This document shows positions 1 through 49,143 of a stretch of DNA of 49,143 nt, one piece after another. Made by a program: the position numbers and the translations under genes. Numbering within the stretch: the first letter of the stretch is position 1; each line of letters opens with the position of its first letter. The DNA comes from Deltaproteobacteria bacterium (GTDB lineage: Bacteria > Desulfobacterota > Binatia > HRBIN30 > JACQVA1): contig JACQVA010000015.1 in assembly GCA_016210005.1 (NCBI GenBank), forward strand, positions 1 to 49,143, given 5' to 3'. The notes beneath the pieces were generated by a model. The model made no database searches, was not told the origin of the DNA, and saw only the letters and a list, made by a program, of their open reading frames with translations.

Positions 1-138
1 GCATAAGAGCAAGGTAGTGGAGGGTTTTCGGGCAAGTACGGCGTTGACAAGCTGGTCCACTACGAAGCGCACGGCTGCGCAGAGACCGCAATCGTGCGGG
101 AGAAGCAGCTGAAGAAGTGGCGCGGCGCCTGGAAGATG
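1..138 (+). pseudogene. Decayed GIY-YIG endonuclease C-terminal fragment
   Basis: The first 138 bases encode the C-terminal half of a small GIY-YIG nuclease (YhbQ-type), but in two frames. Frame 2 reads HKSKVVEGF up to base 28, then frame 1 reads GKYGVDKLVHYEAHG and AIVREKQLKKWRGAWKM from base 31. A one-base loss (or two-base gain) near 29-33 separates them. After WKM the usual family tail (an N-P-x-W-x-D-L type ending) is absent and unrelated sequence follows. The N-terminal GIY and YIG motifs would lie outside the window. Known members of the family are single-domain, about 90-100 residues, and often mobile. The double damage (frameshift and lost tail) argues for a relic rather than a sequencing error alone. 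Confidence 0.75.
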
Positions 139-172
139 ACAGATTGCGTCCCTTTCGGCCATGGGCCTCGGC

Positions 173-195
173 CTGACAGTACACAGTACTGTCAG
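173..195. repeat. Perfect 10-bp inverted repeat with 3-base loop
   Basis: CTGACAGTAC and GTACTGTCAG flank a central ACA, giving a perfect 23-base dyad. No T-run follows on either strand, so it is a poor intrinsic terminator. It lies between the GIY-YIG relic and the 3' end of the minus-strand VWA operon. It could be a protein-binding dyad, a transcription-end hairpin for the operon, or a mobile-element end. Confidence 0.6.
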
Positions 196-310
196 ACTGG
201 TGAGGATTCCCGGTCGGCTGCACGTTACCCACAGATTTGTCGCACACCCGTACAGCAACGGCGCATGTGCGCCGCTTTCCGGCTCCGGTCGTCGCCTGCT
301 ACGAAACTGA

Positions 311-2968
311 TTACTCCGCTACCCGCCGGGTCAAGCGCCGGACCGCGACGTCGCCGAGAAACAGCGCCATGACGAGCGGGACAAGCACATCGTCAAGGCC
401 GCGGGCCAGTTGGCGGGTGCCCGCGTGGCGGGCCACCAGCTCGCGCACTGGTGCATTGAGCTGCCCGCCGGTGGACGCGCTCAGCCGTGCCAGCAACGCG
501 GTGTCGGCGTTGGGGGCGAAGCGCTCCTCCGGCACCTGCTCGTCTTCGCCCGGAACCGTCACCACCACGGTGCGCTGGTTCACATCGCGTTCGCTGCGGC
601 GCTTGACGATGGTGAGGGCGTAGCGCCCGGCGGCGAGGCCGGGCAGGCGTGCGGCAAACTCACGCGGCTCACTGGCGGCCAAGGCCAGGTCCACCGTCTG
701 TTCCTCGCTCAGGTGCAGCCGCGCCCACAAGCTGCCGTCGAAGGAGCCGTCAAAGGTGCGCACCACCAGCTCGAGCTGGCCGTCGCGGCGGTGCACTGCC
801 GCAGCATAGTCCCAAGGGGTTTCGTCTCGGGCAGTCCAGTGCACCACTTGCGACCACAGCTTGCCAAAGCCCGGCCAGCCCACCCAGGTCTCGGCGTCGT
901 CGCCCAGGCCGGCGGTGAATGCCACCACCCGCCCGAGCCCGTACTGCCACACGGCTAACAGCGGGTCGGTACGATCGCGAGCGGTCACAGCCAATACCGC
1001 CTCCGCGCCCGGCTTGATCCGGCTGTAGGCATACCCGCTCAGCGGCGGCATTTGCTGCGGCTCGAGGCCGCGCAGCAGCTGACTCGGCGAGCCCAGCTGC
1101 GCCAGGAATTGTTGCTCCTGACGCGGCGCCTGTACCAGCCGCTGCGAGGTGTCACGCAGCATCAGTTCGGGCAGAGTCTCCGCGTCTTGCACGTGGTAGA
1201 ACTGGCCGCCGGTCTGCGCCGAGATGTCGTGCAGGAGCGTCAGGTTGACAGTGTCGGCGCCGATGCGAATGGTGGTGACGCTGATGGCGGCCTGGCCGAG
1301 CGCAGCGATGAGCGGATAGTGATCGGCCGCCGCCCGGTTTGTATCACCATCAGTGAGTAGAATAACGTGGCGTGTTCCGACCGCGGTGGCCGCCAGCTGC
1401 GCGCGCGCCGACTCGAGGGCGTCGTAGAAATCCGTGCCCCCGCCTTCGGCCAGCCGCGGGATGGTGTCGGCCAGGCGCTTGCGATTCTCGCGCAGCCGGC
1501 GCAACGGCGCCAGCTCGAAGGGTTGCGAATCAAAGGCGATGACGCCGACTAGGTCCTGGTCCTTGAGCTGCTGGATTACCGCCAGCGCGGCCTCGCGCGC
1601 ATAGCGCAGCTTCTCGCCGTCGCGCAGGTTGCGGGCCCGGCTGTTGTAACCCATGCTGTTGGAGCGGTCGATCAGTACGAACAGGCCCAGCGGCTCGCGT
1701 TCGCTGCGCTGCGGGCGCCGCGGCTCCAAGCTCACCGGCAGCAGCGACTCCAAGGCCGTGCGCTTGAAGCCGGCGTCGCCGAAGGTGCGCTCGCCGCCGA
1801 TGACCACCAGCCCGCCGCCGAAATCCCGCACGTAGCGCTCCCACAGCGCCAGGCGTTTGGCGTCCAACCGCGCCGCCGCGGTGTCCTGCATGATCACACA
1901 CTGATAGGCGAGCAGCTCATCGAGCCGCTCAGGCAGGCGCTCGGGGGTGCGCACCTCGACCACCATCCCCTTGCGTTCGAGCACCGCCGCCAGCGGCGAG
2001 TGCGGCGCCGAGGTGATCAGCAGCACGCGCGTCTTGCCCAGCACCATGAGGCTGGTCTCGCGCCGGTTGTTGGCCGTGATGTCGTCATCCGGCGCGCTCA
2101 ACTCCGCCGCTAGCTGGTGGGCCCCAGCGCCGCTGATGCGATAGGGGATCTCGATCGCGTTCAAGCCCGTCTGCAACGTGACGCGCTCACTGCCCAGCGG
2201 CTGGCCGTCGGCGAACAGCGTCAGCTGCGCCGGGCCGGCCGCCGCCTGGTTGCGCGCGATCAGCCGCAGCGGAACGATCGCCGCTTCGCTCACCACCGGC
2301 GGCACCAGCAGCCGCAGCAGCGCCACGTCGCGGTGCAGCGCTTGCGGCGGAGCGGCGGCAAAGACGCGCACACCGCTGCGCCGGGCGCGGGCGATCGCTC
2401 GACTGCTGTCGCCACGGCTCTCAAGCCCATCGCTGAGCAAGATCACCCGCCGCTCGGCGTCGGGCGCCAGCAACGCCAGGCCGGCATCCAGACCACGCTC
2501 GATGTCGGTTGCCGGCGCCGCCAGCACGCGCGGCAACCCCTCCACCGGACTCGGGGGCGCGGGCGGACGCACCACCTCGGCCTCGCGCGCGAACGCCACC
2601 ACCGCCAGCTCGTCGCTGGGCGCCAAGGCCGCGGCGAGTTCACTGAGATAGCGCGCCGCCCACTGTCGCCCCTGTTCATCGATGCTCGCCGACACATCCA
2701 CCGCCGCCACCACCGACAAGCGCTCGCTCGGCAGCCGCGCCGTCAACGCCAGTCCGGCCAGCGCCAAGACCAGCAGGCTGAATGCCGCGATCCGCAAGGC
2801 CGTGGCAGCCCGTGGCACCCGGCGCCCGCGCACGAGCAGCACCGGCACCAACAGCAGTAACAGCAGCAGCCACGGCTGGCGTACCGTGACGCCGGCGGTT
2901 TCGAGGTGGGCAAAGAGGTAGGACAGCGTCGGTTCGACCATTGTCAGCGCACGCTCTTGCGCCAGCAC
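311..2968 (-). CDS. Large membrane protein with two VWA domains and glutamine-amidotransferase-like fold
   Basis: An 885-residue protein, last gene of the MoxR operon. Two membrane segments lie near the N terminus (about residues 32-45 and 58-78). A first VWA domain follows, with the metal-site motif DVSAS (about residue 90). A class-I glutamine-amidotransferase-like Rossmann region lies around 310-415 (GGGLVVIGGE), with no obvious catalytic Cys-His pair. A second VWA domain has DRSNSM near 432 and TDGDTN near 540, followed by a second amidotransferase-like segment and a periplasmic tail. Proteins of this type accompany MoxR AAA ATPases and DUF58 proteins and are thought to assemble or activate periplasmic complexes; the client here is unknown. 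The gene follows the BatA-like gene after about 110 bases. Confidence 0.85.
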   Translation of the reverse strand: MLAQERALTMVEPTLSYLFAHLETAGVTVRQPWLLLLLLLVPVLLVRGRRVPRAATALRIAAFSLLVLALAGLALTARLPSERLSVVAAVDVSASIDEQGRQWAARYLSELAAALAPSDELAVVAFAREAEVVRPPAPPSPVEGLPRVLAAPATDIERGLDAGLALLAPDAERRVILLSDGLESRGDSSRAIARARRSGVRVFAAAPPQALHRDVALLRLLVPPVVSEAAIVPLRLIARNQAAAGPAQLTLFADGQPLGSERVTLQTGLNAIEIPYRISGAGAHQLAAELSAPDDDITANNRRETSLMVLGKTRVLLITSAPHSPLAAVLERKGMVVEVRTPERLPERLDELLAYQCVIMQDTAAARLDAKRLALWERYVRDFGGGLVVIGGERTFGDAGFKRTALESLLPVSLEPRRPQRSEREPLGLFVLIDRSNSMGYNSRARNLRDGEKLRYAREAALAVIQQLKDQDLVGVIAFDSQPFELAPLRRLRENRKRLADTIPRLAEGGGTDFYDALESARAQLAATAVGTRHVILLTDGDTNRAAADHYPLIAALGQAAISVTTIRIGADTVNLTLLHDISAQTGGQFYHVQDAETLPELMLRDTSQRLVQAPRQEQQFLAQLGSPSQLLRGLEPQQMPPLSGYAYSRIKPGAEAVLAVTARDRTDPLLAVWQYGLGRVVAFTAGLGDDAETWVGWPGFGKLWSQVVHWTARDETPWDYAAAVHRRDGQLELVVRTFDGSFDGSLWARLHLSEEQTVDLALAASEPREFAARLPGLAAGRYALTIVKRRSERDVNQRTVVVTVPGEDEQVPEERFAPNADTALLARLSASTGGQLNAPVRELVARHAGTRQLARGLDDVLVPLVMALFLGDVAVRRLTRRVAE

Positions 2969-3079
2969 CCCGCTCTCGCACCAGGCGGCGACACCGGCAC
3001 TGGCCGGCGGTGAGGTCCGTTAGGTCTCCAGGGCATCATGTTGGGGAACGTGCGTCCGGCGCGGCTGAGCATCGAAGAC

Positions 3080-4963
3080 CTACCTCCGCGTTGCCGCCAA
3101 CCACTCCAGCAGCAACAGACCCGCGCCGCCGGCAAGCAGCCACCAGCCGAACTCGCGGCCGGGCCCGGTAGCGTCGACTGCCGCCCGCGCAGGCTCGATC
3201 GCCGGCGGCACCGAGAGCGATTGCTTGCCGGCGCGGCCGATGTCGGACTCTACCGGATCGAGGAAGTTGGCGTAGACGCTGCCGGCAACGCCGTCGGCGC
3301 TGATGCGATACTCGCCGGCGCTGAGCGGCTCCAGGCTGGCTGAGCCGCCCCGCCCGAGTTCGAGGCGCTGGCCATCGGGATCGATCGCCGTCACCGGCAC
3401 GGGCGGCAGGTCGCTGAGCGAGACCACGCGGCCGGTCATCGTCGTCGTCACGGCATCACGCGGTGGTGCCAACCAACTCACCAAGTTGAGAAAGAACAAC
3501 AAGAAGCTGACGTGGTCGCTGCTGAGCAAGCGCTCGGCTTCGAGATCGAAGGCAATGCAGGCGACCCGCTGCCCGTTCTGCTCGCCGGCAAAGGCGAGTG
3601 CGAACTCGCGTTCGGCCGTACGCGCGAGCAACAGCGGCTCGTGCCATTCCGCCGGTAGCACCACGTGCGCCCGCTGAATCGGCAACGCGGTCAGGGGCTG
3701 CAACCCGCCCAGGGCCGGGTGCCGGTCGTTCCAGTCGAGCAGCTCGACCCCGTGCACCGCGCCGGCGACTGCGAACAGCGGATTGCCCGGCGGCGGGTCT
3801 ATGTACATGGCCGCCGCCGGGGGCGGCGTTGCGGGCACGAAGCGGTGGAAGATAACCACGTCAGCGCCGCCGGTGGCGCTGGGGGCGTAGGCCTCGGGGG
3901 CCAGCACGCCGAGCTGCAGCGCGGGCGTTGCTGCGGCAATCGTCTTGAGCTCGTCGGTCAAGGGGCCAGGCGCGGAGATCAATAACACCCGCATGGCGGC
4001 GAGCGGCCGAATCCACCCGAGCGCCTGGTTGTCGGCGGGCAGCGCGTCGCCACCGTCGACTTGCGCATCCAACTGCACGGTCACCCGACCCGGCCCCGGA
4101 AAGCCGCTGGCGTGAAACGAGCGTAGCTCGCGGGCCGGGATGCTGAAGCCGGTACGCAACACCGGGGTTTCCTCCAGCCGCACGGTCAGTACCCCTTGCC
4201 CTTCGCGATGTGAGAAGTTCTGCACCACCACGTTCGCGCGCGCCGCGGGCGCGTCCTCGAACCGGCCTTGGAAGATCTGCAAGCCGGTGATCGCCAGGTT
4301 GGCATCGGTTTCGCCGAACTGTTCGACTGCCAGCTCGCCGCGCGCTGCCGCCGCCTGCCAGCGCGGCGGCAGCTGGCTCGGCGGCAAGTCGGAGAACAGT
4401 TGGACCTCGGTCCCCACATCGGTGCGTTGGCGCGCACCGGCGGCCAGCGCCAACGCCAAGTCGAGTTGCGTACCGGTATCGGTCGGCCGCACGCCGTCGA
4501 GCGCGCGGGTGAACGCCGCGCGGTCGCGGGTGAAATCAGCCAAGACCTGCGGGCGTGATGCCGCCGTTATCAGCATCGCCTCGTCATCCGCGGGCAACGC
4601 TGCACAACGCCGGCGCAGCTCGGTACGCGCTGCCTCGAAGCGCGTGCCGCCGCTTTCTCGCGCCTGCATGCTCGCCGAGGTGTCGAGGATGAAGATGTGG
4701 CGGCGCGCCGCCGCCGCCGCCCGGCCGTCGCGTAGATAGGGCCGCGCCAGTCCCGCAATCAGCCCGGCGAGCAACAGCAATTGCAGCAGGAAGAGCCAGT
4801 CCGGCCTGAACCTGCGCGCCTGTACGATGTCCTCGGGCACCGACCGCCATAACAGCAGCGACGGCACCTCGAGACGCCGTCTGACGCGCTCCCACAGGTA
4901 GAGCAACACCAGGACTGCATAGAGCGAGGCAAAGATCAGCGCGCCGGGGTTGAGTAGGCCCAT
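3080..4963 (-). CDS. BatA-like N-terminal domain and VWA domain membrane protein
   Basis: A 627-residue protein that starts with the BatA/aerotolerance-regulator type N-terminal segment: LLNPGALIFASLYAVLVLLY forms the first helix and LLLLAGLIAGLARPYL the second. A VWA domain follows, with metal-site motif DTSAS at about residues 94-98. A long periplasmic region comes next, and a last helix (WWLLAGGAGLLLLEW) sits at the C terminus. This is the topology of BatA/BatB family proteins, which work with MoxR ATPases. It lies between the DUF58 gene and the double-VWA gene in the same minus-strand operon. Its length exceeds classic BatA (about 330 residues) because of the extra periplasmic part. Confidence 0.87.
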   Translation of the reverse strand: MGLLNPGALIFASLYAVLVLLYLWERVRRRLEVPSLLLWRSVPEDIVQARRFRPDWLFLLQLLLLAGLIAGLARPYLRDGRAAAAARRHIFILDTSASMQARESGGTRFEAARTELRRRCAALPADDEAMLITAASRPQVLADFTRDRAAFTRALDGVRPTDTGTQLDLALALAAGARQRTDVGTEVQLFSDLPPSQLPPRWQAAAARGELAVEQFGETDANLAITGLQIFQGRFEDAPAARANVVVQNFSHREGQGVLTVRLEETPVLRTGFSIPARELRSFHASGFPGPGRVTVQLDAQVDGGDALPADNQALGWIRPLAAMRVLLISAPGPLTDELKTIAAATPALQLGVLAPEAYAPSATGGADVVIFHRFVPATPPPAAAMYIDPPPGNPLFAVAGAVHGVELLDWNDRHPALGGLQPLTALPIQRAHVVLPAEWHEPLLLARTAEREFALAFAGEQNGQRVACIAFDLEAERLLSSDHVSFLLFFLNLVSWLAPPRDAVTTTMTGRVVSLSDLPPVPVTAIDPDGQRLELGRGGSASLEPLSAGEYRISADGVAGSVYANFLDPVESDIGRAGKQSLSVPPAIEPARAAVDATGPGREFGWWLLAGGAGLLLLEWLAATRR

Positions 4964-5042
4964 TTGGTGATTGCGGATTGCCGGGCTTGCCAGGCGGCGG
5001 CGCCGGGAGCCGAAGCCTGAGCTTGCCGTCCACCACCCGCAC

Positions 5043-6005
5043 TCATTTCACGATTCCGGCGGCGGGGAGATTGTAAAACAAGGCGTGTTCTAGGCCCGCG
5101 CTCGGATCAACGACGCTGAAGGGGAGCGCGTGGCGCTGGCACCAGGTGCGCAAGCTGTCGAGGTGGTGCTGCAGCGCGGCTTGATAGCGCGCGCGGTTGG
5201 CGGCGGTGAGCGTGATCACGCGCTCGGCGCCGGTCTCGCTGTCGCACAACCGGCCGCGCCGGAAGAGCCGGCCCGGGTCGCGCTCGGCCGGCCCGAGCAC
5301 GCGCAGCGCCGCCGCCGTCCAGCCCCGTCCGGCCAGCGCTTGCAGTGCCGACTCGTAGCCTGCCGGCTCCAGCAGGAAATCGGATAGCAGCACCGCCACG
5401 CCCGGAACCCTGACTTGGCCGGCGTAGTGCCTGACGCCCTCGGCGATAGTCGTGGTGCCGGCCGGTTGCAGGCTGGCGAGGTAGTCACGCAGCCGCGCGA
5501 GCGCGTCTCGATGGCGAAACCAGGGCGAGCAGCGAAACGCTCGCCGGCCGTTGCCGGCGAGCGCCACGACGCGGACCGGATCGTTGTGGCGCAGGCTGAT
5601 GTAGGCGACGGCAGCCGCCAGCGCGCTGGCGAAGGCGAACTTGCCGTCGCTCGCCGGCGCCGCCATCGAGGCGCTGCAGTCGAGGAGCAGGTGCAGGGCG
5701 GCCTCACGCTCGGCCCGAAAGGTCTTGATCAGCAGCTGATCCAGGCGCCCGAAGGCGTTCCAGTCGAGGTGGCGCAGATCATCGCCGGGGGCATAGTCCT
5801 TATGGCTGGCCAGCTCGAGCCCCGAGGCCTGGGCGCCGCGCGGCATCGGCGTGTTACCCGGCCGGGTGGCCAGGCTCTGGCGCACGCGCAGCTGCAGGCG
5901 CTCTAGTTTGCGCAAGAAACCAGCGGTGAATACCTGATCGAGCGGGGCTGCCGGCGGGCGCGGCGGCCCGCTTACCGATTCAGCGCCGGAGCCGGCGAGC
6001 GGCAT
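5043..6005 (-). CDS. DUF58 domain protein
   Basis: About 320 residues with the DUF58 hallmark YAPGDDLRHLDWNAFGRLDQ, followed by a VWA-like segment DCSASM. DUF58 proteins are the usual partner of MoxR ATPases and are thought to link the ATPase to VWA proteins. I chose the ATG at 6005 because AAGGA lies eight bases upstream; an in-frame TTG at 6020 is possible but lacks a good site. The start overlaps the end of the moxR gene by about 25 bases, implying translational coupling. No membrane helix is obvious, so it is probably cytosolic. Confidence 0.9.
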   Translation of the reverse strand: MPLAGSGAESVSGPPRPPAAPLDQVFTAGFLRKLERLQLRVRQSLATRPGNTPMPRGAQASGLELASHKDYAPGDDLRHLDWNAFGRLDQLLIKTFRAEREAALHLLLDCSASMAAPASDGKFAFASALAAAVAYISLRHNDPVRVVALAGNGRRAFRCSPWFRHRDALARLRDYLASLQPAGTTTIAEGVRHYAGQVRVPGVAVLLSDFLLEPAGYESALQALAGRGWTAAALRVLGPAERDPGRLFRRGRLCDSETGAERVITLTAANRARYQAALQHHLDSLRTWCQRHALPFSVVDPSAGLEHALFYNLPAAGIVK

Positions 6006-7017
6006 GGACGAGTCCTTCAATCAGCTGGCCGGCGTCGACGCCGTCGGCCTCGGCGGCGAAGTTCAGCACCAGGCGATGATTGAGCGCGGGCACCGCCACT
6101 TCATCGATGTCGTCGTAGGTGACGTTGACCCGCCCGTCGAGCAACGCGCGCACCTTGGCCCCCAGCAGCAGCGCCTGACCGCCGCGCGGGCTCGAGCCGA
6201 AGCTGACGTAGCGGGCGAAGCGCTCGTCCGCCGGCAAACTGCCGGCGCCGGCGGGTGCGTACTTGGAGCCGGCCGGTACCGTGGCGCGCACCAGCGCCGC
6301 GGCATACTTCTCCAAGTGCGGCGCCACCAGCACCTCGCGCACCAGTGCCCGCAGCGATTCGATGCGCGCCGGCGCGTCGTCGGGATCGAACAGCGGCCGT
6401 ACCGCCGGCTGCTCACCGACGGTGGTGGTGGCAATGATCCGCTGCAAGTCGTCCGCGCTCGGGTAAGGCAGCCGCACCTTGAAGAAGAAGCGGTCAAGCT
6501 GCGCCTCGGGCAGCGGATACGTGCCTTCCATCTCGATCGGATTGAGCGTGGCCAGCACGAAGAACGGCGGCAGTAAGCGGTAGGTGGTGCCGGCTACCGT
6601 GACCTGCAATTCGGCCATCGCTTCGAGCAGCGCGGCCTGGGTCTTTGGTGTGGCGCGATTGATCTCGTCCGCCAGCAGCACGTGCGCGAAAATCGGGCCC
6701 TCGATGAAAGCGAACTCGCGCCGGCCGTCGACCTCCATCACCATGCGCGTGCCGGTGATGTCGGCGGGCATGAGATCGACCGTGAATTGAATGCGGCTGA
6801 AGCGTACGTTCAGCACCTCGGCCAATGAGCGCACGATCAGCGTCTTGCCGGTGCCCGGTACGCCTTCAATCAGCACGTGTCCGCCGGCGAAGAAGGCGAT
6901 CAATATCTGCTCGATGATGTCGTGATGGCCGATGACGGCGCGACCCAGCTCCGTGCCGATCTGCTGAAAGGTGGCGCGGAACTGTTCGATCTGCTGGCGG
7001 CCTGCGGGCGTGCTCAT
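5980..7017 (-). CDS. MoxR-family AAA+ ATPase
   Basis: A 345-residue AAA+ ATPase with Walker A EGVPGTGKT (about residues 53-61), Walker B VLLADEINRA (about 112-121), and family features such as ATLNPIEMEGTYPLPEAQLD. MoxR proteins are chaperone-like ATPases encoded with DUF58 and VWA genes and help mature metal- or cofactor-containing enzymes or membrane complexes. The start codon overlaps the end of the upstream membrane-protein gene by four bases, and its own end overlaps the DUF58 start, so the operon is tightly coupled. Length and motifs are normal. Confidence 0.95.
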   Translation of the reverse strand: MSTPAGRQQIEQFRATFQQIGTELGRAVIGHHDIIEQILIAFFAGGHVLIEGVPGTGKTLIVRSLAEVLNVRFSRIQFTVDLMPADITGTRMVMEVDGRREFAFIEGPIFAHVLLADEINRATPKTQAALLEAMAELQVTVAGTTYRLLPPFFVLATLNPIEMEGTYPLPEAQLDRFFFKVRLPYPSADDLQRIIATTTVGEQPAVRPLFDPDDAPARIESLRALVREVLVAPHLEKYAAALVRATVPAGSKYAPAGAGSLPADERFARYVSFGSSPRGGQALLLGAKVRALLDGRVNVTYDDIDEVAVPALNHRLVLNFAAEADGVDAGQLIEGLVHAARRLRR

Positions 7018-8378
7018 GGTCCCGGCCGCTGACTGAACACGCGGCGCACGATTTCTTCGTACGCGGGCGGGATCTCGGCCTTGCGCAGAACGTCGTCGCT
7101 GGCCTGCTGCGGGTTCAATGCCGGCAGGGTGCGCGCGCTGGCGGTAGCGCCTTCGCCAGTGACGCGTGCGCGCGGGGCGCGGGCCGACTCTGCCGGCTTG
7201 GCGGCGAGGCCATGGAGAAACGAGGTGAGCGTGACCTTGAACGTCCTGGGGCCGTCGCCGGCCGGTGCGGCTGCGCCCTCGTCCTTCACCAACAAGCCGC
7301 CGGCCCCGGCGCTGCCGGCCCCGGCCCCCGTGCCGGCCGCGGAATTGGCGCCCGCCGCCTGCGGTGCGCCGCCGGGCCGGTCTTGCGCCCCGCGGCGGGG
7401 TTCGGGATCGGCCTTGGCGAGTGCACCCGGCGGTTGTGGCTGAGCGCGCAGGCCCGACCCGGCAGCTTCGCGCCCCGGCTGGGCGCGCGCAGCGAGCCCG
7501 GGCGTGTCCGGCGCGTCGCCTCCCCGCGGCTGACGGCGCGGCAACAAGCCGTCGCTGTTGCGTGGCAAGGGGTCGGCGTGGAACTGCGCGCGCAGGAGTT
7601 GGCGCAAGCGCTCTGCCAGGTCCGGCTCGGCCCCAGTGGGATCGGTGCCGGCAAGATCCTCCGGCCCCGGCCCGCTGTCAGCGAGCGCGTGCCGATCGCC
7701 AGCAGCGCTCTGGCCGGCGAAGTGGGCTGCGCTGCCGGCGGCTTCCGGCGCAGCCGCCGCCGCGGTTTGCGCTGCCAGCGAGGCGGTCGCCGGCGCCTGA
7801 TCGGTGAAGCTAGGGGCCCCGGCCGGGGCCGCCGTCGTGGCGGTGCGAGTCAGCGACGCTTTGTCGGCAGTCGGTGCGGCCGGCCGCGAGATGAGCGCGC
7901 TTGTGGTCGGCAGCAGCAGCGCGGCCAGCAGCAGGTAGGCCGAGCGCGGGATGCGCCGCGGCGAGAGTACACGCGGCTCCCAGCGGGCCGCCAGCGCCAG
8001 GGTGTCGGCCAGCAACAGGCCGGCGAGGCGCGCGGGCCGCCGGCGCGCACGCGCGGCCAGCAAGGTCGCCAGCCGGTCTTGCAACGCGGCCCGGCGGTCG
8101 ATCAGCGCCGCGATTGCCGGCAGATCGTACCACCGGCGCCACAACAGCCAGGGTCCGCCCGCCAGCACCGCTCCGATCACCGCGAGTGATAGCCAAAACA
8201 CCAGCCGAAAGACCGGCGACGACCCGTGCAACGCCGCCACCAGCAACGCGGCACTCGCCAGCGCCACGACGCTGAGGCCGAGGTAGACCAGCTGTTGTGC
8301 CGCAAACAGATTCACGCGCCGGCGCACCGCCTGCAGGCGCTGCTCTATTTCTTCAAAGCCGAGGGTGACCGCCGCCAT
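7014..8378 (-). CDS. Membrane-anchored Ala/Pro-rich protein of the MoxR operon
   Basis: A 454-residue protein not recognised beyond its context. It has an N-terminal amphipathic stretch, two strong helices (about residues 28-50 and 58-80), a third around 148-160, and then a long low-complexity region rich in Ala, Gly, Pro and Gln (about 165-390). A short conserved-looking C-terminal part follows (FKVTLTSFLHGLA). The layout resembles DUF4175-type proteins found in MoxR operons of proteobacteria and planctomycetes, but I cannot confirm this. It is the first gene of the five-gene minus operon and overlaps moxR by four bases. The low-complexity region probably forms a flexible periplasmic linker. 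Confidence 0.7.
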   Translation of the reverse strand: MAAVTLGFEEIEQRLQAVRRRVNLFAAQQLVYLGLSVVALASAALLVAALHGSSPVFRLVFWLSLAVIGAVLAGGPWLLWRRWYDLPAIAALIDRRAALQDRLATLLAARARRRPARLAGLLLADTLALAARWEPRVLSPRRIPRSAYLLLAALLLPTTSALISRPAAPTADKASLTRTATTAAPAGAPSFTDQAPATASLAAQTAAAAAPEAAGSAAHFAGQSAAGDRHALADSGPGPEDLAGTDPTGAEPDLAERLRQLLRAQFHADPLPRNSDGLLPRRQPRGGDAPDTPGLAARAQPGREAAGSGLRAQPQPPGALAKADPEPRRGAQDRPGGAPQAAGANSAAGTGAGAGSAGAGGLLVKDEGAAAPAGDGPRTFKVTLTSFLHGLAAKPAESARAPRARVTGEGATASARTLPALNPQQASDDVLRKAEIPPAYEEIVRRVFSQRPGP

Positions 8379-8505
8379 CGCGCGAAACTACGTGCAAGCA
8401 GCCGCACCATAAAGGAGGGGCCGCAGGGGGTCAACTCGGGCCAGCGATCAACGGCCGGGGCCGGCGGTCAAGAGCGGGCAAGCGGAAGTGCCACCCGTCT
8501 GCACC

Positions 8506-8534
8506 TTGTCCCGCCGGCACCCCTCCGATACTGT
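8506..8534 (+). promoter_or_regulatory. Possible promoter of the MFS gene
   Basis: TTGTCC and TACTGT are separated by 17 bases, and the ATG at 8543 lies only eight bases after the -10. No ribosome site fits in between, so transcription would be leaderless or nearly so. Hexamer matches are partial, so this is a weak call. The 8379-8542 gap otherwise contains only the divergent region between the MoxR operon and the MFS gene. Confidence 0.3.
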
Positions 8535-8542
8535 TTGCAATC

Positions 8543-9745
8543 ATGTCGCTGCGCGCGAGAGCCGCCGGGAACGAAGGCCGGGTGCTGCTGCTCACCGGCT
8601 TGAGCCATTTCACTACGCACTTCTTCGAGCTGATGTTTCCGACGCTGGCGGTGGTGTTGGCGCGCGAGGTGCAGCTGCCGCTGGCCGAGGTGCTGGGCTG
8701 GAGTTTTGCCGGCTACCTACTCTTCGGCCTGGGGGCGCTGCCCGCCGGTGTGCTCGCCGATCGCTTCGGGGCCCGGCGCGTGCTGCTGCTCGGGCTGGCC
8801 GGAATGGGCGTGTCGGCGCTGGCGGCCGCCGAGTCCGCGCCCGGCCGCAGCCTCGCGCTCTGCCTGGCCAGCTTGGGGCTGTTTGCCAGCTTCTACCATC
8901 CGGCCGGCATGAGTCTGATCTCGCACACCATCGCGGCCCGCGGCCGGGCGTTGGGGATCAACGGCATCTGCGGTAATCTTGGCATCGCGCTCACACCGGT
9001 GCTGACGGCGGCGCTGGTCGAGCGTTTCGGCACGCGCCAAGCCTTCGCGCTCGCTGGCTTCGCCGCCTGTACGCTGGCGGTGGGGCTGAGTTTTCTACCC
9101 ATTCGCGAGCGCCCGGATTCCTTGGCGATGCCGGTGCCGGCCGCTGGGCGCAGTCGCTGGCTGCTGTTTGCGCTGCTGTGTGCCGCGGCGATGCTGGCCG
9201 GTATCAGCTATCGCGGCAACACCCTGGTGCAACCCGCCTACTTCGCCGAGCAGGTCTCGCAGTTACACTTCGGCGCCGTGACCTCTTTGGTCTATCTGGT
9301 GGGGATCGCCGGCCAATACGCCGGCGGCGTGCTGGCGGACCGCTACGACCTGCGCTGGCTCTACTTGGGCTTCCACGCTGCCAGCCTGCCGCTGCTCGTG
9401 CTCATGGCCGGTGCCAGCGACGCCGCCCTGGTTGGGCTGGCGGCACTGTTTGTGTTCTTCAGCTTGGGGATGCAGCCGATCGAGAACAGCCTGTTCGCGC
9501 GCTTCTCACCGGCGCGCTGGCGCGCCACCGGCTACGGCGTCAAGTTCGTGCTCACCTTCGGGGTCGGTTCAACCGCGGTGCAGCTGGTGCAGTGGGCCAA
9601 TGCCGGCGGCGATCTCGGCACCGTCTTCCTGTACCTGGCCGCGGTGGTGGCGCTGCTGGTGGGGGTAATCCTGCTGTTTGTCGGCGTCTCCGCGGGTGAA
9701 GCCATGCACAACCTGCCGGCCCCCGCCGGCGAAGCCGTGGGATGA
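8543..9745 (+). CDS. MFS transporter
   Basis: A 400-residue polytopic protein with about 12 predicted helices. The motif ADRFGARRVLLLG in the loop between helices 2 and 3 is the classic MFS motif A, and a second copy, ADRYDLRWLYLG, begins the second half. The overall pattern (SHFTTHFFELMFPTLAVVLA at the N terminus) resembles the Fsr fosmidomycin-exporter type of MFS drug exporters, but the substrate is unknown. The next gene starts four bases after its stop, so it is cotranscribed with the phosphatase and the fusion gene. Confidence 0.88.
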   Translation: MSLRARAAGNEGRVLLLTGLSHFTTHFFELMFPTLAVVLAREVQLPLAEVLGWSFAGYLLFGLGALPAGVLADRFGARRVLLLGLAGMGVSALAAAESAPGRSLALCLASLGLFASFYHPAGMSLISHTIAARGRALGINGICGNLGIALTPVLTAALVERFGTRQAFALAGFAACTLAVGLSFLPIRERPDSLAMPVPAAGRSRWLLFALLCAAAMLAGISYRGNTLVQPAYFAEQVSQLHFGAVTSLVYLVGIAGQYAGGVLADRYDLRWLYLGFHAASLPLLVLMAGASDAALVGLAALFVFFSLGMQPIENSLFARFSPARWRATGYGVKFVLTFGVGSTAVQLVQWANAGGDLGTVFLYLAAVVALLVGVILLFVGVSAGEAMHNLPAPAGEAVG

Positions 9746-9748
9746 GTC

Positions 9749-10342
9749 ATGCGCTTGGTGTTGGTGCGGCACGGCGAGACCGCGGGGCAGTCGAGCATTC
9801 GCTACTACGGCGCCACCGACGTGCCGTTGAGCGAGACCGGCCGGGCACAAATGCGGCGGGCGGCGGCGGCACTCGCCGGCGAAGACTTCGCGGCGGTCTA
9901 TGCCAGTGACTTGGCGCGCGCGCGCGAAGGGGCACGCATCGTTTCCGGGCGCGCCGAGGTCACGGCCGTGCCCGGATTCAACGAGATCGATTTCGGCCAT
10001 TGGGAGGGCCTGACGGCGGAGGAAATTCGCCGGCGCGACCCAGAGGCTTACGCGGCGTGGGCGGCGCAGCCGGCGGACTTCTCCTATCCCGGCGGCGAGG
10101 CGACCGCCGCCTTTCGTGCCCGTACCGTGGCGGCACTGCACCCGCTGCTGGCGGCGGCGCCGCCGGGCGCGTTGCTGTTCGTGCTCCACAAAGGCGTCAT
10201 CCGCAATATCGTCAGCGAGCTGTTGCAGTTCGACGGGCACGCGCGCCGCCAGCTGGCAGTCGAGCTGGCCTCGATTCACGTACTGAGCCGAGTCAACGGC
10301 AGCTGGTGTGCCGCCGGGCTCGACCGCGTCGAGCACCTCTGA
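9749..10342 (+). CDS. Histidine phosphatase family protein
   Basis: A 197-residue protein of the phosphoglycerate-mutase-like superfamily. The catalytic RHGET motif is at residues 8-12, the second-half motif is FVLHKGVI (about residues 147-154), and typical ASDLARAREGA and NEIDFGHWEGL segments are present. These enzymes use a phospho-histidine to hydrolyse small phosphoesters; candidates include alpha-ribazole phosphatase-like and sugar-phosphate phosphatase activities. Its stop TGA overlaps the ATG of the next gene by one base (ATGA-like junction), so the two are translationally coupled. The position-154 residue is followed by an isoleucine, as in many family members. Confidence 0.9.
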   Translation: MRLVLVRHGETAGQSSIRYYGATDVPLSETGRAQMRRAAAALAGEDFAAVYASDLARAREGARIVSGRAEVTAVPGFNEIDFGHWEGLTAEEIRRRDPEAYAAWAAQPADFSYPGGEATAAFRARTVAALHPLLAAAPPGALLFVLHKGVIRNIVSELLQFDGHARRQLAVELASIHVLSRVNGSWCAAGLDRVEHL

Positions 10343-12363
10343 TGGCGCTGCGCTTTCCAGCCTTGGCCGGCCGGCGGACGGCCGAGGCGGCCGCTGCGCG
10401 CCGGCTCAGCGCCGTCGAGCTATCGCCGATCAAAGCCGTGGAACTGCGCGCCAGCCGTATCCCCGGCGTGGTTTCTTTGGCGCAAGGCATTCCGAGCTTC
10501 GACACTCCCGAGCCGATCAAGCGCTTCGCCGCGGAGAAGCTGGCCGCCGGTGAATGTGCCAAGTATTCGGTGACACCCGGGCTGCCCGAGTTGCGCGAGC
10601 TGATCGCCGAGACCCTGCTGCGCGAGGGCATGCGCTACGACCCCGACACCGAAATCATCGTCACCTGCGGCGCGATCGAGGCCATCACCGCCACCTTGCT
10701 GGCATCGATCAATCCCGGCGACGAGGTGCTGGTGACCTCGCCGACCTACGCCTCGTACTTGCCCGCCATCCGTTTGGCCGGCGGCGAGCCGCGCTTCGTC
10801 GCCCTCGCCGAGGATGCCAACTTCGATCTCGACCCGGACGCCATTGCCGAGGCGCTCACCCGCCACACCCGCGCCCTGCTGCTGTGCAACCCCAACAATC
10901 CCACCGGCACGATCTTCTCCCGCGCGCAAACGCTGCGCATGCTGGCGCTGGCCGAGCAGCACGATCTGCTGGTGATCACCGACGAGGTTTACAAGGACTT
11001 CGTTTACAACGACGCCGTGCCGTTCAGCCCGGCACAAGTGAGCGCCGCACGCGGCCGGGTGGTGCGCACGGTGTCGTTCTCGAAATCGTACGGCATGACC
11101 GGCTGGCGCGTCGGCTTCCTGCACGCGGCGCGCGCGCGCGCCGCCGACATCCTCAAGGTGCACGACACGCTGGTCACCTGTGCGCCGGTGGTATCGCAGT
11201 ACGCGGCGATCGCCGCGCTCACGCTCGGCGAGCCCTTCGTCGCCGAGTTTCGCCGGATATTTCATCGCCGGCGCGACCGCGTGATCGGTTATCTGGATGC
11301 CCTCTCCGAGGTTTTCGATTATCAGCGCCCGAACGCATCGTACTTCGTCTTCCCGCGGCTGAAAGACAGCGTGCCTTGGGCGCGTGATTCCCAGCGCTTA
11401 GCGGCCGACATCCTCGAGCGGGCGCGGGTGGCGCTGGTGCCGGGGGTCGCCTTCGGCCCCACCGGCGAAGCCCACTTGCGCATCTGTTACGCGCGTGATG
11501 ACCGAGACATCGATCTCGCTTTCGAGCGGCTCACCGATTACTTCGCCGGGCGAGTGGCCGAGCGGCCGAGCGCGAGCGTGGCCCCACCGTTACCGGCACC
11601 TGCCGCCGGCCGCCGGCGGGCGCTCTTTCGCCGCGCCGGCGTAGCCGCGTTGCATGGGCTGGCGCGGCTGTACTTGGCGCGCCGGCGGCCGCTGGTGGTA
11701 GCGATTGCCGGCAGCCGCGGAAAGACCGTGATCAAGCGTCTGCTCGCCGAAGCGCTCGGGCGGCGCCTGGCGGTGCGCGCCAACCCGCTCTCTTACAACA
11801 CTGAAGTCGGCGTGCCGCTGGCCGTGCTCGACACCGTCATGGACACGCGCCAGCCGGCTTCGGTGCTGCGCGGCTTGGCGCGGGCGCTGTGGCTGGCGCT
11901 GTTCTCCCGCGCCCGGCTCGACGTACTGGTGCTCGAACTCGGGGTGCGGCATGCCGGCGAGATGGCCAGGCACTTGCGCACCGTGCGCCCCGAAATCGGC
12001 GTCATCACCAGGCTGAGCCCCAGCTTCAGCGAGGACCATCAGGCGCTGGCGGTGCTACGGGCGGAAATCGCGTGCCTATGTCGTGATCTGACCGAGCGCG
12101 GCAAGGCGGTGCTGCTGTGCGCCGATGACCCGTCATTGGCGGTGCTGGGGCAGGAGTTGCCCGGCGCCTGGCCCTTCAGCCGCGCACAACTCAGCGAACA
12201 GGACGGCCAGCGCACGCTCGCGCTCGACGGCGCCGCGTACCCGGTGGCGCGCGAGATCGTCGGCGACAGCAATCTCTACGGCCTGATCGTCGCCACCCGC
12301 GTCGGCCGGCAGCTGGGGTTGAGCGAGGACGAAGTACGCTCGTTCCTGGCGGACCGCGCGTGA
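10342..12363 (+). CDS. Fusion of PLP aminotransferase and truncated Mur-ligase-like domain
   Basis: A 673-residue protein starting at the ATG overlapping the phosphatase stop. Residues 1-395 are a complete class I/II PLP aminotransferase: GAIEAITATLLASINPGDEV, NPNNPTGTIFS, DEVYKDFVY, and the PLP-lysine motif SFSKSYGMTGWR with Lys248. After an Ala/Pro-rich linker (about 395-420) comes a MurF-like ligase core with P-loop GSRGKT (457-462), NTEVGVPLAVL, LVLELGVRHAGEMA, TRLSPSFSEDH and a NADN-like CADD. It ends soon after the central domain, so both the MurF N-terminal UDP-binding domain and the C-terminal amino-acid domain are missing. The architecture is unusual. The domain resembles small Mur-ligase paralogues in candidate-phyla genomes. 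Substrates are unknown; a role in attaching an aminotransferase product to a carrier is pure inference. Confidence 0.82.
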   Translation: MALRFPALAGRRTAEAAAARRLSAVELSPIKAVELRASRIPGVVSLAQGIPSFDTPEPIKRFAAEKLAAGECAKYSVTPGLPELRELIAETLLREGMRYDPDTEIIVTCGAIEAITATLLASINPGDEVLVTSPTYASYLPAIRLAGGEPRFVALAEDANFDLDPDAIAEALTRHTRALLLCNPNNPTGTIFSRAQTLRMLALAEQHDLLVITDEVYKDFVYNDAVPFSPAQVSAARGRVVRTVSFSKSYGMTGWRVGFLHAARARAADILKVHDTLVTCAPVVSQYAAIAALTLGEPFVAEFRRIFHRRRDRVIGYLDALSEVFDYQRPNASYFVFPRLKDSVPWARDSQRLAADILERARVALVPGVAFGPTGEAHLRICYARDDRDIDLAFERLTDYFAGRVAERPSASVAPPLPAPAAGRRRALFRRAGVAALHGLARLYLARRRPLVVAIAGSRGKTVIKRLLAEALGRRLAVRANPLSYNTEVGVPLAVLDTVMDTRQPASVLRGLARALWLALFSRARLDVLVLELGVRHAGEMARHLRTVRPEIGVITRLSPSFSEDHQALAVLRAEIACLCRDLTERGKAVLLCADDPSLAVLGQELPGAWPFSRAQLSEQDGQRTLALDGAAYPVAREIVGDSNLYGLIVATRVGRQLGLSEDEVRSFLADRA

Positions 12364-12378
12364 ACGGCCGGCAGCGGC

Positions 12379-13182
12379 CTAAGGTGCCAGCGGTTGCTCC
12401 TGCCAAGCGCCCGCGGCCAGCCAGCGCACGTAGGCGGCGATCGCCCGCAGGTCGTCGTCGGCAACGAAGTGTTTGTAGGCCGGCATGCGCACGCGCTGGC
12501 GCTCGAAGAAGTAATGGCCGAGCGGATGCTCGGCGACGCGCGCCAGTGCGCCGTCGCGCAGCCAGGCCAGCAACTCCGCGTCATCGCGTACGAGCTCGCG
12601 ATAGTCGTCGCCGAGAAATCCCGGGATGTAGCCTTTGAGCGAGCCCGGATTGGGCCGCCCGCCCATGCCCATCTCGCCGTGGCAGGCGGCGCAGCCGAGC
12701 CGGCCGAACATCTGCTCACCATGTGTGATGGCGGGGTCGGTAGGACGGAGCAGGCCGGAGACCAGCCGCAGGTAGGCCACCAGCGCATCGCTCTCGGCTT
12801 CGCTCAGCCAGTCGCCGAAGGCGGGCATACGCAGCGCCTGCGCCGCCAACTCGGCCTGATAAGCGGCGCGCTGGCGCTGGCGCTGCGGCGCGCCGTCGCG
12901 GATGTACTCGCGCACCTCGGCCTCGTCCTTGACGAACATCATCAGCGTCTGCTCGCCGAAGCCCGGCACGGTTTCATACTTGCTGCCGTGGTTGGGCACG
13001 CCGCCGCGGCCCTCGGGCCCGTGGCAGCTGAAGCAGCCGAGGCCGAGCGCCAGCTGCCGGCCGCGCACGGCAGGATGAGCTTCGGCGCGCAGCGCCAGGT
13101 CGCGTACCGGCGGCCAGGCCAGGTAAGCGTTCTCCAGCAGCAGAATCAGCGCCAGCCCATGGCTCCAGCTCAATCGCCTCAT
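12379..13182 (-). CDS. Diheme cytochrome c
   Basis: About 267 residues with an N-terminal signal anchor (LALILLLENAYLAW) and two heme-binding motifs: CFSCH early and CAACH in the second half. Candidate distal methionines lie in segments such as MPAFGDW and MPAYKHF. It looks like a pair of fused class-I cytochrome c domains, probably in the periplasm and tethered to the inner membrane, carrying electrons. I chose the ATG at 13182 because GGAGG lies about eight bases upstream; a longer frame upstream lacks such a site. It converges with the fusion gene across a 15-base gap. It diverges from the LolA-like gene. Confidence 0.9.
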   Translation of the reverse strand: MRRLSWSHGLALILLLENAYLAWPPVRDLALRAEAHPAVRGRQLALGLGCFSCHGPEGRGGVPNHGSKYETVPGFGEQTLMMFVKDEAEVREYIRDGAPQRQRQRAAYQAELAAQALRMPAFGDWLSEAESDALVAYLRLVSGLLRPTDPAITHGEQMFGRLGCAACHGEMGMGGRPNPGSLKGYIPGFLGDDYRELVRDDAELLAWLRDGALARVAEHPLGHYFFERQRVRMPAYKHFVADDDLRAIAAYVRWLAAGAWQEQPLAP

Positions 13183-13221
13183 CGCCCCGACCTCCGTGGC
13201 CGCCAGTAAAGCCAACGTGGC

Positions 13222-13252
13222 TTGACAAGGCAACGCCGCGCGGGCGTAGATG
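13222..13252 (+). promoter_or_regulatory. Candidate promoter of LolA-like gene
   Basis: A consensus -35 TTGACA at 13222 is followed after 19 bases by TAGATG (or 18 bases by GTAGAT). A GGAGG ribosome site lies at 13260-13264, ten bases before the ATG at 13275. The -10 is weak, but the perfect -35 in this high-GC gap between divergent genes makes it reasonable. Confidence 0.4.
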
Positions 13253-13274
13253 CAGCCGCGGAGGCCACACGCTT

Positions 13275-14018
13275 ATGCGCAGCTCGATCATTGCCGCCGG
13301 ATTCACGCTCACGCTCCTGCTCGGGCGCGCCGGCGCCGAACCGCCCGATCGGGTGGCCGCACTGCTGCGTGCAGTGGAAGCGGCGGTGCAGCCGGCCACC
13401 GCGCTGCGGGCCGACGGCGAGTTGACCGTGGCCTCGCCCGAGCAGACCCTCAGCTACCCTTTGATCTTGCTCTCTCGGCCCGGCCGGCATGCCAGCGAGC
13501 TATACTTCGAGCTCGGCCACAACGGCGGCAAGGCCCTGGTGCTGGAAGGTGGCGCGCGCAGCTTGCGGCTCGCCGCCGGTGCCAGCCGCCCCGAGCCTTT
13601 TCCCGCCGACGCGGCCTGGGCCGGCAGCGAGTTCTCGCGCGAGGATTTGCAGCCGTTCCGCGCCGCTGCTTTCGGCGACGTCCGCATCAGTGACGAGAGC
13701 GCCACTCGCATCACCCTCGCGCTCGTACCCAAAGCCTCGCAGTACTGCTTGCTGGTGATGACCATTGATCTCGAGCGCAAGGTGCCGCTGAAGATCCTTT
13801 ACTATCGCGGCACGCTCAACAACCTGGTCAAGATGCAGCGCGATGGCGATCACGCCCGCATCGCCGGCAGCTGGCGGCCGCGCACAGTCACGATGGAAGA
13901 CTTCAAGCTGCGCACCCAGAGCACGCTCCGGCTGCGCTGGACGGAGAACCCAGATTTCTCCCCCGCCGTATTCGAGCCTGCGGCTCTGGCCCAGTCCTCG
14001 GGGTTGCGCTGGCCGTAA
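13275..14018 (+). CDS. LolA-like outer-membrane lipoprotein-sorting protein
   Basis: A 247-residue secreted protein with a signal peptide ending near GRAGAEPP. The mature part has the LolA-like fold pattern: an opening amphipathic helix (VAALLRAVEAAVQPATALRA), a series of beta strands, and the typical MTIDLERKVPLKILYYRG stretch followed by SWRPRTVTMEDFK, as in the DUF1329/LolA-like group often encoded beside exporters. It probably acts in the periplasm to carry lipids or lipoproteins. The neighbouring diverging cytochrome and the converging MATE gene do not indicate a specific cargo. Confidence 0.75.
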   Translation: MRSSIIAAGFTLTLLLGRAGAEPPDRVAALLRAVEAAVQPATALRADGELTVASPEQTLSYPLILLSRPGRHASELYFELGHNGGKALVLEGGARSLRLAAGASRPEPFPADAAWAGSEFSREDLQPFRAAAFGDVRISDESATRITLALVPKASQYCLLVMTIDLERKVPLKILYYRGTLNNLVKMQRDGDHARIAGSWRPRTVTMEDFKLRTQSTLRLRWTENPDFSPAVFEPAALAQSSGLRWP

Positions 14019-14038
14019 GCCCGCCGGCTAGAACTCGC

Positions 14039-15445
14039 CTAGACCTCGATGGTCTTCCAGTAGCCGCTGCGGAAGCGCCACGACTTGAGCGCGGCGCGGG
14101 CGACGTAGTCGCCGATGAGCGCGGCCCACACCCAGACCAGGCTCAGGTGGAACACCGAGGCGGCCAGGTAGGCACAGCCGAGCCGGCAGCCGTAGAAGGC
14201 CACCAGCACGGTGATCAGCGGAAAGCGGGTATCGCCGGCGCCGCGCAACGCGCCGCCGATGGTGAAATCAATCGCCATCAACGGCTGCGCCAGCCCCAGC
14301 ATGTAGATGAACGAAACCGTGTCGGCGACGACCTCGTCATCGTCAACGAAGAGCCGGGCAATCGGCCGGGCCGCCACGATGATCAGCAGCCCGCAGGCCG
14401 ACATGAGATAGACGGACAGCCAGCTGGCTTCCCAGCCGGCGCGCTCGGCGCGGCGCGGATCGCCGGCCCCGAGGTTTTGCCCGACCAAAGCCCCGGCGGC
14501 GGCGCCGAAGCCGAAGCCGGGCAGAAAGGAGAGCGCCAGGATGCGCACCCCGATGAAGTACGCGGCCACCGCGCTGGTGCCGTAGCGCGCCGCGAACCAC
14601 AAGTAGAAGAAGAACCCGATCTGCATCAGCAATTGCTCCGCCGCGCTCGGATAGCCGATGGCGAGGATGCGCCGGATGGTGCCGGCGTGCGGCCAGAGCT
14701 GGCGCGGCGCCAGCGTGAGCGCCAGCGTCCCGCGCGCCAGCAAGAGCAACCCCATGGCGCCGCCTGCGCTGAAGGCGATGGTCGTCGCCAGCGCCGAGCC
14801 CCGCACCCCCATTGCCGGCAGGCCGAACTTGCCGAAGATCAACGCGTAGTTGCCGGCGACATTGAGCACGTTGACCACCACGCCGATGACCAGCGGCGTG
14901 CGCGTGTCGCCGGCGCCGCGCAACGCCGAGCCCACCACGAAGAGCACGGCCGAGGCCGGAATCGACAGCATGACCAAACGGACGAAGCCGCTGCCCAGCT
15001 CGATCACCTTCGGCTCGACACCGAACAACGCCACCAGCGGCTCCGCCCAGATGATCACCGGTGTAATCGCCGCCACCGAGAGCAGCGCGGCCGCCAGCAG
15101 CGACTGCGCCAACACGCCGCGCGCCTCCTCGGGCTCGGCGGCACCGATGTGCCGCGCCACCAGCGCCAGTGTCCCCGTACCCACCGCGGTCATGGCGACA
15201 CTGACGCCGGAGAGGATCTGCGCCCCGACACCGACCGAGGCGACCGCGGCTGCTCCCAGCCGCCCCACCATCAGCGTGTCGACCAGGCCGACAAGCGACT
15301 CGAACAGGAAGGTGATGATCACCGGCCACGCCAGCGCCCAGATGACGCGGCGCAACTCGGACTGGCTCACGGCGATGGCTGGCGCGGGCACGCGGGGGCT
15401 GACCGGTTCGGCGGTCACGGTCAACGACGGGGCTTCACCATCCAT
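14039..15445 (-). CDS. MATE family efflux transporter
   Basis: A 468-residue polytopic protein with about 12 helices. Segments such as ALAWPVIITFLFESLVGLVD, GAGDTRTPLVIGVVVNVLN and its repeat GAGDTRFPLITVLV are the internally duplicated MATE signature. It exports cationic or toxic compounds with a Na+ or H+ gradient; substrate unknown. An N-terminal cytosolic extension of about 30 residues (Ala/Pro-rich) precedes the first helix. It begins about 50 bases after the stop of nrtR on the same strand, so readthrough from the NAD operon is possible. Confidence 0.92.
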   Translation of the reverse strand: MDGEAPSLTVTAEPVSPRVPAPAIAVSQSELRRVIWALAWPVIITFLFESLVGLVDTLMVGRLGAAAVASVGVGAQILSGVSVAMTAVGTGTLALVARHIGAAEPEEARGVLAQSLLAAALLSVAAITPVIIWAEPLVALFGVEPKVIELGSGFVRLVMLSIPASAVLFVVGSALRGAGDTRTPLVIGVVVNVLNVAGNYALIFGKFGLPAMGVRGSALATTIAFSAGGAMGLLLLARGTLALTLAPRQLWPHAGTIRRILAIGYPSAAEQLLMQIGFFFYLWFAARYGTSAVAAYFIGVRILALSFLPGFGFGAAAGALVGQNLGAGDPRRAERAGWEASWLSVYLMSACGLLIIVAARPIARLFVDDDEVVADTVSFIYMLGLAQPLMAIDFTIGGALRGAGDTRFPLITVLVAFYGCRLGCAYLAASVFHLSLVWVWAALIGDYVARAALKSWRFRSGYWKTIEV

Positions 15446-15496
15446 GGGCAGGTGCGGTCACGTCACCGGATTTGCCCCCGCAAGTCAAGGTAGGTG

Positions 15497-16180
15497 CTAC
15501 AGTATTGGAATATTAACCAAGCGGCGCTGGGCGAAGGCATACAGCGCTGCCGGCCGGTGTGGGCCGCGGCGCACCCGGGGCAGCTCGCGCAGCAGCCCGG
15601 TGGCCAACATCTTCTTGCGGAAGTTGCGCCGGTCGAGGCGCCGGCCGAGGATGATCTCGTAGACCTCCTGCAGCTCACCGACGGTGAACTCGTGCGGCAG
15701 CAGGCTGTAAACGATGTTGGTGTAAGCCAGCTTGGCCCGCAGGCGGTCGCGGGCATAGCGCGCCACCGCGCGGTGATCGTACGCCAGCGGCGGCAGCTGA
15801 TCGACCGCGCGCCACTCCAGCCGAGCGTACTTCGGATGCTCCCCGAGATCACGGCCGCGACGGGGAAGCAGTGCAAAATAGGCGACCGAGACCACGTGCG
15901 CCCGCGGATCGCGCCGCGGCGCACCGAAGCTGCGCAGCTGCTCCAGATAGGGGTGGCGCAGGCCGGTCTTTTCGTACAGCTCGCGCTTGGCGGCGGCCTC
16001 GAGCGACTCACCCACACCCACCAGTCCGCCCGGGAAAGCCCAGCGGCCGGCGAAGGGCCCGTCCTTGAGCTTGACCAGTAAAGCCTTGAGCACGGCCTCG
16101 TCGATGGTGAAGATCACCACGTCGACAGCCACCCAGGGTTGAAGCTGCGCCGCCGCTTGTGTCATCAGCGTGCGGCCCAC
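15497..16180 (-). CDS. nrtR: NrtR-type Nudix transcriptional regulator
   Basis: About 227 residues. A Nudix domain (about 15-155) is followed by a winged-helix-like C-terminal domain (about 160-227, with NFRKKMLATGLLREL), the architecture of NrtR, repressor of NAD biosynthesis genes. The Nudix box reads GLVGVGESLEAAAKRELYEK, so the second catalytic Glu of the usual REUXEE is replaced by Lys. Known NrtRs bind ADP-ribose through this domain, and several have lost hydrolysis. The gene lies four bases after nadA on the same strand, and an 18-bp palindrome precedes nadA. The operon is probably autoregulated. Confidence 0.88.
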   Translation of the reverse strand: MGRTLMTQAAAQLQPWVAVDVVIFTIDEAVLKALLVKLKDGPFAGRWAFPGGLVGVGESLEAAAKRELYEKTGLRHPYLEQLRSFGAPRRDPRAHVVSVAYFALLPRRGRDLGEHPKYARLEWRAVDQLPPLAYDHRAVARYARDRLRAKLAYTNIVYSLLPHEFTVGELQEVYEIILGRRLDRRNFRKKMLATGLLRELPRVRRGPHRPAALYAFAQRRLVNIPIL

Positions 16181-16184
16181 CGGC

Positions 16185-17192
16185 TCAGCGGCTGAGATCG
16201 AGCATCCGGCGCAGCGAACGCTCGGCGCCGGCGCGCACCTGTTCGTCGAGCACGATCTCGTGCTCCATGTTTTCGAGCGCTTGCAGCGTGCCCGCCAGCG
16301 TGATCATCTTCATGAACTGGCAGAGCTTGCACGACTTGTAGAAACGCTTCTCCGGCACCTCGATCAGCAGGCGGTCCGACAGCCCGCATTCGGTAACGAT
16401 CAAGAACTCCTCGGCCGGGCTGGTCTTGGCGTACTGCACCATGCCGCTGGTGCTGAGCACTGCGTCGGCCAGCGCTACCACGTCGGCCCGGCACTCGGGG
16501 TGGACCAGCACCTTGACGTTGGGCAGGGCATCCTTGACTGCCTGAATGTTGGCGGGTGTGATCTGGTGATGAACGTAGCAGTTGCCGTTCCACGAGATGA
16601 TGGTCTTGGTGGTTTGCGTCTGCACGTACTCGCCCAGGTGTTGATCGGGGACAAACAGGATGTGTTGCGCGGGCAGGGCGGCGACGATCTGGGCCGCATT
16701 CGAGGAAGTGCAGCAGGCATCGACCACCGCCTTGACCTCCGCGGTGGTGTTGACGTAGGCGACGGTCATGAGGTCGGGATAGAGGGTGCGCAGCTGGCGC
16801 TGGCGCTGCTGCAGTTCCTCCGCGTTCACGGCGTCGGCCAACGAGCAGCCGGCGCGCAGGTCGGGGAGCAGGACGGTCTTGTCGGGGTTGAGGATCTTGG
16901 CGGTTTCGGCCATGAAGTGAACGCCGCAGAAGACGATGACGCCGGCGGTGACGCCGGTGGCTTGGCGCGCCAGCTCCAACGAGTCACCGACGAAGTCGGC
17001 GACCTCGAAGATCTCCGGCCGCTGGTAGTTGTGCGCCAGCACCACCGCGTTGCGTTGCTGCTTGAGCTGGTTGACGCGGTGGATCAACGTTGCCAACTCG
17101 GCGCAGTTGTCGCGGTTGTAAAGCTGCGGTGTATTGAGACAGGCGAACTCCTGCTCCAGTTCGGCGGCGGTTGGTTCGGGGTGAGGGATCAT
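16185..17192 (-). CDS. nadA: Quinolinate synthase NadA
   Basis: A 335-residue quinolinate synthase that condenses iminoaspartate with dihydroxyacetone phosphate in de novo NAD synthesis, using a 4Fe-4S cluster. The three cluster cysteines are visible in LRAGCSLADA, TECGLSD and CKLCQF. Other family motifs are AHNYQRPEIFEVADFVGDSL, GVHFMAETAKIL and VHPECRADV. The ATG is preceded by AAAGGAA. It is the first gene of a nadA-nrtR operon. nadB is not visible in the window. Confidence 0.96.
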   Translation of the reverse strand: MIPHPEPTAAELEQEFACLNTPQLYNRDNCAELATLIHRVNQLKQQRNAVVLAHNYQRPEIFEVADFVGDSLELARQATGVTAGVIVFCGVHFMAETAKILNPDKTVLLPDLRAGCSLADAVNAEELQQRQRQLRTLYPDLMTVAYVNTTAEVKAVVDACCTSSNAAQIVAALPAQHILFVPDQHLGEYVQTQTTKTIISWNGNCYVHHQITPANIQAVKDALPNVKVLVHPECRADVVALADAVLSTSGMVQYAKTSPAEEFLIVTECGLSDRLLIEVPEKRFYKSCKLCQFMKMITLAGTLQALENMEHEIVLDEQVRAGAERSLRRMLDLSR

Positions 17193-17203
17193 GCCGGTTC
17201 CTT

Positions 17204-17221
17204 TAGTTTGCGTACAAACTA
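17204..17221. promoter_or_regulatory. Candidate NrtR operator, 18-bp palindrome
   Basis: TAGTTTG and CAAACTA form perfect 7-bp arms around CGTA. The dyad sits 12-29 bases upstream of the nadA start and overlaps the -10 of the nadA promoter, so a bound repressor would block transcription. NrtR operators of other lineages are dyads of similar size with variable sequence. The operator assignment rests on context with nrtR. Confidence 0.7.
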
Positions 17222-17244
17222 CGCATAGTCGGTGCCGGCGTCAA
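17216..17244 (-). promoter_or_regulatory. nadA promoter
   Basis: On the minus strand TTGACG (17244-17239) and TAGTTT (17221-17216) are separated by 17 bases. The -10 is also the first half of the palindrome at 17204-17221. AAAGGAA follows in the leader before the nadA ATG. Confidence 0.6.
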
Positions 17245-17334
17245 GCCACCCCGGCGAACCGCCACGGCGGCTGCCGGCTTGACAGGTTGGTTGCGAACGA
17301 TCAATGCTCCGAGCCGGCGGGAGGAGGGCCGAAC

Positions 17335-17772
17335 ATGTCCTTAGCAATGAGTCGAACGGAACGGGAAACCTTTCTGGCGGCGGTGCGAGTGGCCGTGGTC
17401 AGCGTCGCGGCTCCGGGGCGGGCGCCGCTCTGCCTGCCGATCTGGTACAGCTACGAGCCCGGCGGGGCGGTGCGCTTCGCCACCGGCGGCAGCTCGAGGA
17501 AGGCAGCGCTGATGCGCGCCGCCGGCCGCGCCAGCCTGTGCGTGCAAACCGAAACCCCGCCGTACCAATACGTCAGCGTCGAGGGGCCGATCACCATCCG
17601 CGAGCCCGACTTTGAGACCGATTTGCGCCCGCTGGCGTACCGCTATCTCGGCCAAGAGATGGGTGACTGGTACCTGCGCACCACTGCCTCCGAGCGCGCG
17701 GATAGCGTTCTGGTGACGCTGACGCCCGAGCGCTGGCTGAGCGCCGACTACAACAAGATGGTGATGGCCTGA
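17335..17772 (+). CDS. PPOX-type FMN/F420-binding split-barrel protein
   Basis: About 145 residues with the split-beta-barrel pattern of pyridoxamine-phosphate-oxidase-like proteins: VAVVSVAAPGRAPLCLPIWY, VRFATGGSSRKAALM, and YQYVSVEGPITIRE. These bind FMN, F420 or heme; the specific cofactor cannot be told from sequence here. I chose the ATG at 17335 because GAGGAGGG lies 8-14 bases before it. A weak TTGACA appears at 17279 on this strand. It diverges from nadA. Confidence 0.82.
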   Translation: MSLAMSRTERETFLAAVRVAVVSVAAPGRAPLCLPIWYSYEPGGAVRFATGGSSRKAALMRAAGRASLCVQTETPPYQYVSVEGPITIREPDFETDLRPLAYRYLGQEMGDWYLRTTASERADSVLVTLTPERWLSADYNKMVMA

Positions 17773-17773
17773 G

Positions 17774-17860
17774 CCCTGCCAGCGGCCGGCCAGCGCGGCT
17801 GGTGCCGGCCGCCGGCCGCGACGGCTGGCACCGGCAGCCGGCGGCGACGGCTGGCAGATG
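17774..17860. repeat. GC-rich inverted and direct repeats after PPOX gene
   Basis: The words GCTGGCA/TGCCAGC and GCGACGGCTGGCA recur; the latter is at 17818-17830 and 17844-17856. The segment could fold into stacked hairpins after the PPOX stop, but there is no T-run. It may be a rho-dependent or structural transcription end. Confidence 0.35.
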
Positions 17861-17919
17861 ATTGGGCCTGAAGGTGATTGCATTGGAGCGCTCGGCGGGC
17901 TTTGATACGAACTGTGAGT

Positions 17920-18519
17920 ATGGAGCCGAGGGAGGCACAAACGCAGTTGGCCGGGCAAGTGAGTTCGCTGCTGCCAGCCCCTGGGGAATGGCAGGATGCG
18001 GACTACCTGTGGCTGACACGTCGCACGCATCAACTTGTCGAATTGGCGGACGGGGTGATTGAGGTGTTGGCCATGCCCAGCGAGCGGCACCAGGCGATGG
18101 TCGCGCAGCTCTTTCTGGCCTTCTTGGCAGTCGCGCAGCGAATCGGCGGTAAGGTTGTGTTCGCGCCGTTTCGGCTGCGATTACGCACGGGCCGGTTTCG
18201 CGAGCCCGATCTGCTCGTGCTGCGCTCGGCCGGCGATGCGCGCCGGCACGACGCCTATTGGGACGGCGCCGATCTGGTCATCGAGGTGCTCAGCGAGGAC
18301 GACCCCGAGCGCGACACAGTCACCAAACGTCGCGAGTATGCGGAGGCCGGTATCGCGGAGTACTGGATCGTCGATGGCAAAGCCGAGACGATCACGGTGC
18401 TGCAGCTCGAGGCCGGCGGCTACCGAGAACACGGTTCATTCGGCCGTGGCACCGCGGCCACCTCACTGATCCTGCCCGGGCTCGGTGTAAACGCCGACAA
18501 CGTCTTCGACGCCCGGTGA
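17920..18519 (+). CDS. Uma2 family (DUF820) PD-(D/E)XK protein
   Basis: About 199 residues. The conserved core has FREPDLLVL followed by LVIEVLSEDDPERDTVTKRR and YAEAGIAEYWIVD, which is the PD-(D/E)XK-like pattern (Asp, then Glu-x-Val, Lys) of Uma2/DUF820. These are abundant nuclease-like proteins of unclear role, often in variable regions. The start is uncertain: I favour the ATG at 17920, though an upstream in-frame codon at 17878 exists. No strong ribosome site is visible. The neighbours do not suggest a cognate partner. Confidence 0.8.
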   Translation: MEPREAQTQLAGQVSSLLPAPGEWQDADYLWLTRRTHQLVELADGVIEVLAMPSERHQAMVAQLFLAFLAVAQRIGGKVVFAPFRLRLRTGRFREPDLLVLRSAGDARRHDAYWDGADLVIEVLSEDDPERDTVTKRREYAEAGIAEYWIVDGKAETITVLQLEAGGYREHGSFGRGTAATSLILPGLGVNADNVFDAR

Positions 18520-18547
18520 GTCTCGCCTTCGGATCTCCGGCCGGCGG

Positions 18548-19387
18548 TCACCTCTGAGACGCCGGCTGATCACAGGCCGTGACCCAGAGTGACGCCAGCA
18601 AGGTTGCGGCGCTTCCGAGTTGCTGCTCGATCACGGCGTGCAAGGCCGTATCCAGACGCCGGAAATACAGCGGGTTGTGCGGCCAGAGCGCAGAGGCGGC
18701 CTCGCGGTCGGCCCGCAAGATGGTGTCGATCAGGGGATAAGTGCGAGTGAAGCCGTCGAACAACTCGCGGCGCAGGTCGGCGATCGGCCGCGCCGGCTGC
18801 AACCGGCCGCGCAGCGCGGCCTCGTAGCGCACGAGGCGATCGTCGACCACGCCGACTTCCAGGCGCAAGTGCACGCCGCGGTTGCCGCTGTGCTGGCCGT
18901 CGTAATTCACCGTCAGATGCAGCGGCTGGTGGGCATCGGCGACGTAATGACTGAGATAGCCGGCGCTGCGCACGATGGCGGCGGCGTCGCCGCGGCGCAG
19001 ATCGTCGCGCAGCGTGCGGCTGAAGCGCAGAATGACCCAGGGCAGCACCCCCCGCTCGTGCACCGCCGCGCGCCCCGCCCGCGCCACCGCCTGGCGGTAG
19101 AAGCGGGGGAAGTCGGCGAACGGGTAAGGCATGTACGCATCGAGATCGATGAAGTGACGTACCGCTTCGCGCTGGCCCTCGCGCTGGCGCAGGACGGTGT
19201 CAGGTTCGACCGAGCGGCTCAACAGCAGCGCGCGGTGCTCGCGTAGCACCGGGGCGCAGGCCGCCGGCAGCAGATCAACCGCCAGGTCGGTCACCAGCCG
19301 ATGCGTGCGTGTGCCCCAGGCGGCGGCAGGTGGCGGGGCGATACCAAGGAGCACCCAGGCCGCCAGGCTAAACCAGCACGCGCGCAT
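18548..19387 (-). CDS. S1/P1-type zinc nuclease or phospholipase C
   Basis: A 279-residue secreted protein. The signal peptide ends at PPAAA, so the mature enzyme would begin with Trp (WGTRTHRLV), as in S1/P1 nucleases and zinc phospholipase C, where the N-terminal Trp ligates zinc. Other ligands are visible in RHFIDLD and SHYVADAHQPLHL, followed by GNRGVHLRLE. The family cleaves single-stranded nucleic acids or phospholipid headgroups with three zinc ions. The start overlaps the end of ecfT by 20 bases, so it could be coexpressed with the ECF transporter. Confidence 0.85.
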   Translation of the reverse strand: MRACWFSLAAWVLLGIAPPPAAAWGTRTHRLVTDLAVDLLPAACAPVLREHRALLLSRSVEPDTVLRQREGQREAVRHFIDLDAYMPYPFADFPRFYRQAVARAGRAAVHERGVLPWVILRFSRTLRDDLRRGDAAAIVRSAGYLSHYVADAHQPLHLTVNYDGQHSGNRGVHLRLEVGVVDDRLVRYEAALRGRLQPARPIADLRRELFDGFTRTYPLIDTILRADREAASALWPHNPLYFRRLDTALHAVIEQQLGSAATLLASLWVTACDQPASQR

Positions 19388-20150
19388 AGCCGCTCCACCA
19401 CAAGCTGACGAAGACCGCCGTGACCGCGAGCACCAGCGCCAGCGCCACCGCGTCGCCGGCCGCGAAGCGATACTGCTCGAAGCTGGTGCGGCGCCGGCGC
19501 GACTGAAAGCCGCGCGCCTCGAGCGCCATCGCCATGGCGTCGGCGCGCCGCAACGCGCCCATGAAGACGGGCACCAACACCGGCACGTAACGGCGCATGC
19601 GCTGGAGCAGGTTGCCCTCGTCGAAGTTGAAGCCGCGGCTGCGCTGCGCCTGGACCACGGTGAACGCGGCCTCGACGAACACCGGCACCAGCCGGAACGC
19701 CAGCGTCATGGTGAAGCCCAGCTTGTACGGCATCCCGATGCGGGTTAGCGCGTAAGCGAACTCCTCGATCTTGGTGATCGATAGGAACAACACCCCGACG
19801 GCCAAGAACGTGGCCAGCTTCATCGCCATGCCGAGGGCAAACTCCAAGGCCGCCGCGCTGACTTGAATCGGCCCGAGCTCCAGCAGCGGCTCGCCCTGGC
19901 CGTAGAACAGACTCCAGATCAGCAGCGTCATCACGAACACCATGACGAACAGTACCCGCAGGCGCCGCACGTTAGCCAACGCCCCGATCCAGCCGATCAA
20001 CCCGAAGACCCCGAGCGTGAGCGGCAGCTGCAGCAGCGGCCGTTCGGTGACGAAGATGGCGACGAAGAAACCCAGCATCGCCAGCACCTTCACCGTCGGA
20101 TTCAGTTGGTGCAGCGGCGTGCGGCGCTCGAGGTAGAGGTAGAGGCGCAC
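19368..20150 (-). CDS. ecfT: ECF transporter membrane subunit EcfT
   Basis: A 260-residue protein with about six helices. The two conserved Ala/Ser-Arg-Gly coupling motifs are present as QRSRGF (about 167-172) and ALEARGF (about 210-216). These short helices contact the ATPases and transmit movement to the S component. It sits directly after the fused ATPase gene (three-base gap) and the S gene. It completes an ECF module. Confidence 0.9.
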   Translation of the reverse strand: MRLYLYLERRTPLHQLNPTVKVLAMLGFFVAIFVTERPLLQLPLTLGVFGLIGWIGALANVRRLRVLFVMVFVMTLLIWSLFYGQGEPLLELGPIQVSAAALEFALGMAMKLATFLAVGVLFLSITKIEEFAYALTRIGMPYKLGFTMTLAFRLVPVFVEAAFTVVQAQRSRGFNFDEGNLLQRMRRYVPVLVPVFMGALRRADAMAMALEARGFQSRRRRTSFEQYRFAAGDAVALALVLAVTAVFVSLWWSGYARVLV

Positions 20151-20153
20151 GCT

Positions 20154-21884
20154 TCACCAACCGTCAGGGGTGCGGGCTGAGGCGGGCGGTGTCTCATCCG
20201 CCACCGCCCGCGCGAACTCGTCAACCGACAGCGGCGTGAAACCGAAGCGCCGGCCGAGCCGGGTGACGTCCGGGACGCGGAAGTGGCAGCGTTCGAGCAA
20301 CTCCGGCTGCGCGAACAGCGCGCGCAACGAGCCGTCGAACAGCACCCGGCCGCGCGCCAGCAGCACGCCGCGCCGGGCATACTCGGCCACCACCCACGGG
20401 CTGTGGGTAATGATGATCAACGTCATTCCCGCCTGCTGCAGCCGGGTGACGAGATCCATCATCCGGCGCTGCTCGGGATAATCGAGACCGGTGGTGGGCT
20501 CGTCGAGCACCAGCACGCGCGGGCGCAGTGCCAACAGCGAAGCCACGGCCAGGCGCTGGCGTGCGCCCTTGGTGAACAGGAAGGGGTCGTGCTCCTCGGC
20601 CCCGCACAAGCCGACGGCGGCCAAGGCCTCGTCGACCCGAACGGCCACCGCCGCCGGGTCGAGGCCCAGGTTGCGCGGGCCGAAAGCCACCTCATCACGC
20701 ACGGTGTTGGCGAATATCTGGTGGTCTGGGTTCTGGAAGACATAGCCGACCTCGCCGGCCACCCGGCTGAGCGGCAGCGCCGCCAGGGGCTGGCCGTGGA
20801 GCAGCACCCGGCCGCCGGTGGGCACGAGCAAGCCGTTGAGCAGCTTGGCCAGGGTCGTCTTGCCCGAGCCGTTCTGGCCGATGAGTGCGACGCTGTCGCC
20901 CGCGCGAATCTCCAGCGATACTTCTTCGAGCGCGTTGCGCTCGGGCTCGTAGGCGTACGTCACCGCCTCGACCTGCAGGATCGGGGCAGCGGCGGCGTTC
21001 AAAGCGGCGCCGGCGCGCGCGGGCGCCGGCAGCGGGTCGTTGCCTTGGCGCCGCCCCAGGCGCTGGCGGAGATCCTCGCTGAGCGCCTCGAGTGTCCGCA
21101 CCGTTCGCCGGAGGCCGAAGGCGCGCGCCAGGCGATCGAGATCGGCGGCTCGCACGGCGTGGCGTTCGAGCAACTCGACCTCGGGCAGCACCTCGGCGGG
21201 CGCGCCGCTGGCCACGATCCGCCCGCGGTCCAGCAGCACCACCCGATCGGCGCGCTCGGCGGCCTCGATCTCGTGCTCGATCAGCACCAGCGTATAGCCG
21301 TCGCGGCGCAGGCGGCCGAGCACGTCGAAGATCTCCTGTTTGCCGGCCGGGTCGAGGTCGGTGGTGGGCTCGTCGAAGATGAAGATCGGCGGGCGCAGGG
21401 CGAGGATGGCGGCGATCGCCAGGCGTTGCTTCTCGCCCCCCGAGAGCGTCGACGGGTCGCGGCGCTCAAAGCCGGCGAGGCCGACCGCGGCCAGGGCCGC
21501 GGGCACCCGTTGTCTCATCTCACTCGGAGTGTGGCCGAGTTGCTCCATGGCGAAGGCGATTTCTTGCAGCACGTTGGTGGCGAAGAGCTGGGCCTCGAAA
21601 TCCTGCGACACCAGCCCGACGACGCCGGCCAGGTCGGCGACCCCTTCGCCGGTCAATCGCCGCCCGAGAATTTCGATGCTGCCGGTCAGCGTGCCGGGCT
21701 GAAAGGCCGGAACCGTGCGATTGAGGCACTTCGCCAGCGTCGACTTGCCGGCGCCGCTTGCCCCCATCACCACGATCAGCTCGCCGCGGTGAACGGTCAG
21801 GTCGATATCGCGCAGCGCCGCCTCCTCGTTATCACTGTAAGTGAACGAAACTCCCCGCAGGGCGATGGCGACGTTGCCTTCCAC
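20154..21884 (-). CDS. Fused double ECF ATPase (EcfA-EcfA)
   Basis: A 576-residue protein containing two full ABC ATPase domains. Domain 1 (about 1-240) has Walker A GASGAGKST, signature LSGGEKQ and Walker B IFIFDEPTTD. After a linker, domain 2 (about 290-540) has Walker A GQNGSGKTT, Walker B VLVLDEPTTG, but the signature reads FTKGARQ, so LSGG is degenerate. Canonical ECF systems use two separate ATPases (EcfA and EcfA'); fused versions are known. One degenerate signature suggests one weakened ATP site. It lies between S and T genes, and drives uptake. Confidence 0.9.
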   Translation of the reverse strand: MEGNVAIALRGVSFTYSDNEEAALRDIDLTVHRGELIVVMGASGAGKSTLAKCLNRTVPAFQPGTLTGSIEILGRRLTGEGVADLAGVVGLVSQDFEAQLFATNVLQEIAFAMEQLGHTPSEMRQRVPAALAAVGLAGFERRDPSTLSGGEKQRLAIAAILALRPPIFIFDEPTTDLDPAGKQEIFDVLGRLRRDGYTLVLIEHEIEAAERADRVVLLDRGRIVASGAPAEVLPEVELLERHAVRAADLDRLARAFGLRRTVRTLEALSEDLRQRLGRRQGNDPLPAPARAGAALNAAAAPILQVEAVTYAYEPERNALEEVSLEIRAGDSVALIGQNGSGKTTLAKLLNGLLVPTGGRVLLHGQPLAALPLSRVAGEVGYVFQNPDHQIFANTVRDEVAFGPRNLGLDPAAVAVRVDEALAAVGLCGAEEHDPFLFTKGARQRLAVASLLALRPRVLVLDEPTTGLDYPEQRRMMDLVTRLQQAGMTLIIITHSPWVVAEYARRGVLLARGRVLFDGSLRALFAQPELLERCHFRVPDVTRLGRRFGFTPLSVDEFARAVADETPPASARTPDGW

Positions 21885-21891
21885 GGCCGAC

Positions 21892-21956
21892 CCGACTGTC
21901 TACTTTGGCCCTTAGACCTCGGCCGTAGACCTTGGACGTTGGACCTTCGGACTATC
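21892..21956. repeat. Degenerate heptamer array between S and A genes
   Basis: In the gap between the S and A genes the words TAGACCT, TGGACGT, TGGACCT and TCGGACT follow one another at 7-base steps. It resembles the heptamer arrays elsewhere in the window (such as 30451-30514), though the consensus differs. Confidence 0.45.
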
Positions 21957-21958
21957 CT

Positions 21959-22744
21959 TCATAGCATCGCCAGGCCGATGAGCAGAACGACGATGATCGG
22001 TGCCAAGCCCAAGCCGACGTCGGCGGCGCGGGTGGTCGAGACCGTGTAGTGAGCGATCAACGGCAGCTCGAGGCGGCCGGTGGAGAGCAGCGTGCCGAGA
22101 ATCATGCCGCCGGCCACCGCGCCGATCACCAAGATCAGCCCGACTGCGCGCGACAGGCGCGAGCGCGGCGCCCGGGCACCCATGACGTCGCTGTAGCGCA
22201 GCTTGGCAGCCTTCACCCGCGGATAGATCACTGCCAGCAGAAACGGCGTCAGCACGACGGCGACGACGAAGTTGTTGACCAAGATGATGTTGCCCAGCAC
22301 CGAGAAGGGGACGAAGCCCAGCAGGTTGATGCCCCAGCCGATGGTCAGTGCGCAGACCGCGCTGGCCAGTCCGACGACGCCGGTGAAGACCAGCCACTCG
22401 AGCGGCAGCTTCGGCACCGGGTCGCGCTCGCCCATCAGCGCGGTCCACACCTTATAGGGCACGAACCCGTAGAGGAAGTTGCCGAAGAAGCCGAACAGAT
22501 CGCCGGGGCCGATGCCGCCGAAGAAGTCGCCGATGACGTTGCCGATGGCGGCGCCCCAGGCCCCGGCCGGACCGAAAAGGAACGAGCAGATCACCGGCAC
22601 GGCATTGGCCGGGCGGAACTCGGTGACGCCGGGAATGATCGGCAAGACTTTGAACGGGATCAAGATGGCCGCGTACAGCGACGCGCTCATGGCGGTGAGC
22701 ACCACCATGCGCGTGTTGCCCCACATGTCGATGAGGTCGCGCAT
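21959..22744 (-). CDS. ECF transporter substrate-binding (S) component
   Basis: A 261-residue, six- to seven-helix protein. The segment EFRPANAVPVICSFLFGPAG, followed by GAAIGNVIGDFFGG, is the pattern of S components, which embed the substrate site. It is longer than a typical S protein (about 180-200) with an additional C-terminal helix pair. The substrate is not apparent. AAGGAG lies ten bases before the ATG and overlaps the stop of a small upstream ORF. The promoter lies at 22867-22895. Confidence 0.82.
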   Translation of the reverse strand: MRDLIDMWGNTRMVVLTAMSASLYAAILIPFKVLPIIPGVTEFRPANAVPVICSFLFGPAGAWGAAIGNVIGDFFGGIGPGDLFGFFGNFLYGFVPYKVWTALMGERDPVPKLPLEWLVFTGVVGLASAVCALTIGWGINLLGFVPFSVLGNIILVNNFVVAVVLTPFLLAVIYPRVKAAKLRYSDVMGARAPRSRLSRAVGLILVIGAVAGGMILGTLLSTGRLELPLIAHYTVSTTRAADVGLGLAPIIVVLLIGLAML

Positions 22745-22759
22745 TGTGCGCGGGCTCCT

Positions 22760-22843
22760 TCAGGCGACCTCGGCCGGTTCTTCGGGGGCGGCCTTGAGCG
22801 GCCACGTGATCTCGCCAGGCAGATCGAGGTGAAGCTTTGTCAT
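22760..22843 (-). CDS. Small 27-residue ORF upstream of S component
   Basis: A short ORF of 27 residues beginning MTKLHLDLPGEITWP, with a strong GGAGGGAG ribosome site upstream. Its stop codon lies inside the ribosome site of the S-component gene (TGAAGGAG), so translation would be coupled. An in-frame ATG at 22849 is an alternative start. No homology is recognised. It could be a leader peptide, a small accessory subunit, or a spurious ORF. Confidence 0.5.
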   Translation of the reverse strand: MTKLHLDLPGEITWPLKAAPEEPAEVA

Positions 22844-22866
22844 GACCATCTCCCTCCAGCGACCGT

Positions 22867-22895
22867 AAACTAGGTTTTTGAGAGTCGATTGCCAA
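22867..22895 (-). promoter_or_regulatory. ECF operon promoter
   Basis: On the minus strand TTGGCA and TAGTTT are separated by 17 bases, about 25 bases before the small ORF start. The -10 is identical to that of nadA. No riboswitch fold was recognised in the short leader. Confidence 0.5.
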
Positions 22896-22952
22896 GCCGC
22901 GAGCAATCTATCGCAGAGGCGGGCGTCATCGGTGATGCGGTTGAACCCCCCA

Positions 22953-23195
22953 TCATGCCGCCCGCCTCCTGCGGGAGCGCCGTCGCGGCAACGCTTCGTC
23001 GAGGGCCACGAGGGCACGCAGAGCTTCGTTCACGCACTGGGAGTCGGGAAAGCGCGCCGCCAGATCCGGATCGAGCACCCGGAGCAGCGCCGATGCTCTG
23101 CCAGCCTTGCCGGCGAGTCTTCCCCGGGTGGCCTTCGACCAGTCGTAGCGACCCGGATGCCCCTCGGGAAGTTTGCTGGGGTCAATTCGGCTCAT
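22953..23195 (-). CDS. Probable antitoxin partner of BrnT
   Basis: An 80-residue protein starting MSRIDPSKLPEGHPGRYDWS. It contains DWSKATRGRLAGKAGRA and FPDSQCVNEALRAL, giving a ribbon-helix-like C terminus with an Arg-rich tail (RRRSRRRRAA). AAAGGAGG precedes the ATG by seven bases. It overlaps the brnT end by 14 bases, so it follows the toxin in a coupled pair. It is shorter and differently built from classic BrnA, so it is an atypical antitoxin candidate by context. Confidence 0.7.
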   Translation of the reverse strand: MSRIDPSKLPEGHPGRYDWSKATRGRLAGKAGRASALLRVLDPDLAARFPDSQCVNEALRALVALDEALPRRRSRRRRAA

Positions 23196-23472
23196 CGTAT
23201 TTCCTCCTTTGCGTGGCGGACGCCTTGCGTGCGCTGATGATGCGAACCCGCCCAGCGAGCAGGCTTTCGGTGTGCACAACGAAAAGAACCCGCAGCAGAG
23301 CGGAACGGCCGATGGTGATCCAGCGTTGCGGAAAAACCAGATCCGGCGCCCCGACGGCCATCGGATCCGCGAGCGCGGTGATCGCTTCCTCGAAGGACAC
23401 GCCGTGTTTCTTGATGTTGGCAGCAGCCTTTAGATCATCCCATTCGAAGTCACCGAAGACGACCTTTGCCAC
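23182..23472 (-). CDS. brnT: BrnT family toxin
   Basis: A 96-residue protein with the BrnT signature: FEWDDLKAAANIKKHGVSFE near the N terminus, TIGRSALLRVLFVVHTE in the middle, and VRIISARKASATQRRKYDE near the end. BrnT is a RelE-like ribonuclease that halts translation and is neutralised by BrnA. The start is a GTG at 23472. The downstream gene overlaps and is likely its antitoxin. Toxin-first order matches BrnTA. Confidence 0.9.
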   Translation of the reverse strand: MAKVVFGDFEWDDLKAAANIKKHGVSFEEAITALADPMAVGAPDLVFPQRWITIGRSALLRVLFVVHTESLLAGRVRIISARKASATQRRKYDEPN

Positions 23473-23478
23473 GCATCG

Positions 23479-23506
23479 ACCATACTAACCCGTTTGCTGT
23501 GGTCAA
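23479..23506 (-). promoter_or_regulatory. brnT promoter, possibly leaderless
   Basis: TTGACC and TATGGT are 16 bases apart on the minus strand, and the GTG start of brnT lies six bases after the -10. A normal start of transcription would fall at or near the GTG, so the mRNA would be leaderless. There is no ribosome site. Confidence 0.4.
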
Positions 23507-23619
23507 GGCCTTCGAGGAGAGGCGGCAGGTCCATGATCCGCTCGCCGTGCGCGGCGGCGTTTCGGCGGCAGCGATCATCGGTGCTTTCCTCGATGAACGA
23601 CGAGCCCTGCCGGCCGGGA

Positions 23620-24579
23620 TCACGCCCGGGTTGGCCGCTCCATTTCCTCCGTGATCGCCGCGCACAGCAGCGGGAACATGATCTCGTGGTGGCCGGTGAG
23701 CTCGTAGCCGCGGCCGCTGCCGAGCGTCGGCCGCTGCACGACGTTGACGTGCGGCCGGTAGTGACGCAAGAAGTCCATGTCCACGGTGACGAGATCGGCA
23801 ACCGTCGCGCCCACGTTGCGGGCGAGGTTGAGCGCCTTCAGAAACGTCTCCGGGATGACGACGGCGGAACCCAGGTTGATGAAGACGCCGCCGTCCATGC
23901 CTGCGGCCACCGCCGCCAGCGCGCGGAAATCGGCGAGGCTGGTGCTGCCGATGGCGGCCCCGTCTGCGCTCGGATGCATGTGGATGATGTCGGTGCCGAT
24001 GGCAACATGCACCGTGGCCGGGATTGCCAAACGGTCGGCAGCCGCCAGGATGCTCAACCGCTGATGCGGCAGGGCGGCGCGCGCGATCTCGCGGCCGACG
24101 GATTGGCCAAGGCCGAGGCCGGCTTGGGCCCCCTGCACAATCGCCCGGTTGAGGAATTCGCCGGTCTCCTGCGCCATGCCGAAGCGCCCGTCGGGCAGAT
24201 GCGCCGCGACGTCTTCCGAGGTCTCACCCTGATAAGCCAGCTCGAAATCATGGATGATCGCGGCGCCGTTCATGGCCACGGCGTGGAGTACTTCGCGCTC
24301 CATCAGGTCGATGATCAGCGGACTCAGCCCGACTTTGATCGGGTGCGCGCCCATACCGAGAACGATCGTCTTGCCGGCGCGCTGGCGGCTCGCGATCGCC
24401 GCGGCGATCGCGCGCAGGTCGCGGGCCGCGAGGACGTCGGGCAGGGCAGCGAGCAAGTCGCGGACACTGCCGTTCGCGCGATGCGGGACGCCGAGCGCGC
24501 CGGTGGCCACCTTGCTCGGCCGCTTCCCCAGCGGATAGGTGCGGACCTGGGCGAGGTCGAGCGGCGGAAATCGCCTCAT
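23620..24579 (-). CDS. Conserved unknown protein next to gmhA
   Basis: A 319-residue cytosolic protein of a family I recall as widely conserved but without assigned function. Conserved-looking segments are GMGAHPIKVGLSPLIIDLME, AMNGAAIIHDFELA, SILAAADRLAIPATVHVAIG, GTDIIHMHPSADGAAIG and GGVFINLGSAVVIPETFLKA. The Rossmann-like glycine runs and deoxyhypusine-synthase-like layout suggest a nucleotide-binding fold, but the characteristic lysine was not identified. Its start overlaps gmhA by four bases, so a link with heptose or sugar phosphate metabolism is inferred from context. Confidence 0.6.
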   Translation of the reverse strand: MRRFPPLDLAQVRTYPLGKRPSKVATGALGVPHRANGSVRDLLAALPDVLAARDLRAIAAAIASRQRAGKTIVLGMGAHPIKVGLSPLIIDLMEREVLHAVAMNGAAIIHDFELAYQGETSEDVAAHLPDGRFGMAQETGEFLNRAIVQGAQAGLGLGQSVGREIARAALPHQRLSILAAADRLAIPATVHVAIGTDIIHMHPSADGAAIGSTSLADFRALAAVAAGMDGGVFINLGSAVVIPETFLKALNLARNVGATVADLVTVDMDFLRHYRPHVNVVQRPTLGSGRGYELTGHHEIMFPLLCAAITEEMERPTRA

Positions 24580-25211
24580 CGCCTGGCCGCCTTGCTCCGC
24601 TGGCGCGGCCGTCGGGGTGTCGCCGGCGGACCCGCCGCTCGGCCGAAGAGGATCTGCTCGGCCAGCTCACAGATCGCGTGGCCGATCAGAATGTGGGTCT
24701 CCTGAATCCGTGCGGTGTCGCCGGTTGCGCTTACACACAGGTGGTGATCGACCAGCGCGCCCAGCTTGCCGCCGCTGCCGCCGGTAAGGCCGACGGTGCG
24801 AATTCCCATTTCACCGCAGGCAGCGACGGCGCGCAGCACACTGGCGGAGTTGCCGCTGGTGGAGAGGGCGATGGCCACGTCGCCGCTCCGCCCGAGGGCA
24901 CGGACTTGCTTGGCGAAGACCTCGTCGTAGCCGAAGTCGTTGGCAATCGAGGTCAAGGTCGAGGAGTCGGTAGTGAGCGCAATCGCCGCCAGCGGCGGGC
25001 GTTCGAGCGCGAAGCGGTTGACGTACTCGGCGGCGATGTGCTGGGCATCCGCGGCGCTACCGCCGTTGCCGAAGAGCAGCAGTTTGTTGCCGGCGTATAG
25101 GGCGTCGGCGATCAGATGAACGACCGGCTCGATCGCGCGGCCGTGCTGGCGCAGGAACTGCTGCTTCGCGGCGATGCTGGCCGCAAAGATCTGCCTCAGC
25201 TCGCGTTGCAT
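24576..25211 (-). CDS. gmhA: Phosphoheptose isomerase-like SIS protein
   Basis: About 211 residues with the SIS fold and GmhA features: LFGNGGSAADAQHIAAEYVN, LALTTDSSTLTSIANDFGY-like ALTTDSSTLTSIANDFGYD, SGDVAIALSTSGNSASVL and ETHILIGHAICELAE. It would convert sedoheptulose 7-phosphate to D-glycero-D-manno-heptose 7-phosphate for lipopolysaccharide or S-layer glycan. The ATG at 25211 is favoured over one 12 residues upstream. The C terminus carries an extra basic tail (PRRPRQRSKAARR). No kinase or phosphatase for the pathway is visible. Confidence 0.87.
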   Translation of the reverse strand: MQRELRQIFAASIAAKQQFLRQHGRAIEPVVHLIADALYAGNKLLLFGNGGSAADAQHIAAEYVNRFALERPPLAAIALTTDSSTLTSIANDFGYDEVFAKQVRALGRSGDVAIALSTSGNSASVLRAVAACGEMGIRTVGLTGGSGGKLGALVDHHLCVSATGDTARIQETHILIGHAICELAEQILFGRAAGPPATPRRPRQRSKAARR

Positions 25212-25313
25212 GGGCAGCGGTGTACACCAGGCGATGCAGCGAGGCAAAGGTTTGCCGGGTGGGGAACCCGGCGGGTTTGCGCGGGCCGCGCCTGGCAGCT
25301 AGTAACGGAGGCC

Positions 25314-25826
25314 ATGATCACACCGCGGCGGCGCTGGAGAGCATTGCTTGGCGGGGCCGCTCTTGCGTGGGTGCTGCCGGGAGCGGCGGCGGGGCAGACT
25401 ACTGCGGCAGCGAGTCAGCTGCTCCACGTCGCTCCGATCGCGTTTCTGCCCGCCAACAACGCAGCCGGTTATGTTGTCGAGCAGGGCGGGCTCGGCCGCC
25501 TGTGCTCGCACAAGGGGGCGGGCTACTTTGTCGCTCCGCTGCAACTGCCCGACGGCGCGGTCATCGAGCGCGTGGCCATGCTGCTGGTCGACACCAACCG
25601 CGACGCCCTCGGCCTGATGTCGCTGGTGCGCCGTGAGCCCGAGCGCTTCGAAGTGCTGGCGATCAGCCCGGTGTCCGCCGGAACCACCGAGCTGGAAACC
25701 CTCGCCAGCGCTGACATTAGTGCGCCCGTGATCGACAACGAGCGCTACACCTATCTGCTGCAAGTGCTGCTCACCGGCCCGGGCGTATGCCTCTACGACG
25801 CGCAAGTGACCTATCGCAGCCGCTGA
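25314..25826 (+). CDS. Secreted protein of unknown function
   Basis: A 170-residue protein with a signal peptide (LLGGAALAWVLPGAAAGQ). The mature part has FLPANNAAGYVVEQGG, then beta-rich segments IERVAMLLVDTN and YTYLLQVLLTGPGVCLYDAQV, with two cysteines that may pair. I do not recognise a family. CGGAGG lies just before the ATG. It overlaps the sulfatase start by 40 bases, so they may be coexpressed. Confidence 0.7.
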   Translation: MITPRRRWRALLGGAALAWVLPGAAAGQTTAAASQLLHVAPIAFLPANNAAGYVVEQGGLGRLCSHKGAGYFVAPLQLPDGAVIERVAMLLVDTNRDALGLMSLVRREPERFEVLAISPVSAGTTELETLASADISAPVIDNERYTYLLQVLLTGPGVCLYDAQVTYRSR

Positions 25827-27952
25827 GTTCGACATCGGGCTGGCTCCTGCTTGCACTGTTGGTGCTGTCAGGATGCGGGCGGGAGGCGCCCGGGGTGAGG
25901 CAGTGGTTGCTGGCGGGCGGCTCGGCGCCGGCAGCCGAGGTCACGCTGCTCACAGTCGGTGACGAGACACGGCCGGGAGTCCGGTTGGCGCCGGGGGCGA
26001 CGGTGGCTTGGCCGGTGGCGGTCAGCGGCCGGCTGCATTTTGCCTTTGCGGCCGAGCGCGCCGAGGCGGCCGAGCATCCGCCCCGGCTCGAAGTCAATGC
26101 CACCGAAGCCGGCGGCGGTGCGGCGCGCTTGGCCACGGTTGCCGCCGCCAGCCACAGGCACTGGCAAACCATGGCAACCGGGCAGGTGCTGCGTGCCGGC
26201 CAGCGGATCAGCTTTACAGTGCCGCAATCCGAGCCGAGCGCGGTGCTGCTGGGTGATCCATGGATCGAGCCGCCGGCGGCGCTGGCGCCGGCCCTGGTGG
26301 TGGTCGTGCTCATCGACACCCTGAGAGCCGATCACACCTCGCTGCTCGGCTACCACCTGCCGACCACGCCCAACTTGGAGCAGCTGGCTCGTGATGGCGT
26401 GACCTTCACGCAGGCGCACACCCCGGCGCCTTGGACGCGGCCGTCGGTAACGTCGCTTCTGACCAGCCTCGATCCGCTCACTCACCGTGTCGTCGATCGC
26501 GTCGACCGGCTGCCGCAGCAGATCACCACCTGGCCGGAGGTTATCCGCCGCCAAGGCTTTCGCACTGCCGCTGTCAGCACCAACCCCAACGTGCTCCCGC
26601 TGTGGGGGCTGGCGCAGGGGTTCGGGCGCTTCATCGATTTGGATTCCTTTCGCTGGCTGGAGAACTCCGACGCGCAGCAGGTCTTTGCCCGCGCCGAACG
26701 GCTGCTGGACGATGAGCCGCTGCCGCTGTTCTTGTATCTGCATGTGAACGATCCTCACGGCCCCTACGATCCGCCGCCGCCGGCGGCGCGCCAGCTGTTT
26801 CCCGACTACTCGCCCCAGAGCCCGGGGCGTAACCTGCGGGCCACCGACCCGCCGGCAGTGATCGCCGCCGCGGTGCGGCGCTACGACGGCGAGATCCGTC
26901 ACGCCGATGCGGCGCTGGGCCAGTTCATCGAGCGGCTGCGTGCGCGCGGCTTGTACGACAACGCGGCCATCGCCGTGGTCGGCGACCACGGCGAGGAGTT
27001 CACCGATCACGGCGACATCAGTCACGGCAAGACCCTGTTCGAGGAGATGCTGCACGTGCCGCTGTTGATCAAGTTTCCCAAAGCGGCCCATCGCGGCGAG
27101 CGCGTGGCACGGATGAGTTCGCTGACCGACGTGTTGCCGACGCTGGCGGCGGCGATGGGCTGGCCGAGCCCGCCGGCGATCGCAGGGCAGGACCTGATGC
27201 CCGCGATGGCGGGCAAGGCCGCCGGCCGCAGCCGGCTCACGGCATCGACTCAGTTGGACGGCACACTGGCGTACGGGCTGATGACGGCGGAGCACAAGCT
27301 CATTCGCCGCCTGCGCCCGCACAACGACACGCTGCTGTTCGACTTGCAGGCCGACCCGCAAGAACACCGGCCGAGCGCGGACCAGGCGCGGCGGGACGAG
27401 TTGCAGCGTATGCTCGATGCCGAGCTGGCGCGCGGCCGCAGCGGCTGGCACGTGCGCATCTGCGGCGGCGCCGGCGCGCAGGCCATCAGCGTCGCCGTGG
27501 ATGGGGTCGAGGGTGCAGTTGAGTCCACCGACCTGGAAGCAGAAGACCGACTGGAGGCCGCCGCCGGCAGCGGGCGCCTGCGCCTCGAGGCGACGGTCGG
27601 CCCGGTGACACGCCAGCGTGAGTTGTTGGGCAAACTGGTTGATACCGCAACCCGTGATGCCGACGAGCTGTGGTTTGCAGGCACGCGGCCGACGCTGCGG
27701 GTGTCGTCGCGGCCTGAGCAAGAGCGGCCCAGTCTGCGTCTTGGCCACGATTCACCGGCGGCGGTCGCCGGTGCGATCGAGCTGGAGGCCGCGCGGCTCA
27801 CGGTCGCTGCGGGCGAGGCACCGGAGTGTTCGGCATTTCCCGGCGCTATGATCCTGGTCTGGTACATCGCTCGGCCGCCGGAGGCCGAGACTGCCCGACC
27901 CGATGCGGCCACACGCGAGCGCTTGCGCGCGCTAGGCTACGCCGTCGAGTAG
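25787..27952 (+). CDS. Lipoprotein sulfatase-like hydrolase
   Basis: A 721-residue protein with a lipobox (LALLVLSGC, Cys30) and an alkaline-phosphatase/sulfatase superfamily domain (about 165-540). Metal-binding motifs are VVVVLIDTLRADH, HVNDPHGPYDPP and VGDHGEEFTDHGDISHGK. The nucleophile region is APWTRPSVTSLLTSL: the formylglycine Cys/Ser-x-Pro-x-Arg is replaced by Thr-Arg-Pro-Ser, as in sulfatase-like proteins that may use Thr. A C-terminal domain of about 180 residues has unknown function. Classic sulfatase activity is therefore doubtful. Start overlaps the upstream secreted-protein gene. Confidence 0.82.
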   Translation: MPLRRASDLSQPLSSTSGWLLLALLVLSGCGREAPGVRQWLLAGGSAPAAEVTLLTVGDETRPGVRLAPGATVAWPVAVSGRLHFAFAAERAEAAEHPPRLEVNATEAGGGAARLATVAAASHRHWQTMATGQVLRAGQRISFTVPQSEPSAVLLGDPWIEPPAALAPALVVVVLIDTLRADHTSLLGYHLPTTPNLEQLARDGVTFTQAHTPAPWTRPSVTSLLTSLDPLTHRVVDRVDRLPQQITTWPEVIRRQGFRTAAVSTNPNVLPLWGLAQGFGRFIDLDSFRWLENSDAQQVFARAERLLDDEPLPLFLYLHVNDPHGPYDPPPPAARQLFPDYSPQSPGRNLRATDPPAVIAAAVRRYDGEIRHADAALGQFIERLRARGLYDNAAIAVVGDHGEEFTDHGDISHGKTLFEEMLHVPLLIKFPKAAHRGERVARMSSLTDVLPTLAAAMGWPSPPAIAGQDLMPAMAGKAAGRSRLTASTQLDGTLAYGLMTAEHKLIRRLRPHNDTLLFDLQADPQEHRPSADQARRDELQRMLDAELARGRSGWHVRICGGAGAQAISVAVDGVEGAVESTDLEAEDRLEAAAGSGRLRLEATVGPVTRQRELLGKLVDTATRDADELWFAGTRPTLRVSSRPEQERPSLRLGHDSPAAVAGAIELEAARLTVAAGEAPECSAFPGAMILVWYIARPPEAETARPDAATRERLRALGYAVE

Positions 27953-28026
27953 TGGATACGTCTTGCAGTCCCGAACGGCGGTGCTCAGCGCGGTCTGACC
28001 TTGGCAGCGCGGCGCGGGGTAACAAG

Positions 28027-28068
28027 CGCGTACGCTGCAACGGCTGCGCCTTCCAGATCGAGATGGCC
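28027..28068 (+). pseudogene. 42-base relic of the GT2 gene
   Basis: This segment matches 30255-30296 of the downstream GT2 gene with about four mismatches, and encodes CNGCAFQIEM against SNGYAFQIEM. It is too short for function. It lies in the 27953-28371 gap, which is a patchwork of relics and hairpins (including a GCGGGAGC stem near 28073) with no intact gene. Confidence 0.6.
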
Positions 28069-28129
28069 GCGGCGGGAGCACCGCTCCCGCCCTCAAGATC
28101 GGAAGGCGGGAGCGAATCGCATCATTGTT

Positions 28130-28165
28130 GAGGGGTGGAGCATTGCTCCACTCCTCAGAGTTTTT
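28130..28165 (+). terminator. Rho-independent terminator
   Basis: A 12-base stem, GAGGGGTGGAGC over GCTCCACTCCTC with one G-T pair and an ATT loop, is followed by AGAG and five T residues. It lies 178 bases after the sulfatase stop and would end that transcript. Confidence 0.65.
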
Positions 28166-28173
28166 CACAGCCT

Positions 28174-28267
28174 CTGAGGTCAGCGCCGCCGACTTCTGCA
28201 TCAGCAACGACGCCGCCGGCTCGGTGGATTTGCCGGCCATCTGCGGCGAGTGAGCGGTGAAGCGTGG
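28174..28267 (+). repeat. 94-base copy of the methyltransferase 3' end
   Basis: The segment matches 39108-39201 without gaps and with few mismatches, including the stop region (GGCGAGTGA against GGCGAGTAA) and the GTGAAGCGTGG that follows. It is a displaced fragment of the methyltransferase tail that lies upstream of the coiled-coil gene here, as it does at 39 kb. Confidence 0.85.
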
Positions 28268-28371
28268 CATGATTCCGCTCCCTGATAACGCTTAGCCCCT
28301 TACCCCCGCGTTTCGCCGGTTGTGGCCGAACGCTGGCACCAAAGGCACGGGCCGTGGTAAGAGCAAGTTGG

Positions 28372-28917
28372 ATGGCAATCAGCGCCAGCGAGTTTCAGGA
28401 GTTAGTTCGGGAATTGGAGCAACGCCCCGAATGGCGCCGCGAGCTGCGCCGCGTATTGCTCAGCGACGACGTCATCGACCTGCCGCGCTTGATGGGCGAG
28501 CTCGCCCAGGCGCAACGCGCCACCGAGGCGCGGCTGGAGCGTCTGACCGAGCGCGTCGATCAGCTCACCCAGCGCGTCGACCAGCTCGCGGCAGCGCAGC
28601 AAGAAATGACATCGCAACTCGCGCAGTTGACGCGCACGGTCGAACATCTGGTCAAGCAGATGCAACTGTTGACCAACCAGGTGGGCCGCCTGAAGGGATC
28701 GGACTGGGAGCGCCGCTACCGCGAACGCGCGCCCGCGTATTTCGCGCCGCTGCTGCGGCGCATCCACGCGCTGTCGAGCGAAGAGATCGCCGCGCTCCTG
28801 GACGATGCGGAAGAGCGCGGCCTGATCGCCGAAAAGGTCGTGACCGGCTTGACTGCGGATTCTCGCGTTCTCTACAGTTATGACGATGGGACGGATTCGG
28901 CAAGCGATTGCGGTTGA
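28372..28917 (+). CDS. Coiled-coil DUF3782-like protein lacking its C-terminal domain
   Basis: About 181 residues. The N terminus has SASEFQELVRELEQRPEW and a long heptad coiled coil (about 45-105, with LTERVDQLTQRVDQLAAAQQ). A basic helical region follows, then EERGLIAEK. Full-length relatives continue into a PD-(D/E)XK-like domain, but here the frame diverges into VVTGLTADSRVLY and ends. 28621-28837 matches 39208-39424 without gaps. The two copies are complementary halves. This copy keeps the N terminus and has probably lost enzymatic function. Confidence 0.65.
   Translation: MAISASEFQELVRELEQRPEWRRELRRVLLSDDVIDLPRLMGELAQAQRATEARLERLTERVDQLTQRVDQLAAAQQEMTSQLAQLTRTVEHLVKQMQLLTNQVGRLKGSDWERRYRERAPAYFAPLLRRIHALSSEEIAALLDDAEERGLIAEKVVTGLTADSRVLYSYDDGTDSASDCG
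28849..28878 (+). promoter_or_regulatory. Candidate promoter for retropepsin-like gene
   Basis: TTGACT and TACAGT are 18 bases apart, just after the breakpoint of the coiled-coil gene. The second in-frame ATG (28886) lies about where transcription would begin, so the message may be leaderless. Confidence 0.35.
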
Positions 28918-29263
28918 CGGCCGCCAGTGTTGGACGCTCTTCGATTCGGGTGCGCGCAACACGTACGTGGTTCCTTCGGTGGCGGAGATTCTGACGACCT
29001 CGGCCACCCCGCGGGTGATCCGCACGGCGCTGGGCGGGACCGTGAGGGAAGCCAACCGGGCGGCGCTGCTTGAGGGCGAAATCGAGGGGCACCCCTTCTC
29101 GACCCACGCCTTGGTGATCGACGAGATCGGTAACGACGAAGACGGCAAGCCGATCGAAATCCTGTTCGGTGCGCTCGCGATGCAGCAATGGGGCATCAGC
29201 CTGAACCCCACCGAAGAGAAGCTCGACCTGTCGCATTATCCGGAAGAGTTCGTGGAGTTCTAA
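28880..29263 (+). CDS. Retropepsin-like aspartic protease domain protein
   Basis: A 127-residue protein with the DSGA active-site motif in CWTLFDSGARNTYVVP, a beta-rich middle, and ILFGALAMQQWGI, matching the ILGxDFLxxxGI second motif of retroviral-type aspartic proteases. Bacterial single-domain members are poorly known. Two starts (28880 and 28886) are possible. It overlaps the tail of the broken coiled-coil frame, consistent with insertion or fusion at that site. Confidence 0.7.
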   Translation: MTMGRIRQAIAVDGRQCWTLFDSGARNTYVVPSVAEILTTSATPRVIRTALGGTVREANRAALLEGEIEGHPFSTHALVIDEIGNDEDGKPIEILFGALAMQQWGISLNPTEEKLDLSHYPEEFVEF

Positions 29264-29723
29264 GGAAGGGTGCGCGGCAAGCCGTGAGGCGTGCAGCGTG
29301 AAGGTGTTTGACCGCTTGCTGCTCGCCGCTCACCCCTCATCGAGACGCTTCGGCCGATGCCGCTAGATGACGATTCCGGCGCTTTCGAACGCGAGTTCCG
29401 CGCCGCGGTTGCCAGCGTGCTGCCCACTGCTCGTGTCGAGTGTGTGGCGGGCACCGTGATTGCGGTCAAACTGCCGGTTCGGATTTCATTCGCGGTAAAG
29501 GCGGCTGAAGGCCAGCGTCAGGGCACGCCGTCTCCAGGCTGACGCCGCCCTGTAAGCGCCGCATTGAGTCGTGGGAAATCGGCTGGGGTGCGGAGAATCG
29601 ACTTGCAAAAGCCCGCCGGAGCAGCTTACAAGCACACGATCGCCCCTGCCCGTGCGCGGCGAAGTGGGCGGAGCTATGCTCGCTGGTAATTCGGATAGGT
29701 ATTTCGGATAGGTATCTAGGTTC
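29264..29723 (+). other. Gap with heptamer-like words and one weak ORF
   Basis: The 29283-29337 part has GTGAGGC, GTGCAGC and GTGAAGG and a pyrimidine stretch, a weak relative of the 7-base arrays. A 61-residue frame at 29357-29542 (MPLDDDSGAFEREFRAAVAS) could be a truncated gene start but is not recognised. The rest contains nothing I can support. Confidence 0.3.
29690..29715 (+). repeat. 13-bp tandem duplication before the GT2 gene
   Basis: TTCGGATAGGTAT occurs twice in direct succession, ending nine bases before the GTG start of the GT2 gene. It is AT-richer than its surroundings and could affect the promoter or leader. Confidence 0.8.
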
Positions 29724-30452
29724 GTGAGCGATTCATTGAAGCACACGGTCGTCGTCATCCCCACCTTCAGAGAGCGGGAGAACATCGGCCGGCTGATTCC
29801 CGCGGTGCTGCACCAGGATCCGGGCATCTCGGTGTTGGTGGTGGACGACAACTCGCCCGACGGCACCGCCGACATCGTGCGCGAGCTGGCCGCCGCCGAC
29901 AGCCGGGTGGCGTTGCTGAGCCGGGCGCAGGCGCAGGGTATCGGTCCGGCCTACAAGGCCGGCTTCATCGAAGCCTTGCGCAACGGCGCCGACTACATCG
30001 TGCAGATGGACGCCGATTTTTCGCACCCGGCCGAAATGCTGCCCGAGTTCATCCGTGAGATGCGCGACTACGACATCGTGCTCGGCTCGCGCTATCTCAA
30101 CGGCATCACCGTGGTGAACTGGCCGATCGAGCGGCTGCTGCTGAGTTATTTCGGCAACTGGTATTCGCGCCGGATCACCGGCCTGCCCAACCACGATGTC
30201 ACCGGCGGTTTCAAGTGTTGGCGCCGCGAGGTCCTCGATCGCATCGGGCTCGAGCGCGTGCGCTCCAACGGCTACGCCTTCCAGATCGAGATGACCTACC
30301 GCGCCTGGCGCCTGGGCTACCGCATCAAGGAGATCCCGATCATTTTCATGGACCGCACCGACGGCGACTCGAAGATGAACAAGCGCATCGCCCTCGAAGC
30401 CCTGTGGATCGTGTGGTGGCTGCGCCTCATGCACTTGGCCGGCCGCCTCTAA
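29724..30452 (+). CDS. Polyprenyl-phosphate mannose synthase-like GT2
   Basis: A 242-residue GT-A enzyme of family GT2, most like dolichol/polyprenol-phosphate mannosyl (or glucosyl) transferases. Motifs: VVVIPTFRERENIGRL, VLVVDDNSPDGTA, QMDADFSHPAEMLPEFI, GSRYLNG, and FKCWRREVLD. There are no C-terminal membrane helices, so it is the soluble DPM1 type. It transfers a sugar from a nucleotide sugar to a polyprenyl phosphate, giving donors for GT-C enzymes; two such giants lie downstream. Start is GTG, with no clear ribosome site. Confidence 0.88.
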   Translation: MSDSLKHTVVVIPTFRERENIGRLIPAVLHQDPGISVLVVDDNSPDGTADIVRELAAADSRVALLSRAQAQGIGPAYKAGFIEALRNGADYIVQMDADFSHPAEMLPEFIREMRDYDIVLGSRYLNGITVVNWPIERLLLSYFGNWYSRRITGLPNHDVTGGFKCWRREVLDRIGLERVRSNGYAFQIEMTYRAWRLGYRIKEIPIIFMDRTDGDSKMNKRIALEALWIVWWLRLMHLAGRL

Positions 30453-30514
30453 CTTCTGACTTCTCACTTCTCACCCCTTACCCCTGACTTCTTACTCATC
30501 ACTTCTCACTTCCT
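30451..30514. repeat. Pyrimidine-rich degenerate heptamer array
   Basis: ACTTCTG, ACTTCTC, ACTTCTC, ACCCCTT, ACCCCTG, ACTTCTT, ACTCATC, ACTTCTC run in register at 7-base steps between the GT2 stop and the GT4 start. The consensus is ACYYCTN. It resembles the STRR-type short repeats known from cyanobacteria. Confidence 0.8.
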
Positions 30515-30522
30515 TGCCAACC

Positions 30523-31692
30523 ATGCGCCCGCTGCTGATCCTCAATGAGCGGGACATCCGCCATCCCAATGCCGGCGGGGCGGAGGTCAATCTGTTCGAG
30601 GTGACGCGCCGGCTGGTGGCGCTGGGATACCGCGCCACGTTGATATGCACCAGCTTTGCCGGCGCGGCGGCAGAGGAGACCATCGACGGCATCCGCGTAG
30701 TTCGCCTCGGCAACCGGTTGACGTATTACCTACAACTACCGCCGCGGGTGCGGCGGGAGCTGACGCCGGACACGGTGATCATCGAGCACCTGTGCAAGCT
30801 GCCGTTCTGTGCCCCGCTCTACACCAAGGTGCCGGTGCTGCCGATTACCCATCACCTCTTCGGCGCCACCGCCTTCTGGCAGGTGCCATGGCCGGTGGCG
30901 GCGGTCGTGGTGGCGGCCGAATGGTTGATTCCGCCGGTGTATCGCCGTTGTCAGTTCATCGCCGTCTCGCCCAGCACCAAGCACGACTTGATCGAGCGTG
31001 GGGTAGCGGCGGCGCGCATCCGAGTAGTGCCCAACGGCGTCGACACCGAGCGATACTGCTTGCCTGCGCGTGAGTCCGATGGGCCGCCGACACTGCTGGC
31101 ACTCGGGCGGGTGGAGCCCTACAAGCGCATCGATGTGATGTTGCAAGCGCTGGTACGCATCCGCGAGCAGGTTCCCGCGGTGCGCCTGATGGTGGTCGGT
31201 GGTGGCACCGGACTCGACGCGGTGCGCGATCACGTCCGCCGCCTTGGGTTGGGCGACTGCGTAACCTGCACCGGCTTCGTTGGCGAGCAGGAGAAGATCC
31301 AGCACCTCCACTCAGCGCATCTGGTGCTCAATACCTCGGAGAAAGAAGGCTGGGGCCTGACGGTGCTCGAAGCCGCCGCCTGCGGCTTGGCGACGGTGGC
31401 CAGTGACGTGCCCGGCCTGCGCGATGCCGTGCGTGACGGGCGCACGGGCGTACTGGTGCCGCATGGAGACGCGGAGTCACTGGTGCGGAGCGCGGTCGAG
31501 CTGCTACGCGATCACCAGCGGTGCCGACAGCTGGGGCGCGGGGCGCGGCAGTGGGCCGAGCGCTTTTCGTGGGCGGGTGTTGCCGAGGCCACGCGCCAGT
31601 GCATCGAGGAAGCAGCTGGCGCTCCCTGCCAGGCGGAGAGGCCAGCTTGGTTTGAGGGCGAAGATGGGACGGCGGAGGTCAGGCAATCGTGA
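30523..31692 (+). CDS. GT4 family glycosyltransferase
   Basis: About 389 residues, GT-B fold, family GT4. N-terminal half has NERDIRHPNAGGAEVNLFEV; C-terminal half has LLALGRVEPYKRIDVMLQAL, VGGGTGLDAVRD, and the E-x7-E motif region SEKEGWGLTVLEAAACGLAT. It adds a sugar from an activated nucleotide donor to a growing glycan. The ATG at 30523 is preferred over a TTG nine bases upstream; the leader is the heptamer array. It ends inside the next gene's start (GTGA overlap), so it is coupled to the GT-C gene. Confidence 0.88.
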   Translation: MRPLLILNERDIRHPNAGGAEVNLFEVTRRLVALGYRATLICTSFAGAAAEETIDGIRVVRLGNRLTYYLQLPPRVRRELTPDTVIIEHLCKLPFCAPLYTKVPVLPITHHLFGATAFWQVPWPVAAVVVAAEWLIPPVYRRCQFIAVSPSTKHDLIERGVAAARIRVVPNGVDTERYCLPARESDGPPTLLALGRVEPYKRIDVMLQALVRIREQVPAVRLMVVGGGTGLDAVRDHVRRLGLGDCVTCTGFVGEQEKIQHLHSAHLVLNTSEKEGWGLTVLEAAACGLATVASDVPGLRDAVRDGRTGVLVPHGDAESLVRSAVELLRDHQRCRQLGRGARQWAERFSWAGVAEATRQCIEEAAGAPCQAERPAWFEGEDGTAEVRQS

Positions 31693-34664
31693 CGGGCGCT
31701 AGCCGTGCGAAGTGGCTTGATTGGCCCGGCCTGGCGGTTCTCGGTGGGGCCGGGCTCTACTTCGCCAGCTTCGTCCGCTACGGTTACAATCTCGGCGAGG
31801 ACGGCGATGTGGTCTACCTCATCTACCGCACTTTCTCCGGCCACCGCCCATACCTGGATTTTGCAAGCGGCTATACCCCGGGTTTCTTCTACTTCAACGC
31901 CGCGCTGTTTCATGTCTTTGGAGCCAATCTGCTTGTGTTGCGAGGCGCGCTGGCCGCGGTCAACGCGCTGGCCGTATTCGGGCTCTACCGCCTGGGTGCG
32001 GCGGTGATGCCGCCGCTGCCGGCGGCAGTGCCAGCGCTGGCGTACGTGGCGCTGATGCCGGTCTTTGCCGGCGAGTGCGCCATGTTCAACGTTCCATATC
32101 CTGCCTGGTATGTGGTGCTAACGTGGGTAACAAGCACACTGGCAGTGGTACGCTTCTGTGCCGGCGCGCAAGTGCGTTGGATGGCGGTGGCCGGGCTACT
32201 GGTAGGTGTCGCGTGCGCTTTCAAGCCCAACACGGGCGCCTTCAACCTGGCGGCGTTGGCGATGGTGTTGTTGTGCACCAGCGCGGCGCGCGGAACGTGC
32301 TGGCAGCGGCTGTTGTGGTGGAGCTTGCTGGCTGGGGTGTTGGGAGCCCTCGCCGCCGTATTTCACTTCCAGCCTGCAACTCGAGACGCGCGGCTCCTGC
32401 TGTGGCCTCTGTTTGCTATCGGGTTGCTGCGTCTCGTCGCTCCACAGCGGCAGTTGGGAACGCTGTCGCCGCGGCAGTTTGCCGCCGGGGCAACCGCACT
32501 AGTGGGCGGGTTTGCCGCGGTCACGCTGCCGTGGATGCTGTACTACCTGGCCGAGTTGGGCCGCGAGCGGTTTCTGCGCGAAGTGTTATTCATCGGCAGC
32601 GGTCACGAGCTGTTCTTTTTGCTGCCGATCAGAGACCTGGGTGCCGGTGATGCGGTGCTTGCGCTAGGGGCCGTGGCGTTTGTCATCGCCGGTCGAGCCC
32701 TGCGACGACTGGAGGTGGCGCCGCGGTTGGTGGCTGTGGCTGCGGCAACGCTGCTGTCGCTGGCGATGGCAGGAATCCTGACGCTGGCACCCATGCCGGA
32801 GGGTTTTTCGAATGCGGTCGTGCAGCGGGCACAGCATGTCAGCTTCGGGGCGGCGCTGATCGTGCACTGGGCGGGAGTTCTGGTTTTGGCGCGGCGCTTT
32901 TTCACCTCCACCGGCGCGGCGAATATGCCCACCAACGCCGCCATCGTCGCGCTCGCGGTCAGCGCGCCCTGCTTGTACCTCAGCATTTATCCCCGCAGCG
33001 ATTTCTTTCATTGGCTGCTGAGCGCACCCGTTACTCTGGTACTCGGGATGTGGTGCTATTGGCAGGTGGCGCGCACCTGGTTAGCCGGGGAGCGCTGGTC
33101 GCGTGTAGCGGCGTTGCCCGCCTGCGCGGCGGTGCTAATCCTGGCGGCACCGAACGTACTGCTCGCGACCCGGCTGCAGCTGACGCCCGCAGACGACCTC
33201 GCGCAGCTGAATCTGGCGCACGCCCCCGTGGTGCTGGAAGCCGGCCGGCGCCAGCGCTTCGACGACCTACAGCGTGCGGTCGAGTTCATCCGGCAGAACA
33301 GCGAGCCGCATGACACCTTGTTGGGGTTTCCTAATCTGCATTTGGTCAACTTCCTGTCCGCGCGCCAATCACCTGCGCGCTACGGCTACTTCCACCCCGG
33401 CTGGCCCGATCACGTGCTGGAAGCTCAGATCGTCAACGCGATCGAGTCGCGCCGGACACCGTTGATGATCCTGAACCGCGATCCCCTGCTCTTCATGGGG
33501 CATGCCTCGCTTTATTATCTGCTCCTGCGTCGGTACGTCCAGCGTAACTACGAACCGGCGGCGCGGTTTGGAAGCTACGATATCCTGCGACGGCGTGGTG
33601 CAAAGAGGGCAACTGTGGCCTCGCAACCGACCCCGACGGACGTACTAGCGCAGATACCGGCAGATTGCGCTGCGGCGCTGGCCGCAGCGGAACGCGAACG
33701 TTCAGGACGCAGCATCGAGCTAAGCGGATGCTGGCGGATGGGCGTCAGCCCGGCGCTGCAGGGGCGCGCAGTGCTGGCAGCGCGCGCTGCGCAAGATGCC
33801 GACGGCGCTTGGGCGCTGGCGGATGCCGTGCGCGCCGGCACGCTGGCGCCAGGCGCGATGCTGCCCGCCGTTCGAGTGATTGGCCAGCAGGCCGATGCCC
33901 GTACGGCCCCGGTGTTGGTCGCGGCGCGGGAGAGGCTCACGGGGCAGGCGCGCGATGAGTTGGATACCGCTCTGTTCAACGTAGCCAGCCGCGCATTCAT
34001 CCTACGCACGCTGTTCGTGCCGCGCACCGAAGGCGAGGAAGAGGTAAGGGCGGACCCGCGCATTGGCGCGGCAGCGCTGGCGTGGCTGGCCGAAGGCCAA
34101 TCGGACCTGCGGCTGCGTTTCGCCGGCGCCTGGATCGCCGGTGTGCGCGCCGACTCGGCCGCCGAACCGGGCTTGCGCCGCCTGCTGGCTGAACCCGACG
34201 TGGCCATGCAGGCGGTCGCCGCCGATGCGTTGCTGCGCTTGGGCGTGGCTGACGGCGTGATCGAACCGCTGCTGGCAGGATTGGCTTACGACGAGATGTT
34301 TCTGCCCGGTGCGGTGCTCGCCTGGAGTCAGGCCAACCCCGAACGCGCTCGCGTCGTGCTGGCGGAGGCGTTTCGCCGCGGCAACGACAAGCAGCGCGAG
34401 ACGCTGGCCTTCATCGCCGGCGCGCTCGGTGATCGGGTGCTGGGCGAGACGATTCTCGGCGGCATCACTGACCCTCTGCCGCGCGTACGCATCGCCGCCA
34501 TCTGGGCCGCCGGTGTGCTCCATCTCGAGGCAGCACGGGCTGACATTGAACGCGCGTGGCGTGGTGATTCGGTAGAGCAGGTGCGCGATTTCGCTCAGGC
34601 GAGCCTGGCGTGGCTGGGTGTGGGGGGTGAGAAGTCAGAAGCAAGAAGTAGAAGTGAGACGTGA
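31689..34664 (+). CDS. Giant GT-C-type membrane protein with HEAT-like tail, first copy
   Basis: A 991-residue protein. Residues about 15-520 form 10-12 helices with GT-C features: an acidic first loop YNLGEDGDVVYLIYRT, followed by YLDFASGYTPGFFYFNA, as in GT39/PMT-like enzymes that use polyprenyl-phosphate sugars. Residues about 520-640 are a periplasmic domain, and about 660-980 are HEAT-like helical repeats (AALAWLAEGQSDLRLRFAGA). The last residues EKSEARSRSET are encoded by the heptamer array at 34627. It is a tandem paralogue of the next gene. Function (glycan transfer) is inferred. Confidence 0.82.
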   Translation: MTGASRAKWLDWPGLAVLGGAGLYFASFVRYGYNLGEDGDVVYLIYRTFSGHRPYLDFASGYTPGFFYFNAALFHVFGANLLVLRGALAAVNALAVFGLYRLGAAVMPPLPAAVPALAYVALMPVFAGECAMFNVPYPAWYVVLTWVTSTLAVVRFCAGAQVRWMAVAGLLVGVACAFKPNTGAFNLAALAMVLLCTSAARGTCWQRLLWWSLLAGVLGALAAVFHFQPATRDARLLLWPLFAIGLLRLVAPQRQLGTLSPRQFAAGATALVGGFAAVTLPWMLYYLAELGRERFLREVLFIGSGHELFFLLPIRDLGAGDAVLALGAVAFVIAGRALRRLEVAPRLVAVAAATLLSLAMAGILTLAPMPEGFSNAVVQRAQHVSFGAALIVHWAGVLVLARRFFTSTGAANMPTNAAIVALAVSAPCLYLSIYPRSDFFHWLLSAPVTLVLGMWCYWQVARTWLAGERWSRVAALPACAAVLILAAPNVLLATRLQLTPADDLAQLNLAHAPVVLEAGRRQRFDDLQRAVEFIRQNSEPHDTLLGFPNLHLVNFLSARQSPARYGYFHPGWPDHVLEAQIVNAIESRRTPLMILNRDPLLFMGHASLYYLLLRRYVQRNYEPAARFGSYDILRRRGAKRATVASQPTPTDVLAQIPADCAAALAAAERERSGRSIELSGCWRMGVSPALQGRAVLAARAAQDADGAWALADAVRAGTLAPGAMLPAVRVIGQQADARTAPVLVAARERLTGQARDELDTALFNVASRAFILRTLFVPRTEGEEEVRADPRIGAAALAWLAEGQSDLRLRFAGAWIAGVRADSAAEPGLRRLLAEPDVAMQAVAADALLRLGVADGVIEPLLAGLAYDEMFLPGAVLAWSQANPERARVVLAEAFRRGNDKQRETLAFIAGALGDRVLGETILGGITDPLPRVRIAAIWAAGVLHLEAARADIERAWRGDSVEQVRDFAQASLAWLGVGGEKSEARSRSET

Positions 34665-34702
34665 GGCGTAAGGGGTGAGGAGTAAGAAGTGAGACGTGAG
34701 AA
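34627..34702. repeat. Purine-rich heptamer array spanning a stop and a start
   Basis: GTGAGAA, GTCAGAA, GCAAGAA, GTAGAA (one base short), GTGAGAC, GTGAGGC, GTAAGGG, GTGAGGA, GTAAGAA, GTGAGAC, GTGAGAA. The array covers the last codons and stop of the first GT-C gene and the start of the second. It supplies a GAGGAG word that may serve as ribosome site for the GTG at 34689. Confidence 0.85.
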
Positions 34703-37700
34703 GCTCAGCGGTACGGCGGCGCTGTGGGGCGGGCTGATGTTGGCCTTGCCGGTGGCGTACTTTGCCGCGCTGGCACCCTACGGGCTCAACGTCGATGACG
34801 AAGGGACGCTGCTGTACCAGATCTACCGCACCTATCTCGGGCAGGTCCTGTACGTGGACTTCCACGCCGGCTACACGCCGGGGCTCTTCTACTGGAACGC
34901 GGCGCTGTTTTCGTTGTTTGGCGTCAACGTGGTCGTGCTGCGGCTGTGCCTGGCGGTGGTGAATGGGCTGAGCGTGTACTGCCTCTACTGGCTAGCGCGC
35001 CGGCTGGGCGCGTCGCCGGTGGCCGCGGCCGTGGCCGGGCTGGTCTATCTTGCCTTCATCCCTTACTACGACGGCCAATTCGCGGCCTTCAACATCCCGT
35101 ACCCGATCTGGTACGTAACGCTCTTCTGGCTGTTGAGCGTCATAGCCACCGTGCGGTGGTGGGAGCGCGGGCAAACGTGGCATTGGTTGATCGCCGGTGC
35201 CTGTACCGGCGTGGTGTTCACCTTCAAGCCCAACAGCGGGTTACTCAATCTCGCGGTGTTGTTGATCGCCCTGACCCGTCTACAGCGGCCGCAGGAGAAT
35301 AACCCCGAAGTCGGCGGCGGTGTCCGGGGCCTGCTCGTTGCCGGCGAGCGCAGCCTGCGTTGGCTGATTCCCTGGGGGTTGGCGCTGGCGCTGACCCTGC
35401 TGTTCATCCGCGGTGCCGGCAGCGGGCGCCGCGAGGCGCTGCTGTTTGCGCTGCCGCTGGTGGTGCTGGTGGCCTACCAGCACGTGACTGCGCGCGGGCG
35501 CCGACTGGCGCGGGCGGTGGCGCCGCTAGCGATCTGGCGGGACCTGCTGTTGCTGGCGATCGGCTTCGCCGTCGTGATTCTGCCGTGGGTGGCCTACTTC
35601 TGGAGCCAGCTCGGCACCCGGCCGTTCTTGCGCGCGGTCCTATTCCTCGGCACCAATTTCGACCGCTTCTACTTCATGCCGTACCCCGAACTTGGGCAGG
35701 TGGACGCTGCTCTGGGCGTGGCGATCTTCGCGGCTTGGGCGGTGGGCGTGATGATTCGGCACGGCTGGCTACCGCTGCGACTGGTCGGCGGCGCAATCGC
35801 GTTGGTGCTGCTGGCCGCGTTCGCCTGGCTGTTGCGCCACCCGCCGCCGATGGTGGAAGGCTTCCAGATCTCGGTGGTGACCCGGCTGCGTAGCGTCGCT
35901 TTCGGGATCATCTTGGTGGCCGAGTGGTTGGCGATCGGCATCTACCTCGCCCCCGGAATTCGCGCTGGTCGCGCCGCCGCCGCGCAGCCGGACGCGGACC
36001 CGCGCCAGAACACCCACGCGGGCCTGCTGCTGCTCCTGCTGTTGTCGGCGGTGCTGATGCACATGCAGCTCTATCCGCGGACGGATTTCATGCACCTGGT
36101 GCCGGCTTGCCCGGGCATTCTGGTGTTGGTGGCGTGGCTGCTGGAGCGCTTGGCGCGTCAATGGGCGGCGGGCGCGCGCACCGCGCTGGGCCGCGGCGCG
36201 GTGGCGGCGGCGGCCGTGGCCCCGTTGTACCTCCTGGTCGTGATTCTGATCGCCCCCGCGCTGGTGCGCATTAGCTATCTGGCGCGCGCGTGGTGGGAGC
36301 ACGATGCCAGTGCGCTCGTGCGGCTGGACAATCCCCGCGCGCCGTTGGTGCTGGAGCCGGCTGCGGGCGAACCGTTCGAGTCATTGTCGGCCGCGGCCCG
36401 TTACCTGACCGAGCACGCGCGGCCCGACGAGTTCGTCTTCAGCTTCCCGGCGCTGGATCTGGTGAGCTTTCTGGCCGACCGGCAAAATCCGACCCGGCAC
36501 GGCTACTTCTATCCCGGCTGGCCTGGGCGCGAGGTGGAGGCCGAAGTCATTGACTCATTGCGCGCCCGGCAGCCGCGCTACATCGTCGCCCTGCATGGCC
36601 ACGCCATGTTCTTCATGTCGGCGCCGATCTACTACTTCAACCTGCGCCAGTACGTTACCGACAACTATCGGCTAGAGCGCAGGATCGGCAATCTGGACCT
36701 GTTGGCCCCGAATCACGCCGCCGGCCCGCCGGCAGCGGAGGGGATGGGCGATACCACCTTGAGCAATGCTATCACTCGCTGGCGGGCTGAGCTGCAGCAC
36801 CACGCGGGCAAGCGCGCGCGGCGTGTGGAGGCGGTGTTGGGCCGACTCTCTGCGGCCGACACTGCCGCGCTGGCTGCCACCGTGACCGCGCTCGATGCGC
36901 CGGCCCAGCGGGTAGTGGCCGGTCTGATTCGCAAGAGCCGCAGTGCTGAAGGGGCGGCGGCTCTGGCGCTGGCGTTGGAGGAGCCGTGGCTCGATCCAAC
37001 CATGCGCGAGCTGTTTCTGCGCGCCATTAGCGAAGTCGGCGATCTGCGGTCCGTGGCGCCGTTGTTGCGCCTGCTCAAGACCGCCGAGCCCAGCCAGCTC
37101 GGCGGTATCAGCGGCAGCCTTTTTACCCTGGCATCGCGCTCCTGGCTCGAAGACTACTGGTACGCGCCACCCGCGCGGCAGGCGGCAGAAATCCTCGAGG
37201 CCACGACTCTCAACCAGATTGTTCATTGGTTGGATAATCCGTGGGAGTCGCCGGCGCTGCGCTCTTTCGCGATTCGCGTTGCCGGTTGGCTCGGTGACCG
37301 TGCGGCCATTCCGTTCCTGGTCCGACTCGCCGGTGATCCGAACGAGGTGCCCAACCTGCGCGTCGACGCCGCGCACAGCTTGGTGGAGCTGGGTTTTGGA
37401 ACGCAGATGCTTTCAGCCATAGCCGGGCTGATACAGATCGACCCGCTGGTGCCTGCCGTCTTGACGGTGAAGCTGTATCCGCAGGCGCCGGCGTTGGCGC
37501 GTGCCTTGGTGGCCAAGGCGATGCGGGTGCCTAATGACGGCCTACGGGCGGAGGCCTTCTGGGTGGCGGCGGCGACGCATGACCCCGGGCTGATTGAGTC
37601 GCTACAGTATGGCTTGCAGGATGCGGTACCTGAGATCCGCATCGCTGCCGCCTGGGCACTCGCCAACGAAGGCGCGGTCGAGAGCATACCCGCGCTCGAA

Positions 37701-37787
37701 CAACTCGCCCGCGACGGCAATGACCAGGTGGCCGCCGTCGCCGCGCGTGCGGTGAGGAGGGTGAAGGGGGTGAGGGGTGGGGAATGA
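34689..37787 (+). CDS. Giant GT-C-type membrane protein with HEAT-like tail, second copy
   Basis: A 1,032-residue paralogue of the preceding gene. Helices start with ALPVAYFAALAPYGLNVDDE, the acidic loop motif YGLNVDDEGTLLYQIYRT and VDFHAGYTPGLFYWNA align with the first copy, and FNIPYPIWYV and FTFKPNSGLLNLA also match. Its C-terminal half (about 690-1,030) has HEAT-like repeats. The start GTG lies in the heptamer array; an ATG at 34738 is an alternative. Its last residues RVKGVRGGE again come from repeat DNA. The pair may act on two different acceptors or form a heterodimer; both are inference. Confidence 0.82.
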   Translation: MRREKLSGTAALWGGLMLALPVAYFAALAPYGLNVDDEGTLLYQIYRTYLGQVLYVDFHAGYTPGLFYWNAALFSLFGVNVVVLRLCLAVVNGLSVYCLYWLARRLGASPVAAAVAGLVYLAFIPYYDGQFAAFNIPYPIWYVTLFWLLSVIATVRWWERGQTWHWLIAGACTGVVFTFKPNSGLLNLAVLLIALTRLQRPQENNPEVGGGVRGLLVAGERSLRWLIPWGLALALTLLFIRGAGSGRREALLFALPLVVLVAYQHVTARGRRLARAVAPLAIWRDLLLLAIGFAVVILPWVAYFWSQLGTRPFLRAVLFLGTNFDRFYFMPYPELGQVDAALGVAIFAAWAVGVMIRHGWLPLRLVGGAIALVLLAAFAWLLRHPPPMVEGFQISVVTRLRSVAFGIILVAEWLAIGIYLAPGIRAGRAAAAQPDADPRQNTHAGLLLLLLLSAVLMHMQLYPRTDFMHLVPACPGILVLVAWLLERLARQWAAGARTALGRGAVAAAAVAPLYLLVVILIAPALVRISYLARAWWEHDASALVRLDNPRAPLVLEPAAGEPFESLSAAARYLTEHARPDEFVFSFPALDLVSFLADRQNPTRHGYFYPGWPGREVEAEVIDSLRARQPRYIVALHGHAMFFMSAPIYYFNLRQYVTDNYRLERRIGNLDLLAPNHAAGPPAAEGMGDTTLSNAITRWRAELQHHAGKRARRVEAVLGRLSAADTAALAATVTALDAPAQRVVAGLIRKSRSAEGAAALALALEEPWLDPTMRELFLRAISEVGDLRSVAPLLRLLKTAEPSQLGGISGSLFTLASRSWLEDYWYAPPARQAAEILEATTLNQIVHWLDNPWESPALRSFAIRVAGWLGDRAAIPFLVRLAGDPNEVPNLRVDAAHSLVELGFGTQMLSAIAGLIQIDPLVPAVLTVKLYPQAPALARALVAKAMRVPNDGLRAEAFWVAAATHDPGLIESLQYGLQDAVPEIRIAAAWALANEGAVESIPALEQLARDGNDQVAAVAARAVRRVKGVRGGE

Positions 37788-37810
37788 GGCGTAAGGGGTT
37801 AGGGGCTGAG
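37751..37810. repeat. Purine-rich heptamer array after second GT-C gene
   Basis: GGTGAGG, GGTGGGG, AATGAGG, CGTAAGG, GGTTAGG, GGCTGAG at 7-base steps, covering the stop codon (TGA at 37785-37787). It is roughly the inverse of the array at 38350. Confidence 0.75.
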
Positions 37811-37856
37811 CCAAGGCAGGAGCCACCGCGATTATGGCGTCCGGCTGCCGCAGTAT

Positions 37857-38097
37857 ATGAAGTTCGAGATCGTCGGTCGGATCGAGCCTGTTGAGGTCAT
37901 TGCCGCGGGACCGGGCGTGCGTGTTCGACGGGCTGCGCAGGGCATACGGCGCCGCGCGGTGGCGGAAGTTGAAGGGGATTGCGACGGTTCGCTTGCCGAA
38001 CGGGGCGCTGCACCGGGTTGAAATCCATTGGTATGAAGCGCACGGTATCGGGCGACGGGATATGAAGATCAAGCACTACCTGTCGGAGAAGCCATGA
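37857..38097 (+). pseudogene. Frameshifted small conserved protein gene
   Basis: The ATG at 37857 opens MKFEIVGRIEPVEVIAAGPG, then the sequence continues in another frame as VFDGLRRAYGAARWRKLKG, ATVRLPNGALHRVEIHWYEA and HGIGRRDMKIKHYLSEKP. A shift of one inserted or two deleted bases near 37920 separates the halves. Intact members of this family (about 75-80 residues, I recall as conserved hypothetical) keep the order EIVG..., RYGKGRWRKLKG, HWYEAHGIGRR. The stop overlaps the next gene by four bases, so they form a pair. It could be a sequencing error. Confidence 0.7.
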
Positions 38098-38333
38098 AGC
38101 AGCCTGCGAAACCGTTCGCTCTTTGCGTCGACAACGCCGAATACGAGGCGTCCCTCATCCTCGGCAAAGTGTACCGGATTCTGCCCGACGCCAAGGCCGC
38201 GCGGGATGATTTGGTTCGCATCGTTGACGAGAGCGGCGAAGACTACCTCTACCACAGGAGTCACTTTGTCTTCGTGGACTTTCCGAAGGCTGTCGCCAAG
38301 CGGATTCTTGCCCTGCAAACAGCCGGCGCTTGA
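38094..38333 (+). CDS. Small conserved protein, partner of preceding gene
   Basis: A 79-residue protein (MKQPAKPFALCVDNAEYEAS, YRILPDAKAARDDLVRIVDE, SGEDYLYHRSHFVFVDFP). It looks like the small family that commonly follows the HWYEAHGIG gene, which I recall as hypothetical. The ATGA overlap with the upstream stop suggests a two-gene operon. It could be a toxin-antitoxin-like pair, but there is no direct evidence. Confidence 0.7.
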   Translation: MKQPAKPFALCVDNAEYEASLILGKVYRILPDAKAARDDLVRIVDESGEDYLYHRSHFVFVDFPKAVAKRILALQTAGA

Positions 38334-38349
38334 CTGCATACCGACGCCG

Positions 38350-38398
38350 CTTAACCCCTAACCCCTCACCCACCCCTCACGCCTATCCCCTAATCCCC
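38350..38398. repeat. Pyrimidine-rich heptamer array before methyltransferase
   Basis: TAACCCC, TAACCCC, TCACCCA, CCCCTCA, CGCCTAT, CCCCTAA, TCCCCAT at 7-base steps, ending at the ATG of the methyltransferase. If read as coding it gives Pro-rich nonsense (LTPNPSPTPHAYPLIP), so the true start is the ATG at 38399. Confidence 0.78.
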
Positions 38399-39187
38399 AT
38401 GTCCCAATCAGCAGGCATTTTCACTGGCGAGCGACTGGTGGCGGGTGATCCGCTGTTTGCGGTGGACTTCGCCCGGCACTTGGTGGCCTACCGCTACGCG
38501 CAAGAGCTGGCGCGTGGCAAGCTCGTGCTCGATGCCGGTTGCGGCGACGGCTACGGCAGTCACCTGTTGGCCGAGACCGCCGCACGGGTCGTGGGCGTCG
38601 ATCGCTCGGCCGACACGGTAGCGGTGGCGGCGCGGCGCTACCAGACGTCCAACCTGACGTATCGCGTGTGCGAACTGACACGGCTGGCGGATTTGGGTGA
38701 GCGCTTCGAGCTGGTCATCAACTTCCAGGTGATCGAGCACTTGGTCGATCCGCGGCCGTTCCTGCGCCAGGTGCAGGCGGTCTTGCGCCCGGGCGGCCGG
38801 CTGATCGTCACCACGCCGAACCGGGTCAATTCCCTCGTCGAGAACCCGTACCACGTCCACGAGTACGAGGCCGGCGAGTTGGCGGCGCTGCTGCGGGAGG
38901 TTTTCGCCCGAGTCGAATTGCGCGGCGTCTGCGGCAACGAGCGGGTAATGGCTTTCGAGCGCGCGCGTGGCGTGCAAGCCAATCGCATTCTCAGGCTCGA
39001 TCCCTTGGGCGTGCGCAACCTGCTGCCGCGCCAATTGATCGAGTGGGCCTATCCCAAGCTGGCGCGCCTGGTGCGCAAGAACATCGCCCGCGACAGCCGA
39101 GGGTCGGCTGAGGTCACCGCCGCCGACTTCTGCATCGGCAACGACGCCGCCGGCTCGGTGGATTTGCTGGCGATCTGCGGCGAGTAA
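38399..39187 (+). CDS. Class I SAM-dependent methyltransferase
   Basis: About 262 residues. SAM-binding motif I LVLDAGCGDGYGSHLLA, acidic VVGVDRS, motif FELVINFQVIEHLVDP, and LRPGGRLIVTTPNRVNSL are clear Methyltransf_11-like features. It is probably a glycan- or lipid-modifying enzyme in this cluster. A 94-base copy of its 3' end lies at 28174-28267, and 39202 onward is a relic of the coiled-coil gene in the same order as there. Confidence 0.88.
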   Translation: MSQSAGIFTGERLVAGDPLFAVDFARHLVAYRYAQELARGKLVLDAGCGDGYGSHLLAETAARVVGVDRSADTVAVAARRYQTSNLTYRVCELTRLADLGERFELVINFQVIEHLVDPRPFLRQVQAVLRPGGRLIVTTPNRVNSLVENPYHVHEYEAGELAALLREVFARVELRGVCGNERVMAFERARGVQANRILRLDPLGVRNLLPRQLIEWAYPKLARLVRKNIARDSRGSAEVTAADFCIGNDAAGSVDLLAICGE

Positions 39188-39201
39188 GTCGTGAAACGTG
39201 G

Positions 39202-39736
39202 ACGGGCGCGCAGTTGGCGCGCACGGTCGAACATCTGGTCAAGCAGATGCACCTGCTGACCAACCAGGTGGGCCGCCTGAAGGGATCGGACTTGGAGCGC
39301 CGCTACCGCGAACGCGCGCCCGCGTATTTCGCGCCGCTGCTGCGGCGCATCCACGCGCTGTCGAGCGAAGAGATCGCCGCGCTCCTGGACGATGCGGAAG
39401 AGCGGGGCCTGATCGCCGAAAAGGAAAGCGAAGAGCTGCTGGCCGCCGATGTCGTCGTGCGCGGGGTGTCGCGCCGCGACGGCGCCGTGGCGTACCTGGC
39501 GGTCGAGGTCTCGGGCGGTATCGGGGTGGACGCGGTATCGGGGTGGACGATGTAGCGCGGGCGGTGCGCCGTGCGGAGCTGCTTCAGAAGCTCACAGGCG
39601 AGCCGGCGGTGGCGGTGGTAGCCGGCGGGTGCCGGTGCACCCCGAAGGCCGGCGCGCCCGCACCTCAGACGGCATCGCTCTGCTACCGGTCGCCGATCTT
39701 CTCGCCACGGTCGCGGATGGAACACTGTGGTCGTGA
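39202..39736 (+). pseudogene. Broken coiled-coil/DUF3782-like gene, second copy
   Basis: The 39208-39424 part matches 28621-28837. Here the N-terminal part of the coiled coil is missing (about 350 bases fewer than the first copy), while the C-terminal domain follows: ESEELLAADVVVRGVSRRDG, AVAYLAVEVSGG. A 17-bp tandem duplication (39516-39549) then shifts the frame to a stop (IGVDAVSGWTM). Without it the reading would continue IGVDDVARAVRRAELLQKLTG. A second shift near 39627 precedes HPEGRRARTSDGIALLPVAD. It is a triply damaged gene. Confidence 0.85.
39516..39549 (+). repeat. 17-bp tandem duplication
   Basis: CGGTATCGGGGTGGACG is present twice head to tail (39516-39532, 39533-39549). Since 17 is not a multiple of three, it shifts the frame of the coiled-coil gene. 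Removing one unit restores a sensible reading. Confidence 0.95.
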
Positions 39737-39803
39737 ATGGTGAGTTGGTGATGGGTGAGAGGTGAGGGGTTAGAGGTGAGAAGCGAAGAGTGGGAAGTGG
39801 GCG
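39732..39803. repeat. Purine-rich heptamer array
   Basis: TGAGTTG, GTGATGG, GTGAGAG, GTGAGGG, GTTAGAG, GTGAGAA, GCGAAGA, GTGGGAA at 7-base steps after the broken gene. Same strand bias as the arrays at 34627 and 37751. Confidence 0.8.
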
Positions 39804-40130
39804 TGCGGCCCGACCCGAGTAAGGGAACGTCAGGCCAACAAGGGAAATTCGTGCCGCCAAGTTTGCGCTAAGGGAGAGTCACTTGTATGGTCACAAACAT
39901 GGATGAAACTACCGGCAACGGGCTTCGGCAAACTGGCACCGGTACCGAGGTGCCACGGTTGCCGGCTGTTTCGAATGTCGCGTATCGCGGTTCGGCTCAG
40001 GCCGGGCTACGCGGGACTATCGGCGCGCGCTAGCGGCTGATTATGCAGACTTTCCAGCACCTCCTAGGACACGCTGGATTGTACGCTGATCTCATCTCAG
40101 GGTGAGGCAACATTTTAGAACAGGTCGCGC
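39804..40130. other. Gap without recognisable gene
   Basis: The segment contains no supported gene. A short frame MQTFQHLLGHAGL near 40042 is faintly like a tyrosine recombinase tail (see rejected items). AAGGTGA at 40131-40137 is the ribosome site of the next gene. Confidence 0.4.
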
Positions 40131-40142
40131 AAGGTGACAAAT

Positions 40143-42557
40143 ATGCATACTCCCAGGCAGCTGTATACGGGGATCGCGTTTTCGGCGGCAGCAGTACTCA
40201 TTCTCGAGATCGGCCTGACGCGCATCTTCTCCTATACCATTTGGTATCATTTCGCGTATCTCACCATCAGCGTAGCCCTGCTCGGATTCGGCGCGAGTGG
40301 GTCATTTCTGACGGTGTTTCGAGGCGCGAATACGCGCCGCGATTTCCTAACGTGGGCTGCAGTGGGTGGGCAGGTGGGCGTGGTACTTGCGCTGGCAGTC
40401 GTCAGTGCAGTGCCGCTTGATCCACTCAAGGTGGTCGCCGACAAGAGCGCGCTTGGTAGGCTGCTGCTCTACTACGTAGTGGTCACGTTGCCCTTCTTTG
40501 CCGGCGGCCTCTGTGTCGCTGGCCCTCTGCAGGCCCGCCCCGAGCTCGTGAGCCGATTGTACTTCGCTGACTTGCTGGCAGCTGGTATCGCCTGCGGCTT
40601 GATTGTGCCGTCCATATGGTGGATCGGTACGCCCATCACCACCGGGATGGCGACCGTAGCGTTCGGTGTTGCCGCATGGGCGTATGCGGCACCCCAGGTT
40701 CGCTTGCGTCAGGGCGTCATTGCCGCGGTCCTCGGGCTAGCAGGGGTGTTGCTGTGCGCCCAAGCCACCTTTACCCCAGCCCCAACGAAGTTCGTGTCGC
40801 GATTTCTGGCTGCGGCGGGTGCCCAGCTTGGGTTTAGTCGCTGGACGCCGATCAACCGCGTCGATGTCGTGACCTTCGATCCTCCGCCCCGCACTGGCAG
40901 TTACGTCAATTGGGGGATCAGCCCGAATTACAAGGGTCAGGGCCCCGGCTACTTCATGGTGGGCAACGACGGCGACTCGTGTGCGGTCATGTACAACTGG
41001 GACGGCAAACCGGAGACCATAGAGTTCCTGCGTCACCACGTTCTGCGCGTGCCGTATCTACTGCTGTCGGAACCGAGCGTAGTCGCGATTGGCCTAGGAG
41101 GCGGAGCCGACGTTCTGAACGGCTTGTTGAACGGCGCGCGCTCGATTGTCGGTGTCGAGATCAACCCCGCCACCGTTTATGCCGGGAAAACTCTCTTTCG
41201 AGAGTTTAACGGGAACATTCTGAATCATCCGAAGGTTGATGCGGTTGCGAGCGAGGGACGCAGCTTTCTGCGGACACGCAATGCGCACTATGATCTCATT
41301 GAGATCAACAGCGTCGATACGCTTTCCGCTCTCTCGACCGGCGCCTACGTCTTGTCCGAAAGCTACCTCTACACGGCCGACGCCGTGAGTGACTATCTTT
41401 CGCACCTTAACCCGGGCGGCATCTTCGCAATGGCGGTTGGCGATTTGAACGACGAGCGCGAGCCCCCGCGACATACCTTGCGGTTGGCCTCCGTCGTAAG
41501 ACGGGCGCTCGAGATGCGCAAGGTGCAAGAACCGGCGCGACATGTGCTCGTCGTTGGCACCGGAAATAACTTGCCCCTCACTCACACACTAGTGAAGAAC
41601 GAGCCCTTTACCCAAGCCGAGGTCGCCGCCGTCGAAGCCTTTGTCAATCAGGAGGGCTTTGTCTTCTGGCATCGACCAGACCAGGTTCTGCCGACCCGGA
41701 CCGCCGAGATCCTAACCTGGGACCAACCGCGCTTGTCGCAGTTCTATCGCGAGTACTACCTCAATCTGCAGCCCACGACCGATGAATCTCCATTCTTCTT
41801 CAACTTCTACAAGTGGTCGGCTCTCTTGCAGCGCTCAGGCCGCGCCGATGTTAGCTACGACCGAACGCTGGCGACTGGGCAAATTGTTATGGTGGTGATG
41901 CTGATTCAGTCCGTCGTATTCGGCGCCGGCCTAATCCTGCTACCTCTGCTCTTTGTGCGCACTGGCGGAACAGGCCTACTGGCACAACGCGCTGGCTATC
42001 TAGCGTACTTTGCCGCGTTGGGTATTGGGTTTATCTTGCTCGAAATCAGTTTCATCCAGCGTTTTGTGCTATTCCTAGGATATCCAACGTATGCGTTGAC
42101 CGTAGTCCTGCTCTCCCTCTTGGTGTTTACGGGCCTCGGGAGTTATCTAACGGACAAGATTCACGACGGCTTCGGGCGCGTCCTCTTGTGGCGATTGTTG
42201 TGGCTGCTGGTTGTTGCCGGCGCCTTCCACTTAGGGCTGACTAGTTTGTTTAACCTGTTTCTCGGGGTGCCGCTGGCGGGGCGGGTTCTCTTGTCCATCG
42301 TTCTGCTGGCGCCGCTCGGATTGATATTGGGGGCGTTTTTCCCTCTCGGAATACGCGTCCTCGAGCTTCGAGCGTCGCCGCTCATCCCGTGGGCATGGGG
42401 CGTGAACGGCTGTGCAACGGTGGTGGGGACCATCGTGGCTGTGATGATGGGTATGACCTGGAGCTTTCGCGAGGTCACTTTGGCCGCGGTTGGAGCCTAT
42501 GCCGTGGGGGTCCTTGCCCTCGCTAGCGTGGAGCGGCGAGCACAGCGGGAGCCTTGA
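40143..42557 (+). CDS. Spermidine-synthase-like polytopic membrane protein, copy 1
   Basis: About 804 residues. N-terminal seven or so helices open with VLILEIGLTRIFSYTIWYHF and GFGASGSFLTVF. A soluble spermidine-synthase-like SAM core follows (about 320-480): VVAIGLGGGADVLNGLLNGA, VGVEINPA, YDLIEINSVDTLSALSTGAY, with no DSTDP motif. Further helices end the protein. The ATG at 40143 has AAGGTGA five bases before it. Composition is visibly less GC-rich than neighbours. It is a paralogue of 45032-47479. Confidence 0.85.
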   Translation: MHTPRQLYTGIAFSAAAVLILEIGLTRIFSYTIWYHFAYLTISVALLGFGASGSFLTVFRGANTRRDFLTWAAVGGQVGVVLALAVVSAVPLDPLKVVADKSALGRLLLYYVVVTLPFFAGGLCVAGPLQARPELVSRLYFADLLAAGIACGLIVPSIWWIGTPITTGMATVAFGVAAWAYAAPQVRLRQGVIAAVLGLAGVLLCAQATFTPAPTKFVSRFLAAAGAQLGFSRWTPINRVDVVTFDPPPRTGSYVNWGISPNYKGQGPGYFMVGNDGDSCAVMYNWDGKPETIEFLRHHVLRVPYLLLSEPSVVAIGLGGGADVLNGLLNGARSIVGVEINPATVYAGKTLFREFNGNILNHPKVDAVASEGRSFLRTRNAHYDLIEINSVDTLSALSTGAYVLSESYLYTADAVSDYLSHLNPGGIFAMAVGDLNDEREPPRHTLRLASVVRRALEMRKVQEPARHVLVVGTGNNLPLTHTLVKNEPFTQAEVAAVEAFVNQEGFVFWHRPDQVLPTRTAEILTWDQPRLSQFYREYYLNLQPTTDESPFFFNFYKWSALLQRSGRADVSYDRTLATGQIVMVVMLIQSVVFGAGLILLPLLFVRTGGTGLLAQRAGYLAYFAALGIGFILLEISFIQRFVLFLGYPTYALTVVLLSLLVFTGLGSYLTDKIHDGFGRVLLWRLLWLLVVAGAFHLGLTSLFNLFLGVPLAGRVLLSIVLLAPLGLILGAFFPLGIRVLELRASPLIPWAWGVNGCATVVGTIVAVMMGMTWSFREVTLAAVGAYAVGVLALASVERRAQREP

Positions 42558-42645
42558 CAGCAGGGCGCATGGCACGCATTACGGCCTTGAGATCGGCGCG
42601 GGGCGTGCGCTCGGGAGGCCTGTTAACAGCGTCCGTCCGACCAAC

Positions 42646-43714
42646 CTACCCAAGGAGGATGCGAGTAAGTCGTATGCCTAGGAAGGCACGTGCTAGTTGG
42701 GCGAGCCCTAGCGAGCCAGCTAGGGCCGCTACGAACTTCAGGAGGCTTGCCAGACCCCAAGGCATCGCGAAAGGGACTAGTTGGAAGATTAAACCCAGCG
42801 CTTCTACAAAGAAGAAGTGGTATAGGTAGATCGGGTACGTCAGCTGGCTCAGGGTGACCGCCCACGACGGAGCCCTGCCGGTGGGACGAATGAGGACGAA
42901 GCCTGCGATTACACTGTAGGTGATAATACTGAGCGACGCACCACGCCAGGCACAGGGGCGCGAGGGCGAGACTAGCGCCAGTGCCCAGGCAGTCAGTGCA
43001 GACACGCCTAATAGCGCCCAGCCGACATTGCGGTTGCACCAGAACTGTCGCGGCGCCGGCGCAGGCAGCCCTGGGGCAGCTCGGGGCCAGTACGCGGCAA
43101 GTGTCCATCCCGAGAGGAAGTACCCCCACCAGCGCAGTGGGCTGCGGAACCTCCAGTAGAAGGGCCGACCCGCTGGCGGCGTTAGGAGATCGGCAAAAGG
43201 GTCGTGGCCCGAGAGGGCGAGGTAGCCAGACAGCAGGAAGAAGCCGAGCGCCACTAACAGCGCAGCCCTGCCACACCGGGACAGCACCCAGCCGAGTACG
43301 AGTGCTCCACATAGGATGGGGACAAAGTAGTAGATGCCGAAGGCAGACCCGCACAGCAGTGCTTGAGCGGCGCCCCGGGCACACTCAGCAGTAGTTGTAC
43401 TTGGGGGGGCTCGTTCTACAGCCGCTCGAAATGCTAAGGCCAGCATGCTGGCAACCAGTATACGGCGTAAAGAGTCGCCAAAGTCGGGAGCCTAGATCCG
43501 CACACGGTATTGGATGCGGTCTGTAGCTCACGAAACCAGACGCAAACAAGAAGGACGGGACAGCCGAGATCGTGAGGTTGCCGAAGAGCCCCAGTGGAAC
43601 CGCCTGAGACGGCGAGAAGCTAAGGAAAGCGTGAATCCATACAACTGCGATAATGGCGCATGCCTTGAGAGTATCAATCCACGGAATACGGGTCGGGGAA
43701 GTCTGGTGAGGCAT
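42646..43714 (-). pseudogene. Frameshifted acyltransferase-3 (OafA/YrhL type)
   Basis: The N-terminal part reads IPWIDTLKACAIIAVVWIHA and SAVPSFLFASGFVSYRPH, then SRLWRLFTPY; the C-terminal part continues in a second frame as LVASMLALAFRAAVE and, further on, YPIYLYHFFFVEALG. One extra base at 43459 separates them. Joined, it is a full 10-helix acyltransferase-3 protein of about 350 residues that acylates glycans. Single-base nature means a sequencing error is possible, but nearby genes also decay. Confidence 0.8.
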
Positions 43715-43809
43715 CGGACGTCAGGGAGACCAGTCAATGGCCACGCTGCCCCCGTCTAATACAGCGGTACGGAGGCGGTCAACCGGCAGGGCAGGCTATG
43801 GTGAGCATT

Positions 43810-44035
43810 ATGACTGTGAATCCTCGCCGAACAAGGGGTGGCTACGTGGACACGCTCTGCAGGGTTTTGGTGGTTGCTGTGTTGGTGGGGTGCGTTACCT
43901 CGTCCAGCCAGGTGCTGGAGCTGACCGGGTCAGCTCATCTACCGGACCAGCCTTGATGGCGAAGTCGGACCTGTTTGGCACACGACAAGCGGATCAGACG
44001 CGCGCGCGTACTGGCGCCGTGTCGGTGAGGCCTGA
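43810..44035 (+). pseudogene. Decayed LELTG-family secreted protein, copy A
   Basis: The ATG at 43810 starts MTVNPRRTRGGY, a hydrophobic lipobox-like VVAVLVGCVTSSSQVLELTG, then stops. Another frame from 43934 continues LIYRTSLDGEVGPVWHTTSG and ends at 44035. The order (signal, LELTG, LIY, GPVWHT) matches the intact family member at 47823. One base shift near 43933 and loss of the rest of the gene make it a relic. Confidence 0.78.
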
Positions 44036-45015
44036 AGGGTGAGGAGTAGGGGGTGAGGTGAGGCGGTGGGGGGCGGAGGATGGACGGGTGGCGCCACGGG
44101 CGAACACCTCGAGCACAGCAAGAAGAAGCGACCCTGGCGGAGTGATAGTCAGCCCATTCCGAGGCCCGAGCGGCCCTTCGGTGCCCGGCCATCAAGGATG
44201 TGGCGTGAGGCGGTGCTGGTGTTCGCGTCGTCTGTTGGCATCCCCTTGAGGGGCGGACCGATGGTCCGCCCGACCCCTCCGACCCCATTTGTCAATCTTG
44301 CAACCATGGTCCAACCTCTGTAGAAGACGCGTACATCCATGTCGATTTCCTGACGGGCATATGTTGCGCTTTGGCGTGGTTGAGCGGCTGGCTACCCCCT
44401 TGGCCTTGGCACGTGGCGACACTGCTCGGTTTGTGATGTGGAAGTCGATCCGCCGACCCCATCTCGGGGGTGGCGTAACCGCAACCGTTATCAAGGTTGC
44501 GTTCCAGGTGGTCGTGGTTTGGTGGGTTGCGGGGCGCTTCTTCGGCGGTTTCGCTGTGCCCCGCCTTGTGACTCCGCCCAAGATGCCGAGAGAACGCAAC
44601 CTCGGGCGGCGACTGCGTGCTTTCGTTGACGTCGTTAAGTCATTAAGAACAGGTTCCCGGTGGGGCTGTGCGTATCGCGCCGGTAGGTGACTCCACGATG
44701 AGCTCCGTCGACGGTGCCGAAACGACTGTGATTCCGTACCTGCTGGGGAGTGAGCTGTGTCGGTGCTTGGGCCGATCGGATCTTGAAACAATCGACTGCA
44801 GTGAGGTCGGCCTTTACGCCGGTGGTGCCACCTTGTTCGTAACGAAACTGCTCGGGGCTGGGATTGACGTAATCGTGTGCGGCGTACCGCTTCGAGCACT
44901 TCCACGAGACCCCGAGAGCGAGTGGGTCAACCCGGATCAGCAGCGAGGTGGGTCTCGCAGATCTCATCCGTCTGTCGCGGGTTGGCACCATGAAACTGGG
45001 CTAGAGTGAAACGGG
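44036..45015. other. Gene-poor region with no recognised gene
   Basis: A short purine-rich heptamer-like run lies at 44036-44072. Frames of 60-240 residues occur on both strands (such as 44289-44690 and 44668-45009), but none has domain, signal or ribosome site that I can support. The 44668-45009 frame (MRIAPVGDSTMSSVDGAETT) is the best of them and may be a truncated gene. Region probably held genes that have decayed. Confidence 0.35.
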
Positions 45016-45031
45016 TAAGGAGGGTATGAAA

Positions 45032-47479
45032 ATGAATCAGACAGGTACACCCAAAGCCGCCGAGCGGTTGCCGCGCCGCATCTTCCCAACGGTCTTCCTG
45101 CTGTCGGTCGCGGTATTGATGGTACAGATTGCCCTAAGCCGGATCTTCTCGTTCACGATCTGGTACCACTTCGCCTACATCTCGGTGAGCCTCGCGCTGC
45201 TGGGCTTCGGGGCGAGCGGCTCTATGCTGGCGGCGTTTCCATCGCTTGGCAGCGAGCCAATCGGGCGCACCATCGGGGCCTACTCGGCTCTCTGTGCGGT
45301 CACAACGGTGGTGATGTTGGTGGTGATCGGCACGGTCCCGCTGCATCCTTTCGAGGCGTTGTCGAAAGGCAGCGAGTTGGCGAAGTTCGTGCTGTACTTC
45401 TTGACCGTGTCGGTTCCGTTCTTCTTCGCGGGTCTCTCGATTACGATCGCGTTGCGGGCGGCGGGCCCCGAGGTCAATCGCCTCTACTTCTGGGACCTCA
45501 TTGGCGCCGGCCTCGGCTGCGCGCTGGTGGTATGGGCCATCGACTGGCTGGAAACGCCGCGGGTCGTCATGCTGGTGGCATTGCTGTTTGCGCTGGCAGG
45601 CCTGATTGCCAGCAGTGGCGAGTCGTCCGCGGTTCGCAACTGGAATCTTGGAATCAGCGTGGTGGTACTGGTACTGATCGGCCCGCTCCCGGGCCGATTG
45701 CCCTTCACGCCGAGTAAAGACAAGAACATCTCCAACTGGCTGCAGACCGGCGTGACCCACTACACGAAGTGGAGCTCGATCTTCCGCACGGACTTAATGG
45801 GCGGTCGCGAGGCCGAAGCCGACTTCGGTGGGTACCGCAGGCAAGGCACCAGTCCGCGGTACAAGGGGGAGGCGCCACCGTATCGCATGATCGTCCACGA
45901 CGGCGGGGCTGCTGCGATCATGTACCAGGTCACTGGCGGGAAGCGAGGCCTGGAGATGTTTCGGCATCACGTACTCACGGCGCCATACGTCGTGCGCACG
46001 AATCCGGAGGTGCTGATCATCGGCGTCGGCGGCGGGGCTGATGTCATCAACGGGCTGCTGAACGGCGCGGCGAAGATCACCGGTGCGGAGCTGGATCCGT
46101 TGACTGTCGACCTGATCACGCGGCAGTACCGCGACTTCACCGGCGGGATTTACGATCAGCCGAACGTGAAAATTCACGCCAGTGAGGGCCGCCACTTCGT
46201 GCGCTCGACGGATCAGCGCTTTGACATGATTCAGATAACGGGGGTTGATACCCTAGCAGCCCTGTCGAGCGGTGCGTACGTTCTCGCCGAGAATTACCTC
46301 TACACGGTGGATGCGTACCGCGATTATTTTCGCGTCCTGCGCGACGACGGGTTACACAGCATTGGCACACTCGACTTTCACCCGCGGGCCAGCTACCCGC
46401 GGCACGCGCTCCGGTTCGCCGCGCTCTCGTATGACGCCTTGCGCGAGCGCGGCGTCGCGCGGCCCCACGAGCACGTGATGGTGGTGGCCACGCGCGACGG
46501 GGTTTCGAAGATCGAGGTGTTGACCAAGCTGCAGCCGTTTTCGGACGCCGAAATCACGACTATGGAACAGTTCATCGACGAGAACGAGTTTCAGGCCTGG
46601 TATCTCCCCAACCGCCCGGCGCGCCAACAGGCCGTGTTTCGTACCCTGCTTGAAGAATCCGCGGTGAACCGCGAACGCTTCTTCACGGACACGTTTCTAG
46701 ACCTGCGCCCGCCCACTGATGATCGGCCGTTCTTCTTCAGCTACTACAAGTGGCGCAATTTGTTTGAGCACCGCGACGAGATCGACAAGGGCCACACCCT
46801 CGCAACCGGGCAACTGGTGCTGGTTTTGATTTTGGCTCTGGCGATCTTGTTCTCGATCGTGGCGATCGCGCTGCCGATGATCCGTGCGGGCACCGGCGCC
46901 GCCAGGATGCCCGGCCATTGGGGCTTCTTGGTCTACTTTGCCGCCCTCGGCGCCGGGTTCATTTTCGCCGAGATTTGCTTCGTGCAGAAGTTCATTCTGT
47001 TTCTTGGCTACCCGACTTACTCGCTGACGGTCATGCTGTTCTCGTTTCTGACTGCCGCCGGCATCGGGGCGCATCTCAGCGGCCGGCTGCCGGGTAATCC
47101 GGCGCGCACGCTGCCGGCGCTGGCCGGTGTGCTGACGGCGCTGGTGGCCTTCTACCTCCTGGCGCTGCCGCCAATATTCGAGGCCTCACTCGCCGCGGGG
47201 CTGGCGGTGAAGGTGGTGCTCACATTCGTGTTATGCGCGCCGCTTGGTGGGCTCTTGGGGATGTTTTTTCCTTACGGCATCCGGCTCACGTCGGCGCTCA
47301 ATCGTGACTTTGTCGCGTGGGCGTGGGCCATCAACGGCTGCCTGACGGTAGTGGGATCGGTCAGTAGCATCATCATCGCCATGACGTACGGGTTTTCATC
47401 GGTGATCGTGCTGTTTCTAGCCATCTACTGGCTGGGCGTGCTGAGCTTTGTGCGCACGTACGCCAGAGTGCAGGCGTGA
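45032..47479 (+). CDS. Spermidine-synthase-like polytopic membrane protein, copy 2
   Basis: About 815 residues, paralogous to copy 1: VLMVQIALSRIFSFTIWYHF, GFGASGSMLAAF, VLIIGVGGGADVINGLLNGA, and FDMIQITGVDTLAALSSGAY. Again the spermidine-synthase Asp-Ser/Thr-x-Asp-Pro motif is absent. A C-terminal group of about six helices has GYPTYSLTVMLFSFLTAAGI. AAGGAGG lies eight bases before the ATG at 45032. Base composition is GC-richer than copy 1, so the copies may have different origins. It is followed by two LELTG-family genes. Confidence 0.87.
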   Translation: MNQTGTPKAAERLPRRIFPTVFLLSVAVLMVQIALSRIFSFTIWYHFAYISVSLALLGFGASGSMLAAFPSLGSEPIGRTIGAYSALCAVTTVVMLVVIGTVPLHPFEALSKGSELAKFVLYFLTVSVPFFFAGLSITIALRAAGPEVNRLYFWDLIGAGLGCALVVWAIDWLETPRVVMLVALLFALAGLIASSGESSAVRNWNLGISVVVLVLIGPLPGRLPFTPSKDKNISNWLQTGVTHYTKWSSIFRTDLMGGREAEADFGGYRRQGTSPRYKGEAPPYRMIVHDGGAAAIMYQVTGGKRGLEMFRHHVLTAPYVVRTNPEVLIIGVGGGADVINGLLNGAAKITGAELDPLTVDLITRQYRDFTGGIYDQPNVKIHASEGRHFVRSTDQRFDMIQITGVDTLAALSSGAYVLAENYLYTVDAYRDYFRVLRDDGLHSIGTLDFHPRASYPRHALRFAALSYDALRERGVARPHEHVMVVATRDGVSKIEVLTKLQPFSDAEITTMEQFIDENEFQAWYLPNRPARQQAVFRTLLEESAVNRERFFTDTFLDLRPPTDDRPFFFSYYKWRNLFEHRDEIDKGHTLATGQLVLVLILALAILFSIVAIALPMIRAGTGAARMPGHWGFLVYFAALGAGFIFAEICFVQKFILFLGYPTYSLTVMLFSFLTAAGIGAHLSGRLPGNPARTLPALAGVLTALVAFYLLALPPIFEASLAAGLAVKVVLTFVLCAPLGGLLGMFFPYGIRLTSALNRDFVAWAWAINGCLTVVGSVSSIIIAMTYGFSSVIVLFLAIYWLGVLSFVRTYARVQA

Positions 47480-47500
47480 GGGACGCACACCAGGAGCAGC

Positions 47501-47751
47501 ATGGGATGGCGACGAACGTTGAAGGCGTGCGCGGCGTTCGGGCTGATCACGATCAGCCTCGTGACGCCGCGAGGCGCGCACGCGCTGGAGCTGACCGGCG
47601 TAGGGGCTTGAACCTGCGTGTCGGGCCGTTCAGGCACACGTCGAATGGGCCCGCGCGGCCACTCGGCTTCAGCCAGGCGCCGCCGCCCTGACTGCGCGGT
47701 GCCCCGCTGGATAACGAGGGCAAGTGGAGATCGCCAAGCGCTCACCCCTAA
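47501..47751 (+). pseudogene. Decayed LELTG-family secreted protein, copy B
   Basis: The ATG at 47501 (AGGAG upstream) opens MGWRRTLKACAAFGLITISL and GAHALELTGVGA, then a stop. A second frame continues NLRVGPFRHTSNGPARPLGF, and a third APLDNEGKWRSP. These align in order with the intact gene at 47823 (GPFWHTASGSGGHPLGI, APLANNENGE). At least two shifts are needed, so it is a pseudogene lying between the membrane protein and the intact copy. Confidence 0.85.
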
Positions 47752-47771
47752 GCTTCCCGAAGGGCGAGCGG

Positions 47772-47793
47772 ACAGCCCTTTTCAACGGGCTGT
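47772..47793. terminator. Hairpin between copy B and intact copy
   Basis: ACAGCCC and GGGCTGT pair around an eight-base loop (TTTTCAAC), followed by TAGTTAG. The stem is only seven bases and there is no true T-run, so termination is possible but not certain. Confidence 0.4.
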
Positions 47794-47822
47794 TAGTTAG
47801 GGGGTTGGAGTGACGGAAGGGT

Positions 47823-49031
47823 GTGAAAGTGATTAGCAGAAGCTTCTTGCGGGCGTGCCGGCCCCGGGCGGTGGTCCGTCTGACCCGTCGCCCCTTATCT
47901 TTGATCCGTGGCTTAGGCCTCGCGCCTTACGCCTCGCGCCTTACGCCTCGCGCCTTACTTCTTGTCGTTGCTGTGGTAGTGGTGCTCGTGGTGGTAGCTC
48001 CGGTGCAAGGGCTGGAGCTGACTGGGGCGTTGATTTACGGCGTGAGGCTCAGGGGAACTACGGGGCCATTCTGGCATACGGCAAGCGGCTCAGGCGGCCA
48101 CCCGCTCGGCATCACCGATGCTAGCCCGGCGCATATCAGGACAGCACCGCTGGCTAACAACGAGAACGGCGAAATCGATCTGGAACTCCGGCCGGGCCGT
48201 TATATCTTCACACTGCTATGGCAGTGTCCGATGGCAGACTTCCCTCCGTTCACAGCACTCAACTTGTATTTTGACGGTGACAATCTGACCCCGGGAATCA
48301 GCGCTGTGGTTCAACTCGCGCGGTCGTTTACCGCGTTCCAAGTGGACAAGAGACCAAAGGCGCTTTCCCTGTACCTGCGCGAGGTCGACAACATCGGGGC
48401 GCTCTTTTTTGACGATAGCGAACTGCGCGCCGAGTTAGGCGTAGCCTTCTACATGCATACCGGTGTGCCGAACACGCCGCTATGGAGGCCGAGTGATCTG
48501 ATCAATATGGATCGTGTAGGATTGCATGAGTTCAGCCTCGACAAGATGCCTGACAGTGTGCTGGTGCTGGAGTTGGTTGTCGGCCCTTCGCAGCAGGCCG
48601 CGTCGCCCCCGACGGTGGTTGTGCCCGGCACGCGGCTGCGGGCGGGAGACAAGGCCCAAGCGGTGCAGCCGCGGTTAAGTGGTGACCTGCGGCCCCCCAC
48701 AGCCGCTCAGCCAGTACCTGGTGTGCCTTCCCCACGCCCGCGGCCCGAGCCACGGGCGGCGGTTAAGGGCGGCCAGACGCCGACACCGGGTGCAGCCGGA
48801 GCGGCTACGCTAGGTGAGACGCCCGCGGCCGAGGCGACCTCCACTACCCTGACGCCCGGGCCGGAGCGCACACCGCAGAGTTCGGCAACGCCGAAAGCAT
48901 CGCTGACGCCAAGTGGTGGCACCAGGACCCCGGGTGGCACCACCGCCGCGGTGAGTCGTCCAACCGCGCGCGTCAGCGCAACGCCGGCGCCGGATGCTAC
49001 GCCGACGCCTGTCAAGGCTCGCCTAAACTGA
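47823..49031 (+). CDS. Intact LELTG-family secreted protein with Pro/Thr-rich tail
   Basis: About 402 residues, unrecognised. After a basic N terminus a signal peptide (ALLLVVAVVVVLVVVAPVQG) precedes GLELTGALIYGVRLRG, GPFWHTASGSGGHPLGITDA and APLANNENGE. The mature domain (about 60-260) is beta-rich, and residues about 265-402 are a low-complexity Pro/Thr/Ala linker typical of extracellular proteins. The start is uncertain: GTG at 47823 is used, and codons in the N-terminal region are made by the heptamer array at 47922. Paralogous relics lie at 43810 and 47501, next to spermidine-synthase-like proteins. Confidence 0.72.
   Translation: MKVISRSFLRACRPRAVVRLTRRPLSLIRGLGLAPYASRLTPRALLLVVAVVVVLVVVAPVQGLELTGALIYGVRLRGTTGPFWHTASGSGGHPLGITDASPAHIRTAPLANNENGEIDLELRPGRYIFTLLWQCPMADFPPFTALNLYFDGDNLTPGISAVVQLARSFTAFQVDKRPKALSLYLREVDNIGALFFDDSELRAELGVAFYMHTGVPNTPLWRPSDLINMDRVGLHEFSLDKMPDSVLVLELVVGPSQQAASPPTVVVPGTRLRAGDKAQAVQPRLSGDLRPPTAAQPVPGVPSPRPRPEPRAAVKGGQTPTPGAAGAATLGETPAAEATSTTLTPGPERTPQSSATPKASLTPSGGTRTPGGTTAAVSRPTARVSATPAPDATPTPVKARLN
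47922..47968. repeat. Heptamer array inside a signal-peptide coding region
   Basis: CCTCGCG, CCTTACG, CCTCGCG, CCTTACG, CCTCGCG, CCTTACT follow one another in 7-base steps, encoding GLAPYASRLTPRALLL in the intact LELTG gene. It is the most regular array in the window. Confidence 0.85.
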
Positions 49032-49143
49032 CCGGGCTCAGCTCGGCCAAACTGACCGCGTATCGGGCGCGATGATCCACAGGCGATCGGGGAGATTGTC
49101 CACAGCCTCTTTGCGCTGTCGAGGTAGACGCATTGTGCGGCGC

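Follow-up and report, generated by a model that had tools for sequence, protein, structure and literature searches.

Membrane-bound SpeE-like proteins and a lineage-specific secreted family share a locus in one order of Binatia

Introduction

A genome of the little-studied class Binatia carries, within the window (the whole stretch of DNA analysed here, 49,143 nucleotides), two paralogous membrane proteins of about 810 residues together with one intact and two decayed copies of a secreted protein family. The arrangement raises the question of whether the two kinds of protein form a functional pair, as a sequence-only reading had proposed, with the membrane proteins modifying or exporting the secreted ones. 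We use the name MSpeE for the large membrane SpeE-like protein, and LELTG for the secreted family, after its motif.

Results

Architecture of the locus

The features considered here are the following.

31689 to 34664, forward strand: second PMT_2-HEAT membrane protein
34689 to 37787, forward strand: PMT_2-HEAT membrane protein of the inherited block, 53% identical to its counterpart in genome G012 over 564 residues
38330 to 39187, forward strand: class I methyltransferase of the inherited block, 69% identical to its G012 counterpart
40134 to 42557, forward strand: MSpeE-1, open frame of 807 aa; membrane protein with a central SpeE-like (Spermine_synth) domain
42646 to 43714, reverse strand: disrupted acyltransferase-3 gene in two frames, with PF01757 in both halves
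43816 to 44005, forward strand: first decayed LELTG gene, in which a stretch resembling a signal peptide and LELTG at 43915 are followed by GPVWHT in a shifted frame
45026 to 47479, forward strand: MSpeE-2, open frame of 817 aa; 14 transmembrane segments predicted, with a SpeE-like domain at about residues 224-597 that is predicted to be extracytoplasmic
47501 to 47748, forward strand: decayed LELTG copy 2; signal-peptide-like stretch, LELTG at 47585, then GPFRHT in a shifted frame
47823 to 49031, forward strand: intact LELTG protein of 402 aa; the signal peptide was identified by eye, the core spans 48012-48602 and a Thr/Pro-rich tail extends to 49028

The earlier description of two paralogous membrane proteins of about 800 residues, accompanied by one intact and two decayed secreted-family genes, is borne out: both MSpeE frames are open and their products 40% identical, and the remnants retain the family motifs. 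The claim that such genes follow each MSpeE stands in part, as both have copies downstream, but the first only loosely, 1.3 kb past MSpeE-1 and behind the opposite-strand acyltransferase gene. A possible SGNH remnant upstream of MSpeE-2 (44821-45000) reached an E-value of only 0.054, and we make no claim for it. In an alignment and tree of 22 of the 25 MSpeE matches (G007:C6, G009:C79 and G005:C59, for which another frame had been picked, were left out) the duplication is old, each branch being about 0.98 changes per site long, and the sister relation of the two copies stands at only 81/61.

Topology and neighbours of MSpeE

Seven hydrophobic segments precede the SpeE-like domain of MSpeE, out of 14 predicted transmembrane segments. 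Lys plus Arg amount to 18.0 in the loops predicted to lie inside against 4.8 in those predicted outside, and because this bias recurs in 32/32 sequences we place the SpeE-like domain most likely on the extracytoplasmic side, in a topology drawn from hydropathy and the positive-inside rule only, where one helix missed or extra would flip the side of the domain. The soluble domain has conserved Asp, Glu, Tyr and Thr residues that hint at catalysis, and we read MSpeE as a 14-helix protein that may carry out SAM-dependent reactions on molecules that are exported or lie at the cell surface. A domain so placed would in turn need SAM outside the cytoplasm, for which no bacterial precedent was among the papers that our literature searches listed.

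Homologues of MSpeE occur in 17 plasmid records of Pseudomonadota and Bacillota, from Microvirga, Phyllobacterium, Paraburkholderia, Legionella, Paenibacillus and other hosts, and are named ‘SAM-dependent methyltransferase’ or ‘spermine synthase’ in RefSeq, the Legionella one ‘hypothetical protein’. We viewed 12 of the 17 regions (10 annotated), with H2 and H3 taken by coordinates only and H8, H15 and H16 left out. Directly upstream of MSpeE in 9/17 records lies a gene for a PCMT-like methyltransferase, which is absent from 4/10 annotated regions; all seven such genes viewed have a signal-peptide-like start, and the enzyme is apparently exported. In Binatia, sulfatase-like proteins lie within 6 kb of MSpeE at 6/22 loci against 1.47 expected, in a test picked after the neighbours had been seen.

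MSpeE might be central to a bacterial system, so far undescribed, that modifies proteins or glycans beyond the cytoplasmic membrane in a SAM-dependent way. It would work with the exported protein-isoaspartate-type methyltransferase in Pseudomonadota, and its targets in Binatia could be lipoprotein sulfatases, LELTG proteins or surface glycans. We offer this tentatively, as a reading that is rather unlikely to hold.

It is also conceivable, if improbable, that MSpeE acts as a transporter, bringing SAM (or some other small molecule) through the membrane to exported methyltransferases distinct from it, the SpeE-like domain then being a binding or gating part and not an enzyme. Such a role would suit the 14 predicted segments and the PCMT-like plasmid neighbour, but that gene was found at 0/22 Binatia MSpeE loci searched, MSpeE matches no transporter family in Pfam, and the conserved residues of the soluble domain point to catalysis instead.

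Distribution of the LELTG family

The secreted family had been called unrecognised, and indeed we found no usable match for it in Pfam, NCBIfam or PDB sequences, having disregarded weak ones (E-values of 0.067 and 0.22 in Pfam, 0.042 and 0.059 in NCBIfam, and 0.32-0.53 in the PDB). A profile search locates LELTG in 7/148 genomes of the class, every one in a single order; a single-sequence scan of 98 relatives drew in 18 genomes at E<=0.1, of which the profile recovered none outside the order. The window core is 36-39% identical to the G012-C36, G010 and G004 proteins, and among the first seven sequences the mature start is conserved as [LV]x[LI][ST]G in six, the seventh having S-T-I-T-G. Comparison of the G010 and G004 cores gives a pN of 0.206 and a pS of 0.743, and the G004 protein is under purifying selection. 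We rejected a sortase substrate of the LPXTG type because the motif is N-terminal, lying at the mature N terminus, while the C terminus is Thr/Pro-rich and has no hydrophobic anchor; in the comparison of tails the G012b row, being out of frame, was left out. AlphaFold models from a two-row alignment were poor (mean pLDDT 42 for LELTG and 39 for MSpeE), and the Foldseek search with the LELTG model, which gave no match at E<=0.001, is uninformative.

Only 2/9 LELTG loci adjoin MSpeE, and both belong to one syntenic block, shared by the window and G012:C36, which comprises the PMT-HEAT protein, the methyltransferase, two MSpeE and LELTG; co-occurrence or adjacency beyond the shared ancestry of one locus is not supported. 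The other 7/9 show no MSpeE, with flanks of 7.8 kb or more to either side in only 3/7 and a contig end near one side in 4/7. In G010 and G004 the LELTG gene sits between purB-like and mrp-like genes, and further loci lie near a manC-like gene and a glycosyltransferase (names by eye), with no MSpeE in the DNA examined there. G004 keeps LELTG and has no MSpeE: the locus that holds MSpeE in G010 recurs there with nine conserved genes, and 86 bases separate the matched stretches of the missing gene's two neighbours. G010 itself has both proteins, on separate contigs. Conversely, at 20/22 MSpeE loci of the order the DNA examined contains no LELTG up to 6 kb away, several of these loci being cut by contig ends, and the third MSpeE of the window's genome (C266) has none in 16 kb; G006 was set aside because its contig stops where LELTG would be expected to begin. 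No LELTG was found in the plasmid collection.

LELTG and MSpeE are therefore not an obligate pair. We hold it to be distinctly unlikely that MSpeE modifies (e.g., methylates) or exports LELTG, much as the fungal enzyme NHMT methylates secreted LPMOs. The two adjoin in two families of the order, remnants lie near both window MSpeE genes, and three copies beside MSpeE in the window leave room for some functional link; the start of the mature protein is conserved, and an enzyme made of 7TM and a SpeE-like domain is known to act on a secreted protein (PMC10349129). The separation of the two in G004 and G010, the loci at which either occurs alone and the MSpeE homologues of other phyla weigh against all of this. 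What survives of the modification or export idea is that MSpeE may plausibly act on exported molecules, as its conserved residues and charge bias suggest; the proposed partnership with LELTG is not supported.

Spermidine synthase activity and assembly error

The best PDB sequence matches of MSpeE are spermidine synthases (1inl), and PF01564 matches weakly: MSpeE-2 scores 24.9 bits, above the cut-off of 22.9, and MSpeE-1 scores 19.4, below it. Judged by sequence profiles, the fold would be that of SpeE. Scores against NCBIfam equivalogs fall far below their cut-offs (35.7 versus 260 bits for MSpeE-2), and no ‘Fused MFS/spermidine synthase’, which we take to be the name of an NCBIfam model, is among the matches of MSpeE-1 or MSpeE-2 at E<=1. 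In aminopropyltransferases, the acid of GxG(D/E)G binds decarboxylated SAM. The equivalent Asp of GGGDGG in 1inl is replaced by Gly in 22/22 aligned Binatia MSpeE, and reading by eye we saw no acid at this position in any of 10 plasmid sequences. At the position of Asp170 of 1inl, presumably the catalytic Asp, MSpeE has S, T, G, V, N or A, and Asp in 0/22, while acidic residue 355 is Glu in 21/22 and Asp in 1/22. With both key acids gone throughout, these proteins look like spermidine synthases but probably are not, and we dismiss a membrane-bound spermidine or spermine synthase as very unlikely.

The motif LELTG followed by a GPVWHT/GPFRHT-type motif occurs nine times in 1,027,652 strand-bases, in seven family genes and the two window remnants and nowhere else. 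As a single local match each remnant is weak (33.1 bits, a score also reached by the highest-scoring of 200 first-order Markov resamplings). A relaxed search at 21 MSpeE loci yielded no trustworthy further remnants; its best match besides the G012 gene (32.0 bits, E 0.003) lies inside the L071 sulfatase reading frame and, although it scores about as well as the window remnants, lacks the motif pair and is not trusted. That the decayed copies are assembly errors is scarcely credible even for a genome in 268 contigs that looks like a metagenome assembly, as each remnant differs both from the intact gene and from the other, and the similarity is lost after about 30-60 residues, which a single wrong base call would not explain.

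Discussion

The account that we favour, giving it about an even chance, is that of an envelope or surface locus inherited in one Binatia order, in which MSpeE and LELTG would be unrelated neighbours. MSpeE-1 and MSpeE-2 belong to a widespread bacterial family with 14 predicted helices, whose central domain retains the SpeE/SAM-binding signature without the acidic residues of the aminopropyltransferases. This domain would use SAM or a related compound as donor and pass a group, most simply methyl, to envelope molecules that are exported or membrane-bound. LELTG proteins would be order-specific, Sec-exported proteins with a conserved core of about 200 residues and a Thr/Pro-rich tail, whose genes multiply and decay independently (birth and death) with no need of MSpeE. 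We read LELTG as an independent, turnover-prone and putatively surface-located protein that happens to share the locus.

LELTG is itself a small secreted family confined to one lineage, and showing its independence of MSpeE spares the naming of a wrong system. The wider point concerns a large family of bacterial membrane proteins that carry the names ‘spermine synthase’ or ‘SAM-dependent methyltransferase’ but do not appear to be polyamine enzymes or to be cytoplasmic. Should the MSpeE domain indeed be active outside, there would be SAM chemistry in the bacterial periplasm, and extracytoplasmic methylation is the part of this picture most worth testing.

Among known systems, SpeE (PF01564) shares with MSpeE a SAM-binding region that can be aligned by profile, whereas MSpeE, at about 810 residues and with 14 predicted transmembrane segments, lacks both key Asp residues. 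Similar in architecture, as compared by description, is the fungal N-terminal histidine methyltransferase NHMT (AN4663) of 558 residues. Its first part, a 7TM region some 215 residues long whose sequence is reported in fungi only, precedes a spermidine-synthase-like domain that also lacks the GxG(D/E)G acid (PMC10349129). Unlike MSpeE, NHMT has no second set of helices, and it acts on a histidine at the N terminus, a residue that LELTG does not offer there: if cleaved at the by-eye site, the mature protein begins with L or V (6/7) or S (1/7), never His. The plasmid homologues belong to the same family as MSpeE over most of its length, with 24-33% identity in the nine records covering at least 80%, and differ from the Binatia proteins in the PCMT-like gene that so often adjoins them.

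Duplicated membrane proteins and LELTG genes in the window

The genome of the window (5.9 Mb, 268 contigs) encodes here two large membrane proteins with a central spermidine-synthase-like (SpeE-like) domain, MSpeE-1 and MSpeE-2, paralogues that are 40% identical, together with members of an undescribed secreted family, LELTG. The arrangement described in the sequence-only reading is confirmed by the open frames and by a motif pair present at both decayed copies.

Features of the MSpeE-LELTG region
40134-42557, MSpeE-1, membrane protein of 807 residues
42646-43714, acyltransferase-3 gene, disrupted, in two frames, between the two MSpeE genes on the opposite strand
43816-44005, decayed LELTG copy 1, truncated and frame-shifted
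45026-47479, MSpeE-2, membrane protein of 817 residues
47501-47748, decayed LELTG copy 2, truncated and frame-shifted
47823-49031, intact LELTG protein, secreted, 402 residues, after MSpeE-2

Each remnant taken alone is a weak local match of 33.1 bits, a score that the top one of 200 resampled controls also reached. As an ordered pair, the motifs [LV]x[LI][TS]G ... [GA][PQ]x[WR][HQR]T occur nine times in the 1,027,652 strand-bases searched, namely in seven LELTG family genes and the two window remnants, and nowhere else in them. Elsewhere in the window, the segments 28170-28917 and 39100-39555, about 11 kb apart, are similar by eye, repeating the end of a methyltransferase gene (27 residues, 81%) and the coiled-coil ORF that follows it. 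The stretch 31689-37787 encodes two tandem proteins in which a PMT_2 glycosyltransferase-like membrane part is fused to C-terminal HEAT repeats.

Common to LELTG members are a signal peptide (judged by eye), a core of roughly 200 residues in which G5, W21, T23, L32-G33, L83-N84, G89 and other positions are invariant across the first seven members, and a Thr/Pro-rich tail without an anchor (T+P+S+A fraction 0.56-0.65 in the six tails read in frame). Searches of Pfam, NCBIfam and PDB sequences gave no usable match for the family, and its predicted structure is of too poor a quality for use. A profile search placed nine loci in 7 of 148 genomes of the class, all within one order; single-protein queries against the genome-contig collection matched only G010 itself, a genome of the same order (CALAMI010000011.1, 'Candidatus Binatia bacterium'), and none was found in the plasmid collection.

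LELTG and MSpeE as a proposed functional pair

The proposal that MSpeE and LELTG form a functional pair is not supported, since seven of the nine LELTG loci have no MSpeE in the neighbouring DNA examined (G010, G004 and contig C6 of G012 each offer 7.8 kb or more to either side; the other four have a contig end close by in one direction) and LELTG persists in G004 without MSpeE. In G010 and G004, LELTG instead lies between purB-like and mrp-like genes (named by eye). No MSpeE match was found in G004 at E≤1e-20 with MSpeE-2 or at E≤0.001 with the G010 protein as query; its counterpart of the G010 MSpeE locus conserves nine genes and lacks MSpeE, the matched stretches of the two conserved neighbours being only 86 bases apart (L115 8886-8973). 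Judged from substitutions between G004 and G010 (pN 0.206, pS 0.743, with synonymous sites near saturation), the G004 LELTG core is constrained despite the missing MSpeE.

Relative to the membrane proteins, LELTG placement appears largely random, the exception being one inherited block. Contig C36 of G012, from another family, has the window's order of PMT-HEAT, methyltransferase, MSpeE, MSpeE and LELTG, with 53% identity for PMT-HEAT and 69% for the methyltransferase: a single inherited block. The MSpeE pairs of the two genomes do not correspond gene for gene in a simple way: the tree joins one of the G012 copies to both copies of the window (support 96/95) and places the other with G010 and G006. 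Within the DNA examined, the 22 MSpeE loci, from 12 genomes, include two with LELTG no more than 6 kb away. Across the 15 searched genomes of the order there is no sign of correlation (both in five, LELTG only in two, MSpeE only in seven, neither in one); the LELTG-only genomes are G004 and G008, the latter with a single MSpeE match that is partial and weak (E 7.5e-7), and G006, scored as MSpeE-only, may miss LELTG through a contig end.

Predicted topology and possible partners of MSpeE

Family-average hydropathy gives MSpeE seven helices, the SpeE-like domain and seven further helices, leaving out two weak peaks within the domain. Because loops on the N-terminus side are rich in Lys+Arg (mean 18.0 versus 4.8 on the opposite side), with the same direction in all 32 sequences (22 Binatia, 10 plasmid), the domain is predicted to lie outside the membrane, a placement that depends on an odd number of preceding helices.

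Neighbouring genes indicate partners that are exported, without singling out LELTG. Sulfatase-like proteins lie inside 6 kb of MSpeE at 6 of 22 Binatia loci (L061, L071, L084, L086, L088 and L095; expected 1.47, P 0.0024 in a post hoc test), five of the six with a signal-like N-terminus by eye.

A PCMT-like methyltransferase gene is absent near MSpeE at the 22 Binatia loci and lies directly upstream of an MSpeE homologue in 9 of 17 plasmid records, assigned by annotation in six, by sequence in one (L124) and by coordinates in two (NZ_CP069356, NZ_CP024940). Among annotated plasmid regions viewed, it is upstream in 6 of 10 and absent in 4. L126 carries one on the opposite strand. Two scanned proteins match PF01135 (E 9e-61 and 2e-59), and among the best 40 of 385 matching records the nine top-ranked plasmid relatives are these same nine (59-100% identity). 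All seven N-termini examined carry a signal-peptide-like stretch, in L118, L122 and L124 only upstream of the annotated or assigned start. Such genes directly precede the MSpeE homologue in L116-L118, L122-L124 and L127, plasmids of Microvirga, Paraburkholderia, Phyllobacterium and Sinorhizobium. The two genes possibly form an operon on plasmids. On a Paenibacillus plasmid (L120 5932-9490), CcdA and TlpA-type genes come after the MSpeE homologue, another instance of extracytoplasmic partners.

Comparison with known enzymes

MSpeE matches PF01564 weakly, and its nearest solved sequences are spermidine synthases (1inl, E 2e-8). In the alignment to 1inl, a Gly stands opposite the GGGDGG Asp, and the window proteins have Thr or Asn opposite Asp170. 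Both acids are absent from all 22 aligned MSpeE sequences, among which G333 and G337 do not vary and position 355 carries Glu in 21 and Asp in one. An extracytoplasmic, SAM-dependent MSpeE, its activity and location both predicted, is an interesting open lead. One fungal paper excepted, searches of open-access literature listed nothing relevant to fused MFS/spermidine synthase, periplasmic SAM-dependent methylation or bacterial membrane SpeE-like proteins. That paper uses acid loss in GxG(D/E)G to argue that the fungal N-terminal histidine methyltransferase NHMT transfers methyl groups rather than making spermidine (PMC10349129), and MSpeE shares this same loss.
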